DNA of 64,000 nucleotides, taken from Pseudomonas marginalis (GTDB lineage: Bacteria; Pseudomonadota; Gammaproteobacteria; Pseudomonadales; Pseudomonadaceae). The notes below the pieces were generated by a model that made no database searches, was not told the origin of the DNA, and saw nothing but the letters and a program-made list of their open reading frames with translations. The stretch spans positions 12,476-76,475 of the forward strand of contig NZ_LKEG01000043.1 in the NCBI RefSeq assembly GCF_001645105.1, read 5' to 3'. Within the stretch, counting starts at the first letter, position 1, and each line of letters opens with the position of its first letter. The position numbers and the translations under genes are program-made. Shown piece after piece: positions 1-64,000 of this stretch.

Positions 1-1608
1 CGGAATACCCACCACCAGCCAGGCCGCGATGGCCAATGGCACGGTGCCGGAAGCGGCTTTCCACTCCAGGGAAGTGGTGGCATCCGCCCCTTTGTCATGA
101 CCCAGCGCCTGTTCGGCGGCCAATTCGGCATCGGTCATGAAGTACTTGTCCGCCACCGGGCGAACCAGCAGGTTGCAGATGAAACCCAGCACCAGCAGGC
201 CGGCGAGGATGTACAAAGTGATGTCATAGGCAGCCGCGCGTTCAACGCCGATGCTCAACTGATATTCACGCAGGTAGTTCACCAGCACCGGGCCCAAGAC
301 GCCCGCAGCGGCCCAGGCGGTCAGCAGGCGACCGTGGATCGCGCCGACCATTTGCGTACCGAACAGGTCGGCCAGGTAGGCAGGAACGGTCGCAAAACCA
401 CCCCCGTACATCGACAGGATGATGCAGAACGCCGCCACGAACAGCGCCACGTTGCCCAAGTGCCCCAGGTTCGGGATCAGCGCGTACAGGGCAAAGCCCA
501 GGGCGAAGAACACGAAATAGGTGTTTTTACGGCCCAGGTAGTCGGAGAAAGACGCCCAGAAGAAGCGGCCGCCGATGTTGAACAGGCTCAACAGACCGGT
601 GAAACCTGCCGCGATGGCCGCGATGGAGGCCAGTTGACCGGCATCCAGTTGACCGAACGGCACATCAACACCCAGCAATTTGCCGCCGAACACTTCCTGC
701 AGCAGCGGCGAAGCCATGCCGAGGATGCCGATACCGGCGGATACGTTCAGGCACAACACCAACCAAACCAGGCGGAATTGCGGGGTTTTCCACGCCACGT
801 TCACGTGCACGTGACGGTGGGTGATCATCGCGTTGCTGGCCTTTTTCGCCGGGGCGGTCCAGCCCTCAGGTTTCCAGCCGGTCGGCGGAACGCGATAAGA
901 CAGTGCGCCGCCGATCATGAACACAAAGTAGATCGCCGCCATCACCAGGAAGCTCTGCCATACGCCCACGCTGGTCGGCGTGGCAAAGTGGCCCATCAAC
1001 GCTGCGGCCAGGGGTGCACCTACCATCGCGCCGCCGCCAAAGCCCATGATCGCCATACCGGTGGCCATGCCACGCTTGTCCGGGAACCACTTGATCAGGG
1101 TCGACACGGGAGAGATGTAGCCCAGGCCCAGGCCGATACCGCCGATGACCCCGGAGCCGATCCACATCAGCCAGATCTGGTGGGTATAGATACCCAAGGC
1201 CGAAATTAGCAGCCCGCCGCACCAGCACAACGCCGATACAACACCGGCCTTACGTGGCCCGGCATGTTCCAGCCAGCCGCCCCAGATCGCTGCCGAGCAG
1301 CCCAGGAAGATGAAGAACAGGGTGTAGATCCAGCCCAGCATGGAGATGGGCCAGTCGCATTGGGACGAGAAGACTTGGGCGATGAAGCTCATGTCCGGCG
1401 CGCAGGCGACCGGTTTGGTAATACCCAGCGCCTTGGACAGAGGCAGCCAGAACACCGAGAACCCGTAGGCCATGCCGATGCACAGGTGGATGGCCAGGGC
1501 GGCCGGTGGAACCAGCCAGCGGTTGAAGCCGGGCTTGGCGATGATGCGTTCCTTGGACAGGAACGCTGGCTTTGCAGCAGATGAACCTGCCGCAGTGCTA
1601 GTGCTCAT
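1..1608 (-). CDS. OFA-family MFS transporter, 3' end cut by window edge
   Basis: Inner-membrane major facilitator of the oxalate/formate antiporter (OFA) family, similar in type to E. coli YhjX. Reading leftwards from the ATG at 1608 gives 536 codons with no stop before base 1, so only the C-terminus is missing. The protein opens MSTSTAAGSS, then shows about 12 hydrophobic segments. A family-like loop WFPDKRGMATGMAIMGFGGG lies near residues 170-190 and a second conserved segment (GRLLTAWAAAG) lies in the C-terminal half. A gggggaaac ribosome site precedes the ATG. The substrate is uncertain: OFA members carry oxalate, formate, pyruvate or other small carboxylates. It is divergent from the asmA operon. 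Confidence 0.9.
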   Translation of the reverse strand, partial: MSTSTAAGSSAAKPAFLSKERIIAKPGFNRWLVPPAALAIHLCIGMAYGFSVFWLPLSKALGITKPVACAPDMSFIAQVFSSQCDWPISMLGWIYTLFFIFLGCSAAIWGGWLEHAGPRKAGVVSALCWCGGLLISALGIYTHQIWLMWIGSGVIGGIGLGLGYISPVSTLIKWFPDKRGMATGMAIMGFGGGAMVGAPLAAALMGHFATPTSVGVWQSFLVMAAIYFVFMIGGALSYRVPPTGWKPEGWTAPAKKASNAMITHRHVHVNVAWKTPQFRLVWLVLCLNVSAGIGILGMASPLLQEVFGGKLLGVDVPFGQLDAGQLASIAAIAAGFTGLLSLFNIGGRFFWASFSDYLGRKNTYFVFFALGFALYALIPNLGHLGNVALFVAAFCIILSMYGGGFATVPAYLADLFGTQMVGAIHGRLLTAWAAAGVLGPVLVNYLREYQLSIGVERAAAYDITLYILAGLLVLGFICNLLVRPVADKYFMTDAELAAEQALGHDKGADATTSLEWKAASGTVPLAIAAWLVVGIP

Positions 1609-1932
1609 TGGTGTTTCCCCCAGTTGTTAGTATGTGTCCGTCAGGCGCTCTCTCCCTCGGCCTTGCACGCAAAGCGTGGCCGTTTTGTTGAGTGAAGCTC
1701 CATTTTAGGCGCGACCTTAGGTCGCAGAAGGCGGACGAACGTGCAGAGATTAGCACCTGTCGATGACAGAAAAACCAAAGTGACATCACCTTTTTCAGGA
1801 AATTTGTTTTTTGACGCCAAAAACCCGCTTTCCCCGCCTCTGGATACAATGTAACGATCAGGGCACTGACGCAGGCCGTCGGGCGTTATACTCTGCGGCT
1901 AAATTTTGAAATCGACATACAAGGACTCGCCC
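1609..1932. promoter_or_regulatory. Divergent intergenic region between MFS transporter and asmA
   Basis: 324 bases with no convincing gene. It must carry the leftward promoter of the transporter and the rightward promoter of the asmA-mutY-yggX operon. A TATACT hexamer at 1887-1892 is a plausible -10 box for the rightward operon, but its -35 match is weak. An AAGGA ribosome site at 1921-1925 sits eight bases before the asmA ATG. Confidence 0.4.
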
Positions 1933-4143
1933 ATGAAAGCGTTCGGCAAAATCCTGGGTCTGGTACTTCTCGGGCTGTTGCTGATCATTGTGGCTCTGGG
2001 TTTTGCCCTGACCCATCTCTTCGATCCCAACGACTATAAAGACGAGATTCGCCAGATTGCCCGCGACAAGGCCCACATCGAGCTGACGCTCAATGGCGAT
2101 ATCGGCTGGAGCCTGTTCCCGTGGCTCGGCCTTGAACTGCACGAAGCCAGCGTGGCAACCCTGACCGCGCCGACCCAACCGTTCGCCGACCTGCAGATGC
2201 TCGGCCTCTCGGTGCGCGTGCTGCCTTTGCTGCGCCGCGAAGTGCAGATGAGCGACGTGCGTGTCGAAGGCCTGAACCTGCGCCTCAACCGTGACAAGCA
2301 AGGTCATGGCAACTGGGAAGACATCGGCAAGAACGTGACTGAGGCGAGCGTCGGCAGCCCTGGCTCGGTTGAGCAACCGGCCGAATCCGAACCGGAAAAG
2401 CCGGCAAAACCCATCCGCCTGGACATCGACAGCCTGACCATCAACAACGCCCGCGTTGAATACAACGATGAGCAGACCGGCAAACAGTTCAGCGCCGAAA
2501 GCATTCAACTGAGCGCCGGTGCGGTGCACGAAGGCGCCAGCATCCCGGTGAAACTCACCGCCTTCTTCGGCAGCAACCAGCCGGTGATGCGCGTCAAGAC
2601 CGAGCTCAACGGCAACCTGCGGATCCAGCGGGCACTCAAGCGCTATCAGCTTGAAGACATGAAGATCACCGGCGAAGCCACGGGCGAGCCGCTGCAAGGC
2701 AAGACCGTGACGTTCTCCACCCAGGGCCAACTGCTGGTTGACCAGGCGGCCAATATCGCCGAATGGACCAACCTGAAGCTGTCGGCCAACCAACTGCGCG
2801 CGTTGGGCGAACTGAAGGTCAACGACCTGGACAAGACTCCGCAGCTCAGCGGCGCCCTGTCGATCGCCCAGTTTGACTTGGCCAAGTTCCTCGACAGCGT
2901 CGGCCACCCGTTGCCGCCGATGGCCGACGGCAGCCTGAGCAAGGTCGAGCTGGTCAGCCGCCTCAAGGGCACGCCGACCAGCGTGGCCCTGGAAGACCTG
3001 AACCTGAAACTCGACGGCAGCACCTTCACCGGTCGCGTCGCCGTGGAGGATTTCGCCAAGCAATCCCTGCGCGTTCAGCTCAAGGGCGACACCTTCAACG
3101 CCGACAACTACCTGCCGGCCAAGTCTGAATCGGCCAAGGGTGCGGCGGCCGCACGCCAGGCCGAAGTACAGAACAGCGAAGCCGGGGCCATGGCCGCCGG
3201 CGGCACCACGCCGCTCCCCGACGCCCCGACCAAAGGCGCCTGGAGCACCGACAAACTATTGCCATTGGCCCGCCTGCGCACGCTGGACGTGGACGCCGAC
3301 CTTGCGTTCGGCCAACTGACCCTGAGCAAATTGCCGATCCAGAATGCGGTGCTCAAAGCCTCCGGCCTTGATGGCCAGCTCAAGCTCGACACCTTGAGTG
3401 GCGATCTCTACAACGGTAGCTTCCAGGCCAACGGCAACCTTGATGTGCGCCAGGACATTCCCGTGCTGGCGCTGCAGAGCCGGATCAAGCAAGTACCGGT
3501 CGAGCGCATCCTGCAAGCCCAGGGGCAAACCCCGCCGGTGAAGGGCCAGATCACCCTCGACAGCAACCTCACGGGCCGTGGCAACAGCCAGAAAGCCTTG
3601 ATCGACAGCCTCAACGGCACCGCCAGTTTTGTGATCAACAACGGTGTGCTGCTCAATGCCAACCTTGAGCAGCAACTGTGCACCGGCATCGCCTTGCTCA
3701 ACCGCAAGACCTTGAGCAGCACGCCGCAAGGCAAGGACACGCCGTTCCAGGAGCTGAAGGGCAACCTGACCTTCCGCAACGGGGTCGCCAGCAACCCTGA
3801 CCTGAAAGTGCGCATCCCAGGCCTGACCGTCAACGGTAATGGCGACGTCGACCTGCGTGTGCTGGGCATGGATTACCGCGTCGGCATCATCGTCGAAGGC
3901 GACCAGCGTGAAACGCCGGACCCCGCCTGCCAGGTCGGCGCCAACTTCCAGGGCATCGAAGTGCCGCTGCGCTGCCGTGGCCCGCTGGAACTGGGCGCCA
4001 AGGCGTGCCGCCTGGACAAGGACGGCTTGACCCAGGTCGCCATCAAGGCGGCCGGCAACAAGCTCAGCGACAAGCTGGAAGAGAAACTCGACAAGGTGCA
4101 CCCGCAGCTTAAAGACGCTTTGAAGGGCCTGTTCAAGCGATGA
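1933..4143 (+). CDS. AsmA family protein
   Basis: A 736-residue envelope protein of the AsmA family. These bridge-like proteins are implicated in moving phospholipids between inner and outer membranes. A single N-terminal membrane segment (about residues 6-28, GLVLLGLLLIIVALGF) anchors it, and the rest is periplasmic beta-rich sequence with the AsmA N-terminal block (LFDPNDYKDEI...) and a C-terminal AsmA_2-like part ending in [11 protein letters not shown]. An in-frame extension to 1906 exists, but the ATG at 1933 has the AAGGA site. The stop overlaps the mutY start as ATGA, which indicates translational coupling. Confidence 0.9.
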   Translation: MKAFGKILGLVLLGLLLIIVALGFALTHLFDPNDYKDEIRQIARDKAHIELTLNGDIGWSLFPWLGLELHEASVATLTAPTQPFADLQMLGLSVRVLPLLRREVQMSDVRVEGLNLRLNRDKQGHGNWEDIGKNVTEASVGSPGSVEQPAESEPEKPAKPIRLDIDSLTINNARVEYNDEQTGKQFSAESIQLSAGAVHEGASIPVKLTAFFGSNQPVMRVKTELNGNLRIQRALKRYQLEDMKITGEATGEPLQGKTVTFSTQGQLLVDQAANIAEWTNLKLSANQLRALGELKVNDLDKTPQLSGALSIAQFDLAKFLDSVGHPLPPMADGSLSKVELVSRLKGTPTSVALEDLNLKLDGSTFTGRVAVEDFAKQSLRVQLKGDTFNADNYLPAKSESAKGAAAARQAEVQNSEAGAMAAGGTTPLPDAPTKGAWSTDKLLPLARLRTLDVDADLAFGQLTLSKLPIQNAVLKASGLDGQLKLDTLSGDLYNGSFQANGNLDVRQDIPVLALQSRIKQVPVERILQAQGQTPPVKGQITLDSNLTGRGNSQKALIDSLNGTASFVINNGVLLNANLEQQLCTGIALLNRKTLSSTPQGKDTPFQELKGNLTFRNGVASNPDLKVRIPGLTVNGNGDVDLRVLGMDYRVGIIVEGDQRETPDPACQVGANFQGIEVPLRCRGPLELGAKACRLDKDGLTQVAIKAAGNKLSDKLEEKLDKVHPQLKDALKGLFKR

Positions 4144-5207
4144 GAAACGAGCAGTTTTCAGAGGCCGTACTCGATTGGTACGACCGCCACGGCCGCCATG
4201 ACCTGCCCTGGCAACAGGGCATCACGCCTTATCGGGTGTGGGTCTCGGAGATCATGCTGCAGCAGACCCAGGTGAGCACCGTGCTCAATTACTTCGACCG
4301 ATTCATGGCCTCGCTGCCGACGGTCGAAGCCCTGGCCGCCGCGCCGGAAGACGAAGTGCTGCACCTGTGGACCGGCCTGGGTTACTACACCCGGGCGCGC
4401 AACCTGCAAAAGACCGCGAAGATTGTCGTGGCCGAGTACGGTGGTGAGTTTCCCAGGGACGTCGAAAAGCTGACCGAACTGCCGGGCATCGGCCTGTCCA
4501 CCGCCGGCGCGATCGCCAGCCTGAGCATGGGCCTGCGTGCGCCGATCCTCGACGGCAACGTCAAACGCGTACTGGCACGTTTTACCGCACAAGAGGGCTA
4601 CCCCGGCGAACCCAAGGTGGCCAAGCAGCTGTGGGCCACCGCAGAACGCTTCACGCCGCATGATCGCGTCAATGCCTACACCCAGGCGATGATGGACATG
4701 GGCGCCACCCTCTGCACCCGCAGCAAACCCAGCTGCCTGCTGTGCCCGCTGGAAAAAGGCTGCGAAGCCCACATGCTCGGCCTGGAGACGCGCTACCCGA
4801 TCCCCAAGCCGCGCAAGACCATCCCGCAGAAGCGCACGCTGATGCCGCTGCTGGCCAATGCCGAGGGCGCAATCCTGCTTTACCGTCGCCCTTCCACGGG
4901 CCTGTGGGGCGGCCTGTGGAGTTTGCCCGAGCTGGACGACCTGCAAGACCTCGAACACCTGGCCAACCAGCACGCGCTGGAACTGGGCAAGCCACAGGAA
5001 CTGCCGGGGCTGATCCACACCTTCAGCCACTTCCAGCTCGCCATCGAACCCTGGCTGGTCCAGGTCGAGGAATCCGCCCATCACGTGGCCGAGGCCGACT
5101 GGCTCTGGTATAACCTCGCCACCCCGCCGCGCCTGGGCCTTGCCGCCCCGGTGAAAAAACTGCTGAAGCGCGCGGCCGACGTATTGAACGCAGGAGTTTC
5201 GTCATGA
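4140..5207 (+). CDS. mutY: Adenine DNA glycosylase MutY
   Basis: Removes adenine mispaired with 8-oxoguanine in base-excision repair. At 355 residues it has the normal family length. The catalytic-helix motif EIMLQQTQV lies near residue 37. A helix-hairpin-helix ([13 protein letters not shown]) is followed by the catalytic Asp in ILDGNVKR. The Fe-S loop has four cysteines spaced C-x6-C-x2-C-x5-C ([17 protein letters not shown]). A C-terminal NUDIX-like 8-oxoG recognition domain follows. It overlaps asmA by ATGA at its start and yggX by ATGA at its end. Confidence 0.97.
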
Positions 5208-5476
5208 CCCGCACCATTATCTGCCGCAAGTACAAAGAAGAATTGCCAGGCCTGGAACGCCCTCCGTATCCGGGCGCCAAGGGCCAGGACATTTTCGATC
5301 ACGTCTCCGCCAAAGCCTGGGGCGACTGGCTGAAACACCAGACCCTGCTCATCAACGAAAAACGCCTGAACATGATGAACGCCGAAGATCGTAAATACCT
5401 GGCGGGCGAGATGGACAAGTTCTTTTCCGGCGAGGAATACGCCAAGGCCGACGGCTACGTGCCGCCTGCTCAATAA
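5204..5476 (+). CDS. yggX: Fe(2+)-trafficking protein YggX
   Basis: A 90-residue cytoplasmic protein thought to protect Fe-S clusters and help handle iron under oxidative stress. The whole sequence matches the family: a start of [21 protein letters not shown], the block [18 protein letters not shown], and an acidic tail. It sits four bases inside the end of mutY, and the mutY-yggX pair is a common arrangement in gammaproteobacteria. The link makes sense because MutY is itself an Fe-S enzyme. Confidence 0.97.
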
Positions 5477-5540
5477 TTGATCAAAAACCAGGGTCGGCAC
5501 GTAAGCGACGGTAATAATTAAATATTTTTTGAAAACTTGC

Positions 5541-5569
5541 TTGACGACCCCCTGAAAAACCCGTTTAAT
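5541..5569 (+). promoter_or_regulatory. Sigma-70 promoter of tRNA-Phe
   Basis: TTGACG (5541-5546) and TTTAAT (5564-5569) are separated by 17 bases and are followed by a GC-rich discriminator (gcgccccg) before the tRNA 5' end at 5580. The GC-rich discriminator is typical of stringently controlled stable-RNA promoters. Confidence 0.75.
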
Positions 5570-5579
5570 GCGCCCCGTT

Positions 5580-5655
5580 GCCCAGATAGCTCAGTCGGTA
5601 GAGCAGGGGATTGAAAATCCCCGTGTCGGCGGTTCGATTCCGTCTCTGGGCACCA
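5580..5655 (+). tRNA. tRNA-Phe(GAA), integration site
   Basis: A 76-base cloverleaf with acceptor stem GCCCAGA/TCTGGGC, D-arm AGCTCAGTCGGTAGAGC, anticodon loop TTGAAAA (GAA), a T-loop containing TTCGATT and an encoded CCA at 5653-5655. Its last 31 bases (5625-5655) recur exactly at 12936-12966. The present 3' half was therefore probably rebuilt by an integrating element. Confidence 0.97.
5625..5655 (+). repeat. attL of element 1 (31-bp tRNA-Phe 3' end)
   Basis: The 31 bases from GTCGGCGG to the CCA end are identical to 12936-12966. A shorter copy is at 22593-22614 and a degenerate one at 23345-23373. Exact repeats of a tRNA 3' end flanking an integrase gene are the classic signature of site-specific integration. 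Confidence 0.92.
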
Positions 5656-5665
5656 AAACATATAA

Positions 5666-5698
5666 GCCCCTGATTCCTAACGGTTTCAGGGGTTTTTT
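5666..5698 (+). terminator. Intrinsic terminator after tRNA-Phe, carried by element 1
   Basis: The stem CCCCTGA (5667-5673)/TCAGGGG (5686-5692) is followed by a T-run. It lies inside element 1, just past attL. A similar hairpin follows the last clear att copy at 22624-22656, so the element seems to bring a replacement terminator for the tRNA it occupies. Confidence 0.85.
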
Positions 5699-5730
5699 GT
5701 TTGTGCCGCATTTGCCAAGCCCGCCTCACT

Positions 5731-5750
5731 GGTACACAAAGGCGGTACAC
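5731..5750 (+). repeat. Paired GGTACAC repeats, likely integrase arm sites (left)
   Basis: GGTACAC occurs at 5731-5737 and 5744-5750, 13 bases apart. The same pair with the same spacing occurs at 12855-12861 and 12868-12874 near the right end of element 1. Arm-type sites of tyrosine integrases have this form and placement. No binding data are available. Confidence 0.6.
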
Positions 5751-5807
5751 ATGGCATCTCACAGCCGTATCATAAACGGGTCAACAGTCCCCCGGTTTCG
5801 TGCGCTC

Positions 5808-7538
5808 ATGGCTCAACCCTTCAAGCATCCTCAAAGCGGCGTCTTTTACTTTCGACGACGTGTACCTGACGACCTGCGCCCTGCGTTGGGCCGGGAATAC
5901 AAACGCTCATTGCAAACCCGAGACATCGGCGAGGCGAAGGGGAGACATGCGGCTGAATGGATAAAGTCCGAGGAAGCGTTTGCCCTCGCACGCGCTCAAC
6001 TCTCTGGCGCCGAAGTTCTCAGCGCGAAGGATGTGCAGCAGTTGGCCGCTCGCTGGTTTCACGGTGAACTTGACGAACTGGAACAGTCCGGCAAATTCCG
6101 AAGGGCGTTAGTGCCCGGTGACGCTGTAGAGCTGGAGACACCATTCGGCTTTGAGCAACATCAGGAATGGTTGAGTATTCGTGAAGCATTGAACGAGGGT
6201 GACGAGACGGATTGGCGAGCAGTGATCCTGCCGCACATGCTCCGCGCCCTGAAAGCAGAGAACATCCCAGCCCCCGCCAAGGACTCACCGGCCTTAGACT
6301 CGCTCACCAGCGCATTCAAAGAGCACTTGCTCAAACTGTCGGACATTGCCAAGCGGCGAGAGGAAGGGGACTGGAGCACTACGGCAGACGTGCTCAGCAA
6401 GGCACCTATCAGCGCAGAGAAACGGCGAGCCGATCAGATCCACAGCAAGAGTATCCTTGAAGTCTTCGAGGCTTACAGCGCAGCCAAGCTGCTTGACGAC
6501 GGCGACAACCGCAGCACGCGCAAGACACTGGACGAGTTCCGCAGCAGCATCCGCCGCTTCGTTGAACTCTATGGCGACTTGGCGGTGCAAGCTGTCACTC
6601 GGGGCACCGTTCAGGATTACCGAGCCAAACTAGCTGGATTCCCAACCAAGGCACCGGGCGCAGCCAAGCTAACCGCCCCGCAATTGATTGAACTAGCAAA
6701 GACAGCAGCCCTGCCAACTCTCTCCGCTGTAACCATCCGCAACCGCTTACGTGTCCTTGGCGCCGTGCTCGGCTATGCCGTTCGCATGGACTGGATCAAA
6801 GAGAATCCCGTTGACGCCTCAGGAGTGGCGAAGGCTGCTGGCAATGCTGCCAAGACCAAGGGCGACCGCCGCCGCAAGGACTACACCAAGGACGAGCTAC
6901 GACAGATATTCAGCAGCCCGCTATACACCCCTGATGGCTGGCAACCAGCTCGCAAGGGATACGGGCAGGCGCTGTACTGGCTTCCTCTTCTGATGTACTA
7001 CACGGGAGCACGCCGCGAGGAACTGTGCCAACTGGCTGCCAAGGATGTGCAGGACGAGGACGGCATTCCACATCTGGCAATCCTGTCACTCGATGAGGAT
7101 GATGCAGGCCGTACCGTGAAGACGGCGAGTAGCCGCAGACGTGTACCGTTGCATGACGATCTGGTGTCGCTTGGCTTCCTCGATTACGCCAAAAGCGTGC
7201 CGCAGGGCGGGCAATTGTTTCCGCTGCTACAACCGAGCCCTGCGGGCTTCTACGGGGCGAACGTGGGAAAGGCATGGGCGAAGTACCTGCGAGATGTGGC
7301 GCAGCTCCAGAGCCCTGCCAGCCCTTCTCACGGTTTCCGGCACACCTTCAAGACGATGAGCCGACAGGTCGGTATTCCAGAAGATGTGCATGACGCCTTG
7401 ACGGGGCACAACGATGGTAGCGTGAGCAGGGAGTACGGGAGCATGCCGCTTTCGCGAATGGCATCTGAGCTGAAACAATTGCCCAGCCTTCCAGACTTGG
7501 CGGGCTCCCTGGGGCTAAGTCTATCAACCCCAACCTGA
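5808..7538 (+). CDS. int: Tyrosine site-specific integrase of element 1
   Basis: A tyrosine recombinase expected to integrate and excise the element at tRNA-Phe. With the ATG at 5808 it is 576 residues. The N-terminus (FKHPQSGVFYFRRRVPDDLR) matches the DUF6538 type found in this integrase subfamily. A SAM-like core-binding domain follows, then a catalytic domain with the first Arg in YYTGARREELCQL, the HGFRHTFKT box and a final Tyr in SVSREYGSM. An open frame extends back through the tRNA, but that part is only translated tRNA. The ATG at 5751 is an alternative start lying directly after the second GGTACAC repeat. The reading frame is intact, so the enzyme may be active. Confidence 0.9.
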   Translation: MAQPFKHPQSGVFYFRRRVPDDLRPALGREYKRSLQTRDIGEAKGRHAAEWIKSEEAFALARAQLSGAEVLSAKDVQQLAARWFHGELDELEQSGKFRRALVPGDAVELETPFGFEQHQEWLSIREALNEGDETDWRAVILPHMLRALKAENIPAPAKDSPALDSLTSAFKEHLLKLSDIAKRREEGDWSTTADVLSKAPISAEKRRADQIHSKSILEVFEAYSAAKLLDDGDNRSTRKTLDEFRSSIRRFVELYGDLAVQAVTRGTVQDYRAKLAGFPTKAPGAAKLTAPQLIELAKTAALPTLSAVTIRNRLRVLGAVLGYAVRMDWIKENPVDASGVAKAAGNAAKTKGDRRRKDYTKDELRQIFSSPLYTPDGWQPARKGYGQALYWLPLLMYYTGARREELCQLAAKDVQDEDGIPHLAILSLDEDDAGRTVKTASSRRRVPLHDDLVSLGFLDYAKSVPQGGQLFPLLQPSPAGFYGANVGKAWAKYLRDVAQLQSPASPSHGFRHTFKTMSRQVGIPEDVHDALTGHNDGSVSREYGSMPLSRMASELKQLPSLPDLAGSLGLSLSTPT

Positions 7539-7774
7539 GCCCCTGGCATACGTGCAGCGCTCATGATCGCCTCGTGAGTGCCCTGGTTACGTAGCTCATG
7601 ACAGCGGTGCTCCGGCGTCCCGAGAGAGCACCAGGGCCTGTGCGGCAAGGCATCACTTATGACACGGGGGCCAGGGTCGGATATCTCAGAGTCGTACAAA
7701 ATCGTACGGCTGATCTGAACAAATCCCACAAGGTATTTCATACCTTTGTAGAATTGGATCCCCCCGGCTCATTC
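7539..7774. other. Intergenic region after the integrase
   Basis: Between convergent genes. No gene, clear terminator or repeat was recognised. Confidence 0.3.
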
Positions 7775-8590
7775 TCACGCAGCACTCGCCTTGCAGTGAC
7801 TGACGACTGTACTTTTTGACTTGCCTACCGCAATAGCGATCTGGCCGAAGCTGGCTCCCTCGGCACGCATGCGCTCAGCGATGGCCTTCCAGTTGTCACC
7901 CACTTCCAGTGCAGCGACGCGCTGCTCCAGCTCAGCCATGCGCTGCTCTCGCTCCTTGTCGCGCTGCTCCAGCTTGCTGATACGCTGGCGGTCCTTGGTG
8001 CGATCTGCGAGCTCGTATATTTCGGCAACAGCATTGGCCAAACTACCGTTTTGAATGCTTCGATCACGGCGACCATTGCGAACATCATGCATGCCCATCT
8101 CCTTCACATGTGCGTGTTGACTGAGTGCCACCCATGCAGCCTTGATATGTTTGCTGCCCTTGCTGGCCAGCTTGCTGACTTCGGAAGCAGGAACTCCACA
8201 GCCCCGCAACAAATCCGCCGCCCTAGGCCTGCCCTTGTCCTGCATACAGTCATTCACTGCACCCGTCAGAACAGCTAAAATTTGCATAGCGTTGAGGTAA
8301 ACCGTAACGACACCGGCATCCCTGAGCACCTCGCGACGCTTGGCTCTCGCCTCGCGTTCGATCCCTGCAAGCTCCGCCCCCACCCCCGCTGGCTTGGGCT
8401 TGGTAGGCAACCAGCCGTCAAGATCCCCATGCTGCTGTTTGTGCTCCCGTGCTTGTCTGGACAGTTCGCGGAAGTCACGGGTAACGCCGTGAATGGCGTC
8501 CATGTCCTGGATACCGAGATCCTTGGCGGCTCGGCATACCTGGGCGGACTCTTCATCACTCAGGTAAACGTGATCGATGTCAGAATTCAT
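7775..8590 (-). CDS. Hypothetical protein with coiled coil and C-terminal HTH-like segment
   Basis: A 271-residue cytoplasmic protein of unrecognised family. It is rich in charged residues. A likely coiled coil (KLEQRDKEREQRMAELEQR) lies about residues 203-222. The last 40 residues, with the pattern FGQIAIAVGKSKSTVVSHC, resemble a helix-turn-helix. Its start overlaps the stop of the upstream gene as ATGA, making a two-gene leftward operon with 8587-8925. The partner also ends in an HTH-like stretch, so a DNA-binding or regulatory role inside the element is a reasonable inference. No closer function is claimed. Confidence 0.7.
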   Translation of the reverse strand: MNSDIDHVYLSDEESAQVCRAAKDLGIQDMDAIHGVTRDFRELSRQAREHKQQHGDLDGWLPTKPKPAGVGAELAGIEREARAKRREVLRDAGVVTVYLNAMQILAVLTGAVNDCMQDKGRPRAADLLRGCGVPASEVSKLASKGSKHIKAAWVALSQHAHVKEMGMHDVRNGRRDRSIQNGSLANAVAEIYELADRTKDRQRISKLEQRDKEREQRMAELEQRVAALEVGDNWKAIAERMRAEGASFGQIAIAVGKSKSTVVSHCKASAA

Positions 8591-8925
8591 ACTTCTTGCT
8601 CCGCCGAATTCAACGCCGCTACGACCAAAGCCCGAGTAAGGTCCATGTGTCCTGCGATATTGGCGTACGTGCGCCCGGACTCTCGCAACTCAAGGACTTC
8701 TGTGAGCCAATCCTCACCTCGTGCGACACGGACAACCAAATACTGGAGCGCCGCAAGCTCGCGGTCATGCTTGTCCATTCGGGCATTCATGGCGTTGAGC
8801 TCTCGGGCTGTCAGGCTCGCCAAGCGATGCTGGCGTGCGGCTGGTTGAACTACTACTGCTTTGGGCTCTGCTCGGGTAATCGTGGCGCCTGGGGTATCGC
8901 CATGTGTAGTGATAATCGTAGTCAT
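8587..8925 (-). CDS. Small HTH-like hypothetical protein
   Basis: 112 residues, first gene of a two-gene operon. A Thr-rich start is followed by a helical region (LTARELNAMNARMDKHDREL) and a C-terminal part, LRESGRTYANIAGHMDLTRA, that resembles a helix-turn-helix. An AAAGGA ribosome site precedes the ATG. Its tail is similar in style to that of the downstream 271-residue protein. Function unknown; regulation or element maintenance is possible. Confidence 0.65.
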   Translation of the reverse strand: MTTIITTHGDTPGATITRAEPKAVVVQPAARQHRLASLTARELNAMNARMDKHDRELAALQYLVVRVARGEDWLTEVLELRESGRTYANIAGHMDLTRALVVAALNSAEQEV

Positions 8926-9193
8926 GGTGTCTTGTCCTTTGATGGATGACCTGCTGAATTGCAGGCGCGCGAAAGCGCCGGGCTGATTTACGCCCGTGTC
9001 GATTTCATGTTGTTGGGTTCGTAGTGAGGGCGCCGCGTTCGAGCACAGAGGGCTTTGCTAAGCTGTCGACATCCTAGCTTCGTGGTGTACCGGGATGGAG
9101 CTGAAGAACCACGTAGCAAATGCGGAAGCGGGCGGTGTTGAATACGGTGACGGCAAGAACGGGCTTTATGTACCGCACCGGGGGGCGCCGCCC
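8926..9193. other. Intergenic region in element 1
   Basis: It holds the presumed promoter of the two-gene operon to its left and the 3' flank of the HNH gene. No other feature was recognised. Confidence 0.3.
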
Positions 9194-9667
9194 TTAGCTG
9201 ATTCTTGCCTGCTCCACCCGCCATAAAGTTACAGCAGCCAAAGTGCCACGCTTGGATGCCGGGCCGCTGGTTGTCGCAACCTGCGCACGATAATACTTGC
9301 CCACCTTGCTGATGCCGTTGGGCAAACAGAGCTCGTTGGCGCGCCTGCTCCGCGTCCTTGTGCCCTGACTGTAAGCTGTGATCCGTAGGTTCTCGACTCG
9401 GTTGTCATAACCGTCGAGATTGGCGTGACTGATTAGATGCCCGTCCGGGATCTGCCCATATCGCAATGCGTAAAGGATTCGGTGCACATGGCATTGCTGG
9501 CCGTCTACTGAAATCTTCCAGTACCCGGCACCACTGTCTGTACCAGCTGGCGCCCCAGCAGGAATACGCCCCACTCTGATTACCCGGCGCAGGCCCGAAG
9601 GCGACGTGCTGTCGATGATGAACAATTCCCGCAGGCGATCAAGCGAGGGCAGTTCTTTGGCTTTCAT
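9194..9667 (-). CDS. HNH_3-type endonuclease
   Basis: 157 residues from the ATG at 9667, which has an AGGAG site nine bases upstream. The core HVHRILYAL...PDGHLISHANLDG...DNRVENLRI matches the HNH_3 pattern of phage and homing-type endonucleases (His in VHR, H-x-N, then DNR-x-x-NLR). The N-terminus is variable and the C-terminus may carry an AP2-like DNA-contact region (GISKVGKYYRAQV). Such genes are often selfish riders in mobile DNA. Whether it cuts DNA or benefits the element is unknown. Confidence 0.8.
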   Translation of the reverse strand: MKAKELPSLDRLRELFIIDSTSPSGLRRVIRVGRIPAGAPAGTDSGAGYWKISVDGQQCHVHRILYALRYGQIPDGHLISHANLDGYDNRVENLRITAYSQGTRTRSRRANELCLPNGISKVGKYYRAQVATTSGPASKRGTLAAVTLWRVEQARIS

Positions 9668-9685
9668 TTTTGATGCTCCTATCAA

Positions 9686-10083
9686 GGTTCTCCAGGCACA
9701 GCAATGCCCACCAATCCGAAGGGACAGCGATGTGCGAGGGTTAGGTTGGTTGTGGCGGTTGAGGGTCGTAGCGGCTGAGGTTGTTGAATTCGCTGGCGCT
9801 GTCAGTGCTGGCTTGCATTCGCGTCAATCGACGTCAAACGTTTCTCTTGTCTATAGGCGAGCAATTGCTGTCTGTACCACGCAGCACCTGGAATGCAGCC
9901 AAAAACGTTTCTCTCATCCACAGGGCTGCAAAAAAGCTGACGGTGAGACAAGCGCCGTCGATAGCGAGTACACGCACTGCATCCCACGCATGACCGAACA
10001 AGGTAAACATCAGGACTGCTTCCACAGGGAGAGCGGAACAACCATTCAAGCATCACAGGCTCGGGTAGGCGCATCGATCCGAG
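9686..10083. other. 398-base region without a supported gene
   Basis: Open frames on the plus strand lack ribosome sites and family features. A short repeated string AACGTTTCTCT occurs near 9838 and 9904. Nothing else was recognised. Confidence 0.35.
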
Positions 10084-10791
10084 TCAGGGAAACCGTATAC
10101 CCAAGCGCTGAACTAATCGGCTCGCTGCTGTTGGGGTAAACAATGAACCACGGGATGTCTTGTGCCCATGAGCATTGAGCCATGTCGCAAGCGCCTGTAG
10201 TGTCGAGCACTGATCGAACATCGCCGCCTTGATGTGGTTCGCCATGCTGTCCGCATAATCATCCGCCTTCGCCTGCGCACCCAGCACTGCCGCCCCATTG
10301 CCCCGTGAGTGAGCTACGGCACGCCCCTGTGAGCGACGTTCGACCTTGGCCCTAGCCATCACATCCCCCGAATCAGCGCGGGCTTTGAGCGCCTTCAGAG
10401 CGTCTTTGGTGCGGCGTGAAATAAACTCTCGCTCCTGCTCTGCCAAGGCGGCGTAAATGTGCAACTGAAACTTGTCAGCACTCGGCATAGTGGCGACCTT
10501 GAAGTCCACGATTTTCATCAAACCAGCGATGTCTGCCACGTCACGACTGAGACGATCCAGCTTTGCCACTACCAGCGTCGCCCCCTGCGCCTTGCACGCC
10601 GCCAGAGCCGTCCTGCACTGCTCTCGACGCTCAGGAGATACCGTGCCGGACTCGCGATCTTCAAACTCTCCAATGATCTCCCAGCCGTTCTGATCGGCAG
10701 CCATGCGAATGTACTCCCGCTGGGCATCCAGCCCGAGGCCAGACTCTCCTTGCTTGACGGTGGAGACGCGGTAATAAGCTATGACGTTCAC
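10084..10791 (-). CDS. Serine recombinase (resolvase/invertase family)
   Basis: 235 residues if started at the GTG at 10791, which has a GAGG site eight bases upstream; a longer upstream frame lacks such support. The N-terminal resolvase domain is complete: AYYRVSTVKQGESGLGLDAQ with nucleophile Ser10, the VVAKLDRLSRD block with active-site Arg residues, and ALAEQEREFISRRTKDAL at the E-helix. The C-terminus is a short HTH-bearing tail (STLQALATWLNAHG...TAASRLVQRLG). It may resolve, invert or transpose DNA. No pair of crossover sites was identified nearby. Confidence 0.88.
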   Translation of the reverse strand: MNVIAYYRVSTVKQGESGLGLDAQREYIRMAADQNGWEIIGEFEDRESGTVSPERREQCRTALAACKAQGATLVVAKLDRLSRDVADIAGLMKIVDFKVATMPSADKFQLHIYAALAEQEREFISRRTKDALKALKARADSGDVMARAKVERRSQGRAVAHSRGNGAAVLGAQAKADDYADSMANHIKAAMFDQCSTLQALATWLNAHGHKTSRGSLFTPTAASRLVQRLGIRFP

Positions 10792-11255
10792 GGTGGACCT
10801 CAAGGATTTATCAAACCGTAGACACCATATATCAAACCTCTGATGACCATCAAGAGATTGACATGACAATATTAGAGCATTTAACCCTTAGGCAAGAGCC
10901 ACTAGAGCGGCTAGGGGGGAGTTGTAGCAGCTACTCAGCTTCGAGTCCGCTCTTGTATAAGCAAAACATATTTAGGACGCGATTGAGAGCGAAGGACGCT
11001 CCCGATGGCGACTGGCAGTAAAAGGTTTGCGTGCTGTAAGATCCCTACCGTCTTGTAGTGAGCCGATCATCTGGACGGACTGCGGCGCAGATTGCCCTTT
11101 GGTTAAAGAAGGCGTCCACCTCAAACATTGCGCAAGCGATGGATCTACAGTACAGACTAGTTTTAGCACAAAGCTTAAACATTTACGGCAAGCTCTAACC
11201 TTTCTGAAATAGCAAGTCGAGCCGATCTAAAAGCACCATTAAAAGGAAATTGTAA
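10792..11255. other. 464-base region upstream of the caspase-like gene
   Basis: No gene was recognised. The right half becomes AT-rich and ends with an AAGGAAATT ribosome site before the ATG at 11256. It should contain the promoters of the recombinase (leftward) and the caspase-like gene (rightward), but no clear -35/-10 pair was found. Confidence 0.35.
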
Positions 11256-12761
11256 ATGGGGTTGAACGTAGCTATTCTTTTGGGCGTGACCGATTACATT
11301 GATGCTCACAATCAACTTCCCGCGTGCAAGAATGACATTGAAGTCATGGCCGAAGTTTTGGAGGCCACGAGGAAATTCAACGACATTTTTGTAGTTCCGT
11401 CGGAAAATGGTCAAGCTCTCAAGGCTTTATTAGCAGAGCACATAGCAAAGTTTAAAGGGCAGGAAATTGACGAATTATTCTTCTATTTCACCGGCCATGG
11501 CGACTTCAGAAATGACGAATTTCGCTTTTTGTTAAGAGACTACTCTATAGCGCGCCCCGCACAAACCTCACTCAGCAATGACGAGCTAGACAACTTCTTA
11601 AGAAGCCTATCCCCGAAAGTCGTCATTAAGGTTGTCGATGCCTGCCACTCCGGAATGCCTTACATCAAGGATGGAGGTAGTTTCGCCGAATACATGAAAG
11701 CTGCAACGGAAGCAACTTTTGATAAGTGCTATTTTCTATTCAGCTCGCAGAGCGACCAGGCTTCTTGGGCAAGTAGAAATATTAGCGACTTCACCAAAAT
11801 TCTTGCGGAGTCGGTAGCTGAATCCGCCGTCGACTCTATTAGGTATAAAGACATTCTGGATTATATCTCGGACGCATTCATTGCTGATCCAAAGCAGCGC
11901 CCGATGTTCGTAGTCCAAGGCGACTTCACAGAGGTTTTCGGCGTATTTGCTAAACACGATAGAGAGTCGCTGAAAGCTCGACTTGGAGCCGTAAATAAAG
12001 GCAGTGTAGTAAAGGATTCCGGACGAACAAAAAGCTTAGCCGAGTTAATCAAAGAAGCGTCTAAAGAATACGTCACGATGGAGACAGCACTAAAAGCCTT
12101 GAGCGATCTGAAGTCCAACCTGGAAAATGTTTCTGTGCCGAACAGCTCATCAGAAATATTTGAAATGACCACAAACTTCTACGATGAATTTAAAGTACTC
12201 CCCAATAAAAGTACTCTCGGAAAGTGGCTCACCAAAAGTGAAGGCGAGTATTTCGCCTCACCCGAATATGACACCGAAACATACGAGGTCGACTCACCTA
12301 TGTCTCGGGCGTTCGGAGGCATAATGGGAGCTAATCATGAGAAAATAACCAGAACCCGCAAAGTTATATCGGGCGTTCAAACAAGCATGGCGGACCTTCC
12401 ATTCTTAGCCTGCAGAATCATTTTCACCCCTAAATATCCAAACATTACTCAATATAGTGCATGGCTAACATATTTCATTTCAAAAAAAGACATACAGCTT
12501 TTTTACTGCTTTGTTGATTATAAAGAAATCAACTGGGGTAAATACAGGATGTCCGAAATATCAGAGTGGAGCACCTTTAACACATCCCTAACAACTTTCG
12601 ATGGAGGCAAAACAGTTTCAGAGACATTTCTTAACGCTTTTGAAAACTTTGTCTCAACCAATCTAGCAGTTAAACTCGGAGTAAATCTAGAGGCACCAAA
12701 ACCTGATGAAGCACCAAAGCCAATCACAAAACCCAAAACCACGCAAGCCAAACCGCAGTAG
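11256..12761 (+). CDS. Caspase-like (peptidase C14) protein, cargo of element 1
   Basis: A 501-residue predicted cysteine protease. Residues 1-240 have the caspase/metacaspase fold pattern: the opening strand NVAILLGVTDY, the catalytic His81 in FYFTGHGD, and the catalytic Cys130 in VVDACHSG. Residues from about 250 to 480 form a second domain that I do not recognise, and a Pro/Lys-rich tail follows (APKPITKPKTT). There is no signal peptide or clear membrane segment. The gene is visibly richer in A+T than its neighbours, consistent with recent transfer. It is the last gene of element 1, next to attR, where cargo often sits. Prokaryotic caspase-like proteases are known effectors in several anti-phage systems, so a defence role is a fair inference but unproven. 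Confidence 0.88.
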   Translation: MGLNVAILLGVTDYIDAHNQLPACKNDIEVMAEVLEATRKFNDIFVVPSENGQALKALLAEHIAKFKGQEIDELFFYFTGHGDFRNDEFRFLLRDYSIARPAQTSLSNDELDNFLRSLSPKVVIKVVDACHSGMPYIKDGGSFAEYMKAATEATFDKCYFLFSSQSDQASWASRNISDFTKILAESVAESAVDSIRYKDILDYISDAFIADPKQRPMFVVQGDFTEVFGVFAKHDRESLKARLGAVNKGSVVKDSGRTKSLAELIKEASKEYVTMETALKALSDLKSNLENVSVPNSSSEIFEMTTNFYDEFKVLPNKSTLGKWLTKSEGEYFASPEYDTETYEVDSPMSRAFGGIMGANHEKITRTRKVISGVQTSMADLPFLACRIIFTPKYPNITQYSAWLTYFISKKDIQLFYCFVDYKEINWGKYRMSEISEWSTFNTSLTTFDGGKTVSETFLNAFENFVSTNLAVKLGVNLEAPKPDEAPKPITKPKTTQAKPQ

Positions 12762-12854
12762 CAACGTCGCAAAGGATCGCTAATGTAGCCACCTCTGTTA
12801 GCAATCCACGTGATATTTTGGACAGCGATTAGCGTCGACTGCCACCGCGTGACT

Positions 12855-12874
12855 GGTACACACATCTGGTACAC
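12855..12874 (+). repeat. Paired GGTACAC repeats, likely integrase arm sites (right)
   Basis: GGTACAC at 12855-12861 and 12868-12874, same sequence, orientation and 13-base spacing as the pair at 5731-5750. Together they bracket element 1 just inside its att sites. Confidence 0.6.
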
Positions 12875-12935
12875 TGATTAAGTTGGTCGGGGCTGTTTCC
12901 CCACCAAAACAGGGGCTTGGCAAGGTGGGCAGCGA

Positions 12936-12966
12936 GTCGGCGGTTCGATTCCGTCTCTGGGCACCA
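12936..12966 (+). repeat. att junction between element 1 and element 2
   Basis: A 31-bp exact copy of the tRNA-Phe 3' end (5625-5655), including CCA. It serves as attR of element 1 and attL of element 2. The upstream bases do not complete a tRNA, so this is not a functional tRNA gene. Confidence 0.92.
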
Positions 12967-13011
12967 CCTTTCGTTTCCAGGTGATGCCAAGCACACCCGG
13001 AAGCACACAAG

Positions 13012-13036
13012 AAGCCCGCCTCGTGCGGGCTTTTTG
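13012..13036 (+). terminator. Intrinsic terminator near the left end of element 2
   Basis: The stem AAGCCCGC (13012-13019)/GCGGGCTT (13025-13032) runs into a short T-run. Its position after the att core parallels the terminators at 5666 and 22624. Confidence 0.75.
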
Positions 13037-13081
13037 CTTTCTATGGTTCCCCACCGTTCCCTTGTAAGCCCAAACGGATGT

Positions 13082-13127
13082 GAGTAGATTCGTGAGTAGA
13101 TCCAGTTCTGTCTAAAAATCTACTCAC
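13082..13127 (+). repeat. GAGTAGAT repeats, likely integrase arm sites of element 2 (left)
   Basis: GAGTAGAT occurs at 13082-13089 and 13094-13101 (12-base period), with an inverted copy ATCTACTCAC at 13118-13127. The direct pair recurs with the same period at 22521-22540 near the right end of element 2. Confidence 0.6.
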
Positions 13128-13175
13128 ACCACGCCGGCAGAACGCCCGCTTGGTGCGGCCTGCAAGGGGGCTGCT

Positions 13176-14388
13176 TTGCTACTGTCAGATACCACCATCC
13201 GTACCGCCAAGCCCAAGGACAAGCTTTATCGCCTGACCGATGCCAACGGTCTATGCCTTGAAGTCACCCCTGCGGGATCAAAGCTCTGGCGCTAGCGCTA
13301 TCGCTTCAACGGCAACGCTAAGATGCTGGCCCTCGGCACGTACCCCGCTGTAACTCTGCTCAAAGCTCGCCAGATGCGCGATGAGAGCCGTCAGATGCTT
13401 ATTGATGGCATTGACCCAGGCGAACAGAAGTAAAGCCGCCAAGCAAGCGCAGAAGGTCGAGGGGATCACATTCGAAACACTTGCACGTGAGTGGTTCGCC
13501 TATAACGCTCCTCGTTGGGCAGAAAGCACCACCTACAAAGCCAAGCTTTATCTGGAGAACGATCTGATCCCCGGTATTGGGTCAAGGGCTCTGAAATCCA
13601 TTACCCGACCGGAATTGGTAGAGCTTGTTCGAAAGGTTGAGGCTAGAGGCACGCTGAATGCCGCCGGCAAGATTCGCCAGTGGCTTCACCAGATATTTCG
13701 CTATGGCCTGGCCAAGGGCGTCGTTGATACGAACCCTTCTACCGATCTAAGTGTGGTTGCAGCGCCATCCAAAGCAGCTCGGCACCATCCACACGTGCCT
13801 TTTGCTGAGTTGCCCGAGCTCTTGAGTAAATGCGAAGCCGCGAACGTCCATACCCTCACCCGCCATGCGATCAAACTTTTGGTGCTGACAGCCGTTCATC
13901 CAGGTGAACTGCGTCAAGCACCATGGACTGAGTTCGACCTGGACAACGCCACTTGGACAATCCCGAAAGAACGGATGAAGGCCCGCCGCCCTCACATCGT
14001 CCCTCTGCCCGACCAAGCGGTAGCTATCCTGCTTCAACTCCAAGAGATCACAGGACGTTATTCACTGGTATTCGCTGGCGCCAATCCCGAAAGACCCATG
14101 AGCGAAAACACAGTCAACAAGGCTTTGCGCCAGATGGACTACGAAGGGCGACAGACCGGCCACGGATTCCGCCACTTGCTCAGCACCGAATTGAACGGGC
14201 GAGGCTACAACAAGGACTGGATCGAACGGCAACTCGCTCACGGTGACACCGATGAGATCCGCGGGACTTACAACCACGCAGCTTACGTTCCACAACGCAG
14301 GGAAATGATGCAGGCCTGGGCCGATTCTATCGACGCACTGTGTGCAGGCGCGAACGTGGTAAGTATTCAGCGACGAGGTGTTAAATGA
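13176..14388 (+). pseudogene. P4-type tyrosine integrase of element 2, disrupted
   Basis: Remnant of a phage P4/DUF4102-type integrase of about 400 residues. The N-terminal arm domain starts near a TTG at 13176 after an AAGGGGG site and reads DTTIRTAKPKDKLYRLTDANG. A TAG at 13293-13295 interrupts it where a Trp-Arg-x-Arg motif continues (KLWR-stop-RYRF). The frame resumes, meets TAA at 13431-13433, and continues only after a one-base shift (SKAAKQAQKVEGITFE...). The catalytic half from about 13440 is intact, with HPGELRQAPW, HGFRHLLST and a final Tyr in IRGTYNHAAY. Two independent lesions make it almost certainly inactive unless the 3' part is expressed alone. Confidence 0.88.
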
Positions 14389-14516
14389 CTCACCAAGCCA
14401 AAAAATTCAACACCTGGGCACTACGCGGCGATACCGACGCAGACTGGTACGAGTCTTACGCTACCAACACCGAACCGCCGACTAGGATGCTCCGCATTGG
14501 CATCAGAAGACCGTGA
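14385..14516 (+). CDS. Possible small protein coupled to the integrase remnant
   Basis: A 43-codon frame (MTHQAKKFNTWALRGDTDAD...) whose ATG overlaps the integrase stop as ATGA. It has no recognised family. The coupling is the only support, and it may itself be shortened by decay. Confidence 0.3.
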   Translation: MTHQAKKFNTWALRGDTDADWYESYATNTEPPTRMLRIGIRRP

Positions 14517-14581
14517 AGCCTGATAGCCGGCCACAGATGCGTGCGCCTGCTCCAACGATCTTCCACGGCACGTGGCGAACA

Positions 14582-14614
14582 ACAAAGCTTGCTTTGTGTA
14601 GTGAGTACACAAGC
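14582..14614 (+). other. Predicted oriT (MobV type)
   Basis: Two overlapping inverted repeats share the string GCTTTGT: ACAAAGC-TT-GCTTTGT (14582-14597) and GCTTTGTGTA-GTGAG-TACACAAGC (14591-14614). The second carries TAGTG at its loop, as in MobV/Pre-family origins, where the nick falls after TAGTG. It lies about 80 bases before the MobV-type relaxase remnant, the usual position. Confidence 0.65.
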
Positions 14615-14692
14615 TGAAGGCTTGGGGTTACTTGCGCTGATCTTTGCTCCACCCGCAGGCTGAAGATGAACACCGTCAGCACGGGGGCCGGT

Positions 14693-15642
14693 ATGCCATA
14701 CGCAATACTAAGAACAAAAAAGCTCAAAGCGATCACTGGGGTACTGGGATCGGGGCGGCACACATTCCGAGAGATGCCAACACCGAACTCCGATAGCACC
14801 CCCAGCATGCATATGGCTGGTGCAACAAGCGCCGTCGAGCTGGGTCGCGCAGTCTTGGCCAGGCTTCCGCAAAAGCGACGGAAGGGAGCGGTGATCTGCA
14901 TCGAATATTTGATTACAGCAAGCCCTGAGGCGTTTGCTAGACATGGCGGGGCGATGCCTGACACCGGCGGTTACTTTGATCGAGCCTTGGCATGGCTCAA
15001 GGCGCGTCATGGGTCAGCAAACATCGTGTGCGCCGAGGTGCACCTGGACGAGAGAACCCCACACCTCTTGCTTACGTGACACCCCTAACACGTGACGGCC
15101 GCCTGTCTGCGCGCGACTTCCTCGGAGGCCCAGCCAAGCTGCGCAAGATGCAAACCGACTTTCATCATTGGTGTGGCAAGCCTTTCGGACTGTCTCGTGG
15201 CGTTGAGGGGGCCAAGGCACGACACCAGAAGGTTCCCCGGTACTACCAGGCACTTGCTACCCCCGAGCGGATCATTACCCGAACAGACTTAGCCGCTGCT
15301 GTCGTAGGCATACACACGCAGAGCTATGCCACGCTGCTAGCTCGTGCCCAAGCTTCGGCTACACAGTTCAAACTCCAAAGCGCATCTGAGGAGGCTTTGC
15401 AAGATCGGCATGCAGCACCGCAGAGCCAGAGAATTCAGCTTGAGCGCTTTCAGCTGGAGCTTGAGGATCGGGAGATAGTGCTAGAAAAAGGACTTGATCA
15501 GCTCGAAAAGGTTAATCATGAGTTAGAGATGGCCCGGCTTACTGCAAATCAAGAGAAAGAACGCGCCGACAGGCTAGCGAAGAAGCTCACCCATATACTT
15601 CGACGCGTATCCAACGGCAACACCCCGCCATTGCCCCACTGA
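14693..15642 (+). pseudogene. MobV/Pre-family relaxase, frameshifted
   Basis: A mobilisation protein that would nick oriT. The first frame, from ATG 14693, gives MPYAILRTKKLKAITGVLGS, the typical Mob_Pre start, and runs to the metal-site block HLDERTPH before stopping at 15077-15079. The next frame continues without a gap in family sequence (LAYVTPLTRDGRLSARDFLGG) and ends in a coiled coil (QLELEDREIVLEKGLDQLEK). A single indel near 15060 therefore splits the gene just after the conserved His/Glu motif. The element has probably lost self-encoded mobilisation. Confidence 0.85.
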
Positions 15643-15728
15643 GACGCGTACTCTCAAACAACGAAGACCCGGCACACCCACCCTTGGGATATGGAGGAAG
15701 GCCAGAGCAGCAGGGCAACAACCTTCAT

Positions 15729-16136
15729 CTAAACAAGACAAGCCCTTACGGCCAAATCTTGAGCTTCAGATATATCCAGGCTCTGAAGTGAGCAGTCTTG
15801 GATAAGGCGGGTGAACTGATCGTCAAGCGCACATATGTGCTTAACGCGCCCAGTAAATCGTTTGTTCAGCATTTCTACCGCATTGAGATCATAGAACTCA
15901 TCCAGGCAAACCCAAGTCGGCTTTTTTAGATAGCCATCGGTCATCGGAATGAAGAAATTATGGAAACGGTCTGCAGGCTGACAGCCGAACGTCACACCAC
16001 GACCATGCTGCTGCGAAGTGGTCTTGGCAACCACAATGACCGAGTCAGCACTACCGAGCACTACAAACAGCTTTTCTCCAGTTTCCCCGTCGTGGAAGTG
16101 AAATTGCTCATCGAAATAGACTGAGCCAGGAGTCAT
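15729..16136 (-). CDS. Probable toxin partner of a Panacea antitoxin
   Basis: 135 residues from the ATG at 16136, which overlaps the upstream stop as ATGA; a GTG at 16145 is an alternative. The N-terminal part (PGSVYFDEQFHF...EKLFVVLGSADSVIVVAKTTSQ) resembles the small SH3-like barrel of PemK/MazF-type ribonucleases, but the match is by eye only. The tight coupling behind a Panacea-domain gene is the standard antitoxin-toxin order. If correct, it inhibits growth when its antitoxin is lost. Confidence 0.65.
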   Translation of the reverse strand: MTPGSVYFDEQFHFHDGETGEKLFVVLGSADSVIVVAKTTSQQHGRGVTFGCQPADRFHNFFIPMTDGYLKKPTWVCLDEFYDLNAVEMLNKRFTGRVKHICALDDQFTRLIQDCSLQSLDISEAQDLAVRACLV

Positions 16137-16690
16137 CGTAGACACTCCATCAGTTCCTTCCGATCCCTCGCAACACGCATCAATGCATCAATTTCCTGAG
16201 ATCTGATAGCGAGTTCATAAGGAATTCGTTGCTGCCTCGCTCCCTGCTGATTGAACACCTTATCCCAAGGCATATTCTCTAAATGCGTAGCCTCGATCAT
16301 GTCATCAGCGAGGGTACTCCGGTATTCTTCAGCAAGTCGACGCATTAGGCCAAGCTCACGCTTGGTAAAGTTCTTCGAACTGAATTCGATCCTCGGCTCA
16401 ATATTCAGCATTACCTGCTGACCATTTCTGATGGCCTGATTACTAAATCTGATGGATGCAGCCATATCTGGCTGCGGAAGCTCGATCTCCGCCATCAAGT
16501 CGACGGGAACCGGCCCCTTTGGCCACGCCGAGTAGTCAGAGCCTGTCACGCTACGTCCAGTTTCTTTGAAGTGCTCGAAATCAAGGAAGTAGAGAAGCTT
16601 GAACAGTTTGATTTTGTGACAGTGCTGGGTGTTGCTGACGAAGAAGATGATCGCTTGAATCAGCTTCTCTCGCTCGTGAGTAATTAGCAT
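16133..16690 (-). CDS. Panacea-domain (DUF4065) antitoxin-like protein
   Basis: 185 residues from the ATG at 16690, which has AGGAG upstream; the longer open frame lacks this. The sequence shows the Panacea/SocA-like pattern: KLFKLLYFLDFEHFKETGRSVTG near the N-terminus, then YSAWPKGPVP, and a helical tail. Panacea proteins act as the neutralising partner of many unrelated toxins. The downstream gene is translationally coupled. Such pairs stabilise mobile elements and sometimes act against phages. Confidence 0.82.
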   Translation of the reverse strand: MLITHEREKLIQAIIFFVSNTQHCHKIKLFKLLYFLDFEHFKETGRSVTGSDYSAWPKGPVPVDLMAEIELPQPDMAASIRFSNQAIRNGQQVMLNIEPRIEFSSKNFTKRELGLMRRLAEEYRSTLADDMIEATHLENMPWDKVFNQQGARQQRIPYELAIRSQEIDALMRVARDRKELMECLR

Positions 16691-17051
16691 AAACCGCTCC
16701 TGCTGAAAGCCTTTCAAGCATAGCATGTGGTTAAGAGTCAACCCTAATACAAGGCTGGCAACATGTCATTTTGATTTCATAGCCAAGCTAACGGATGAGA
16801 GCAACGGCGGGCAGGTTTGAGTTCAACACAATCAATGCGATTTTTGGCGGTTATCGCTAAAAGGTATGACTTCCCCACATGACCCACCAAGTGACAGCAC
16901 CAGCTATTGGCGACAATCACATTCTTGTGATTTCGGGTGTTAGCACACTGGCAAATACGATGAAATTCATTCGAATTAAGACAGTCGAGAGGCACAGATT
17001 GATGGTCAATCGACTACCCCCCTCTCGCGCGCGCGCGTTTGTGGGTGGTTG
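16691..17051. other. 361-base region between divergent TA and HTH genes
   Basis: No supported gene; a 72-codon leftward frame lacks a ribosome site. It should contain the promoters for the Panacea pair and the HTH gene. A CG dinucleotide run (CGCGCGCGCG) lies near 17028-17037. Confidence 0.35.
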
Positions 17052-17315
17052 ATGAGCCGTCGGGCGCCGCCGGCGCGCTCAATTGATTGGTTTCAAGTGA
17101 TCAACGAAATATCACGCGCAGGCCTTCCGATGCAGGCGATTGCAGAGTCAATCGGGGTGGCCCGAACCACGTTGATCGGCTGGAAACAGGGAGCTGAACC
17201 TAGGCACTCTGAAGGTGATCGCTTGCTAACGTTCTGGACGAATGTGACTGGCCACGACAGAGCTGCAGTGCCCATGGTCTCGATAAGCGACTGGTGGGCT
17301 TATCACGCAAAATAG
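17052..17315 (+). CDS. HTH-type regulator (Cro/XRE-like), 87 aa
   Basis: A small DNA-binding protein. The core (INEISRAGLPMQAIAESIGVARTTLIGWKQG) is a clear helix-turn-helix with the recognition helix around VARTTLIGWK. A preceding TTG at 17049 could also serve as start. It lies convergent to the AlpA-like gene and is a likely regulator of the element. Confidence 0.75.
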   Translation: MSRRAPPARSIDWFQVINEISRAGLPMQAIAESIGVARTTLIGWKQGAEPRHSEGDRLLTFWTNVTGHDRAAVPMVSISDWWAYHAK

Positions 17316-17351
17316 GTACTCGCCCTGGTGATAAAAGCCGATAACGCCAAT

Positions 17352-17376
17352 GTCACGCAGCGTCACACATAGTCAC
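17352..17376 (+). repeat. Three GTCAC repeats at 10-base spacing
   Basis: GTCAC begins at 17352, 17362 and 17372, exactly one helical turn apart, so all copies face the same side of the DNA. It lies between the HTH and AlpA-like genes and may be a binding site for one of them. No direct evidence. Confidence 0.4.
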
Positions 17377-17400
17377 AGGGCAATGGCTGCTCACATTTCC

Positions 17401-17613
17401 TCACTGGTTGCGGGCAGCCTTCTTGTCTGCGATCCACTGTTCGACCTCGACCGGATCGAAGCGGCATCGAGCGCCACGTGTTTCACTGGTCTTGATAGGT
17501 TCAGGGAATGTCTTGTCGCGCACGCGTAGCTTGTTCAGTCCGGACACACTTTGCATGCCGAGCATCTTGATTACTTCTGCGTTGCCCACCAAGGCGGTGC
17601 GTTTTGGCTCCAC
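17401..17613 (-). CDS. AlpA-family regulator / excisionase-like protein
   Basis: 70 residues from a GTG at 17613 with a GAGGA site seven bases upstream. The pattern LVGNAEVIKMLGMQSVSGLNKLRVRDKTFPEPIKT...RCRFDPVEVEQWI is the winged-helix DNA-binding fold of AlpA and MerR-like excisionases. AlpA proteins activate integrase genes or assist excision, so it probably served the broken integrase of this element. Confidence 0.85.
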   Translation of the reverse strand: MEPKRTALVGNAEVIKMLGMQSVSGLNKLRVRDKTFPEPIKTSETRGARCRFDPVEVEQWIADKKAARNQ

Positions 17614-17910
17614 GGGTATTTCCTCGCTTTAATCGGCCTCTACATTAGACGCCACCTTTGTCCCATCGCATGCTTTCCGACCCTGATCGGATATTTTTCC
17701 GGCCCTTAGCAATCATCCACTGCAAGAGCCGTTCGGCACTCCGCGAAGCGACTCTAGGAGCCAGCGCTACACTGAGATCTTGGTGCGGCCTCGACCCCAC
17801 GACCCTAACCGGCGCTCACTGCAGAGTAAGATCGAGGCCACGCCATCCTACCAAGTCTCTAGCATCGCGATCAGAGCCAACACACCATGCTCTTCATCTG
17901 GCGCGCCCCA

Positions 17911-18279
17911 ATGACTGACCCATATGGGCAACCTCGAATCCTTAGAGCCAAGCACGCACCGTCCTATCTGGGAATGTGCCGGGCGGAGTTCGACAAGACG
18001 GTTCGCCCACACGTCAGCGAATTCCCCATCGGCAAACAGGGAGTCGGGTTTGACCGACTAGAGTTGGACGCATGGGCAGACGCTTACATTGCGGCTCACT
18101 CGATTGATAAGTGCACACCATCTGAGAATGCTCTGTCGTCTGACTCGCGGGCGGCAGTGAAGAAACCACAGGTCACCTCCCGTAAATCAAACCCCGCAGG
18201 AGCACGAGCCCCTCATGCGAAATCGAAAGCGGAATTCCAGAGAGTCCTCGACCTCGTGAGGGGGAAAAAGAGGCCATGA
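17911..18279 (+). CDS. AlpA/HTH-like hypothetical protein
   Basis: 122 residues from the ATG at 17911 (an earlier in-frame ATG at 17887 is possible). The first 65 residues (ILRAKHAPSYLGMCRAEFDKTVRPHVSEFPIGKQGVGFDRLELDAWADAYI) follow the AlpA/MerR winged-helix layout. The remainder is basic and probably disordered, ending in RGKKRP. A DNA-binding role is likely; the target is unknown. Confidence 0.65.
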   Translation: MTDPYGQPRILRAKHAPSYLGMCRAEFDKTVRPHVSEFPIGKQGVGFDRLELDAWADAYIAAHSIDKCTPSENALSSDSRAAVKKPQVTSRKSNPAGARAPHAKSKAEFQRVLDLVRGKKRP

Positions 18280-18354
18280 TTAGCCGACCCATGCCAAAAC
18301 GTGTTCCACAAAGGTAAGCTGCGGCCACAGGCACTGACGCCAAGGAATATGGCC

Positions 18355-18873
18355 ATGACTAACGAAGTAATCTTTTACACCCAGCTCGCTTCAATCGTCT
18401 CCTTCATCATCGCCCTTTTCACAGTTTATAGCGTCCTGGTACAGGCAAAGGAGGCATCGATCCAGGTGCTCAAAGAACGTCTGATCAATAAGGACGAGCA
18501 GATTGCGGCGCTAAAAGCTCAGACGCCCGACTCACTGGTGTCCATCCTCAATGATCGGATCAAGATCACTCAAGATGAAATTAGCCGCCTCGAAGCAGAC
18601 AGGGACGTACATCGCAGCGAGATCGAGCTGAAGAAGGGAGAACTCCAAGGCATTCAGGACAAGCTGTCAGCCCTATCCGAACTGATCCGTAAAAGCGATT
18701 TAGTGTGCCCCAAATGTGGGGATCCGTTGGCCGGCCGTCAATCACATACGATTTATGGTGGTGTGAACGGTGAGCAGGAAGCCGATATCGAGATACTCAA
18801 CTATGAATGCGGCTACTCAATCGCAGACGATGGGAAAGAGCTGGGCCGCTGCGCACATCACGTTGACGGATAA
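18355..18873 (+). CDS. Membrane-anchored coiled-coil protein with zinc-ribbon tail
   Basis: 172 residues; the ATG at 18355 is eight bases from an AAGGA, better spaced than the ATG at 18349. One N-terminal membrane segment (ASIVSFIIALFTVYSVLVQA) is followed by a long coiled coil (about residues 30-115). The C-terminal part carries CPKCGDP and later Cys residues (NYECGYS, GRCAHH), which fit a zinc ribbon. The family is not recognised. It is convergent with the cyclase-like gene. A sensor or membrane-effector role is conceivable but unsupported. Confidence 0.65.
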   Translation: MTNEVIFYTQLASIVSFIIALFTVYSVLVQAKEASIQVLKERLINKDEQIAALKAQTPDSLVSILNDRIKITQDEISRLEADRDVHRSEIELKKGELQGIQDKLSALSELIRKSDLVCPKCGDPLAGRQSHTIYGGVNGEQEADIEILNYECGYSIADDGKELGRCAHHVDG

Positions 18874-18946
18874 TTAACACCGTCGCGACCACAACCGACA
18901 TCACCAACAACAAACCTTATTGCTGCAAACTGTGGAAGAAACGCTG

Positions 18947-19678
18947 CTAGCCGCCAAGTATTTTTTTGTGCTGCTGCCTTACTCGAGCGTACAGCCAATT
19001 CACCTGTTTCTGAGGTTTTTCACCCTCTGCCTTCCTTAACAAATCCTCGAGACGCAACAGCAAATTAGTATAGATTTCGACTGCCTTGTTCGTTGGAATC
19101 CCCATGAACGTACCATCTGGAATCGACTCCTTCCTTAGATAATCTGACTTGATGAACTCCAGCGTGTAAGGGTCGACGTACACTCCGAGGGCGTCAGCGC
19201 CCACCATACCCTCAACGAGTTCGACGTCTTTCAGCCCCAGGATGCTTTTGTCCAAGATAACTCGAGGGTAGAACCCATTGGACTCTAGGCTATGAGCGAC
19301 GTTGAGCGCTGGGCCAAAAACAATATCGTTTTCGTGATGGATATCTCCGACGGTGACACCTGCTCGTAGCAGAAATCCCGATAAGGCTGCCCCTACAAAC
19401 ACGTTGGACAGACCATAAATCACTTGAGAAAGCTCCTCCTGCTTAAATGGAATACTGATCACGCAGCAGTCGGAGAAAGAAGTGATCCGCGCCTCTCCAG
19501 CCCCCACAGCCTGCAAGACTGTCGAGCTTTTCAGCAGTCTAGGTATCAGCGAGAGATTCCCGACTTTTACGGGATCGCTGCCTGCATCTGTGACAAGTGT
19601 TTTCCAGCCCATGACGTCAAAAAAAACGACGAGCCTCTCGGAGTAAGTGATCGGGCTGTTGAAGTCTGTGCTATCCAT
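18947..19678 (-). CDS. Nucleotidyl-cyclase-like protein
   Basis: 243 residues, cytoplasmic. The layout is that of a class III cyclase catalytic domain: the first strand LVVFFDVMGWK with Asp21, a second acidic site FSDCCVIS with Asp70 (the two expected metal ligands), then LLRAGVTVGD and VFGPALNVAHSLES, matching the G-x-x-hN-x-A-x-R/S-L-E region. The rest is helical with no second domain, so it would act as a homodimer. Proteins of this general look include the pyrimidine cyclases of Pycsar anti-phage systems, but no TIR or cyclic-nucleotide-binding effector is visible beside it. Substrate unknown. Confidence 0.65.
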   Translation of the reverse strand: MDSTDFNSPITYSERLVVFFDVMGWKTLVTDAGSDPVKVGNLSLIPRLLKSSTVLQAVGAGEARITSFSDCCVISIPFKQEELSQVIYGLSNVFVGAALSGFLLRAGVTVGDIHHENDIVFGPALNVAHSLESNGFYPRVILDKSILGLKDVELVEGMVGADALGVYVDPYTLEFIKSDYLRKESIPDGTFMGIPTNKAVEIYTNLLLRLEDLLRKAEGEKPQKQVNWLYARVRQQHKKILGG

Positions 19679-19834
19679 TAGTGTTCTTCCTTGGCTCGAA
19701 AGCTAGTTTGGGTGCAAGCGAGTGATCCTATCAGCAACCCACAATCAGCAAGAACGTGCTTTGAGCAGCCTCTAGGCGCTACCTAACGCGTTCGCAGGTC
19801 GAGATTTTTTCAGGCAGCGTAGGATTATTGCTCG

Positions 19835-20518
19835 ATGCAGAATTACACAGAGTCTTTTAAATTGGCGATGGCGCGAACCGATGATTTAACCGGTCGAATG
19901 TCAAACTACCCGCTTGAGCTCGATACGAGCATGACGATAAACCAGGTCGCGGTTGTGGCAGCTATCGCCAAGGATTTCGCAGAGTTTTTACCTCACACCG
20001 ACGTCCTGCCGGGCAAGTGCTTCCGAGTTGCGCGTGAACTTTCCTATGTTTTGTTCCAACTCGGCATCAGGCACACCGTGACAGTTGGAGACGTTGCACT
20101 GATTGATGGTCTATATGCGGGCGTGGCGCCAGATAAGCTGCTGAGCGATGTCTCGATGGGGTATCAACTTGACTTTATGGATGGCCGCCCAGTGGGACGG
20201 CCAATTGATGCTCACGCCTGGATAACGCTGGAGAACGGCTGTGTCATCGACGCAACGGTGCTCGCGTCGCAGCATCGTAAAAGCTTGAATCCATCGGAGT
20301 TACTGTCTTTTCAAGACGCCATCTATTACACCGGCAAGCCGAATACCCCAGTGATGCACCATATACCGATGCTAACCGGGCTGGTTTATCACCAGAAAGT
20401 TTTGACAGCTCCCATGGATGGAGACTTCCAGAACTACTGTCAGTGGTATGAAGATTACCCAAGGCTGATGGGCCGACTAGATCTGTTGAGACTGGTGCCC
20501 GCCCTTGCACCCACGTGA
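19835..20518 (+). CDS. Papain/transglutaminase-like fold protein
   Basis: 227 residues. A Cys-His-Asp order typical of transglutaminase-like and N-acetyltransferase-like papain folds is visible: Cys62 in LPGKCFRVAREL, His127 in DAHAWITLENG and Asp139 in CVIDAT. There is no signal peptide. The gene is divergent from the cyclase-like gene, with a 156-base gap. It could be a protease, a deamidase or another acyl-transfer enzyme. The family is not assigned with confidence. Confidence 0.6.
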   Translation: MQNYTESFKLAMARTDDLTGRMSNYPLELDTSMTINQVAVVAAIAKDFAEFLPHTDVLPGKCFRVARELSYVLFQLGIRHTVTVGDVALIDGLYAGVAPDKLLSDVSMGYQLDFMDGRPVGRPIDAHAWITLENGCVIDATVLASQHRKSLNPSELLSFQDAIYYTGKPNTPVMHHIPMLTGLVYHQKVLTAPMDGDFQNYCQWYEDYPRLMGRLDLLRLVPALAPT

Positions 20519-20664
20519 GCCCCGCCCATCTATCAAGACTCTTGCTTTCCACTCAGGCATAAAACCGCCCTGATCACCTCAAGGGTCAATCATGGCCGAG
20601 TGGACACCCGAGAAGCTCAGAGTTTTTTAAAGTGCTAGGCCTCCTCGAAACACGGAGAGCCACA

Positions 20665-20889
20665 ATGACGGATATCAAACTGATAGCCAGCCTGTTCGAC
20701 CGCCTCAATCAAAACCAGCTCGCCCTGGGCGCCGCAGTGGAGGAGCTTTCCAATTGGGTCGAGCAGCGCGGATCGGCGGACATTGCCGACAACATGCGCG
20801 GCGCGCTGGAAACGCTCGACGAAAACCTGGTGTTCATTCGCCAAGGCATTGCTGAGCTGACCGTCGCCGGCAGCCTGGGGCAGTCGTGA
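20665..20889 (+). CDS. Small hypothetical protein, 74 aa
   Basis: Starts at ATG 20665 after CGGAGAG. It is an acidic, helical protein (LIASLFDRLNQNQLALGAAVEELS...) with no membrane segment. GC content and codon use resemble core Pseudomonas genes more than the AT-rich cargo. Function unknown. Confidence 0.55.
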   Translation: MTDIKLIASLFDRLNQNQLALGAAVEELSNWVEQRGSADIADNMRGALETLDENLVFIRQGIAELTVAGSLGQS

Positions 20890-21508
20890 CGCAGGCTAGG
20901 ATTCTGGACAGGCTCTGGACGGCTGGAGAGGCCGCAGCTCATCCAAATCGGCCCGCGGGCCAAAGCCAGCAAAGGCTGGCGGCAGATCGGACATGCGGCC
21001 TGGTAGCTACCTCGTCCAGAAACAGGGGCAAATCGGGGCAGTCACTTCCGGGACAACTGGCTCAGCGTCGACCCAGGCAAACGCGGCCATAATCCTTGAC
21101 CAGCGTTGACGAAATTTTTGACAGGTCTTGACGGATTTATCCGGCGCCGTCAGCGGTTAGCGCACTGAAATCCACGCAGTTCAAGGCTTTGCGAGCATTC
21201 GGGCTGCCTGACCAGCACCAGCCCCGTCTAAAATTCGGGAGGTGGCCGTCAAGGTGGGTGCTCGATCAATATCCTGGCGCGATGGAGTGGTGAAATACCG
21301 GGCCAGAAAAATGCTTAGCGCGCCTGGCAATACTAGACAGGCTCTAGACAGATTTTAGCCGACTGACCACGGGCAAATTGTCCGCAGCCCAAGCAATGCC
21401 CAGCTTCCAGCGCTAACGGTGGCGTGCTGGTGCTTGAGGCTCGCAAGCATTTTCCGGGGCTTTCAGCGACCTGCCTGCAAATCTTAGCGGGCTTATTTGA
21501 AGCCTTGA
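20890..21508. repeat. 619-base noncoding region with phased TTGAC repeats
   Basis: No supported gene. TTGAC begins at 21096, 21106, 21118 and 21128, spacing 10, 12 and 10 bases, so all copies lie near one face of the helix. Related strings GACAGGCTCTGGAC (near 20908) and GACAGGCTCTAGAC (near 21339) occur on either side. The array could be a protein-binding region or a vestigial replication origin, but no replication initiator gene was found. Confidence 0.4.
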
Positions 21509-22156
21509 TCAGCGTTTGGGTTGATCTCGCCTCGCCACAGCCTCAACAGCTTTTTCCGGCATCTGTTGATAAAAAGCAGCAATCTGTTTGGGCTGGCTGA
21601 TCCGATTTTCCACAATAAAATTTATTAACCCAAAGAGAGGCACTACAAGCGACGGTGTATTGGCAACATCGAGCTCAAGGATGTGAAGCGCGTTGTTACC
21701 AACAATCCTGGTGCTATCCAATGCCTGCTGAACACCTACAGGAAGCCCAGCAACTACCAGTTTCTTAATCTGGTCATTGATCCTGTCCTCCGTGCCGACC
21801 AATTGATTACAGAGCTTTTCCAAACAAAGCCTTAGCAGGGCAGCAGAGGAGCGAGGCGATACGGAAAACACCTCTCTCGCCTCATTAAAGTCAGCTTTGC
21901 AGCTTTCGGGCGTCTCCTCATGAGCATGAGGTGCGGTCACGATCAGAGGGAAGATCATTTTACCTTCTGAATACTGACCAATTATGTTTGGCCGCCCAGT
22001 ACCCAACCAGAAGCTTGAATCACCGCATGCGCATGTGGCTGCCATGAGAACGTTGAACGGAGGGTTTTTCGATCCTAGCCACTCCATGTGTGAGTTCGCT
22101 TGACAATGTGGGCAGGTGAAAATGCTTTCGTTGAATTTGGGCTGGATATATTTCAA
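21509..22156 (-). CDS. DUF4145-domain protein
   Basis: 215 residues from a TTG at 22156, which has AAGGA seven bases upstream; the longer frame has no such site. An N-terminal zinc-ribbon-like part (FTCPHCQANSHMEW...CACGDS) precedes the DUF4145 helical domain (SPRSSAALLRLCLEKLCNQLVG, then LDSTRIVGNNALH). DUF4145 proteins are common in mobile elements and accompany restriction or defence genes, but their role is unknown. It is the last gene before the right end of element 2. Confidence 0.78.
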   Translation of the reverse strand: MKYIQPKFNESIFTCPHCQANSHMEWLGSKNPPFNVLMAATCACGDSSFWLGTGRPNIIGQYSEGKMIFPLIVTAPHAHEETPESCKADFNEAREVFSVSPRSSAALLRLCLEKLCNQLVGTEDRINDQIKKLVVAGLPVGVQQALDSTRIVGNNALHILELDVANTPSLVVPLFGLINFIVENRISQPKQIAAFYQQMPEKAVEAVARRDQPKR

Positions 22157-22592
22157 GGTGCAATCCTTGCGAAAAAAGAACAACTTTAAGCCAAATGAAT
22201 CAAGTCGGCAGCAGCATCTAGTAAGCGAGATCAAGGTAGGGCAAAAAAACCGCTCTAGGATCGCCGGCGTGGCCTGCGAAAATTAACCCCACGAATGACC
22301 ACTACCCTGATCCGGGATGGTGCCGGCGCGGGGAATGGCAAGAACGCCTCAGCGTCGTGGAAGTGCCACACGACGGCGGCGCCCCAACCACCGCAAAAGC
22401 GAGGAGCCAACCAATGAGGCGATTCAAAAGGGCTTGCCACTCGTCGGGCATCGACAGAGGAAATCAGCACGGTTTCGGTCGCCGCCGGCAGTTTCAAAAC
22501 AGAGCTGTATTTGAAAAAGAGAGTAGATTTGTGAGTAGATATATATATCCACTGATGACAAACCCTTTTAAAACTTGACCTACAGCTAGCTA
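22157..22592. other. Right-end noncoding region of element 2
   Basis: No supported gene. It contains the right-hand GAGTAGAT pair (22521-22540) and an alternating AT run at 22539-22547. Confidence 0.4.
22521..22540 (+). repeat. GAGTAGAT repeats, likely integrase arm sites of element 2 (right)
   Basis: GAGTAGAT at 22521-22528 and 22533-22540, the same 12-base period and orientation as at 13082-13101. Confidence 0.6.
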
Positions 22593-22614
22593 TTCGATTC
22601 CGTCTCTGGCACCA
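22593..22614 (+). repeat. attR of element 2, 22 bases with one deletion
   Basis: TTCGATTCCGTCTCTGG-CACCA, matching the last 23 bases of tRNA-Phe except for one missing G. It marks the right limit of element 2. Confidence 0.82.
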
Positions 22615-22623
22615 AATACCGAA

Positions 22624-22656
22624 ACCCCTGATTCCGCAAGGTCTCAGGGGTTTTTT
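22624..22656 (+). terminator. Terminator following attR, probably the ancestral tRNA-Phe terminator
   Basis: Stem CCCCTGA (22625-22631)/TCAGGGG (22644-22650) then six T. It has the same stem as the hairpin at 5666-5698 but different loop and flanks. Confidence 0.8.
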
Positions 22657-22700
22657 CGTTTCTGGACCTTCAAGCTGCGCTCTGTGTCCGCTCAACGACA

Positions 22701-23258
22701 TTACGGCCGATACAGCGGGAATGCCTCTATCAGCGGCACTATTTCCCGGCCTGTCTCTATTGCACTTTCCGAGGGATCGCTCGGTCTTGGGATATTCCTG
22801 GCAAAGTGAAAGATAATGGTCTGCCCGGTGGTACCGTCCTTGTAATACTTGAAATAACTGATTTCCGAGAATTGCCCGTCTTTACGCAATGACATGGGAT
22901 AAAACATCATCGAATAATCGATTCCGGTTTTATTGTCGGTCAGCAGGATCGCCGGCATGTTCGGATTTTCTTGCTGGTGAAGCTGGATGGCGCGCTTGGC
23001 GAGGTCGAGGGGTTTGAAGCGGTTCATCTCGCGAGGTACGACGGTAAAGTCCACCATTTCATTCCAGGCATCGATGCTTTCCTCTGCGGGGAAATACTCC
23101 CACAATCCCGGTTTTTGGAATTTCAGGACGAACGTCTTGCCGCCGAACACCACCGTTTTGGTGTCGGCAATCGACGGACTAGACATATCGGAGGTAAGCG
23201 GCGTAGCGCAGCCGTAGAGCAACATGAAGGCGGATAACACAAGCAATGTGGCTTTCAT
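22701..23258 (-). CDS. Predicted lipoprotein, 185 aa
   Basis: A signal peptide with lipobox LLYG-C (Cys17) predicts an acylated envelope protein. AAGGATTGAA precedes the ATG. The mature part (FGGKTFVLKFQKPGLWEYFPAEES...) matches no family I recognise. It sits alone between the clear attR at 22593 and the degenerate tRNA-like copy at 23345, so it may be cargo of an older, decayed insertion. Confidence 0.75.
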   Translation of the reverse strand: MKATLLVLSAFMLLYGCATPLTSDMSSPSIADTKTVVFGGKTFVLKFQKPGLWEYFPAEESIDAWNEMVDFTVVPREMNRFKPLDLAKRAIQLHQQENPNMPAILLTDNKTGIDYSMMFYPMSLRKDGQFSEISYFKYYKDGTTGQTIIFHFARNIPRPSDPSESAIETGREIVPLIEAFPLYRP

Positions 23259-23344
23259 TTCAATCCTTGAAAATGTGCGTCAGTGTATTTTGCGCAGGTC
23301 ACAGTAACCCGTGGTTTCAAGCGGTTCGGACATGAAGGGGTGTA

Positions 23345-23373
23345 TCGGCGGGTTCGATTCGGTCTCTGTCACC
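23345..23373 (+). repeat. Degenerate fourth copy of the tRNA-Phe 3' end
   Basis: TCGGCGGG-TTCGATTC-GGTCTCTG-TCACC differs from the 31-bp att core by one inserted G and a few substitutions. It may be the relic of an older attR. Chance similarity to generic T-arm sequence is possible, but the GTCTCTG part lies outside the conserved T-loop. Confidence 0.5.
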
Positions 23374-23386
23374 CGCCTGAGGCGAT

Positions 23387-23686
23387 TCAACCTCGCCCCA
23401 ACGGATCGCTGCCCCCCCGATCCCACATCAACGTAAACACCGCCACCCGCTCCTGATCGGAAATCTGAAACCCCCGCGCCTCGACCCGATCAATCCAACC
23501 CTGCGCCGACAGCCTCTCCCCAAAGCGCACCAATCGCCCGTAGCGCTTGAAGACAGCCCTCAACACGTTGATCATCGCCGGGTAGCTGCAGCCACCGTCA
23601 AAGCAAATGCTCAACCGGCCAAATCGGGAGCGGCCGATCACGTGGCCACCGTCAGGCCGCTTAACGTCCTTTTTCGTCATATCCAT
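23387..23686 (-). CDS. Hypothetical protein, 99 aa
   Basis: The ATG at 23686 follows GGAAG; the open frame reaches further upstream without support. It is basic, with no membrane segment or recognised domain (RPDGGHVIGRSRFGRLSICFDGG...). Function unknown. Confidence 0.5.
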   Translation of the reverse strand: MDMTKKDVKRPDGGHVIGRSRFGRLSICFDGGCSYPAMINVLRAVFKRYGRLVRFGERLSAQGWIDRVEARGFQISDQERVAVFTLMWDRGGSDPLGRG

Positions 23687-23775
23687 GATGCTTCCAGTAC
23701 GACAACTCAAAAAAACAGCACAACTGAATGACCAGTCGGTCACTCAGCTAGCCGAAAATACAGCAAGTGGCTGAT

Positions 23776-25368
23776 TTATTTCAGAAAAAACACCATCAGC
23801 GGATTGTCGTTCAACCGCCCTTCAAAGCTTGGAGCCAGATACTCCAGAGGCGTTCCGTACAGCAGCGCAGTTTCCTTACGCGCCACTATCACCCAGGCCG
23901 GTCGGGGCAAGCCCCCCAGTTGCTCAAGCGCTTTACTGCCGATAAATACCGGTTGCTCGTCGTGATCCAGGTTCATCATGTATCGCACCGCCCAGGTGTC
24001 CCGACCCAGGTTGATAAACACCAGCGGACCCGGCTGCTCGGCACGCAGCGCCTCTACCTGGCCAACAAACTGCCGGGTATCGAATTGCAGATCCTTGGCC
24101 GGTTCCACCACCGCCACCAACAGCAGCCATTGCGCCGCCAATGCAATCAGGCTTAGCCATACCAAACGGCCAACCCGACGCCAGGCGACCAGCGCCGCCA
24201 TTTGCAGCACCATCAGCACGCCGATCAGCAACGACAACGAAACGCTTGGCCAATAGCCATGCTTCTGCCAGGCATGCCGACAGACAAAGACCACCACCAC
24301 GCACAACGCCGGCAGCGCCGCGACAAGCCCTTCGTAGCATCGGCGCACGCCCGCGAGCCACCCTTGCGCCTGCAGCAGCCCATAGGCTGCGACAGCCGCA
24401 AACATCGGCACCATGGGCAGGATGTAATAGGCGCGCTTGAAGTGCGGCACCGACAGCCCGAGCAGGATCATCAAGCCGCAGGCGCCGAGCCGCGCCACCA
24501 AGTGCAGAGTGCCCTCGAACCGCTCGGGCCAGCGGTGACGCAGGGCAATCATTGTGGCCAGCGCCAACGGCACCACCGGGAAGTAGCGGTACAAGCTCAG
24601 CTGGAAGTAGAAATAGAACGGCTCGCCGATTTCATCGAGACGCCCGCCCACCTGCATCTTGAACACCTCATCGGCAAATGCGTCACCCCCGCTGATGCGC
24701 GCCAACTTCATCAACAACCACCAACAGGCTGCCAACAGCACCAGGCCGACGCTGCCGTGGATCAGCACCTGCTTCACACGCTCTCCAGGCTTGCCCAGCG
24801 CCCAATACACGCACACCACGCCGCAGACCTCGATCAAGCCCAACGGCCCACGTATCGCGAAGCCCAGAATGAACAGAGGGAATACCGCAAGCCGTCTCCA
24901 GCGACCACCGCTGTGCAGCAGGTAGAAACTGCCGACACAGAGCAACGCCACCATCTGGTCCAGGCACACCGAGCGGGATTTTTCGAGCAGTTGGGTGGTA
25001 AGCAAGGTCAACAACACCGTAAGCAGCGCCCACTGGCGATTCGCCGGAACCAGCAAGCGATAGATCACGGCCACCACCCCAGCGGACGCCAGGGCAGTGG
25101 GCAGCACATTCGCCAGATGGTTGGGCGCCCCCAACAGTCGGGCAAACACCCAACTGAAGAAGGTCGCGGTGCCGGGGTAATCCGCGTAAGGCTGCCCGTA
25201 GGTGGTCGGGAAAAGACTCGCACCATGGCGAAACATTTCTTGCAGGAAAAGCGCCCAGCGTCCGTCAAATCCTTGGGGCTGCTGATCCCAGATTCCCAAG
25301 GTGAACAGCATTAGGGCGAACACAAAAATGCCCAGTGATTCCAAGCGAAAACGGCTGCGGTGATCCAT
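23776..25368 (-). CDS. ArnT/PMT-like glycosyltransferase (GT39/GT83 type)
   Basis: A 530-residue inner-membrane protein with about 11 hydrophobic segments and the family's early periplasmic acidic motif (IWDQQPQGFDGRWALFLQEM). A large periplasmic C-terminal part follows (from about residue 425). Such enzymes move a sugar from a polyprenyl-phosphate donor onto lipid A, protein or another acceptor. No lipid A modification genes are adjacent, so the acceptor is unknown. Confidence 0.82.
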   Translation of the reverse strand: MDHRSRFRLESLGIFVFALMLFTLGIWDQQPQGFDGRWALFLQEMFRHGASLFPTTYGQPYADYPGTATFFSWVFARLLGAPNHLANVLPTALASAGVVAVIYRLLVPANRQWALLTVLLTLLTTQLLEKSRSVCLDQMVALLCVGSFYLLHSGGRWRRLAVFPLFILGFAIRGPLGLIEVCGVVCVYWALGKPGERVKQVLIHGSVGLVLLAACWWLLMKLARISGGDAFADEVFKMQVGGRLDEIGEPFYFYFQLSLYRYFPVVPLALATMIALRHRWPERFEGTLHLVARLGACGLMILLGLSVPHFKRAYYILPMVPMFAAVAAYGLLQAQGWLAGVRRCYEGLVAALPALCVVVVFVCRHAWQKHGYWPSVSLSLLIGVLMVLQMAALVAWRRVGRLVWLSLIALAAQWLLLVAVVEPAKDLQFDTRQFVGQVEALRAEQPGPLVFINLGRDTWAVRYMMNLDHDEQPVFIGSKALEQLGGLPRPAWVIVARKETALLYGTPLEYLAPSFEGRLNDNPLMVFFLK

Positions 25369-25455
25369 CGGTTGACCTGTCAGGTAAGGGACGCCGACTT
25401 ATGGTGCAGACCGCCCTGCTGAATAGCGCCTGAACAGACCTGAACATTCCCGCGT

Positions 25456-26421
25456 TTACCGACCTGCGGGCCATATCCACTGCGGGATCAACCGAACGTA
25501 GATCAACTCCCCAATGAGCTCGACCAGGGTTTGCAGGACCACAGCCGTCGCCGCCAACCCGCGCACATCCTCGGGCAAAGCCAATGCCAAGGGCAGTACC
25601 ACCAGCGAGTTACGTGTCGACGCGCTGAACGTCACCACCCGCGCCGTTACCGCAGGAAGCGCAAACAGCCGCGACGCCAGCGCCCCCATCAGCGGCGCCA
25701 GCAACAAGAAGCCGATGTACACCGGGATCACCGGCAGCAACAGGTTGATATCCCGCACCACGGAGGTGATTTGCGAGCCGACCACCACAAACAACACCAG
25801 CGCCATCGCCGGCACCGGCAGCCACGCCCAGGCGCTGTTCCAGACACTGGCAATCGATGATCGCCGCGCCAGCGCAGTCGTGACCACGGCCAGCAGCATC
25901 GGCACCACGATCAACAAGAGGAACGCCTCGATAAACGGCCGCGCCTCGACCACCCCCTCGGATTGCGCGCCGAGCATCAGGCCCAGATAGATCGGCAACA
26001 GCGCCAACTGCAGCAGCAACAGCACCGGCGTAGCCGCCAGCATCAACCGCGAATCCCCCTTACCGATGTGGGTAAACACCACTACGTAGTCGATGCAGGG
26101 CGTCAGCAACACCAGCAAAGCGCCCACGAGCAACGCCGGACGGCCCACGAGGCTTTGGGTCAATGCCCACACCAGTAACGGAACGAAAATAAAGTTGGCC
26201 AGCAGCAATGCCGACAGGAAGCGCTTGTTGCCCCAGCTTTGACGCAGGTCCAGAAACGGGATTTGCAGGAACATCGCATACATCAGCACCGCGATCGCGG
26301 GCGTGACCAGTGCGCTGAGGCTGTGGGCAAATGAGGGGGCGAGCAGGCCGAAAACGGCCGCCAGCAGCACGGCTGCGAAGTAGACCGGAATCTGGTTGTG
26401 TTCGAGGGTGTCGCGGGACAT
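25456..26421 (-). CDS. Arsenic-resistance/BASS-family transporter
   Basis: A 321-residue membrane protein with about 10 segments from the bile acid:sodium symporter superfamily that includes ACR3. The conserved region LLTPCIDYVVVFTHIGKGD contains the Cys seen in ACR3-like members, and a second conserved block is FSASTRNSLVVLPLALALP. There is no arsR or arsC beside it, so arsenite may not be the substrate. Confidence 0.8.
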   Translation of the reverse strand: MSRDTLEHNQIPVYFAAVLLAAVFGLLAPSFAHSLSALVTPAIAVLMYAMFLQIPFLDLRQSWGNKRFLSALLLANFIFVPLLVWALTQSLVGRPALLVGALLVLLTPCIDYVVVFTHIGKGDSRLMLAATPVLLLLQLALLPIYLGLMLGAQSEGVVEARPFIEAFLLLIVVPMLLAVVTTALARRSSIASVWNSAWAWLPVPAMALVLFVVVGSQITSVVRDINLLLPVIPVYIGFLLLAPLMGALASRLFALPAVTARVVTFSASTRNSLVVLPLALALPEDVRGLAATAVVLQTLVELIGELIYVRLIPQWIWPAGR

Positions 26422-26594
26422 GAAGGCTGGCTCAGATGGATCGAAAGGTGGTCAGCCTAAGCATACGAGGTGGCAAGGTCGAGCACCCTGACAATCTCCG
26501 CGATCACGATGCACGGAATTTGTTAAGTTCGACGTCTTATAAAAAAGCGTGAGCCTGCATGTCCTCACCCGAGGCGTAAGGACCCTGTAGCCCA

Positions 26595-27548
26595 ATGAAC
26601 CTTCCAACCCGCCCCACCCCGCTAGCGTTCCACGAACCCGCCACCGACGGCTACTCCCTGGGCGGCTTCACCTGGCGCCACCTGCGCACCGACGTCGAAC
26701 GCCCGGTCGTCATCATCAACGCCGCCACCTCCGTGCGCTGCCGCCACTACGCCCGCTTCGCCGACTACCTGTTCGCCAACGGCTTCGACGTCATCACCTA
26801 CGACTACCGTGGCATCGGCGAATCTCGCAGCGGGTCATTGCGGGGGTTCAACGCCTCGTGGTCGGATTGGGGCGTGCTGGATTTCGAGGCGATGCTGCAG
26901 CGAGCGCAGCGGGAGTTTCCAGGGCAGCCGATTGACGTCGTCGGCCACAGTTTTGGCGGCTGCGCGGCAGGGCTCGGGGCGTCGGGCGCGGTGATTCGGC
27001 GGATGGTGACAGTCGGCGCGCAGTTTGCGTACTGGCGCGACTATGCGGCGAGCGTGCGTTGGCAGATGTTTGCCAAGTGGCATGTGGTGATGCCGCTGGT
27101 GACGGCGCTGTGCGGGCACTTCCCCGGCAAGCGCCTGGGCTGGCTGGAAGACACGCCGGCGGGCGTGGTACGGGACTGGAGCACGCTGACGCCCAGGTAT
27201 GAAACGCGCCCGAGTGGACGAGCGTTGGGTGAGCTGCCTTTCAGTCGTGTAAACGCGCAGATACTGGCCATCAGCATGACCGATGATCCGTTCGGGACAG
27301 TCGCGGCCATCGAGCGGCTACTGGGTTACTTCGACAGCAGTGAGCGCACCCATCTGCGCATCGCCCCTGAAGACATCGGCGAAAAGGAAGTCGGACATTT
27401 CGCTTTTTTTCGCAGCGAGTATCAGGATCGGTTGTGGCCGATTGCACTGGAATGGCTTCAAAACGGGCAATTAACGGCGGATACCCTTGGGATTTCTGCC
27501 AACCTGCGCTTCAATACCCCACCCAGATCCAGCATTCCAGGACGTTGA
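26595..27548 (+). CDS. Alpha/beta hydrolase
   Basis: A 317-residue cytoplasmic hydrolase. The nucleophile elbow is GHSFGG, with the Ser at about residue 118. The oxyanion strand is VVIINAATSVRCRHYARF, followed by YDYRGIGES. The acid is likely in SMTDDPFGT and the His in VGHFAFF near the C-terminus. Substrate unknown. It is followed three bases later by a small gene in the same direction. Confidence 0.85.
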   Translation: MNLPTRPTPLAFHEPATDGYSLGGFTWRHLRTDVERPVVIINAATSVRCRHYARFADYLFANGFDVITYDYRGIGESRSGSLRGFNASWSDWGVLDFEAMLQRAQREFPGQPIDVVGHSFGGCAAGLGASGAVIRRMVTVGAQFAYWRDYAASVRWQMFAKWHVVMPLVTALCGHFPGKRLGWLEDTPAGVVRDWSTLTPRYETRPSGRALGELPFSRVNAQILAISMTDDPFGTVAAIERLLGYFDSSERTHLRIAPEDIGEKEVGHFAFFRSEYQDRLWPIALEWLQNGQLTADTLGISANLRFNTPPRSSIPGR

Positions 27549-27551
27549 GCC

Positions 27552-27965
27552 ATGGCCTCGCCGAACAAGCAGCAAAAACGCGCCCACCGGGCAAAGGCCA
27601 AGGCCAAGCAAAACCGTACCCAACGCGCTGTCGCGACCAAGCCGGACGCGTTTGCCGGCGATGACAGCCGCATCGACCTTGAGTCAGTGGATTTGACCGA
27701 GCTGTTCGTGGAGATGCGCACCGCAGGCGAGATCAGCCAGCAGGCATTGTGTGCCGTGTTCCTGGCTCACCCGTTGCTGGCGCTGGTGCTGGAACAGGAA
27801 GGCGAGGAGGAAGCCACCGACTTCATTCTTGCGGCACTGATCGAGTATCGGCAGTGGGCCACGGACACCGACGATGAAGCCGCCGCGCTGGCGTGGATCG
27901 AGTCGCCGCAGTTCCAGGCCGATTACGTGGCGGCATCACAGGCGCTGACCAGCTCCCAGGACTGA
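27552..27965 (+). CDS. Hypothetical protein with basic N-terminus, 137 aa
   Basis: The first 35 residues are Lys/Arg/Gln-rich (KQQKRAHRAKAKAKQNR) and suit nucleic-acid contact. The rest is acidic and helical. It follows the hydrolase by three bases, so it is probably co-transcribed. No function assigned. Confidence 0.7.
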   Translation: MASPNKQQKRAHRAKAKAKQNRTQRAVATKPDAFAGDDSRIDLESVDLTELFVEMRTAGEISQQALCAVFLAHPLLALVLEQEGEEEATDFILAALIEYRQWATDTDDEAAALAWIESPQFQADYVAASQALTSSQD

Positions 27966-27974
27966 TACAAAACC

Positions 27975-28069
27975 AAATGTGGGAGGGGGCTTGCCCCCGA
28001 TTGAGGTAGATCAGCCAGCACATCTGACGCTGACACACCGCAATCGGGGGCAAACCCCCTCCCACATTT
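27975..28069. repeat. REPIN (paired inverted REP sequences)
   Basis: A GTGGGAGGGGGCTTGCCCCC hairpin at 27979-27998 is mirrored by GGGGGCAAACCCCCTCCCAC at 28045-28064, enclosing about 45 bases. This is the standard REPIN layout of P. fluorescens-group genomes. It lies between convergent genes and may also stabilise or terminate transcripts. Confidence 0.88.
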
Positions 28070-28083
28070 TCTACAGCACTTCG

Positions 28084-29475
28084 TCAGCTCAACACCGCAG
28101 CGCCTGCTCTCTGCGCCTTGCGACGGCTTGATACAAACAGTCCTGCCGCCACCACCAGCAAACTCAGCACGCCGGTCGCGATGATCTCAACCCGGTGCGC
28201 TTCCTGGAACAGCATGATGGTCAACGTACCCACGATGAACACCATCACCGCGTAAGTCAGGCCCGGGAACAGCCACATCTTGAAGACGATCTTCTCGCCC
28301 GCCGCCGTGCGCTTCTGGCGCATGCGCAGTTGCGACACCGCAATCACCAAGTACACCAGCAACGCGATGGCGCCGGAACTGGCCAGCAGGAACTCGAACA
28401 CAGCCGCCGGAGCCACGTAGTTGGCGAATACCGCCAGGAACGCGGCGCCGGTGGACAACAACACTGCCCAATAAGGCGTGCCGCTCTTGTTGGTGCGCTT
28501 GGCCACAGCCGGTGCATCACCGCGACGGCCCAGGGAGAACAGCATGCGCGATGCGGTGTACAGCGCCGAGTTCAAGCAGCTGGTTACGGCAACCAGCACC
28601 ACCAGGTCGACAATCAGCTTGGCGTTCGGAATGCCCATGCGTTCCAGCACGGTCTGGTAGGAACCTACGGCCGCCAAGGTCGGATCGTTCCAAGGGACCA
28701 GGGACACCACGATGAAGATCGACAGCAGGTAGAACAAACCAATCCGCCAGATCACCGAGTTGGTGGCCTTGGTGATCTGCTGGCCTGGGTTCTTCGATTC
28801 AGCGGCGGCGATGGTGACGATCTCGGTGCCCATGAACGAGAACATGGTGGTAAGGATCGCGGCCAGTACGGCGCCCATGCCATTTGGCATAAAGCCTTGG
28901 GTGTCGAACAGGTGCGAAACACCGCTGACCTGGCTGGTCGGCAGGAAGCCGAAAATCGCGGCCAGGCCAAGGACCACAAAGCCCACGATCGCCACGACCT
29001 TGATCAACGCAAACCAGAACTCAAACTCGCCGTAGTTCTTCACGCTGAATAGATTGGTGGCCGTCAGCAGTAAGGTGATGATCAGGGTAAAGGCCCAAAT
29101 GGCCACATCCGGGAACCAGGCGTGCAGGATGGTCGCGGCAGCGTTGGCTTCCAACGGAATCACCAGCACCCAGAACCACCAGTACAACCAACCGATCGTA
29201 AACCCGGCCCAATGACCGATTGCGCGGTCGGCGTAAGTGGAGAACGAACCGGTGTCAGGCGACGCGACGGCCATTTCTGCCAGCATGCGCATCACCAATA
29301 CCACCAGTGTGCCCGCAGCGGCATACGCCAGCAGTACGGCCGGGCCGGCGGCGGCAATCGCGTGGCCGGAGCCGACAAACAGACCGGCACCGATGACGCC
29401 GGCAATCGAGAGCATGGTGACGTGACGCGGTTTGAGCCCCTGTTCGAGGTCATTGGAGCTTTGCGTACTACTCAT
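28084..29475 (-). CDS. gabP: GABA permease-like amino acid transporter (APC family)
   Basis: 463 residues from the ATG at 29475, equal to the usual GabP length; an upstream extension is not supported. It has twelve membrane segments with the family signature near the start (RHVTMLSIAGVIGAGLFVGSG) and MGTEIVTIAAAESKNPGQ in the middle. It is a proton-coupled importer of GABA or a related amino acid. The gene name rests on overall resemblance; related permeases differ in substrate. Confidence 0.82.
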   Translation of the reverse strand: MSSTQSSNDLEQGLKPRHVTMLSIAGVIGAGLFVGSGHAIAAAGPAVLLAYAAAGTLVVLVMRMLAEMAVASPDTGSFSTYADRAIGHWAGFTIGWLYWWFWVLVIPLEANAAATILHAWFPDVAIWAFTLIITLLLTATNLFSVKNYGEFEFWFALIKVVAIVGFVVLGLAAIFGFLPTSQVSGVSHLFDTQGFMPNGMGAVLAAILTTMFSFMGTEIVTIAAAESKNPGQQITKATNSVIWRIGLFYLLSIFIVVSLVPWNDPTLAAVGSYQTVLERMGIPNAKLIVDLVVLVAVTSCLNSALYTASRMLFSLGRRGDAPAVAKRTNKSGTPYWAVLLSTGAAFLAVFANYVAPAAVFEFLLASSGAIALLVYLVIAVSQLRMRQKRTAAGEKIVFKMWLFPGLTYAVMVFIVGTLTIMLFQEAHRVEIIATGVLSLLVVAAGLFVSSRRKAQRAGAAVLS

Positions 29476-30029
29476 TGACACACCTTTACGAGGAATTGCG
29501 AAAACGGTCGGCCCGGCCCGGGATCTTTCTCGTGAAAAGAAACCAACGGGGCGTTCTTTATTTTTTACGCAATATTTGCGCCAAAATGTTACAGGGCCAC
29601 GATTGACGCGGGCTGCAGGACGATTCAACAACCATCGCAAGTCATTGAGAACAATGGCATTCCGCTATAGCGTTACCGTGCGACTCACATTCAAGACGAA
29701 TAAACGCACCATAAACACACACAAAAAGTACGTGACGCCCCACAAAAGGGCTGATAAGCACCGTTTGCCCGGTTAACCCTTCCAACACCCGGCCAAAGCT
29801 GGCACCATCGCGCCCTTTTTACGCGAAGCCCGCGGTTTTTCGGGTTCAAACGGTTGTTCGGTTGTTGATGGCGCGACACGCTGCTGTGCCGATGCGACAC
29901 CCTGCCGCACACCACCTGTTTACCCCAAGCCACGCTGTTGGCTGCTATCAAGACGCTATGCTAGCTTGGCGCCTCGCCAGGAAGGCGGCCCAACAGCGAA
30001 GATCGCAATGAACACAATGAGGACCCCAC
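29476..30029. promoter_or_regulatory. 554-base divergent region between gabP and the ABC operon
   Basis: No gene is supported. It is AT-rich near gabP (around 29550-29600) and must contain both promoters. No specific operator was recognised. Confidence 0.35.
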
Positions 30030-30803
30030 ATGGCCGAGGCCACGCCCGCGCTTGAAATCCGCAACTTGCATAAACGCTATGGTGAGCTGGAGGTACTCAA
30101 AGGTATCTCGCTCACCGCTCGCGACGGCGATGTGATCTCGATCCTGGGTTCCTCCGGTTCCGGCAAGTCCACCTTCCTGCGCTGCATCAACCTGCTGGAA
30201 AACCCGCACCAGGGCCAGATCCTGGTGGCCGGCGAAGAACTCAAGCTCAAGGCCGCGAAAAACGGCGAGCTGATGGCCGCCGACGGCAAGCAGATCAACC
30301 GCCTGCGCAGCGAAATCGGTTTTGTGTTTCAAAACTTTAATCTGTGGCCGCACATGAGCATCCTCGACAACATCATCGAGGCCCCTCGCCGCGTGCTCGG
30401 CCAAAGTAAGGCCGAGGCCATCGAAGTGGCCGAAGCCCTGCTGGACAAGGTCGGCATCGCCGACAAGCGCCATGCTTACCCGGCGCAATTGTCCGGCGGC
30501 CAGCAACAACGGGCGGCCATCGCACGCACCCTGGCGATGCAGCCTAAAGTCATCCTGTTTGACGAGCCCACTTCGGCCCTTGACCCGGAAATGGTTCAGG
30601 AAGTACTTAATGTGATCCGCGCGCTGGCCGAAGAAGGCCGCACCATGCTGCTGGTCACCCATGAAATGGGCTTTGCCCGCCAGGTGTCCAGTGAAGTGGT
30701 GTTCCTGCACCAAGGCCTGGTCGAAGAGCAAGGGTCGCCACAGCAGGTGTTTGAAAACCCGCTTTCGGCGCGCTGCAAACAATTCATGTCCAGCAACCGC
30801 TAA
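30030..30803 (+). CDS. Polar amino acid ABC transporter ATP-binding protein
   Basis: A 257-residue ATPase of the HisP/AotP group. It shows Walker A (GSSGSGKST), the Q-loop at FQNFNLW, signature LSGGQQQR, Walker B ([12 protein letters not shown]) and the switch His in [10 protein letters not shown]. It powers import with the binding protein and two permeases downstream. Unlike many such operons, the ATPase comes first. Confidence 0.95.
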
Positions 30804-30816
30804 CGGAGCAACATGC

Positions 30817-31569
30817 ATGCAGAACTATAAAAAATTCCTTCTGGCCGCGGCCGTCTCGATGGCGTTCAGCGCCACGGCCATGGCAGAAACCTTGAAAATG
30901 GGGATCGAAGCGGCCTACCCGCCGTTCAACAACAAAGACGCCAGCGGCAACGTCGTGGGCTTCGACAAAGACATCGGCGACGCCCTGTGCGCCAAGATGA
31001 AAATCGAAAAGTGCGAAGTGTATGTGTCCGACTGGGACGGCATCATCCCGGCCCTGAACGCCAAGAAATTCGACTTCCTGGTGTCCTCGCTGTCGATCAC
31101 CGATGAGCGCAAGCAAGCCGTCGACTTCACCGACCCGTACTACTCCAACAAGCTGCAGTTCATCGCGCCGAAAGCCACCGCCGATTTCAAGACTGACGCG
31201 GCTTACTTGAAAGGCAAGGTCATTGGTGCACAGCGTGCAACCTTGGCCGGCACCTACCTGGAAGACAAGCTGCCTGACACCGAAGCCAAGCTTTATGACA
31301 CCCAGGAAAACGCCTACCTCGACCTGACCTCCGGTCGCCTCGATGGCATCCTCGCCGACAAGTACGTGCAGTACGAATGGCTCAAGAGCAAAGACGGTTC
31401 AGCCTACGAGTTCAAAGGTGATCCGGTGGTCGAAAGCGACAAGATCGGTATCGCTGTACGCAAGGGCGACCCACTGCGCGAGCGCCTGAACAAAGCCCTG
31501 GCAGAGATCAAGGCGGACGGCACCTACAAGAAGATCAACGACAAGTACTTCCCTTTCAGCATCGAATGA
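30817..31569 (+). CDS. Periplasmic amino acid-binding protein
   Basis: 250 residues with a signal peptide cleaved after ATAMA (about residue 23). The mature protein has the lysine/arginine/ornithine/histidine-binding fold: MGIEAAYPPFNN, VGFDKDIGDALCAKM, the SSLSITDERKQAVDFTDPYY block and the cofactor-free C-lobe. It is closest in style to HisJ/ArgT/AotJ, so a basic amino acid is the likely ligand. A strong hairpin follows directly. Confidence 0.93.
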   Translation: MQNYKKFLLAAAVSMAFSATAMAETLKMGIEAAYPPFNNKDASGNVVGFDKDIGDALCAKMKIEKCEVYVSDWDGIIPALNAKKFDFLVSSLSITDERKQAVDFTDPYYSNKLQFIAPKATADFKTDAAYLKGKVIGAQRATLAGTYLEDKLPDTEAKLYDTQENAYLDLTSGRLDGILADKYVQYEWLKSKDGSAYEFKGDPVVESDKIGIAVRKGDPLRERLNKALAEIKADGTYKKINDKYFPFSIE

Positions 31570-31583
31570 TCTGAACGGTATGC

Positions 31584-31615
31584 CCGACGCGCTCAGTTGA
31601 GCGCGTCGGCTTTTT
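31584..31615 (+). terminator. Intra-operon hairpin after the binding-protein gene
   Basis: A perfect 12-bp stem, CCGACGCGCTCA (31584-31595)/TGAGCGCGTCGG (31598-31609), is followed by five T. Lying between the binding protein and the permeases, it probably lowers downstream expression so that binding protein exceeds permease. Confidence 0.85.
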
Positions 31616-31643
31616 GCACTGCCTGCCGCGATATGAAAACACC

Positions 31644-32336
31644 ATGAATTTCGATCTCTACGGATTCGGCCCGGCGCTTGCCGCTGGCGCGCTGATGACC
31701 GTCAAACTGGCGCTCACGGCCCTGTGCCTGGGGCTGATGCTCGGCCTGGCCGGTGCCTTGGCCAAGACTTCTGCGCACAAACCGCTGCAATGGGTGGGCG
31801 GAGCCTATTCGACCATCGTGCGTGGCGTGCCGGAACTGTTGTGGGTGCTGCTCATTTATTTCGGCACGATCAATGTAGTGCGCGAACTGGGTGAAGTTTT
31901 CGGCATCCCCGACCTTTCGCTCAGCGCCTTCGCCGCCGGGGTCATCGCCTTGGGGTTGTGCTACGGCGCCTATGCCACCGAGGTTCTGCGTGGCGCGATC
32001 ATCGCCATCCCCAAGGGCCATCGCGAAGCCGGTTTGGCGCTGGGGCTGTCGAAAACCCGGATTTTCACCCGCCTGATCATGCCGCAGATGTGGCGCATCG
32101 CGCTGCCAGGCCTGGGTAACCTGTTCATGATCCTGATGAAGGACACTGCGCTGGTCACGGTCATCGGCCTCGAAGAAATCATGCGTCACGCGCAGATTGC
32201 GGTCACCGTTACCCGGCAACCCTTCACCTTCTATCTGGTCGCGGCCTTCATCTACCTGGGCCTGACCTCGCTGTCGATGGTCGGCATGCATTTCCTGGAA
32301 CAACGCGCCGCCCGCGGCTTCGTGAGGACGACGTAA
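31644..32336 (+). CDS. ABC transporter permease (HisQ-like)
   Basis: 230 residues, an integral membrane component with about five segments. The EAA loop typical of polar amino acid permeases is present (GAIIAIPKGHREAGLALGLSKTRIFTRLIMPQ). The ATG at 31644 gives the natural N-terminus MNFDLYGFGPALAAG. Its stop overlaps the next start by one base. Confidence 0.93.
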   Translation: MNFDLYGFGPALAAGALMTVKLALTALCLGLMLGLAGALAKTSAHKPLQWVGGAYSTIVRGVPELLWVLLIYFGTINVVRELGEVFGIPDLSLSAFAAGVIALGLCYGAYATEVLRGAIIAIPKGHREAGLALGLSKTRIFTRLIMPQMWRIALPGLGNLFMILMKDTALVTVIGLEEIMRHAQIAVTVTRQPFTFYLVAAFIYLGLTSLSMVGMHFLEQRAARGFVRTT

Positions 32337-33025
32337 TGGAATGGGAAGTCATCATCAAGTGGCTGCCAAAGTTTATCCAAGGCGCCATCCTGACCCTGGA
32401 ACTGGTGGGCATCGCTGTCATTCTTGGCCTGATACTCGCGATTCCGCTGGGCGTCGCTCGTGCGTCCAAGCGTTGGTATGTGCGTTCGCTGCCCTACGCC
32501 TACATCTTTTTCTTCCGTGGCACACCGCTGCTGGTGCAACTGTTCCTGGTCTACTACGGCCTGGCCCAGTTCGATGCCGTGCGCACCAGCGCCATGTGGC
32601 CGTACCTGCGTGATCCGTTCTGGTGTGCCACGGCCACCATGACCCTCCACACCGCCGCGTACATCGCCGAGATCCTGCGCGGTGCGATCCAGGCTATTCC
32701 CCCGGGCGAAATCGAAGCCGCTCGCGCCCTGGGCATGTCCAAGCCCAAGACGTTGTTCTACATCATCCTGCCGCGCGCCGCGCGTATCGGCTTGCCGGCC
32801 TACAGCAACGAAGTGATCCTGATGCTCAAGGCCAGCTCGCTGGCGAGTACGGTAACGCTGCTTGAGCTGACCGGCATGGCCAGGACGATCATTGCGCGCA
32901 ACTACCTGACAGTGGATATGTTCTTCACCGCCGGTGTGTTCTACCTGCTGATGTCGTACCTGCTGGTACGCGGCTTCAAACTGCTGGAACGCTGGCTGCG
33001 CGTTGATGCCTGTCAAGGACGTTGA
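32336..33025 (+). CDS. ABC transporter permease (HisM-like)
   Basis: 229 residues, the second permease. Its EAA loop reads GAIQAIPPGEIEAARALGMSKPKTLFYIILP. It pairs with the HisQ-like protein to form the membrane channel. It overlaps the downstream methyltransferase gene by 20 bases. Confidence 0.93.
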   Translation: MEWEVIIKWLPKFIQGAILTLELVGIAVILGLILAIPLGVARASKRWYVRSLPYAYIFFFRGTPLLVQLFLVYYGLAQFDAVRTSAMWPYLRDPFWCATATMTLHTAAYIAEILRGAIQAIPPGEIEAARALGMSKPKTLFYIILPRAARIGLPAYSNEVILMLKASSLASTVTLLELTGMARTIIARNYLTVDMFFTAGVFYLLMSYLLVRGFKLLERWLRVDACQGR

Positions 33026-34193
33026 GGCACGCTTCCAGGCGCTGGATGCATTCCTGACCGAACACCAAGGGCTGTGGAAACCACGGCCCTTTACGCACCT
33101 GTATTTACCTTGGGAAACCCAGCACCCCGAACTCGCCCAGTGGCTACGCCGACGCTCGTTAGCCGCTGCCGAAGCCAGCCACAATCAGCCCCACGACCTG
33201 GCGGCACCCGCGCCGTTTCCGCAGCTTGCCGCGCAAGCCCGGCAGCTCAGTGCTGTGGATAAGTTACCGATGCAGCCCTTGGCACCCGCTCGCCATCGCC
33301 TTAGCGTCGATGTGCCTGGCCGTAAATGGGCACAAATCGAAGCGTTCGGCGCCGCGCTGCAGTTTGCGCAAAAGCCCAGGCACTGGTTGGACTGGTGTGC
33401 GGGAAAAGGCCATCTGGGTCGTCGCCTGTTGCAGGCAGATCAAGCATTGACCTGCCTGGAATACGACCCGGCGCTGATCGCCGCAGGCCAGGCCTTGAGC
33501 GAGCATCACGGCCTGCCCGTCACGCATTGCCTGCAAGACGTGATGGCCGCTGTGGCTATCGGCCCCGAACACACGCCCGTCGCCCTGCATGCCTGTGGCG
33601 ACCTGCATGTACGCCTGCTGCACCTGGCCAGCGCCGCCGGCTGCAAACAGTTGGCGCTGGCGCCCTGCTGCTACAACCGCATCAACGCCCAGACCTACCA
33701 GCCACTGTCCAGCGCCGGTCGTGCTTCCCCCCTGCAACTGTCGATCGATGACCTCGGCCTGCCGCTGAGCGAAACCGTCACCGCGGGCAAACGGGTGCGT
33801 TTGCAGCGGGACACGTCCATGGCGCGACGCCTGGGTTTCGATCAACTGCAACGCCAGTTGCGTGGCTGTGACGAGTACCTGCCCACGCCGTCCCTGCCCG
33901 CGAGCTGGCTGGACAGGCCCTTCGCGGACTACTGCCACGCGCTGGCAAAACTCAAAGGGTTATCCACAGACGAACAGGATTGGGCGGGTTTAGAGGCGTA
34001 TGGCTGGCGACGCCTGGCAGAGGTCAGAAATCTGGAATTGGTGCGTGGTCTGTTTCGGCGCCCGCTGGAGTTATGGCTGGTGCTGGATCGGGCACTGTTT
34101 CTCGGCGAAAACGGCTACAGGGTGGACGTCGGCACCTTTTGCGAACCGGCATTGACGCCGCGCAACTTGATGGTGCTTGCCGAGCGCGATTAA
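33006..34193 (+). CDS. METTL25/RRNAD1-like methyltransferase
   Basis: 395 residues. The SAM-binding motif I is DWCAGKGHLGRRLL, followed by LEYDPALIAAGQ and the catalytic-region blocks ALHACGDL and ALAPCCYN, as in bacterial relatives of METTL25/RRNAD1. Target unknown, probably RNA or protein. Co-transcription with the ABC genes follows from the overlap, though no functional link is evident. Confidence 0.82.
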   Translation: MPVKDVEARFQALDAFLTEHQGLWKPRPFTHLYLPWETQHPELAQWLRRRSLAAAEASHNQPHDLAAPAPFPQLAAQARQLSAVDKLPMQPLAPARHRLSVDVPGRKWAQIEAFGAALQFAQKPRHWLDWCAGKGHLGRRLLQADQALTCLEYDPALIAAGQALSEHHGLPVTHCLQDVMAAVAIGPEHTPVALHACGDLHVRLLHLASAAGCKQLALAPCCYNRINAQTYQPLSSAGRASPLQLSIDDLGLPLSETVTAGKRVRLQRDTSMARRLGFDQLQRQLRGCDEYLPTPSLPASWLDRPFADYCHALAKLKGLSTDEQDWAGLEAYGWRRLAEVRNLELVRGLFRRPLELWLVLDRALFLGENGYRVDVGTFCEPALTPRNLMVLAERD

Positions 34194-34434
34194 GGGGCGA
34201 AATTGTCGCGGCACAGCCTGTGGATAACTCTGTTGATGAATTCTTTACAGAGCCCGTAGCCATCTGCGTTACAGGCCAAAAGCCAGGCTGGTCATTTTTT
34301 GTTCACAAAATAAAACGCACTCAAAACAGGCAGTTGCGGCGTGATGAGAACGCCTCCACATAACGGCTGTTTCGGGACATTGCCCTCCAACCGATTGTGC
34401 ATAAGCATCTGGCGTTAAGCGAATAAAGCGCAAT

Positions 34435-35370
34435 TTAAAGCCGTTTTTTACGTGCAATCAACAGCCGGCAAAGCTCGGTGATATCGTCCCCCGCCAAGCT
34501 CAATGCCTGGCTATCCAATGGGTCGATACCAAACGCCAGCGCCTCGCTGATCGCCATATCGCGGTGCACCTCCAGAGGCTCTCTGGTGCCGAGCCGCTGC
34601 TTGAACGCCTCCACCATATCCAGGCTGAAGGCATTGTCCTCATCCAGTTGGTTGATCACAAAGTGCACATGCGGTGGGCGCTCGCGCTGAAGGTGCGGTG
34701 CCAACAGCCCGTCGAGTTGGTCCAGTGTGCCCAGGGAGGCGGCGTCGGCTTGGGCAATCACCAGCACCACGTCGGCCACGCTCAAGGCTTGATGGAAGTA
34801 GACGTTATTGCCGGCGGGGGTGTCGATGATCACGGTATGACGGGCGCTCAGGCCCAATGCAGACAGGCGCTGCGCCAACCAGTCCGGTTCATGTTTGAGC
34901 CAACGTTGCAGGTCGTCCTGCTGGCGCATATCGGTGTCGCCAAAGGTGATCACCCGACTGCCGACAAAGCCTGGCTGCTGGATATTGTGCCACTGCGCAT
35001 TGCGCAGGCTTGTCGGGCCGATACCCGGCGAGGCGGGGCTGACACCGAAGTGCATCCGCAGGGCGTTCTGTGGGTCCAGGTCCACGGCGACCACCGACTC
35101 ACCCAGGCGCTGCAAACCGCTGCTCAAGGCCGTCGCCAAGGTACTGCGCCCCACGCCGCCATTGACCGACACCAACGCCACCACGCACGGACGTCGTACC
35201 CCCTTATCCACGGACTGGGACTGCGCCTGCGTACTGGGGGTTTGAGGGGGAAACGGGGTGCCGTCATCCACGGGAATGCTGCCAAAAAAATGCAGCCGCG
35301 CATCCAGCCCTTGGGCATCACGGCTGACGTCTTTGCCCAGCAGAACGAGAAGACCATCTGTAAAGCTCAT
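34435..35370 (-). CDS. wssJ: WssJ, second ParA/BcsQ-like protein of the cellulose operon
   Basis: 311 residues from the ATG at 35370 (GAGGAATCC upstream). It is a MinD/ParA-like protein, related along its whole length to WssA at the other end of the operon (shared DLDPQNALR, VIIDTPAGNNVYF, VINQLDEDNAFSLDM). The Walker A loop reads SVNGGVGRST: the signature Lys is Asn and the P-loop Lys is Arg, so ATP hydrolysis is doubtful. Such proteins help place the cellulose machine at a pole. A 176-base gap precedes it, so it could have its own promoter. Confidence 0.88.
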   Translation of the reverse strand: MSFTDGLLVLLGKDVSRDAQGLDARLHFFGSIPVDDGTPFPPQTPSTQAQSQSVDKGVRRPCVVALVSVNGGVGRSTLATALSSGLQRLGESVVAVDLDPQNALRMHFGVSPASPGIGPTSLRNAQWHNIQQPGFVGSRVITFGDTDMRQQDDLQRWLKHEPDWLAQRLSALGLSARHTVIIDTPAGNNVYFHQALSVADVVLVIAQADAASLGTLDQLDGLLAPHLQRERPPHVHFVINQLDEDNAFSLDMVEAFKQRLGTREPLEVHRDMAISEALAFGIDPLDSQALSLAGDDITELCRLLIARKKRL

Positions 35371-35546
35371 AGCGGATTCCTCATCACGGCGAAGCTTAAC
35401 GACGTGAAAAGGCCAGCTCATCCGGCTGCTTACCGCAGGTCTTTTTGTCGTCGCCCTAGTGCAGGCAGTCTGCTTCAAGCCCGCAAAAGTGTCATTATTT
35501 TGATGCTTGCACTGTTTATTTTTTAGACAAACGGACAATCGTCAAA

Positions 35547-36671
35547 TTACTGGCCAATCGTGATGACATCGTACGGCGTTTGCAAATCGCGCTCTGGAAT
35601 CTCCCAAATCAACAACTTAGGCGGGGTTTGCTTGAACGCCGGGCTGTCGAAGTACGCCTTGGCCGCACCGGAGAATTCGCCGCCGTCCTTGCTGAAATTG
35701 CCCACAGGCGCATTCAGGGCCTTTTGCAGGAAGCCGACAAAGTTGGAGTTACGCGAGAACGACGTGCCGATCAGCGCCACATTGGGCAGGCCGGCATCGC
35801 CAAACAGGTCGTCGGCATTACTGGTCGCACCACCGGTTTCATGGGCCGTGCTGGCCGCGACCGATTCCCCTGGCGGCTGCAACGTGGGCGGCAACCAGTC
35901 GAGACCGGCCAGGCGCACCAAGTCGCCCGGACGCACGGCGAGCGGCGCCTGGGTGATGTCGAAGGTTTGCTCCGGCGTGGCCTTGATGCCGCGCTGCTGG
36001 GTACGCTGCGCCACGGCCTTGGCCCCCGCGTTGGAGCCGATTTCGCTCCAGTGGGTGTCGGTGCGCAGATAGGCTTCGGCGCCCAGCGGTTTCAATGTTT
36101 CGGTCAGGTCCAACGCGGAAACGCCGGCGGCCTGCAACATGGCGGTCCAATCCCGCACCCGGTTATCGAGCACCGCCGGGCGGTACAGGCCACAGCGTTG
36201 GGCGGCGGCGATGCGACTCTTGTCCGGCACCACAACCACTTGCAGGTCGATACCTTTTTGACCCAGTTGTTTTTGCAGGTCGATCACCGCCTGGGCCTTG
36301 GTCTGGGCATTGGCCTCGGCATGCCGGTTGATGCGCAGCTCATCGCTGATAAACAGCCAGCCGGGGCAACCCGGACGTACGCGCGGCCCGGTGTCGCCAA
36401 ACGCCAGCCAGCTGCCGCCGCGCTCCAGGTTGGCGGCCTGGATCGCCATCGGCGCCTTGGACAGTTCCTTGGCAAACCGGTGGGTCAGGTCACCGTGCAG
36501 CAACATGTCCCTGTCGACCTTGGCCGGCACATAACTGATCGGCCCCTTCACCATCAGCCAAACGCAGGACAGCAGCCCCGCCGCCAAAAAGGGCACCAGC
36601 ACCCAGGCCGCCAAGGGGCTGGTGCGAACGGCCAAGTCGCTCGGTGGAGTCGGCGCGGTAGGAGCAGGCAT
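35547..36671 (-). CDS. wssI: WssI, AlgJ/AlgX-like cellulose O-acetyltransferase
   Basis: 374 residues. One N-terminal membrane anchor (about residues 21-42) leads into a periplasmic SGNH-like acetyltransferase domain with DTHWS at 205-209 and GTSFS at 302-306, the catalytic motifs of AlgX/AlgJ. It would transfer acetyl groups delivered by WssH onto cellulose during export. The gene follows wssH by 12 bases. Confidence 0.92.
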   Translation of the reverse strand: MPAPTAPTPPSDLAVRTSPLAAWVLVPFLAAGLLSCVWLMVKGPISYVPAKVDRDMLLHGDLTHRFAKELSKAPMAIQAANLERGGSWLAFGDTGPRVRPGCPGWLFISDELRINRHAEANAQTKAQAVIDLQKQLGQKGIDLQVVVVPDKSRIAAAQRCGLYRPAVLDNRVRDWTAMLQAAGVSALDLTETLKPLGAEAYLRTDTHWSEIGSNAGAKAVAQRTQQRGIKATPEQTFDITQAPLAVRPGDLVRLAGLDWLPPTLQPPGESVAASTAHETGGATSNADDLFGDAGLPNVALIGTSFSRNSNFVGFLQKALNAPVGNFSKDGGEFSGAAKAYFDSPAFKQTPPKLLIWEIPERDLQTPYDVITIGQ

Positions 36672-36683
36672 GGTCGGGCGTCC

Positions 36684-38099
36684 TTAGAACTGAAAGTACA
36701 GAAACGGTACGGCGTCGCGGCTGGCAATCAGCGCGAACGACAACACAAACCCGGCCACCGGCCACAGCGAGGCCGCCACCACAAACCACGGCTGGGTGCC
36801 GAAGCGCTGTTCGCAACGCACCTGCCAGATCGGCGCGATGATGCACACCAGCCCCAGCAACGCCGCCATGCCATGGGCCGGGCGCATGGCCACGGCCATC
36901 GCGTCACCCAAGGCCATGCCGTGCAGACCGAACTGGCCAGCGTACATCGTCAGTGCCGAATGGAAGTCCGGCGCGCGGAACAACGTCCAGGCCAGGCACA
37001 CAAACAGCAGCGTGAGAACGTGCGCCAGCACCGGCGGAATGCTCGGCAAGCTCGACCGCGACCATGCGCGGTCAACACACAGCGCCACGCCGTGGGCCGA
37101 ACCCCACAACAGGTAGTTCCAGCTGTCGCCGCCGTGCCACAACCCGGCAATCGCCATGGTCAGGAACAGGTTGCGGTAGGTGCGCCAGACGCCGTCACGG
37201 TTACCGCCCAGCGCGATGTACAGGTAGTCGCGCAGCCAACTGGACAACGACAAGTGCCAACGCCGCCAGAAGTCCTGGATGCTGCTGGCCAGGTACGGCC
37301 GGTTGAAGTTTTCCGGGAAGTGGAAGCCCAGCATCAAGCCCAGGCCGATGGCCATGGCGCTGTAGCCGGCGAAGTCGAAAAACAGTTGCAGCGAATACGC
37401 CAAGCAACCGATCCAGGCGTCCACCAGGCTGGGGTTCTCCAGGTGGAAGGCAATGTCCACCAGCGGCGACAAGGTGTCGGCCACCAGCACTTTCATGCCC
37501 ATGCCGATCATGAAGCGCCGTGCGCCCAGGGAGAAATTCGCCCAGTTGAAATACCGCTGGCTCAGCTCACGGCGGACCCAGTCGTAACGGATGATCGGGC
37601 CCGCAATCGAGTGCCCGAACATCGAGATATAGGTGGCGTAGTTAATGAAGCTGCGCTCCACCGGCACCGTATGACGGTGCACATCCACCAGGTAGGAAAT
37701 CGCCTGCAACACGATGAACGACAAGCCCGCCGGCAAGGCCACGCGCTGCCAGTCCAGCGGCATCGCACCGTACCAGGTGATCACCTCGCTCACCGTGCCG
37801 GCGACGATGTTGGCGTACTTGTACCAACACAGCACGGCCGTGTTGAACACGATCAACGCGATCAACAGGCGCACCCGGCCTTTGCCGTCCTCACGGGAGC
37901 GGTCCACCAGCAAGCCGCCGACCCATGCCACCACGGTCAACACCATGTGCAGGAACAGGAACAACGGGCTCAACCAGCCGTAGAACAACCAGCTGCCGAT
38001 CAACAGGATCACGTTGCGCCAGCTCGGACGAGCCAGGGCATAGATCAACAGGAAGGCCGGCAGGAACAGCGTGAGGAATTCGAGTGAGGCAAAGACCAT
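36684..38099 (-). CDS. wssH: WssH, MBOAT acetyl carrier
   Basis: A 471-residue polytopic membrane-bound O-acyltransferase of the AlgI type. The catalytic His motif is in IAGLWHGGDSWNYLLWGSAHG, and the HRHTVPVERSFINYATYISMFGHSIAGPI region is also conserved. It moves acetyl groups across the inner membrane for cellulose acetylation. It lies 17 bases after wssG and 12 before wssI. Confidence 0.95.
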   Translation of the reverse strand: MVFASLEFLTLFLPAFLLIYALARPSWRNVILLIGSWLFYGWLSPLFLFLHMVLTVVAWVGGLLVDRSREDGKGRVRLLIALIVFNTAVLCWYKYANIVAGTVSEVITWYGAMPLDWQRVALPAGLSFIVLQAISYLVDVHRHTVPVERSFINYATYISMFGHSIAGPIIRYDWVRRELSQRYFNWANFSLGARRFMIGMGMKVLVADTLSPLVDIAFHLENPSLVDAWIGCLAYSLQLFFDFAGYSAMAIGLGLMLGFHFPENFNRPYLASSIQDFWRRWHLSLSSWLRDYLYIALGGNRDGVWRTYRNLFLTMAIAGLWHGGDSWNYLLWGSAHGVALCVDRAWSRSSLPSIPPVLAHVLTLLFVCLAWTLFRAPDFHSALTMYAGQFGLHGMALGDAMAVAMRPAHGMAALLGLVCIIAPIWQVRCEQRFGTQPWFVVAASLWPVAGFVLSFALIASRDAVPFLYFQF

Positions 38100-38116
38100 G
38101 GTGGTGTCGGGCCCGA

Positions 38117-38782
38117 TCAGTTAGCGAGTGCGTCAGAGGCGAACAGCAACTTCGAGCCTGTGTCTGAAGGAACGGCCAATACGCTGTAGCGCTCGCCCGC
38201 CTTGAGGGTGAACGTCAACGGCTGGCCCACCGGCGAGCCGGCGCATTTGAGCTGCACCGACAATTCCACCGGGTTGATCATGCGCCGCTGCACGGCACCT
38301 TCAGCGACCTGCTTGAACAGGTCGGCCTTTTGCGCCACGGCTTCCAGGCTGGCGTCGGCGCAGGTGGCGTCGGCGTTGATGAAGGCCAGTGAGGCTTTGA
38401 GCGCATTGAAGTCGTCCGGCACTTCACGCACCACCAATTGGCGCGTGGCGCCCTTGGCATCGACCAGTGCAACCACCGTGGCAAATTCGCCCGGCGCCAC
38501 TTTCACCGAGAAATCAGCGTTTTTGCCGCCGCTGCTCAATACGCCTTTGATCGGCTTGTCGCCGCCGACAACCGGCAGGAACGCCGACACGGGTTTGTCG
38601 CCGCTCAACACCAGGCTGGCCTTGGAACCGTCCGCCACCAGCTTCAATTCGCCAGGGGTGCCGTTGGCAAAACGCAGGAATGCTGCGTCTTGCTCCGGGC
38701 CGGTCGGGTACAGCGGGATGTCGGCACTGTAGGCGCTGACACTGGCGAGCAAGGTCGCCAGGCCCAGGGTCATCCGTTTCAT
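38117..38782 (-). CDS. wssG: WssG, AlgF-like acetylation protein
   Basis: 221 residues with a signal peptide (cleavage after SAYSA). The N-terminal part of the mature protein (IPLYPTGPEQDAAFLRFANG) matches the AlgF type, which is needed for polymer acetylation in the periplasm. Its start overlaps the wssF stop by one base. Confidence 0.9.
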   Translation of the reverse strand: MKRMTLGLATLLASVSAYSADIPLYPTGPEQDAAFLRFANGTPGELKLVADGSKASLVLSGDKPVSAFLPVVGGDKPIKGVLSSGGKNADFSVKVAPGEFATVVALVDAKGATRQLVVREVPDDFNALKASLAFINADATCADASLEAVAQKADLFKQVAEGAVQRRMINPVELSVQLKCAGSPVGQPLTFTLKAGERYSVLAVPSDTGSKLLFASDALAN

Positions 38783-39447
38783 TATTTGCTTCCTTTACCG
38801 TAGGCCGATGGCGGCAGGTCACCCAAGGCTGTACCGATGGCCTTGGCCCACTTCTGGTAGCCGTCGATGGTGAAGTGCTGGCCGTCGGTGGTGATCCACT
38901 CGCCTGGCTTCGAGAACGTCAGCGAGTCGATGTAGGTGCACGGCGCCACGTTACTGGCGAGGAACGACGACATCAGCTTGGTGCGGGTGTCGTCTTTCTT
39001 GTACTGCGAACCGACCTTGCCCCATGGCGGGCCGACCCACACGCACTTGGTGCCGGTGTCGGTGATGGCTTTGGTCAGCGAGGTCACGCTTTTCCAGGCC
39101 CAGGCTTTAGGGAACACCGGGTTGGCGTAGGAGCCCATGGTGTCGCCGATGATCAACACGACCACGTCGGGTTTGTCTTTGGCGATCAGCTCCTGGATCG
39201 GCGTGGTGCTCATGGCGTTTTTGCCATAGATCACGGCCTTGCCGGTGGGCGTGCGCTCGCCGCCGCATTCGACTTTTTTCGGCACAACCCAATCCGCCGC
39301 ACCGGCACCGCACGCACCGATGGAGTGAACCACCGCGCCTTGCTTGGTGAGGTTGTCTTGCAGCGGGTTGAGCAACGAATCGGGAAAGCTCATATGACTT
39401 TCGCCCAATACCAGCATGGTTAGGCCGGCAATCGCAGAAACAGGCAT
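38782..39447 (-). CDS. wssF: WssF, SGNH/GDSL-type acetylation protein
   Basis: 221 residues. An SGNH hydrolase fold is visible: nucleophile Ser in LVLGESHMS, a Gly block (GACGAGAADW), IIGDTMG, and the catalytic D-x-x-H in TTDGQHFTIDG. The short hydrophobic N-terminus suggests export. It is required with WssG-I for acetylated cellulose in SBW25. A CGGAG ribosome site precedes the ATG. Confidence 0.9.
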   Translation of the reverse strand: MPVSAIAGLTMLVLGESHMSFPDSLLNPLQDNLTKQGAVVHSIGACGAGAADWVVPKKVECGGERTPTGKAVIYGKNAMSTTPIQELIAKDKPDVVVLIIGDTMGSYANPVFPKAWAWKSVTSLTKAITDTGTKCVWVGPPWGKVGSQYKKDDTRTKLMSSFLASNVAPCTYIDSLTFSKPGEWITTDGQHFTIDGYQKWAKAIGTALGDLPPSAYGKGSK

Positions 39448-39463
39448 GAATGACTCCGATTAA

Positions 39464-42400
39464 TCAGTTGGAATAAGGGGAACGGTACGGGCTGACCGGC
39501 AAGGGCATAGGCCCGCTCAGGTCTTCGAACAAGTAGCGCAGATAAGCATTACCGGCGTACTGGCGGTAGTCCTGGGCGTTGTCGAGACCGATTTCGCCGC
39601 CCAGGTAGAAGCGCGAGCTCAAGCGGTATTCGGCGGCGGCGTTGAAGCTGTAGCCGACGCCAGTCTTGCTGGTGCTGTCGTACTTTGGATTATTTTTGGT
39701 GGCTTGAAGCGTGCTGTCGCCAGGGAAATAATCCGCGCCATCTTGCGCGATATGCTGCAGGCCCACCGAACTTTTTACCTGGTAACTGAAGCGGTCAAAG
39801 CTTTGCGCCCAACGAATCGGTACGCCGAGGGAGAAAAAGCGCTGCGGGCTGAAGTAACCGCCGTTGCCGTAGGTGTAGAAGTCCTGGTTTTCCTTGAAGG
39901 TCATCGCCGAACCGCTGATACCCAGGGTCAACGTGTCGCGCGGGTTGTTACGCAGGTACCAGTAGATACCGCTGCCCAACTCCAGGCGGGTGTTGTCTTC
40001 AACATTGTTGCCCAGCAACTCATGCAACGACGCGTAGCCGTAGACGCCCAGTTTCTGGTTGTCATAGCTCAGCTCGCCACGGCCGCCGTTGGCGGTGACG
40101 CCCCCCCACTTGTTGCCCGCGCCGTCTTCGGAGCCGGCAAAGGAAGTGACGCTGTCGGTGACCGGGCGCCGCGAGATGTTGGCGCCGTAGCGGAAGTTCG
40201 AATTGGCCTCGAACGGACGCGACACGCTCACGCCGCCCACGAGAGTGTTGTAGAGGAAGCCCAGAGGGCTCACGCCGACGTCAGCCTTGAGGCCTTGATC
40301 CGGGTTTTCAAACGCCACGGCCAAACCGACACCGCTATCGCTCTGAGAGCCCGCCGGCTCTGTGCCGCCTTTACCAAAGCGCGACAACGACTCAGCCTTG
40401 ACGCTACCAGCACTCAAATGCACCGGCGTCACCCGCAGCGCCACAGTGTTATCCCCCACCGGCATCCGCGCTTCAAACGGCGCTTCCACATCGGTGATTT
40501 TGCTCAAGCCTTTCTCACCGTTGTTGCTGCGTACGCTCAAGCCCTGCACCATATAACCGGTACGGTCACGCAGGATAGTGTCCAGCGCACGACGCGCCGG
40601 GCTCAGCTCGGGGCTGTCGATCGACGCAATGCTCGATGGCGGCACAAACGGGTCGCTCAAGTCGTTGGACGTGGCACTCGCAAACGCGTTGGACGTCACG
40701 GACTTGGTCGGTGCATCGATCGGTGGCGGTACCGCGCCGGCAACGGTCAGGTCGGTGACCTGGCGACGCTGGCCCGGCAAGCCCACGAACGGGTTATACG
40801 ACGTACCTGGAGCGCTGGCCTGGGCTACCTGGGTCTTGGCCTTCATGGCGTTTTCAATCGCCAGGGCCTTGCGCAGCAGTTCCGCGGCTTCGCTGTTCTT
40901 GCCCAGGCCCTGATAGATGCGCGCGACCGAGGTGAGGATCTCCGGGTTACCCGGCTCCAGGGCCAACGCCTTGTCACTGGCGCTTTGCGCCAAGCCACGG
41001 TCATTACCTTTCAGGGCGATGTCCGCCAGGCCCAGTTGCAGGCGCGCATTATTGGGGTTCTGCTGGATCAACGGCGCGTACAGCTCCATGGCCTTCTTGC
41101 CATTGCCGCTGGCGGCGTACATCCGCGCCAGGGCGCCGACGCCCAAGGCGTCGTTCGGGCGCTGGGCCAGGGCCGGGGACAGCATGTCGTAAGCCGCCAC
41201 CAGGTCGTTCTTCTCACGCAGGGCGTCGGCCTGCTTGACCCGGTACAGGTAGATCAAATCGTCGTAGCGCTGGCGGCCGGTCTCGGTCAAAGGCTGGCCT
41301 TGTACTTCGCGCAGGATCTCGCCCGCCTCACTGTATTTGTTGGCCTTGAGCAGCACGTTGGCGTACAGCAGCTTCTGGTCGACCGTCGGGTTGGGGTTGT
41401 TCTCCACCACCTTCTGCATCATGTCCAGACCGTACTGCGCAGCCCCCACTTCCACATAGGCGGCGGCCAACACGGCCACACGCTCGGGTTTATTGCGGGT
41501 CAGCGGTTCGGAACGTCCGAGCAACGCCAAGGCTTCCGGGCGCTGGCCACGGCGAGCGGTTTCGATAGCGATGTCGGTCTGCTGGTGCAGCGCGATGTCG
41601 GTCGCCAGTTCGTTCATGTCCGCCGTGCGCTGTGCCGTGGGGATACGCCCCAAGGTGGCCTCGGCTTGCTTCCACTCGCTCAATTGCGCCGACAACAAGG
41701 TGCTGGTGTACAGCGCATCGGGTTGGTTGGGCTGGGACTTGAGCAAGCCGTCGATCAAGGCTCGCGCGTTGCGGATCTGCCCGTCGCGCAGGTACATGCG
41801 CGCCAAGGCGAAGCGGGTCCAGGGGTTTTCCGGGTCGGCATCGAGGGCCTGGCGATAGGCGGCTTGCGCGGCCTTCAGATCCCCCCGCTGCTCGGCCAGC
41901 TTGCCCACCTGGGTCGCGCGCAACGCGTTGATTTTCACACTCGGTGCGAACTTGGCGCGCTGGGCCGGCGACACCGAGTCGATCAGCTTCAAGGCTTCAT
42001 CCGGCTGGCCCGACTGGGACAGCACGTTGATCAAGCCGCTCAAGGCATCCGGGTCGCCAGGGTGGCGAGCCAGCACTTTGCGGTAGCCCGCTTCGGCGTC
42101 GTCGAACTGGTTGTCCTGGGCCTGGAAGCCCGCCAGCGCAATAGCCGCGCCAGGCTGGCCTGGGTTCAGGCGTTCGGCCTGGGCCACCAGGTCGCGGGCC
42201 TGGGCGCTACGACCGGCACGCTGGGCGTCACGGCTTTGGCTGATCAGGTTCCAGTAGCGCACATCATTCAAGGCCGACTGCCAAGCAGCGCCACCCGGCA
42301 AGCGCGTGGCTTGGACCAGGTAGTTTTCCGCGTCGCTGTAGCGCTCTTGCTGTTGACGCAACACGCCCATGCCGCCGAGGGCATCAACGTCATTGGATTT

Positions 42401-43303
42401 TTGCGCAAGGCGCGCCGCCAGCAGAGGCTCGGCGGTTTTCAGGTCGCCGTCATCCAACGCCTTGAAAGCCTTGGTCATCTGCGGATCACGCTGCCAGGTG
42501 CCACCGCCTTTACCTTGGGCGATGCCTTTGTTCATCAGCGCGCGGATCTCGCTGTCATCCGGGTGCACGGTGAGGAACTGCTGGAACAGCGAAACCTGGT
42601 CCGGCTTCGGCGGGCCGAGCCAGACCAGCGCGAAGCGCCAGGTTTCGTCGGCGTTGCCGCCCACGTCGTTGTTCGATGCCAGTTTAGCCAGGGCCCGTAT
42701 ACCGTCAGGCCGGGTGGCCGGGTTACGCGCCAGGTGCTTGGCCAGGAACAGCGCAACGATCGGGTCGTTCGGGCGTTCACGGGTCAGGCGCTGCAGGCCG
42801 GCGATGGCCTCGCTGCTGCCTTTGGCGGTAAAGCCCAGGGTGTTGTAGTACTCGCGGGCGATCAGGCCTTGAGGCTGACGGCCCTGGAAAATCTGGCGAT
42901 ACAACGCCACAGCCTGTTCACGCTCGGCCTCCGGCTCGCCCAGTTCACGCGCCTGTTCCAGCAACTTGGCGTTGTCCGGAACCGCAACGGTGATGTCCTG
43001 TTCCAGTTGCAAGGCCTGGCGCGGCACCGGGCTCAACGCTTGCAAACGGGCCAGGTACTTTTGCGCTTCGGCCGGGTGGTTCTGTTGCACCTGGATCAGG
43101 CCGATCCCGTACAGCGCATCCGGTTGGTCCGGGCTCAGGCGCAGCAATTTCTGCCAGGTTTCCAGGGCGCGTTCGGGGTTCTTTTTCGCCTGCCAGTAGT
43201 AGCCCTGCTCAATCAGCAGGGACTGCGGGTCGCTGGTTTCAGCGACGCTGGCGGTGGAGGCCAGGGCGGCGAGAATCGCAATGGCTAGCGTGTGACGGCG
43301 CAT
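39464..43303 (-). CDS. wssE: WssE / BcsC cellulose exporter
   Basis: A 1279-residue outer-membrane exporter. The signal peptide covers residues 1-22. TPR repeats run to about residue 830 (for example WQKLLRLSPDQPDALYGIG near residue 46). The C-terminal 350 residues form the BcsC beta-barrel that lets cellulose leave. A GGGAGG site precedes the ATG, and the start overlaps the wssD stop by 19 bases. A 1194-codon open frame on the opposite strand is a GC-rich shadow. Confidence 0.96.
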   Translation of the reverse strand: MRRHTLAIAILAALASTASVAETSDPQSLLIEQGYYWQAKKNPERALETWQKLLRLSPDQPDALYGIGLIQVQQNHPAEAQKYLARLQALSPVPRQALQLEQDITVAVPDNAKLLEQARELGEPEAEREQAVALYRQIFQGRQPQGLIAREYYNTLGFTAKGSSEAIAGLQRLTRERPNDPIVALFLAKHLARNPATRPDGIRALAKLASNNDVGGNADETWRFALVWLGPPKPDQVSLFQQFLTVHPDDSEIRALMNKGIAQGKGGGTWQRDPQMTKAFKALDDGDLKTAEPLLAARLAQKSNDVDALGGMGVLRQQQERYSDAENYLVQATRLPGGAAWQSALNDVRYWNLISQSRDAQRAGRSAQARDLVAQAERLNPGQPGAAIALAGFQAQDNQFDDAEAGYRKVLARHPGDPDALSGLINVLSQSGQPDEALKLIDSVSPAQRAKFAPSVKINALRATQVGKLAEQRGDLKAAQAAYRQALDADPENPWTRFALARMYLRDGQIRNARALIDGLLKSQPNQPDALYTSTLLSAQLSEWKQAEATLGRIPTAQRTADMNELATDIALHQQTDIAIETARRGQRPEALALLGRSEPLTRNKPERVAVLAAAYVEVGAAQYGLDMMQKVVENNPNPTVDQKLLYANVLLKANKYSEAGEILREVQGQPLTETGRQRYDDLIYLYRVKQADALREKNDLVAAYDMLSPALAQRPNDALGVGALARMYAASGNGKKAMELYAPLIQQNPNNARLQLGLADIALKGNDRGLAQSASDKALALEPGNPEILTSVARIYQGLGKNSEAAELLRKALAIENAMKAKTQVAQASAPGTSYNPFVGLPGQRRQVTDLTVAGAVPPPIDAPTKSVTSNAFASATSNDLSDPFVPPSSIASIDSPELSPARRALDTILRDRTGYMVQGLSVRSNNGEKGLSKITDVEAPFEARMPVGDNTVALRVTPVHLSAGSVKAESLSRFGKGGTEPAGSQSDSGVGLAVAFENPDQGLKADVGVSPLGFLYNTLVGGVSVSRPFEANSNFRYGANISRRPVTDSVTSFAGSEDGAGNKWGGVTANGGRGELSYDNQKLGVYGYASLHELLGNNVEDNTRLELGSGIYWYLRNNPRDTLTLGISGSAMTFKENQDFYTYGNGGYFSPQRFFSLGVPIRWAQSFDRFSYQVKSSVGLQHIAQDGADYFPGDSTLQATKNNPKYDSTSKTGVGYSFNAAAEYRLSSRFYLGGEIGLDNAQDYRQYAGNAYLRYLFEDLSGPMPLPVSPYRSPYSN

Positions 43304-44481
43304 GCGGCCTCCCAGGAAAGTTTGACCGTACCGTCTTGTTCAAAACGGTACTTCTGATCGGCAAAGCCCTGGCTGAACAGGCTGAGCATGTAGTCGTAGT
43401 AGATCGGCTGCGCGGTGTCCGGCGCCGAAGGGGCCAGGGCTTTGGCGAGCGCGTCGTCGACCTTGGCCTTCTGCAACTGCGCCAGCGCGGTTTCGCCGCG
43501 AGCCTGGAAGAAGGCGACGGTGGAGGCCGAGAAGCCCATCGGCGTATAGCCGTTGTTTTTCTCGACTTCGCCGGTCAGTACATGGATTTTTTCCGGTGGG
43601 TAGCCGGTGGCCGATGCTGCGGTGGCCCGCGTCATGCCGCCCAGGGATTTCAACATGGGCGCCGCCAGCGGATCGCCCTTGGCGGTCATGCCGGCCCACA
43701 TGTAAGTGCGGATCGCGTCATAGCTGCCCAGGTCATCGGAAAACGGGTCGACCACGAACAGCCCGGTGTTGGCGCTGGTGGCGCGGTAACCGACCCAGTT
43801 GGCCGCGAGGCCGTGAGGGTTGCTGGCCGTATCGGCAAGCATTTTGGCGTTGCTGTCGGCCACCTCATTCCAGCCGGTATTCGGGCGTTCTTTGTGGAAG
43901 CGACGCAGTTGCGCCAGCACCTGATAGCTCGGGTTGAAGCGCCACAGGCCACCGGCGTGCACGTAGCCCACCGGGCCTGGCAACAGCATCTTGCCGAGGC
44001 CAGGCACACGCACGATCAGATTGCGTTCAACGTTGGCCAACAACAATTGCGCGTCGGCACGGTACTGCGGTGCATTCCACACGCGCGCCGCTTCGAGCAA
44101 GGCGTAGGCCATCCACAAGTCGGCGTCGCTGGCGGAGTTCGGGTCGATCACACCCCACGTGTTATCGGCTTTTTTGCCCCACAACCAGCCGGGCAGGTTC
44201 TGGCCGATGTCGGCGCCCGACATGTTGGCCTTGGTCCAGGTCCACAGCTTGTCGAAGCTCGCACGGTCGTTGCCGACCAAGGCAAAGAACATCGCATAGG
44301 ATTGGCCTTCCGAGCTGCTCTCGGTGGGTTTCATGGACGAGTTCAGCACGCGCCCATCATCCTGCACGAAGCGCTTGGCGTAGTTCTGCCACAACGGCCA
44401 GTCGCAGGTTTGCGCTTGCGCGCTACCGACGAACATCACCGCGCCCAGCGCCGCCAGGGCCATGCTCTTAAGCGGGCTCAT
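43285..44481 (-). CDS. wssD: WssD / BcsZ endo-1,4-beta-glucanase
   Basis: 398 residues from the ATG at 44481, with a signal peptide ending GSAQA. It is a glycoside hydrolase family 8 enzyme: the acid Glu in KPTESSSEGQSYAMFFAL and the Asp in SASDADLWMAYALLEAA. It trims cellulose in the periplasm and is needed for normal polymer output. It overlaps wssC by four bases. Confidence 0.95.
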   Translation of the reverse strand: MSPLKSMALAALGAVMFVGSAQAQTCDWPLWQNYAKRFVQDDGRVLNSSMKPTESSSEGQSYAMFFALVGNDRASFDKLWTWTKANMSGADIGQNLPGWLWGKKADNTWGVIDPNSASDADLWMAYALLEAARVWNAPQYRADAQLLLANVERNLIVRVPGLGKMLLPGPVGYVHAGGLWRFNPSYQVLAQLRRFHKERPNTGWNEVADSNAKMLADTASNPHGLAANWVGYRATSANTGLFVVDPFSDDLGSYDAIRTYMWAGMTAKGDPLAAPMLKSLGGMTRATAASATGYPPEKIHVLTGEVEKNNGYTPMGFSASTVAFFQARGETALAQLQKAKVDDALAKALAPSAPDTAQPIYYDYMLSLFSQGFADQKYRFEQDGTVKLSWEAACAVTR

Positions 44482-46745
44482 GCCAACCGCCGTTTTGCAC
44501 GGGCACGCAGCGACAAGTAGATCAGGCTGGTGACCACGGCCAGGCCGAGGAAGGTGATCAACAGCATCCAACCCAGGTTCTGCGACAGTTGCCACTGCAT
44601 GAATTTGAAGTAGTTGAGCTTGCCGACGTAGTACTGCTCATCGCCTACCAGCGAGCTGATTTGCGTGCCTTGCACCACCGCCAGGCTGCCTTGGATCGAG
44701 TCTTTATAGTCGTCACCGCCGATCAGCGCGTTGGTCGCTTCCAGCAGGCCCTGAGGCTGGTTGCTGGCGATCAGCACCACGCTGCGACCGCTCTTGAGCG
44801 GCGATTGGAAACCCGCCAGCCACGTGCTGTTGCTCAGGCCCTTGAAGGTAATGCCGGTGTTGGCCGGGTGTTGGTTGGCCGCCGGGTCCGGGCTGATCCA
44901 GCTGCGCACATAACGTGGCAGGTCAGACAGTAGGAACTGGTGTTGCTCGCCATCGCTGGTCGCCGGCAGGTATTGCTGCCACTGCTTGAGCAGCGGTTGG
45001 TTGGCAGCGGTGGCGAGCACCAACAGGTCTTTGTCGGCAACGCTTTGCACGTCTTTGGCCTGCACTACTTTTACCGCAGTGGCCGGGTAGCCGGTGGCTT
45101 CGCCAAAACGGCCAAGCACCGTCAGGTAGGCGGTCAGCTCGTCGGTACCGTAATTGTCGGGCATGACCACGGCCGACTCCGACAGGTCAGCCAAACGGGT
45201 GAACGGGAAACCCGAGTCGTTGAACACGCCCAGGTTCGGCATGGCGATGTAGTGCTGGTAGCCCGTGACGTCGAGGGTCGAGTCCGGGTCGACCGAACCG
45301 CGCATGTTGTCGACGATGATGTCGCGGCATTCGCCTTCTTTGATGTAGTCGTACATGAAGCGCACTTGCAGCTTGGACTTGGGCGATGCCGAGCTGATCG
45401 GCAACAGGGTCGTCACTTCACGCGGCAGGCTTTCGTCTTTCTTCAACTGGTCGAGCAGGGTTTGGCCGCCGCCCAGGTTGCTCACCGACGGCAATGCCAC
45501 GGACTTCATGAACTGATCATTCAGGCCGATCAGCAGCGAGGAGTTGGTCGACACCTGCTGCGGCGTGTAGCGGTATTTGAGTTTGAGCGGCACACCCTCT
45601 TCACGCCAGTTGAACAGGTCTGGCGGCAGGCGCATATCGACGCTGATCGCGCCTGGGTTGTAGCCCGACACGCTGAGTTTTTGCTGTTCGATCAACTCGC
45701 CCAGGCGGACCGGGCGGTTGCTTGGCAGCCAGTTCGGGGCATCGTATGGACGACGCGGTGCGAGGGTATCCAGCTTGGTGATCACCACGCTGTTACCGGC
45801 CAATACCGGGTTGCCCAGCACCACCGCGTTAGCGGCGCGCTTGAGTTCTGCACCGTCACGGCCGGTGACGATCAGCAGCTTGCCGTTGGCGTCGTTCGGG
45901 TTGGCGATGAGGGTGAGGGTCGGGCCGGCCGGCTTGGCAACGGCAACACCGTGTATGTCCATCGCGTCGGCGGTTTGCACCAGCACGATGGCGTTGCCTT
46001 TGGCCGGCAGCTCACCGAGGGTGGTCGGGAACGTCGCGCCGCGGTAGCTGGCGAGGCCGCCGATCCACGACGACAGAGCACCGGCGGCTTCCAGCGCGGC
46101 GCTGTCGGGAGCGGTGGCGAACACGAACGGCAGGCTCACCTGGCGTGCGTCACGCTTGTCGAAGAACGGCAGCGGCAGCACGGCCAAGTCGTCTTTGAGC
46201 ACGATCGGCTCGACCTGCACTTTCAGCTCACTGCTGTTGCTGATCTTGGCCCACAGGCTGCTGTGCAGCGGGTCTTCGCAAGACATGGTGTAGTGGCCGA
46301 TGAACTGCAGGCTCAGGCGGTTGAACTCGGTGATCAAGTGCGCCGGGATCTGCACCAACTGCTCTTGCGGCGTGCCCGCGCCTTCTTTAGGCAGCGGCAG
46401 GCTGGCGGCGACTTCGCCGTTGACCAGCACGTTGATCTGCGACAGATCGGCCAGCAGCGCCGGCGAGTAGCTGTACTTGAGCAACAATTGCGCGCCCTTC
46501 ACCACTTCATCGGCACGGATATCAAAGTTGACGCTGTCGGACGACTCCACACCTTGCAGGTTCATGGTGTCGCGACGCCCCAATTGCTTGAGGGTCAGGC
46601 TGTAGCCGGTGTCGGTACTTTGTACCGGCACGGTGGCAACCGCTTGCTCGGCAGCTTGCGCGAGGGTGTTGAAGCCCATCAGCGAGGCGATCATCAGCGC
46701 CAGTGCACGGCGCGGATGAGGGCGAGCGAATATGTTCGAGGTCAT
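44478..46745 (-). CDS. wssC: WssC / BcsB cellulose synthase periplasmic subunit
   Basis: 755 residues from the ATG at 46745. A signal peptide (about 1-31, ending AQAA) is followed by two carbohydrate-binding/flavodoxin-like repeats. A C-terminal membrane anchor (LGWMLLITFLGLAVVTSLIYL) packs against WssB. It guides the polymer to the exporter. It overlaps both neighbours by four bases. Confidence 0.95.
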   Translation of the reverse strand: MTSNIFARPHPRRALALMIASLMGFNTLAQAAEQAVATVPVQSTDTGYSLTLKQLGRRDTMNLQGVESSDSVNFDIRADEVVKGAQLLLKYSYSPALLADLSQINVLVNGEVAASLPLPKEGAGTPQEQLVQIPAHLITEFNRLSLQFIGHYTMSCEDPLHSSLWAKISNSSELKVQVEPIVLKDDLAVLPLPFFDKRDARQVSLPFVFATAPDSAALEAAGALSSWIGGLASYRGATFPTTLGELPAKGNAIVLVQTADAMDIHGVAVAKPAGPTLTLIANPNDANGKLLIVTGRDGAELKRAANAVVLGNPVLAGNSVVITKLDTLAPRRPYDAPNWLPSNRPVRLGELIEQQKLSVSGYNPGAISVDMRLPPDLFNWREEGVPLKLKYRYTPQQVSTNSSLLIGLNDQFMKSVALPSVSNLGGGQTLLDQLKKDESLPREVTTLLPISSASPKSKLQVRFMYDYIKEGECRDIIVDNMRGSVDPDSTLDVTGYQHYIAMPNLGVFNDSGFPFTRLADLSESAVVMPDNYGTDELTAYLTVLGRFGEATGYPATAVKVVQAKDVQSVADKDLLVLATAANQPLLKQWQQYLPATSDGEQHQFLLSDLPRYVRSWISPDPAANQHPANTGITFKGLSNSTWLAGFQSPLKSGRSVVLIASNQPQGLLEATNALIGGDDYKDSIQGSLAVVQGTQISSLVGDEQYYVGKLNYFKFMQWQLSQNLGWMLLITFLGLAVVTSLIYLSLRARAKRRLA

Positions 46746-48961
46746 GGCTTGTCCATCAGCGTATCTAGCGGTTTTGTGGGGGTGCGGCTCAAGGCCAGAC
46801 GCAGTTCGTGTAGGGTGGCGCGGCCGAGGGTGAACAAGCCGCCGATGCCGATGGAGCCGACTTCGCGCAGGGCCGCCAGCGGCGTATCCGGCTGACCGGC
46901 GCCCCAACTCGCGGCCCAGGTATCGGCCCGGGAGAAGGTCAGGCGAACCAGTTCGCTTTGCTGGCGCAGGCTGAGGGCTTCGAATTGGGCGCCGATCTGC
47001 GCGCCCTTGCTGAACACCACGCGGGCGTCAAACAGGCTGTCCTGGCCGTTGCGCGACAGTACCAATTGCACGCGTTCGCCCTGGGTGATCGAGTGACCAT
47101 CGGAAAGCATCAAGCCGAAGCCGTTTTGCGAGAAGTCCTGGGTGGTGCCATCAAGCACGCGGCCGTCGGTGCAAATGATGCTCACGGGCAGCTTGGCGCT
47201 GACACGCGGCTCGGAACGCACTTGGCGTGCTTCCGAGGCCACGGCTACGGCGGCACTGGTGATGATCAGGTTATAGAGGGTCCAGGTCAGGTTGATCGCC
47301 ACGGTCACGGCAGTGGACGCATCGCCCCAGATCAACTGGTGGATACCGAAGCCGAGGCCGACCAGGTTCACCGCCAACAACACCAGGTACGGGCGCGCGA
47401 GTTTCCAGTCGAAGAACTGCTTGTCGATGATGCCGCCCTTGTCGGTGACGTTAAAGCCACCCGCCTTGGGGTTGACCAGCGCCACCAGCACCGGCGGCAG
47501 GATGTACCAGGCGAGTACGGTCTCGTAGACCTCGTTCCAGAACGAGTGACGGAAACGCCCCTGGATCCGCGAGTTGGTCAGGCTGGAGTGCACCAAATGC
47601 GGTAGCACGTAGGCAACGATCATCAACGCCGACGCATGGAAAATTTCTGCGCCAAACACCAGGTAGGCCAACGGCGCGGTCAGGAACACCAGGCGCGGCA
47701 AACCATAGAAGAAGTGCAGCATGGCGTTGGCATAACAGATGCGCTGGCCCCACTTCAGGCCTTTGCCCAGCAGCGGGTTGTCGGTGCGGAAAATCTGCGC
47801 CATGCCCCGTGCCCAGCGAATACGCTGGTTGATGTGGCGCGACAGGCTTTCAGTGGCCAGGCCCGCGGCTTGCGGGATGGCCAGGTAAGCGGTGTTGTAG
47901 CCCAGGCGGTTGAGCTTGAGCGCGGTGTGGGCGTCTTCGGTCACGGTCTCAACGGCTACGCCGCCGATTTCCAGCAGCGGCTCACGGCGGATCACGGCAC
48001 AGGAGCCACAGAAGAAGGTGGCGTTCCACAGGTCGTTGCCGTCCTGCACCAGGCCGTAGAACAGCTCACCTTCGTTGGGCACGGCGCGGAACGTGTCGAG
48101 GTTCTTTTCAAACGGGTCCGGGGAGAAGAAGAAGTGCGGCGTTTGCAGCATCGCCAGCTTCGGATCTTTCAGGAACCAGCCCAGGCTCACTTGCAGGAAG
48201 GAACGCGTCGGCACGTGGTCGGCGTCGAACAGGGCGATGTATTCGCCGTCGGTGACCTTCAACGCTTCGTTGAGGTTACCGGCCTTGGCGTGGAAGTTAT
48301 TGTCGCGCCGGATGTAGTTCACGCCGACCTTGCGGCAGAAGTCGCGGAAGTCGTCGCGGCGACCGTCGTCGAGCACGTGGACGCGCAGCTTGTCCTTGGG
48401 CCAGTCCATCGCCTGGGCGGCGAAAATAGTCAGTTTTACGATGCTCAACGCTTCGTTATACGTCGGGATGAACACGTCGACCGTCGGCCACTCTTCCGGC
48501 TCGGTCTTGAGCCATACCGGCGTGCGGCGCAGCGGCCAGGCGGTTTGCACGTAGCCGAAGATCAGCACGATCAGGGCATAGAACTCGGCCGCGACCAGGC
48601 CGTAGCCGAAGAACATGTCGACCCAGGTTTCAAAACCGAGGGTGGAGGTGAGGCGCCAGAACATGTAGCGCAACGACGCCACCAGTGACAACACCACCAA
48701 GGCGAGGATCGCCAGGCGCCCCGGGATCTTGCGCAGTACCAGCACCGCCAGGAAGCACACGGCGGCAAACAGGCATTGGCTGTAGAGGTCGAGCGGCGCG
48801 CTGATAATGCCCAGCAGCAGCATGGCGCCGAGCACGCAACTGGCAACAACCAGTACCGTACGCAGCGCCGAAGGCCACCGATTGAAGCGCGCGATGGCGC
48901 CATTTAGGCGCTGTTCAGCGCGCCCTTCGACGAAGGGCGTGGAGGACGTAGTGTCGGTCAT
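46742..48961 (-). CDS. wssB: WssB / BcsA cellulose synthase catalytic subunit
   Basis: A 739-residue inner-membrane GT2 synthase. Motifs: DDG at 198-200, DAD at 246-248, TED at 341-343 and QRIRW at 379-383. Membrane segments flank the catalytic domain. A C-terminal PilZ domain binds c-di-GMP: R582SEPR586 and D609FSQNG614. Activity is thus controlled allosterically by c-di-GMP. It overlaps wssA and wssC by four bases each. Confidence 0.97.
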   Translation of the reverse strand: MTDTTSSTPFVEGRAEQRLNGAIARFNRWPSALRTVLVVASCVLGAMLLLGIISAPLDLYSQCLFAAVCFLAVLVLRKIPGRLAILALVVLSLVASLRYMFWRLTSTLGFETWVDMFFGYGLVAAEFYALIVLIFGYVQTAWPLRRTPVWLKTEPEEWPTVDVFIPTYNEALSIVKLTIFAAQAMDWPKDKLRVHVLDDGRRDDFRDFCRKVGVNYIRRDNNFHAKAGNLNEALKVTDGEYIALFDADHVPTRSFLQVSLGWFLKDPKLAMLQTPHFFFSPDPFEKNLDTFRAVPNEGELFYGLVQDGNDLWNATFFCGSCAVIRREPLLEIGGVAVETVTEDAHTALKLNRLGYNTAYLAIPQAAGLATESLSRHINQRIRWARGMAQIFRTDNPLLGKGLKWGQRICYANAMLHFFYGLPRLVFLTAPLAYLVFGAEIFHASALMIVAYVLPHLVHSSLTNSRIQGRFRHSFWNEVYETVLAWYILPPVLVALVNPKAGGFNVTDKGGIIDKQFFDWKLARPYLVLLAVNLVGLGFGIHQLIWGDASTAVTVAINLTWTLYNLIITSAAVAVASEARQVRSEPRVSAKLPVSIICTDGRVLDGTTQDFSQNGFGLMLSDGHSITQGERVQLVLSRNGQDSLFDARVVFSKGAQIGAQFEALSLRQQSELVRLTFSRADTWAASWGAGQPDTPLAALREVGSIGIGGLFTLGRATLHELRLALSRTPTKPLDTLMDKP

Positions 48962-49992
48962 GGGAGGTCCGAGTCGATTCGTTCGAGCAATGCGCGGCAC
49001 AGGGCATGGATGTCCTGGCTGCCGATACTGTTGACGGTGGGGTCAAGGGGATCACGCCCGTAGGCCTGGGCTTCGCTGAACGCGGGGTCGCGGTGGACCA
49101 TCCCCAACAGGGCAGCACCCAGGCGGGTCTTGAACACCTCGGCCATGTCCAGGCTGAAGCGGTGCGCACCGTCCAGTTGGTTGATCACATAGAAGCGTTG
49201 TGGCGGTTTTTTGCGATTGAGAGAGGGCTTGAGCACGCTGTCCATCTGATCGAGCGTGCTGAACGACGCCACGTCCGGCTGCACCACTACCAGCACTGCG
49301 TCGGCAACCGACATGGCTTGGCTGAAGTACACGGTATTGCCGGCCGGGACGTCGATGATCACGGTGTCCTGGCCGTTCAATTTGAGGCCGGCCAAGCGTT
49401 TGCTCAGCCACTCTTCATCCTGGCCCAGCCAGCGATTCAGGCTCTGTTGCTGCTCGTGGTCGGTAGCACCGAATGCCACCAGGCGGCACCCGGCAAAACC
49501 GCGCTCGGGCAGCGCTTCCCAGCTTTCATTGAGCAAGCTGGTCGCGCCCACGCCGGGCATGTCGAGGCCCAGGCACAAGTGGTGGCGCAGGGCGTTTTGC
49601 GGGTCCAGGTCCAGGGCCAGTGCCGGGCGCCCCTGACGCTGCAAACCACTGGCAATCGCGGCAGTCAGGGTGCTGCGGCCAACGCCGCCTTTTACCGAGA
49701 CAACCACCACGACTTTGGGGCTGGAATGCTCCGAGTACACCTCACCGTCCCGCCCTTCCACCACTTCGGGCGGCTGCAGGTGGTCGGCTTCGCCTTGGCT
49801 CAGCTCTTCCAACAGACGCAGCAAAGGCGCTGACGGCGCTTCAATCACAGGCAGGGCTCGAACGACCGCCGGGGTTTCCAGGACCTCTACATCGTCCTCG
49901 ATGAACTCGTGGACGAAGTCGATCTCGCGGTAGCCACTCGGGTTGGCACCCAGCTTGTTGAATAGTTTTGAAATGTCATCTGCTCGACTCAC
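48958..49992 (-). CDS. wssA: WssA, ParA/BcsQ-like protein
   Basis: 344 residues, first gene of the operon. An acidic N-terminal extension of about 90 residues (IDFVHEFIEDDVEVLE) precedes a MinD-like ATPase domain with Walker A SVKGGVGRST (signature Lys kept, P-loop Lys replaced by Arg), DLDPQNALRHHL, and VIIDVPAGNTVYF. It probably positions the synthase, as BcsQ does in enterobacteria. It is paralogous to WssJ. Confidence 0.92.
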   Translation of the reverse strand: MSRADDISKLFNKLGANPSGYREIDFVHEFIEDDVEVLETPAVVRALPVIEAPSAPLLRLLEELSQGEADHLQPPEVVEGRDGEVYSEHSSPKVVVVVSVKGGVGRSTLTAAIASGLQRQGRPALALDLDPQNALRHHLCLGLDMPGVGATSLLNESWEALPERGFAGCRLVAFGATDHEQQQSLNRWLGQDEEWLSKRLAGLKLNGQDTVIIDVPAGNTVYFSQAMSVADAVLVVVQPDVASFSTLDQMDSVLKPSLNRKKPPQRFYVINQLDGAHRFSLDMAEVFKTRLGAALLGMVHRDPAFSEAQAYGRDPLDPTVNSIGSQDIHALCRALLERIDSDLP

Positions 49993-50718
49993 TCACTGCC
50001 CCTCCCCACCTGGTTTGCGCTTTAAAGGCGATAAAAAGGTCAGCAATAGGCTGACCTTGTATTTTTTTAGTTATGTGGTGTCGGGCGCATTCTGTGATAT
50101 CACAATGATGGTGTCAGTATTTTGATGCTTTTCACTCAATCTTATCCGACGAACGGCGTGGCGCCATTTTTATGACAGATTCTTTAGAGAGAATGCATTC
50201 GCTGTAAGAACATGAACTTGCACTGATTTATCGTATTTTTTGTTGGCTGAGTGGTCAGAAACGGCACTAATCTGACATACCCATAAACAAATATTCGATT
50301 GCCCTAAACTGTCTCAAAAATTTGCCTACACACAACCGCGATTAAACGGACGGTTTATATCGCGCGACAGAATACGGAAACCTCGCCTGTATTCAAGGGC
50401 GAAACTGCCGAGCGGTCGATCCGCAACCGCCCGCAAAGCCACGGCCCGTATATCGCTGTACAGGCAGCCAAGACGACAAAGCAAAACCCACGCCGAATAA
50501 CACAGGGCCGACACCTCCAGAGCGCTAAACCTGCTGAGCCTGGAAGATACGCCCCATTAACTAGACCAAATTGATCGCAGTCAGGCTGTAGGCTTTTGCT
50601 GCTGATGCTCACGCCAGGCAAAAAAAGGTATTGGACTACGAGAAAGGTGCGGGCAAGGGAGTTGAAACTTGTGACGGCCGGGCACCCGAGTGCCCGGTTT
50701 TGAAGCAAACCTGCCTTG
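49993..50718. promoter_or_regulatory. Upstream region of the wss operon
   Basis: 726 bases with no supported gene. It contains a hairpin at 50036-50058, a perfect 12-bp palindrome TGTGATATCACA at 50093-50104, and long AT-rich stretches around 50100-50340. The operon promoter must lie here. Open frames between 50326 and 50786 have no ribosome sites. Confidence 0.5.
50036..50058 (-). terminator. Terminator-like hairpin in the wss leader
   Basis: Stem AAGGTCAGC (50036-50044)/GCTGACCTT (50050-50058) flanked by A/T runs on both sides, so it could stop transcription from either direction. It sits 44 bases upstream of the wssA start, so transcripts from any promoter further upstream must pass it. 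Confidence 0.6.
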
Positions 50719-51126
50719 TCAGCGGACACGGCGCTCGGTGAACTGGTAGTCGTCCTGGCAATCGCTGGTGGGGTCCGATGCCACACTCACATAGTGAACG
50801 GTGTCTGCGTCCAGCAGCTTATAGGTGTACACATCAGGTGAACGCACGCCATCTGTGCGCAGCTCATTCTTGCCATTGGCCGCGGCCCACGAACCTTGCT
50901 CGGTCTGGATCACCTGCGTCTGCTGCGCATCGCGGTAGAAGGTAATAACGAAACGACCGTCAGGCTTGAGGGTATTGGTCCACGACAGGAACTGGCATTT
51001 ACCGGTCTCGGTGCGCAAGCCTTTCCAAGTGCCAACCAGCGCGGGGTCGTTGGCCGACTGATGGGTGGAGCACGCGCCGAGAGCGGCGGTGAGGAGGACG
51101 AGGGACAGGGAGAGAGTCCGTTTCAT
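50719..51126 (-). CDS. Small lipoprotein, 135 aa
   Basis: The ATG at 51126 gives a lipoprotein signal with lipobox LGA-C (Cys19). The mature part (DPALVGTWKGLRTETGKCQF...GRFVITFYRDAQQT...) has the look of a small beta-barrel of lipocalin style with two or more Cys. Function unknown. Confidence 0.8.
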   Translation of the reverse strand: MKRTLSLSLVLLTAALGACSTHQSANDPALVGTWKGLRTETGKCQFLSWTNTLKPDGRFVITFYRDAQQTQVIQTEQGSWAAANGKNELRTDGVRSPDVYTYKLLDADTVHYVSVASDPTSDCQDDYQFTERRVR

Positions 51127-51265
51127 ATGGGGCTTCCTTTGGTTTGGACAAGATTGCCGAGATAGACCCTTCGGCATTAAGAGAAGAATCCTACCCTTGC
51201 TGGTCGAAAAAAGGGGCGACTGTGAGAAAAGCTTGGGTTTTGCAAAAATAGTCAGAATTCAGGGG

Positions 51266-51293
51266 TTTACAGAACCTTTCCAATCGCTATAAT
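51266..51293 (+). promoter_or_regulatory. Sigma-70 promoter of tRNA-Thr
   Basis: TTTACA (51266-51271) and a consensus TATAAT (51288-51293), 16 bases apart, with a GC-rich discriminator before the tRNA at 51308. Confidence 0.75.
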
Positions 51294-51307
51294 CGTCGCC
51301 CTAACAC

Positions 51308-51383
<76 letters not shown>

Positions 51384-51390
51384 TATCTCG

Positions 51391-51413
51391 AAGCCCCGCA
51401 ATGCGGGGCTTTG
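51391..51413 (+). terminator. Intrinsic terminator of tRNA-Thr
   Basis: Stem AAGCCCCGC/GCGGGGCTT with a very short T-run, eight bases after the tRNA. Confidence 0.8.
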
Positions 51414-51673
51414 TGGTTTCTGGGGTTTGGAAAACACGAAAAACTTTGGGCGTCGTTTTGGCCAAAATGCCCAAAAAGTGCCCACGCTTCATTTTTGCTC
51501 AACCGACGCCCTCACCTGGTTGATAGCTTCTCCGTCCTTGTCGCCTTCTGCCTATTTCCCGGAAGAGCTCAATTTCTTAAAGTGCCAAATGGCAGGTGAA
51601 CCCCCTTCCCAGCCTGCGCACAACCTCACCAAGACAAGATAACGCCCGGCCCAATCAAGCCGGGACGTGTAGA
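51414..51673. other. Region after tRNA-Thr without a supported gene
   Basis: Short overlapping frames only. Nothing recognised. Confidence 0.3.
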
Positions 51674-52078
51674 TCAATGCCCGGCACTCTGCCCGCCGTC
51701 TACATGAAAAATCTCCCCCGTCACGAACCCCGCATTCTCCAGATAAATAATCGCCTGGGCGATGTCATTCACCTCCCCCCTGTGCCCAACCGGGTGCAAT
51801 TGCTCCCGCGCAGCATGGCTTTCTTCGCCATGCATCGGCGTCTTGATGATCCCTGGGCTTACCGCATTCACTCGGATACCGCGCTTGGCATATTCGATCG
51901 CCAATGACTTGGTCGCTGAGTTCAGGCCGCCTTTGGTGAGGTTGGCAAGTATCGACGGTACGCCATCGATTGCATGGTCAGCCAGGCTGGTGGTGATGTT
52001 GACGATGTCGCCGGCGTTGTTCTTTTCCATCTCGGCAATGGCAAGTTGAGTGATATAGAAGAAGCCGTAGGCGTGCAT
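51674..52078 (-). pseudogene. Short-chain dehydrogenase remnant, N-terminal half missing
   Basis: 134 codons matching the C-terminal half of an SDR oxidoreductase: the Ser region (IVNITTSLADHAI), the helix LTKGGLNSATKSLAIEYAKRGIRVNAVSPGIIKTPM, and VTGEIFHVDGGQSAGH at the end. The Rossmann nucleotide-binding half (TGxxxGIG) is absent, and the expected Tyr of YxxxK reads as Leu (LTKGG). A nonfunctional fragment is likely. Confidence 0.78.
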
Positions 52079-52153
52079 CGGGAGGGGATAAAGATGGGGC
52101 CGGATACATCATCAGTGCCGTGGTGTAACAAACGTGTCTCGCACTGGCGGTCA

Positions 52154-52184
52154 TAAAAAAACCCCGAACCAGTCGGGGTTTTTT
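52154..52184. terminator. Bidirectional intrinsic terminator
   Basis: AAAAAACCCCGA...TCGGGGTTTTTT, between the porin gene and the SDR remnant. It terminates leftward porin transcription. Confidence 0.85.
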
Positions 52185-52216
52185 AGCGCCTGGCATCAGG
52201 CGCGACGCCAGATCAA

Positions 52217-53518
52217 TTAGAAAACGTTGATCGGGTAGTCGGCGAACAGACGGATTTCGTTACCGCCTACGTTGTACTGGTCAGCGTTATTGGAGACGCG
52301 CAGCCACGAGGCACGAGCACGCAGGCTCAGGTCTTTGGCCGGACCGCTCTGGACCACGTACTTGAACTGGTTCCAGATTTCACGCTCGGAGCCATCGCCG
52401 CGGTTGGTGCCGTCGTCGATGTTGGTACCGCGCACGTAGGCGACGTTGTAGGTCAGGCCCGGTACGCCGAAGGTGGCGAAATCGATGCCGTAGCCGACTT
52501 GCCACGAACGCTCGTCCTTACCGTTGAAGTCAGACCAGTAAGAGTTGGCCAGCAGGATGGTGTTACCACCGTCGCCGATGCCGCCAGCGTTGCGGTAGCC
52601 GCCGTACAGGTAGCCGGTGTCTCCGGTGCTGCGCTGGTGAGCGACGGTGAAGCTGTGCGGGCCAACAGCCCACGTGGCGCCCAGGCTCCAGATTTTGTTG
52701 TCGCGGGCGTCAGCATCTTTCTGGTTTTCCAGGGCGAAGCTGCGGTCCAGCTTGGTTTTGTAGCCGTTGAAGTCAAACGTCAGCGACTGCTTCTCTGGCA
52801 GGGCCAGGACGTAGTTGACGTTGACGTATTGCTTCTTCAGCACGTCCTGCATGTCCGAGGCATACAGCGCAGCCGACAAGCTCTCGGTGAATTTGTAGCT
52901 ACCACCGATGTAGTCGATGCTTTTCAGGCGGCCGCTGTCGGTGCCTTCCGCGCTCTTGCGCGCTTCTTTGGTGAAGTGACCCGCGTCCAGTTGCAGACCG
53001 GCGATCTCTTTGGAAACGATCGACGTACCGGTGTAGGTTTCCGACAACAGACGGGAGTTGTCGTACTGCAGCACAGGCACGGCCGGGAACTGGTCACCGT
53101 ACTTGAGCACGGTGTTGGAAACGCGGAACTTCACGGCAGCGCCGCCCTTGGCCAGGTCGTGTGGTGCCGAGCCAGGGTTGTCGGTGGTGCCATTGCCCGG
53201 TTTGAAGAAGTCGATACCGCCCGCGCCGGCGCGACCTTTACCACCGTCCAGACGGATAGCGTATTGGCCGATCACGTCCACACCCACACCGACGGTGCCT
53301 TGGGTGAAACCAGACTCGAGCTTGCCGATGAAGCCTTGGCCCCATTCGGCTTTGTCTTGCTTGCCGTTTTTGTAGTCACGGCTGATGTAGGCGTTACGTG
53401 CGGCGATGTTCAGGTGGCTGTCTTCGATAAAACCCTTGGACTGGTCCTGGTCGTTTGCCATTGCTGTCGATGCGCTCAAAATCCCCAGAGCGATCAGACT
53501 CATCCGTTGCTTCAACAT
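52217..53518 (-). CDS. OprD-family outer-membrane porin
   Basis: 433 residues with a signal peptide ending STAMA and the typical early mature block (FIEDSHLNIAARNAYISRDYKNG). The beta-barrel ends in a C-terminal Phe, as porins do. OprD-family channels take up amino acids or small aromatic and carboxylic acids. The particular substrate cannot be read from the sequence. Confidence 0.92.
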   Translation of the reverse strand: MLKQRMSLIALGILSASTAMANDQDQSKGFIEDSHLNIAARNAYISRDYKNGKQDKAEWGQGFIGKLESGFTQGTVGVGVDVIGQYAIRLDGGKGRAGAGGIDFFKPGNGTTDNPGSAPHDLAKGGAAVKFRVSNTVLKYGDQFPAVPVLQYDNSRLLSETYTGTSIVSKEIAGLQLDAGHFTKEARKSAEGTDSGRLKSIDYIGGSYKFTESLSAALYASDMQDVLKKQYVNVNYVLALPEKQSLTFDFNGYKTKLDRSFALENQKDADARDNKIWSLGATWAVGPHSFTVAHQRSTGDTGYLYGGYRNAGGIGDGGNTILLANSYWSDFNGKDERSWQVGYGIDFATFGVPGLTYNVAYVRGTNIDDGTNRGDGSEREIWNQFKYVVQSGPAKDLSLRARASWLRVSNNADQYNVGGNEIRLFADYPINVF

Positions 53519-53929
53519 TTTCTTGTATTCCTTATTCCTGGTTGAGTACGCGCTGTGACACCAGGCTCCGTGTCGCTTTTCTGGTGTCGACTGATTCCGG
53601 AAAAAAGAAGGCCCGCGGACGACTGAACATGCCGCGGGCCTTTTTTATTGGATGAGTCATGGCGGTTAGCCACAGGCGTTGGGCGCAATCCTAGTCGCGC
53701 CCGGAACTATGTGTCAATTTCGCGAATCGTCTGTATTTAGGCGAAATAATTCTAAGCGATGCGCTTCAGCCGTTCTGAAAGCGACAAAAAACCGCACCTG
53801 AAACGTCAAAAAACACATTTAGTAATACATTTCAAAGCCGGTACGTTTGGGAATACATAACTTACGCAAATGCAAAGCATTACCATTAACGCGCAGTTTT
53901 CCTCCCTAACAATTCGGATACATTCCTTC
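53519..53929. promoter_or_regulatory. Divergent region between porin and siderophore receptor
   Basis: 411 bases with no gene. It carries a strong hairpin (53610-53640) and AT-rich sequence upstream of the receptor. A weak Fur-like stretch (AATGCAAAGCATTACCATT, near 53868-53886) may be an operator, but this is tentative. Confidence 0.4.
53601..53646. terminator. Bidirectional terminator-like hairpin upstream of the porin
   Basis: Stem GGCCCGCGG (53610-53618)/CCGCGGGCC (53632-53640), with six T on the right and an A-rich run on the left. It may insulate the divergent genes or attenuate the porin leader. Confidence 0.75.
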
Positions 53930-56017
53930 ATGCCAGCCCCTCGCCTGACGCCCCTTACCCTTGGGCTTTCTGTTCTGCTGTCTGCCGGTTTTGCCTGTGC
54001 GGCCACCACCTTGCCCGAAACCTCGATCAGCGCCGAAGCTGACGAAGACGACCCGCGCGTCAAGGAAACCAGCACCGCCACCCGCACCGCCACACCGGTG
54101 CGTTATGTGCCCCAGGCTATCGATTCAGTGAAGACCGAAAGCCTGCGTTCCTACGGCACCAATGACCTGGGCCAGGCGTTGAGCGGGATTCCCAACGTGA
54201 GCAGCGGCGCAGACACGCGTTTTGACAGTTTGCGCATCCGCGGTTTCGACGCGAGCAATGACTTCTATCTGGATGGCATCCGCGACGACAGCCAGTACGT
54301 TCGCGACCTGCATAACATCGAGCGCATCGAAGTGCTCAAAGGTCCGGCCGCGGTACTCTACGGGCGAGGCGGTCAGGGAGGGATCGTCAACCGCGTGAGC
54401 AAACTGCCCACCGCCGGGCACACGTCGAGCATCGAGGCCCAAGGCGGCAGCAACGATCTGCGCAGTGTGTATGCCGACCTCAGCACCGACCCCACCGACA
54501 ACATCAGCCTGCGCCTGAACATGGGCAACCAGGACAACAACAGCTTTCGTGATGGCGTCAGCGGCAATCGCCAACTGTTTGCGCCGTCCATGAGCTGGCA
54601 GCTCACGCCGGACCTGAACTGGCTGGTGCAGTACGAATACAGCCGCTACAACCGCACGCCGGACCGTGGCATTCCCGGGGTCAACGGCCGGCCGGCAGAT
54701 GTGAGCCGCAGCACGACCTACGGCGACAGCCGCGATTACATCGACGACAAGACCCAGTCGCTGCGCTCCAAGTTGGCCTATGAGCTCAACGACAACTGGC
54801 AACTGCGCCAGACCTTAGGCGTGTTCAAGCTCGACAGTGATTTCGACAACACCTATCTCACCGGCTACACCCCGGCGACCAGAAGCGTCACGCGCCAGCG
54901 CTGGCAGCAGGACCTGACCACCCTCAACATCTTCAATAACGTCGAGCTCGAAGGTGGCTTCAGCACCTTCGGCCTTGAACACCGCCTGCTCACCGGCCTT
55001 GAACTGGGCAGCCAGCGCCGTGATCCGAAGCTGTACACCGCCACTACCGTCGCACAAGGCGGCCGCGTCGTACCGCCCCTGGACCTCAACCAGCCCAATC
55101 GCAACCTCAGCCATACCGGGCGGATGAGTGTGTCGAGTGACAACCACACCGAAGTCGAAAGCCGCGCCCTTTATGTACAGGACCAACTGCGCCTGAATGA
55201 CCAGTGGCAGATACTCGCAGGCCTGCGCTATGACCGCTTCGAGGTCGACACCAAGAACAAGCTGCTCAACACCCGGCAGGACGTCAAAAGCCACAGCACC
55301 AGCCCGCGCTTCGGCCTGGTCTGGACGCCGCTGGAGCATCATTCGTTCTACGCCTCATGGAGCAAGACCTTCTCGCCTGCGGGTGGCGGCCTGATAGGCA
55401 TCACGCCAAACGCCGCCGGCAGCGTCAACGACCTGAGTCCCGAGCTGACCAAGCAGAAGGAAATCGGGGTCAAGAGCGACTGGCTCGACGACCGCCTGAG
55501 CACCACCCTGGCGGTGTACGAACTGGAACTCTACAACCGCCGCACCAGCGACCCACTGAACCGCACCATCACCCTGCTCAGCGGTTTGCAGCGCTCACGC
55601 GGCGTTGAGCTGACCGCCACCGGCAAGCTCGTCGGCAACTGGTACGTGCGCGGTGGTGTCGGCCTGCAAGATGCCAAGGTCGAGAAGGACAACAACGGCT
55701 TCGAAGGCAAGCGCGTCAGCGATGTGGCCAAGCGCAATGCCAGCCTGTTCATCACTTGGAAACCGGAGATGGGCTGGTATGCGGAAACCGGTTTGACGTT
55801 GGTGGGCGATCGCTATGCCGACAGCCTCAACACCGTGGTGCTGCCAGGCTATGGCCGTTGGGACGCATTGGCCGGCTTCCGCCAGAAGGAATGGGATGTG
55901 CGGGCGGCGCTGAACAATATCGCGGATAAAACCTACTACGCGTCTGCGACCAGTGTGGCGCAGATTCAGCCAGGGGATCCGCGCAGTCTGGTGGTGACAG
56001 GCACGTACAGTTTCTAA
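53930..56017 (+). CDS. TonB-dependent siderophore receptor
   Basis: 695 residues from the ATG at 53930, chosen because a signal peptide follows (cleavage after ACA-A, about residue 25); an in-frame ATG at 53870 exists. A plug domain (AIDSVKTESLRSYGTNDLGQALSGIPNV, then RIRGFDASNDFYLDGIRDDSQYVRDL) precedes a 22-strand barrel ending in a C-terminal Phe. It resembles Fiu/FoxA-type catecholate or ferrioxamine receptors. Ligand unknown. No sigma/anti-sigma pair is adjacent. Confidence 0.9.
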   Translation: MPAPRLTPLTLGLSVLLSAGFACAATTLPETSISAEADEDDPRVKETSTATRTATPVRYVPQAIDSVKTESLRSYGTNDLGQALSGIPNVSSGADTRFDSLRIRGFDASNDFYLDGIRDDSQYVRDLHNIERIEVLKGPAAVLYGRGGQGGIVNRVSKLPTAGHTSSIEAQGGSNDLRSVYADLSTDPTDNISLRLNMGNQDNNSFRDGVSGNRQLFAPSMSWQLTPDLNWLVQYEYSRYNRTPDRGIPGVNGRPADVSRSTTYGDSRDYIDDKTQSLRSKLAYELNDNWQLRQTLGVFKLDSDFDNTYLTGYTPATRSVTRQRWQQDLTTLNIFNNVELEGGFSTFGLEHRLLTGLELGSQRRDPKLYTATTVAQGGRVVPPLDLNQPNRNLSHTGRMSVSSDNHTEVESRALYVQDQLRLNDQWQILAGLRYDRFEVDTKNKLLNTRQDVKSHSTSPRFGLVWTPLEHHSFYASWSKTFSPAGGGLIGITPNAAGSVNDLSPELTKQKEIGVKSDWLDDRLSTTLAVYELELYNRRTSDPLNRTITLLSGLQRSRGVELTATGKLVGNWYVRGGVGLQDAKVEKDNNGFEGKRVSDVAKRNASLFITWKPEMGWYAETGLTLVGDRYADSLNTVVLPGYGRWDALAGFRQKEWDVRAALNNIADKTYYASATSVAQIQPGDPRSLVVTGTYSF

Positions 56018-56032
56018 AGCTACACACCCTTC

Positions 56033-56066
56033 AAATGCGAGAGCGGGCTTGCTCGCTCCCACATTT
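56033..56066. repeat. Single REP hairpin
   Basis: GAGCGGGCTTGCTCGCTC-type palindrome with the GTGGGAG edge of Pseudomonas REP sequences, just after the receptor gene. Confidence 0.7.
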
Positions 56067-56081
56067 TGATCTCAGTGTTCT

Positions 56082-56297
56082 CTAGTTGTTTATCAACTCG
56101 CACAACGCGTGCACTTCGTCCTCACTGAACAAGCCCACCGGGTACCGTTCACTCATCACGCTGCGCCAATCAGGCTGCTGCCGGATCTGCCGCGAGCCGT
56201 TTTCCTTCAACCAGAGCGCCAGCGCATGAATCGCGTCGCCGTCAACCCGCAAAGGGTGGAACGTACGCGTGTACATCAGGTTGATATCGGCATTCAT
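56082..56297 (-). CDS. Small hypothetical protein, 71 aa
   Basis: Starts at ATG 56297 after GGAGAGAGC. Helical and acidic (DGDAIHALALWLKENGSRQIRQQPDWR...). No family assigned. An in-frame upstream ATG at 56339 is less likely. Confidence 0.65.
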   Translation of the reverse strand: MNADINLMYTRTFHPLRVDGDAIHALALWLKENGSRQIRQQPDWRSVMSERYPVGLFSEDEVHALCELINN

Positions 56298-56436
56298 TTC
56301 AGCGCTCTCTCCTACTGCGTGAGCGGCTAACTTACTCAAGGTTTATGACAGAACTGCGCAGTCATCACCCTGGGCCACTGTGACAACAGCGATACAAGAG
56401 CTATGCCAATGTCTCGTGTTCATAGGCAGGTGGACA

Positions 56437-56471
56437 CAAAAAAGCCCGCGACCTTGCTGGGGCGCGGGCTT
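56437..56471 (-). terminator. Terminator of aguA
   Basis: Stem AAGCCCGCG/CGCGGGCTT; on the minus strand it is followed by a T-run. Lies 60 bases past the aguA stop. Confidence 0.8.
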
Positions 56472-56530
56472 GCTGGGGGCGTTGAAACCGGGTGGCCCCG
56501 GCTATCGCCAGGATGCTGTTACAACTGCAC

Positions 56531-57637
56531 TCAATTTTTGTGCGGCGCGGGCTGCTGTTGGGTCAGACAGTGGATATTGCCGCCACCCAGTAACAGTTCG
56601 CGGCCGGGTACCATCACCACTTCGTGCTGCGGGAACAGGTCCTGCAGGATCGCCTTGGCCTGGCTGTCCAGCGGGTCATCGAAGCTCGGCGCGATGATGC
56701 CACCGTTGACGATCAGGAAGTTGACGTAGGAACCGGCCAACCGCACGGTCGGATTACGCTCCTGGGTGCCGTCAACCGGGTCTACACCGGCGCACTCTGC
56801 CTCGGTGGCATACAGCGGCCCCGGGATCGGCATTTTATGCACTGTGAACGAGCGACCCTGAGCGTCAGTGCTGCTTTGCAGCACGTTCATCGCGGCGTGG
56901 CAGCGTGCGTAGTTCGGGTCTTGCGGGTCATCGGTCCAGGCCAGCAGCACTTCCCCTGGACGCACGTAGCAGCAGAAGTTATCCACGTGGCCGTCGGTTT
57001 CGTCGTTGAACAGACCGTCCGGCAGCCAGATGATTTTATCCACCGCCAGATTGGCGCTCAGCACCGCTTCGATCTGGGCACGGTCGAGGTGCGGGTTGCG
57101 ATTGGGGTTGAGCAGGCATTCTTCGGTGGTGATCAGGGTGCCTTCGCCGTCGACATGGATCGAACCGCCTTCCAGCACAAAGCCTTCGGTGCGATAGCGC
57201 GGGGCGCGTTCGATCTCGAGGATCTTGCCGCCGACCTGCGAGTCGCGGTTCCACGGCGAATACAGGCCGCCGTCAAAACCGCCCCACGCGTTGAAGTCCC
57301 AGTTCACGCCGCGCACTTCGCCAGTGTGGTTGATCACAAAAGTAGGGCCGGTGTCGCGCACCCAGGCGTCGTCACTGGACATCTCCACCACACGGATATT
57401 TGGCACATCCAGGCGCGCACGGGCATTTTCATACTGGCCGGCGGAAACCGCCACGGTGACCGGCTCAAACCGTGCAATGGCCTTGGCCACCGCCACGTGA
57501 GCGGCCTGCGCCGGCTTGCCGCCCAGGCGCCAGTTGTCCGGACGCTCAGGCCAGATCATCCAGGTCTGGGTCTGTGGCGCCCATTCGGCAGGCATGTGGA
57601 AGCCATCGGCGCGAGGGGTGCTGTGCAGGGTGGTCAT
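56531..57637 (-). CDS. aguA: Agmatine deiminase
   Basis: 368 residues, the standard length. It hydrolyses agmatine to N-carbamoylputrescine in the arginine decarboxylase route to putrescine. Visible motifs are the start [22 protein letters not shown], the substrate-binding [23 protein letters not shown], and the catalytic Cys in [14 protein letters not shown] near the C-terminus. aguB is not adjacent here. Confidence 0.96.
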
Positions 57638-57758
57638 GGCGTTCAGGACTCCGAATGGGGTGAAGGCCGACTTTATAGCGGATAAAAATCGGCTTTAGAA
57701 GCGAAAAAAGATGATAGGCGATGAATATGACAGTAATTAACCGATAACAATCGATTAT

Positions 57759-60668
57759 TTACAGCTGCTCATCCAGCACCTTCGACAGCATGTCGACGAA
57801 GAAGTCCACACTGCGTCGGGACGTGACCATCGGCGGTTTGATCTTGAGGATGTTTAAATAATCACCGGTGGGCTGCATGAAAATCCCCAACTCCCGCAGG
57901 CGGTCACACAACAACGTGGTTTCTTCGGTGGCGGGCTCCAGCGTTTGCCGGTCGCGCACCAACTCGAGGCCCAGATAAAAGCCGGAACCGTGGACGGCGC
58001 CCACCAGAGGATGGCGATCGATCAGTTGTTCCAGCCGCGCCTTGAAATGCCCACCGACCACCTGGGCGTTTTCCCACAGCTTTTCTTCTTGCATCACATC
58101 CAACACGGCCATGCCGATCCGGCAACTCACCGGGCTGCCTCCCGACGACGAGAAGAAATACCCCTCAGCCTCGAGCGCCTCAGCAATTTCACGCCGGGTA
58201 ATCACCGCGCCGAGGGGCTGGCCGTTGCCCATGCCCTTGGCCATGGTGATGATATCGGGCACCACACCCTGCTCTTCAAAGCCCCAGAAAAAATGCCCCA
58301 TGCGGCCGTAACCCACCTGCACCTCGTCGGCGATGCACACGCCACCCTGGGCGCGTACCCGCGCATACACCTGCTGCAGATAGCCCGGTGGCAACGAAAT
58401 ACCACCGGCATTGCCGTACACCGGCTCACAGATAAAGCCCGCCAATGGGCGCTTGCTCGCGGCGATTTTCGCCAGGTTGTGCTCCACGCTTCTGACGTAA
58501 TCGGGCGCGCTGTCCTGCCCACGGAACTCACCGCGATAGGTGTTGGGCGCCGTCACCGGGTGCACCCAATCCGGGCGGCTGCTCAAGGCCTTGGGGTTGT
58601 CGGCAATCGACGTGGACACTGCATCCGCCGCCACCGACCAACCGTGGTAAGCCTCCAGCACGCTGAGCATGTCGCGCCCGCCGCTGTAGGCCCAGGCCAG
58701 GCGGATCGCCAGGTCATTGGCTTCGGTACCACTGTTGACCAGGAACACCCGGTCCATGCCTTCCGGTGCCAGCGCCAGCAAACGTTCGGAAAACTCGGCA
58801 ATCGCCGCGTAGTGAAAGCGCGAGTTGGTGTTGAGCAATGACCATTGCCGCGCCGCCACCGCCGCCATGCGCGGGTGACCGTGGCCCAGCACGGCCACGT
58901 TGTTGAGCATGTCCAGGTAGGAACGGCCCTGCATATCGATCAAGTGATTGCGCCAGCCGCGCTCGATGCGCGGCGGGTCGACGTAATAGTGCTTTTGCGA
59001 ACGGGCGAAACTGGCGTCGCGACGGGCCAGCAGGGCCTCGGGGTCCAACTCAGGTTCGGCGTCGCAGGCCAATCCCATCACTGCTGCGGGTGAAGGGCAA
59101 AGCGTTTGCCAGGCCTGCGCGCGGGAAGGCGTGCAAAACAGCGGTGCGGGCCCGTCAGTGCGGCAGAGTTGCACGGTCAGCGGGCCTTCAACCGCACCGA
59201 TCACCTGGCCCTTGAGCACCGCCCCACCCGGCTGAACCAGCGCTTTTACGCCCCACAGTCGTACGTTTACCGCGTTGCTGTGCACCTGGAGTTCGCCATT
59301 GACACCCGATCGTACAATGCCGGCGAACGGCGCTTCAACGGCAGTCCCCTGAGGCACCTGTAATTCGACGTGCAACGGGAAGGTCTCGGGCTCGTGAGCG
59401 CTGTCCGGCTGGGTACGCGACAAACGGTATTGCCCATAGCGACTCGCGGCCAGGCCGTGCACCAGCGCCGCATCCTGCAACAAACGCTGATCGATACCGG
59501 GTTGCTCCCAATTCCCGGCGTCGAAATGCGGGCTGAGTACACCCAGGTCGATCAGCGCGAACTCGCGCCCGACCAGCCCCGGCAGCAAAGGCGCGAAGCC
59601 TTGCCCGTCGATCGGTGCCGGTGCCTGCCCGACGCTGCTTAGAATCGCCGCCTCCATCAGCTCAAACGGCACTGACGTCGCCACATGGAAAATTTCCCAC
59701 TCATGCTCGGCGTTTTTCAACAGGTAAGTGTTATCCGGGTCCAGGCGCTGCTGTTGCTCGCTGCTCAAGACCAGCACCGCCGCACGGGCGACGATCAGCG
59801 GCCACAGCGCCTGCAATTCTGCCGGCTCTAACGGTGTCACCGCGTGACAGGCCTGGATCGCCGGCAAGATCGCAAAGGGGTCGCCCTCAGCGTGATGCAA
59901 CAGGGCGGCGCAGGTGACCGACAGGTCGGCAATGCGCCAGGTGTGCACCAGGTCGCCGAAATCGATCACGCCCCGGACTTGCCAATGCCGCTGAGCATCA
60001 CGCTGCCACACGACGTTGTCGTCGGTGATGTCCATGTGCACCGCTTGCCACGGCAGGCGGTCGGCCACGGCGTGCAGGCGCGTCGCGACCTGCTCGGCCG
60101 CTTGCTCCAGTGCGGCACGCTGGGGCAGGTTTTCAAGCGTCGCCAGCAGGTGGGCAATCAATGCCTGGGCGTGACGCGGGTCCCACTGCAAGGTGCGATC
60201 CAGACCAGGGTGCTTGAAATCGGCCAGCGCCAGGTTCATGCGCCCGCACAGCTCACCAAAGCCTGCGATCACGTCACGGCCCAGATGGGGCTGATGGGTC
60301 AACGGCTGGCCGTCGATGTACCCCAACAGCCGCAGATGCAGGGTCTGGCCGTCCACCACGACCGAGAGCAACTCTTCACCGGTGAGCGCCTGGATGACCT
60401 CGGGCACCTGCACGTGTGCATCGGCCTTCAGACTGTTCAGCGCCGCGTGCTGCGCCTGCAGCTCAACGGCCGCGTAGTCACCCCGGCAGATCTTCAGAAC
60501 AAAGCGGCCACGGTCGCTGTCGACTCTATAATTGAGGTCTTGCTGGCTACCCAGTGACTGCAAGGTGCCGGTGAGGCCGTAATGCTGCTCGAGCAACTGT
60601 GCGGCCCGGTCGGAGCTGACGTGTGGACAAGGCAGGCTGGCGCGATGAATCAACGTGGCGAGCAACAT
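57759..60668 (-). CDS. Three-domain kinase-like/peptidase-like/class III aminotransferase
   Basis: A 969-residue fusion. Residues about 20-320 form an APH-type kinase domain (LNYRVDSDRGRFVLKI, catalytic HMDITDDNVVW, DFGD). A middle part (about 415-520) resembles an M23-like barrel. Residues 545-969 are a class III aminotransferase with PLP Lys in ITMAKGMGNGQPLG and IADEVQVGYGRMG. Its substrate is unknown; related transferases in pseudomonads have been linked to amine use. The gene follows aguA in the same direction, which hints at polyamine metabolism, though this is inference. Confidence 0.88.
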   Translation of the reverse strand: MLLATLIHRASLPCPHVSSDRAAQLLEQHYGLTGTLQSLGSQQDLNYRVDSDRGRFVLKICRGDYAAVELQAQHAALNSLKADAHVQVPEVIQALTGEELLSVVVDGQTLHLRLLGYIDGQPLTHQPHLGRDVIAGFGELCGRMNLALADFKHPGLDRTLQWDPRHAQALIAHLLATLENLPQRAALEQAAEQVATRLHAVADRLPWQAVHMDITDDNVVWQRDAQRHWQVRGVIDFGDLVHTWRIADLSVTCAALLHHAEGDPFAILPAIQACHAVTPLEPAELQALWPLIVARAAVLVLSSEQQQRLDPDNTYLLKNAEHEWEIFHVATSVPFELMEAAILSSVGQAPAPIDGQGFAPLLPGLVGREFALIDLGVLSPHFDAGNWEQPGIDQRLLQDAALVHGLAASRYGQYRLSRTQPDSAHEPETFPLHVELQVPQGTAVEAPFAGIVRSGVNGELQVHSNAVNVRLWGVKALVQPGGAVLKGQVIGAVEGPLTVQLCRTDGPAPLFCTPSRAQAWQTLCPSPAAVMGLACDAEPELDPEALLARRDASFARSQKHYYVDPPRIERGWRNHLIDMQGRSYLDMLNNVAVLGHGHPRMAAVAARQWSLLNTNSRFHYAAIAEFSERLLALAPEGMDRVFLVNSGTEANDLAIRLAWAYSGGRDMLSVLEAYHGWSVAADAVSTSIADNPKALSSRPDWVHPVTAPNTYRGEFRGQDSAPDYVRSVEHNLAKIAASKRPLAGFICEPVYGNAGGISLPPGYLQQVYARVRAQGGVCIADEVQVGYGRMGHFFWGFEEQGVVPDIITMAKGMGNGQPLGAVITRREIAEALEAEGYFFSSSGGSPVSCRIGMAVLDVMQEEKLWENAQVVGGHFKARLEQLIDRHPLVGAVHGSGFYLGLELVRDRQTLEPATEETTLLCDRLRELGIFMQPTGDYLNILKIKPPMVTSRRSVDFFVDMLSKVLDEQL

Positions 60669-60819
60669 TGTGACGACCTCTGTTTTTTCAGGCGTCTATA
60701 TCGCCACCTTTAAGGGGGTTAAGGCAACCCCCAATGCACACCGCGCTTGCGCAGCCCTGCGTCACAACTCAAGCTATGCTTCATTCGCTTAATGTCCGTC
60801 TAAGGAAAAGGCCCCCGAC

Positions 60820-61902
60820 ATGCGCATTCTCATCACCGGCGGCGCTGGTTTTATCGGCTCTGCCCTGATCCGCCATTTGATTGAAAACACCGAGCACCAA
60901 GTGCTCAACCTGGACAAACTCACCTACGCCGGCAACCTGGAGTCGCTGACCAGCATCGCGTCCGACAGCCGCTATGAGTTCGTCCAGGCCGATATCGTCG
61001 ACCAGGCCACCGTCAGCGCCGTACTGGCGCGCTTCGAGCCGCAGGCGATCATGCACCTGGCAGCCGAGTCCCATGTCGACCGCTCCATCGACGGCCCGTC
61101 GGATTTTATCCAGACCAACATCGTCGGCACCTACAGCTTGCTCGAGGCCACCCGCGCCTATTGGCAGAAGCTCGATGAGCCGGCCAAGCGTGCGTTCCGC
61201 TTCCATCACATTTCCACCGACGAGGTGTACGGCGACTTGCATGGTGTGGACGATCTGTTCACTGAAACCACACCCTATGCGCCCAGCTCACCGTACTCGG
61301 CCAGCAAGGCGGCGTCCGACCACCTGGTCCGCGCCTGGCAGCGCACCTACGGCCTTCCGGTTTTGCTGACCAACTGCTCGAACAACTACGGGCCGTTCCA
61401 CTTCCCCGAGAAGCTGATCCCGCTGGTGATCCTCAACGCCCTCGCGGGCAAGCCACTGCCGGTCTACGGTGATGGCTTGCAGGTGCGCGACTGGCTGTTC
61501 GTCGAAGACCACGCCCGCGCACTGCTCACAGTAGTCACCGAAGGTGTGGTCGGCGAGACCTACAACATTGGCGGGCACAACGAGCAGAAGAATATCGACG
61601 TGGTGCGCGGCATCTGCGCCCTGCTCGAAGAGCTCGCGCCACAGCGCCCGGCCGGGGTCGCGCAATTTGCCGACCTGATCACCTTCGTCAAGGACCGCCC
61701 AGGCCACGATCAGCGCTATGCGATCGATGCCAGCAAGATTGAACGCGAGCTGGGCTGGGTTCCTGAAGAAACCTTCGAATCCGGTTTGCGCAAGACCGTG
61801 CAGTGGTACCTCGATAACCTGGAATGGTGCCGCAGGGTCCAGGACGGCAGTTATCAGGGCGAACGTTTGGGCAACACCGACTTTAAGGATCTGATTGCAT
61901 GA
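60820..61902 (+). CDS. rmlB: dTDP-glucose 4,6-dehydratase
   Basis: 360 residues. NAD-binding [13 protein letters not shown] at the N-terminus, the STDEVYGDL block and catalytic YSASKAASD mark RmlB. It makes dTDP-4-keto-6-deoxyglucose, step two of dTDP-L-rhamnose synthesis. An AAGGAAAAG ribosome site precedes the ATG. It overlaps rmlA by four bases. Confidence 0.97.
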
Positions 61903-62774
61903 TGAAGGGAATCGTATTGGCCGGCGGTTCCGGCACGCGTTTGCACCCCATTACCCTAGGCGTCTCCAAGCAATTGCTGCCGGTGTACGACAAGCCGATG
62001 ATCTACTACCCGATCTCGGTGCTGATGCTGGCGGGGATCAAAGACATCCTGGTGATTTCCACACCGGTGGACCTGCCGCAATACCGCAACCTGCTGGGTG
62101 ATGGCAGCCAGTTTGGCGTGCGTTTCAGTTATGCCGAACAGCCGTCGCCCGATGGCTTGGCCCAGGCGTTCCTGATTGGCGAGGCGTTTATCGGCGAAGA
62201 CCCGGTGTGCCTGATCCTGGGCGACAACATCTTCCACGGCCAGCACTTCGGCGATCAATTGCGCACCGCGGCCGAGCGCGCTAGCGGCGCCACGGTATTC
62301 GGCTACTGGGTCAAGGACCCGGAGCGTTTTGGCGTGATCGACTTCGACAAGGAAGGCCGTGCCCTGTCCATCGAAGAAAAACCGGCCAAGCCCAAGTCGC
62401 CCTATGCGGTCACCGGCCTGTATTTCTACGACAACGACGTGATCAAGATCGCCAAGGACGTTAAGCCTTCGCCCCGTGGGGAGCTTGAGATCACCGACGT
62501 CAACAACGCCTACCTCAAGCGTGGCGACCTGCACGTAGAGCGCTTCGGCCGCGGCTTTGCCTGGCTGGACACCGGTACCCATGACAGCCTGCTCGAAGCC
62601 TCCACCTATGTGCAGACCATCGAGCATCGCCAGGGCTTGAAAGTCGCCTGCCTGGAAGAAATCGCCTACGAAAATGGCTGGATCGACCGTGACCATCTGC
62701 TGGAGCGTGCCAAGTACTTTGGCAAGACCGGCTACGGTCAATATCTTTTCACGCTCGCAGGGGAAACTGCATGA
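61899..62774 (+). CDS. rmlA: Glucose-1-phosphate thymidylyltransferase
   Basis: 291 residues. Nucleotide-binding [30 protein letters not shown] and the metal-site ILGDNIFHG are typical. It makes dTDP-glucose, the first step of the pathway. ATG at 61899 overlaps the rmlB stop. Confidence 0.97.
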
Positions 62775-63316
62775 ATGTGACCGCCACTGAGTTGCCCGGT
62801 GTACTGATCATCGAGCCGAAGGTTTTTGGCGATGAACGCGGTTTTTTCTATGAGAGCTACAACGCCCGAAATTTCGCACAAGCCACTGGTCAGCACGTGG
62901 ATTTTGTCCAGGACAACCACTCGCGTTCGCAAAAAGGCGTCTTGCGCGGTTTGCACTACCAGATCGAACACGCTCAGGGAAAACTGGTGCGTGTCACAGC
63001 GGGTGAAGTGCTGGACGTAGCGGTGGACATCCGCCGCAGCTCACCGCATTTTGGCAAATGGGCCAGCGTGCGCTTGTCTGCCGAAAACAGCCGTCAACTG
63101 TGGATTCCGCCGGGGTTTGCCCATGGTTTTGTCGTGCTCAGTGACTCTGCTGAATTCCTCTACAAAACCACCGATTACTACACGCCCTCTGCGGAACGCT
63201 GCATTCGCTGGGACGATGCTGATCTGGATATCGATTGGCAGTTTGCCGGTACCCCGACGCTGTCCGGCAAGGATCAAAACGGCAAAAGCCTGAAAGAGGC
63301 AGACCTTTTCCCATGA
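62771..63316 (+). CDS. rmlC: dTDP-4-dehydrorhamnose 3,5-epimerase
   Basis: 181 residues. Cupin fold with [23 protein letters not shown] and the late block [10 protein letters not shown], with the catalytic His in LHYQ. ATGA overlaps link it to rmlA and rmlD. Confidence 0.97.
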
Positions 63317-64000
63317 AGGTCTTGATCACCGGCCAACACGGCCAAGTCTCCCGAGAACTGCAACTGCAGCTCCAAGGCCTGGGCGAGCTCATCGTCCTGG
63401 GCCGCGACCAGCTTGACCTGGCCAACGCCGACCAGATCCGCCAGCAAATCCGGGTCCATCGCCCCGATCTGATCATCAACGCCGCAGCCCACACTGCCGT
63501 CGATCAAGCCGAAAGCGAGCCGGACGCAGCCTTCGCGATCAACGCCATTGCTCCTGGTGTTCTCGCAGAAGAAGCCAAGGCCCTGGGCAGCCCGTTGATC
63601 CACTACTCCACCGACTACGTGTTCGACGGCAGCAAGCCGGCCCCCTATACCGAAGCTGACACGCCGAACCCGCTGGGCGTCTACGGCCAGAGCAAACTGG
63701 CGGGCGAGGAGGCGATTGCGGCGGTGGGCGGCGAATACTTGGTCCTGCGCACCAGCTGGGTCTATTCCAGTCATGGCAAGAATTTCCTGCTGACCATGCA
63801 GCGCCTGCTGCAGGAGAAACCTCAGATGCGCATCGTCGCCGACCAGATCGGCGCGCCGACGTGGGCCGGCAGCATCGCGCGCAGCACGCGTGCGCTGATC
63901 GAGCGCTGGCAAGCGGGCGAACCGGGAGAATGGGGTATCTACCACCTGACCAACCAAGGTGAGACCTCGTGGTTCGGTTTTGCCGAGGCCATTGGCGAGC
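63313..64000 (+). CDS. rmlD: dTDP-4-dehydrorhamnose reductase, 3' end cut
   Basis: 229 complete codons to the window edge. The NADPH-binding start ([18 protein letters not shown]), NAAAHTAVDQAE, and the catalytic YGQSKLAGEEA identify RmlD, the last step to dTDP-L-rhamnose. The C-terminal part is outside the window. Confidence 0.95.
   Translation, partial: MKVLITGQHGQVSRELQLQLQGLGELIVLGRDQLDLANADQIRQQIRVHRPDLIINAAAHTAVDQAESEPDAAFAINAIAPGVLAEEAKALGSPLIHYSTDYVFDGSKPAPYTEADTPNPLGVYGQSKLAGEEAIAAVGGEYLVLRTSWVYSSHGKNFLLTMQRLLQEKPQMRIVADQIGAPTWAGSIARSTRALIERWQAGEPGEWGIYHLTNQGETSWFGFAEAIGE

Follow-up and report, generated by a model that had tools for sequence, protein, structure and literature searches.

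Among the closest described systems is the small plasmid pMV158, whose relaxase, MobM, possesses a Mob_Pre domain with an HLDExTPH motif and whose TAGTGNG nick motif, with a hairpin 8 nt upstream of it, lies just ahead of mob. One report distinguishes the IR1 hairpin, 8 nt upstream of the nick, from IR2, which straddles the nick, and describes footprinting in which IR3 forms on naked supercoiled DNA and IR1 forms upon MobM binding, with extrusion of the IR2 hairpin going undetected (PMC5863519). The Pseudomonas islands considered here share the domain, the motif and this arrangement. They differ from the plasmid in being chromosomal and in having TAGTGAG/TA at the nick site in place of TAGTGTG/TTA (the slash marking the nick), and in the window copy the gene is broken.

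A second group of comparators comprises the MobV IMEs. According to a 2017 review, no relaxase-only IME had at that time been described in Proteobacteria (PMC5704250). Like IMESag-rpsI, Tn5520 and Tn4451, the islands combine an integrase with their own MobV and oriT, and no T4SS genes were noticed in them; unlike these canonical elements, most of the Pseudomonas islands also encode phage ejection or tape-measure proteins.

Phage satellites, including the P4-like, PICI, cf-PICI and PLE elements, encode a tyrosine integrase, mostly reside in tRNA genes, and carry a primase and defence cargo. The islands resemble them in their integrase, in sitting mostly at tRNA genes, in primase and defence cargo and in having virion genes in common with a plausible helper, and no capsid or terminase was found in the islands in the tests made. 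Unlike satellites, they encode a relaxase and an oriT, and their borrowed virion genes specify DNA-ejection or tape-measure proteins. The I55-type tmRNA islands of Pseudomonas, which are moved by a jumbo phage, likewise possess a tyrosine integrase, AlpA, defence cargo, direct repeats and an excised circle or concatemer in Pseudomonas hosts; however, no recognised autonomous-transfer genes are reported for them in the abstract, and the word "relaxase" is absent from the main text (PMC12595487). Finally, the Purivirus UFJF_PfDIW6 encodes gp15 and gp16, homologous to the ejection module of the islands, and has in common with them a small gene beside the phage integrase (82-86% DNA identity), yet it is a 42-kb phage with terminase, portal, head, tail and integrase genes and no relaxase among its 58 annotated features. 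Among the matches listed in a search of titles and abstract openings in the open-licence literature, no paper dealt with a relaxase-encoding phage satellite or with MobV islands bearing ejection genes.

The locus analysed here lies in a stretch of 64,000 nt of Pseudomonas marginalis DNA, referred to in its entirety as the window. The oriT and mobV gene that it contains are best read, with a probability of roughly 0.8, as the transfer end of a decayed integrative mobilisable island (12967-22609) situated at tRNA-Phe behind a second island. Two islands in tandem, A (5656-12966) and B (12967-22609), are recognised because the end of the tRNA-Phe gene recurs at 12936-12966 and 22593-22609:

5580-5655, forward strand: tRNA-Phe (gaa), found by ARAGORN; integration target and start of the tandem array
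12936-12966, forward strand: 31-bp copy of the tRNA-Phe 3' end, an exact repeat of 5625-5655; common boundary of islands A (its right end) and B (its left end)
22593-22609, forward strand: 17-bp distal att copy of island B, a repeat of the tRNA-Phe end

After the distal att copy of island B, at 22644, there is also a 13-bp copy of the terminator-like stretch that follows tRNA-Phe. Island A, at the same tRNA-Phe, contains a DUF6538 integrase, an HNH protein, a serine recombinase and a caspase-domain protein, the last with the EACC1-associated type as its best NCBIfam match, below the cut-off; it is likely a defence island.

In island B, the relaxase gene is represented by two overlapping open reading frames. 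ORF 14666-15079 matches positions 2-134 of the 196 in the Pfam profile Mob_Pre (PF01076; E 5.9e-14), and ORF 14992-15642, in a different frame, matches positions 138-195 (E 4.8e-8), so that the MobV of the window lacks almost nothing except the frame. Both halves also match the NCBIfam model MobV (NF041497), at 67.9 and 37.6 bits, each below the model's cut-off of 100 bits. The two pieces are as follows:

14693-15079, forward strand: N-terminal piece of the MobV relaxase, from the start MPYAILRTKK past the frame break to a stop (PF01076, NF041497)
15073-15642, forward strand: C-terminal piece of the MobV relaxase, in the other frame, 189 codons without a stop (PF01076, NF041497)

The N-terminal piece is 98.4% identical to its counterpart in CHM02 (126 aa), and the C-terminal piece is 47-66% identical to six open homologues (172-189 aa). 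In all ten distinct relatives that have both halves (L003, L005, L006, L007, L008 (= L004), L009, L010, L011, L012 and L013), the halves are spaced in frame, and the window is one base short; reading through six of these ten revealed open MobV frames, that of L003 up to its contig end. The break falls between HLDERTPHL and AYVTPL, directly past motif III (HLDERTPH), which bears out the sequence-only reading of a relaxase split by one indel just past its conserved motif. With this one-base shortfall, the window copy has no uninterrupted MobV reading frame, and comparison of the sequences supports reading it as a MobV pseudogene. A programmed frameshift could be discounted by reasoning from the relatives, which need none.

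The frame break is known from one draft assembly of 61 contigs, and the absence of a stop in the 189 codons that follow it means either that the decay is recent or that the break may be erroneous. A mistake in assembly or sequencing that conceals a functional MobV would agree with these features and with the dN/dS of 0.064 obtained for the N half between the window and L041, yet the adjoining integrase is itself damaged at two points, with a large deletion scar alongside; an error is therefore considered unlikely. The independent damage to the neighbouring integrase argues instead for real decay of MobV. Between islands, the dN/dS of MobV is 0.14-0.20 (four pairs), and a profile of the island MobVs matches the MobM structure 4lvi (E 7.7e-16). 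As a separate observation, the oriT and catalytic half of MobV (window 14500-15220) have approximately 95% DNA identity to CHM02, and the rest of the gene approximately 60%; this drop in identity may be taken as a sign of allele shuffling inside mobV.

A MobV-type oriT is located at 14582-14606, about 95 nt upstream of the window MobV gene, with TAGTG at 14599-14603 and an adjoining hairpin; the motif TAGTGAGTA also starts at 14599. Its components, with hairpin energies from DNA folding parameters, are these:

14582-14597, forward strand: IR1-like oriT hairpin, ACAAAG-CTTG-CTTTGT, -3.4 kcal/mol
14591-14614, forward strand: IR2-like hairpin straddling the nick motif, the one picked out by the sequence-only reading, -5.8 kcal/mol (stem of 4 bp and 5 bp parted by one bulge, with a loop of 5 nt)
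14599-14605, forward strand: nick motif TAGTGAG, the nick being predicted at the junction of G 14605 and T 14606

The nick position is predicted from the G/T nick of pMV158, which lies 8 nt past IR1, and the hairpin at 14582-14597 ends 8 nt ahead of the expected G/T nick at 14605/14606. The initial suggestion that the TAGTG hairpin at 14591-14614 resembles MobV nick sites was right as to the presence of hairpin and motif in a MobV oriT layout, but that hairpin corresponds to IR2; by analogy with pMV158, the functional oriT hairpin is probably that at 14582-14597, the IR1 counterpart.

Comparison with other loci sets these elements in context. TAGTGAGTA is found upstream of MobV in 13 of the 16 MobV loci read and is absent at the loci of G315 (L063), G014 (L006) and G069 (L007), all of which have a distant MobV; a nick motif universal in Pseudomonas MobV is thus ruled out. 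A perfect 6-bp stem, in four different sequences, stands directly ahead of the motif in 11 of the 13 motif-bearing oriTs (all except those of G270 (L029) and the truncated G249 (L030)), and such a stem occurs in 0.4% of random 30-mers, counts that are descriptive, with rows unweighted for kinship and a random control of even base composition. A 6-bp stem preserved in four sequences would be the pattern expected of a selected structure. The 15-mer GTGTAGTGAGTACAC occurs in 7 of 398 Pseudomonas genomes and, in six of these seven, precedes a MobV match by no more than about 110 nt; as the pattern read backwards also occurs in 4 of 398 genomes, its presence alone is near chance, and its position is not. 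The copy in the seventh genome, G245, was tried as an orphan oriT and dismissed as chance, for it lies inside a 399-aa chromosomal ORF, a transporter by eye. A second TAGTGAGTA in L041, at 12142 and away from MobV, was also taken as chance. Given the MobV oriT layout, including the 8-nt spacing, and the near-identity to oriTs beside intact MobV genes, nicking of the window oriT by a related relaxase is plausible.

Upstream of the oriT, the left part of island B is damaged:

13176-14388, forward strand: tyrosine integrase pseudogene of island B, with Pfam and NCBIfam matches on its open part (13381-14388)
14385-14462, forward strand: stub of the post-int gene, its first ~26 codons, fused to pre-oriT DNA and recognised by homology to L044

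The integrase, presumably of "P4-type", has an in-frame stop at 13293-13295 and a frame change between about 13381 and 13431, leaving no uninterrupted gene in the window; its homologues in G139 (92.6% identical) and G167 (84.4% identical over the C part) are open. Because of these two lesions, excision of island B by its own integrase is not expected. The stub at 14385-14462 matches L044:12231-12305 with 64% identity across 25 aa (E 2e-9, the local database being small) and G270 with 45% across 20 aa, with no similar match in G139. Homology to G139 resumes at window 14459, and the points flanking this junction are approximately 17.6 kb apart in G139. By these comparisons, 14385-14462 is the scar of an internal deletion, and island B is a deletion derivative; G139 is not its exact parent, since the stub after int lacks a counterpart there. 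Island B retains its att copies and oriT along with small regulators and defence cargo, and the replication and ejection genes are absent. The window copy has lost about 17.6 kb between the post-int gene and the oriT, its integrase has a stop and a frame change, and its MobV has a one-base break. Island B is now most likely a remnant that carries defence genes and no longer moves, with an oriT that looks intact.

The remainder of the island, downstream of mobV, consists of cargo and small genes:

15729-16145, reverse strand: 138-aa ORF beside the Panacea gene, possibly its toxin partner; no Pfam match and no PADLOC match
16133-16741, reverse strand: SocA/Panacea-domain antitoxin-like gene, cargo (PF13274, E 1.3e-16)
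17049-17315, forward strand: small repressor-like gene, 97.7% identical to L025:13386-13649
17401-17613, reverse strand: 70-aa AlpA/excisionase-like ORF, named by eye, 95.7% identical in G139; no Pfam match
17887-18279 and 18301-18873, forward strand: two right-arm genes of island B, 83% and 66% identical in G139
18947-19678, reverse strand: cargo gene in common with the metagenomic island contig L042 (84.4% DNA identity over 18943-19707)
21509-22234, reverse strand: cargo gene for a DUF4145 protein, anti-phage type PD-T7-4 (PADLOC PD-T7-4, E 4.2e-65; PF13643)

The Panacea/SocA-type antitoxin-like gene and its 138-aa neighbour (15729-16741) form a candidate toxin-antitoxin pair. Homologues of the repressor-like gene are present in 6 of 12 carriers, the window included, and its counterpart at L025:13386-13649 matches the repressor family phrog_16553. 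The DNA of the AlpA-like ORF is 82.6% identical to positions 25843-26049 of the Purivirus phage PfDIW6, beside the phage integrase, a likeness that could reflect gene exchange between island and helper type. Cargo found elsewhere in the family includes an RmrA-type gene in L041 and a RelA/SpoT-type gene downstream of MobV in G139; together, the PD-T7-4-, Panacea-, RmrA- and RelA/SpoT-type genes are consistent with defence-carrying hitchhikers.

Relatives of the window island are uncommon. Of 398 Pseudomonas genomes, 11 contain MobV of the window's profile at E 1e-20 or better, the window's own genome among them. Close relatives are full-length in G105, G139, G151, G167 and G270 and truncated in G249; those of G014, G069, G236 (on a small contig) and G315 are more distant and were left out of the island-family counts, and weak Mob_Pre matches in G073, G115, G207 and G211 were likewise left out of the island counts. 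IMG/VR provided four additional MobV contigs. Eight of the 12 MobV carriers compared also have a homologous integrase (the window, G105, G139, G151, G167, G249, G270 and L044). Repeats of the tRNA end bound four islands: 18-nt repeats flank those of 25.7 kb in G139 and 16.6 kb in G167, both at tRNA-Phe, and 16-nt repeats flank those of about 19.7 kb in G151, at tRNA-Thr, and about 25.4 kb in G270, at tRNA-Leu. In G249, the integrase adjoins tRNA-Met, but a search for repeats of at least 14 nt found none, and in G105 the stretch read to the right contained no tRNA. Besides an integrase and oriT-MobV, the bounded relatives (16.6-25.7 kb) have replication genes; across the carriers, such genes include Toprim primase homologues in five of the 12, DUF927 homologues in three of the 12, and a DnaB-like helicase in G105.

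Decay is also evident in some of these relatives. The MobV of G249 lacks its first ~37 residues, with the nick motif kept alongside. CHM02 (L003:3096-6664) is a further deletion derivative in which the end of the giant-protein gene directly follows the left island end; its oriT is present, its MobV is open to the contig end, and it has no integrase match. In addition, sequence past the right att of G167 (L026:12318-12419) and G139 (L025:16256-16345) is 89% and 79% identical, respectively, to window 12940-13042, and this left-end-like sequence may be a trace of further tandem insertions.

An excised form is seen in the 24,454-bp metagenomic contig L044 (G398), where the right island end is joined to the left via the att core, with no tRNA-Phe, at an attP junction located at 10689-10711. 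Across the two ends of the contig, the giant-protein gene continues in frame apart from 8 absent residues. Such an att-core junction without the tRNA, together with ends meeting in frame, identifies L044 as an excised circle or concatemer; IMG/VR lists L044-type contigs as viral by its own criteria, which is not proof of packaging. The relatives therefore possess an integrase, flanking att repeats (in G139, G167, G151 and G270) and an excised form.

A phage DNA-ejection or tape-measure gene is carried by 10 of the 12 MobV carriers compared. It is of the podophage ejection class in six (G139, G270, L041, L042, L044 and CHM02, the last with the C-terminal part only), and an SLT protein of lytic-tail/internal-virion type is found in G167 (by PHROG scan) and G151 (by homology). 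In two others, the podophage ejection module is replaced:

L028:12265-15126, in G105: transglycosylase/tape-measure-like protein, 953 aa
L043:5628-7742: tape-measure protein, 704 aa

No ejection or tape-measure gene is present in the window, and none was seen in G249, whose ORFs lay outside the profile scan. The podophage module consists of a phrog_418 internal virion protein, an SLT transglycosylase and an LPD22 giant protein (2037 aa). No capsid, portal or terminase family appeared among 30 island proteins scanned against PHROGs (28 of them non-MobV, representing part of the ORFs), and tblastn of the 17 head, tail and ejection proteins gp01-gp17 of PfDIW6 against the 12 carriers, G398 and G315, a test that detects relatives of PfDIW6 proteins only, returned matches for gp15 and gp16 only. 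The Purivirus terminase, portal and major head protein thus have no match in the islands, which on this count are not Purivirus prophages. Because ejection or tape-measure genes occur where no capsid, portal or terminase was found, those carriers probably use or modify helper particles.

The giant protein of the islands is 82-83% identical to gp16 of UFJF_PfDIW6, and the CHM02 fragment 79%. A 400-residue piece of it was found in 5 of 398 genomes, namely the MobV islands of G139 and G270 and three Purivirus-like prophages, in G236, G238 and G313, that have portal, head and tail genes, with a terminase match in G313 only. It could be supposed that the MobV islands are ordinary defective prophages of Purivirus type that lost their head genes and beside which a plasmid mobV-oriT landed: the ejection module is phage-derived, its resemblance to PfDIW6 gp16 holding where most of the gene is present, and the window, CHM02 and G249 copies are visibly decayed. 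Several observations make this improbable. The 2037-aa protein is open, with a dN/dS of 0.046-0.071 between islands (three pairs), which indicates strong purifying selection and hence retention of the ejection gene by the islands. A nine-sequence tree places the island versions on one side of a 100/100 branch and the phage versions on the other. Islands at two different tRNA genes, tRNA-Phe and tRNA-Leu, share the module, and one relative is seen in excised form. Finally, the stretches read of the G236, G238 and G313 prophages contain no match to MobV or to the island primase and helicase, the MobV of G236 being on a separate small contig.

A resident Purivirus helper in the island hosts was rejected, as the major-head gene went unmatched in all seven host genomes, the window's own included, a search that had no positive control when run; in a later local comparison the gene does show in G236, G238 and G313. 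A helper would therefore need to arrive by infection. In a packaging-site search, phage and island DNA outside the common genes had only short matches of 22-28 nt, together with stretches of 54-76 bp at ~76% in G270 and G105 and, in G249, a weak match to the end of the integrase. The idea that MobV is common among phages was rejected, with matches in 4 of 50,697 phage records, all below 60% identity, and neither the window MobV N-terminal piece nor the G139 MobV has a PHROG match.

In less damaged relatives, the tyrosine integrase would excise the island, in keeping with the excised form, which would then probably be replicated by the Toprim and DUF927 or other helicase proteins. MobV is predicted to nick the oriT between G and T of TAGTGAG/TA, 8 nt past the short hairpin, and, judging from its family, to pilot the strand through a helper's T4SS; the ejection proteins would probably serve delivery by using or modifying helper-phage particles. 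The T4SS families PF02534 and PF03135 have no match in the genome of the window, and PF03135 has a match in one of six relatives' genomes and none in the other five, so the conjugation helper is mostly unseen. This scarcity, along with the Pfam family name "Plasmid recombination enzyme", would suit an island MobV that starts rolling-circle replication or site-specific recombination (the "Pre" role) in place of conjugation. Such a role has a low probability, considering that several islands have replication genes of their own and that a relaxase function is established for MobM (PMC5863519).

The sequence-only reading had further proposed that the window element may still be mobilisable in trans by a related relaxase. 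The nicking step remains plausible; against the rest stand the broken integrase, the loss of about 17.6 kb, and the lack of any second Mob_Pre gene or T4SS family match in a search of its own genome. With integrase and relaxase broken and replication and ejection genes absent, mobilisation in trans is a possibility and not a prediction, feasible in principle and unlikely now. For it to happen, the element would have to be supplied with a relaxase and a T4SS and, beyond these, rely on a foreign integrase or on Hfr-like transfer. A stronger version, in which island B is a true oriT-only hitchhiker whose relaxase loss was tolerated or favoured because the MobV of related islands acts in trans, could draw on an oriT unchanged relative to its near relatives among broken coding genes, on G249, which also keeps the motif beside a truncated MobV, and on oriT-only elements moved by a foreign relaxase, which are known (PMC11389934). 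It is nonetheless quite unlikely: the integrase is broken too, its genome has no second Mob_Pre gene and no T4SS family match, the G249 stem is already imperfect, no relaxase-free island copy of GTGTAGTGAGTACAC was found among the 398 genomes, and recent decay accounts for the intact oriT equally well.

What the window itself shows, a good oriT with a broken relaxase next to it, is modest, and its value is as a pointer to its relatives. These islands are candidates for relaxase-encoding IMEs in Proteobacteria, a category that was empty in the 2017 review (PMC5704250). The less damaged among them join the signatures of conjugation hitchhikers and phage satellites, routes usually treated as separate classes, and suggest an element that may travel by both conjugation and phage. 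It is tempting, although the odds are put at somewhat less than even, to propose a dual-route class of capsid-less islands that would present MobV and oriT to T4SSs and place their own ejection or tape-measure proteins, including LPD22, in helper particles. If true, the dual-route island would be a satellite that swaps the injection machinery rather than the capsid. The islands also raise the question of why a 2037-residue virion injection protein is under strong purifying selection in an element in which no capsid gene was found. If both routes work, one island would be able to spread from cell to cell with either kind of helper, depending on which one it meets, and take anti-phage defence genes along.
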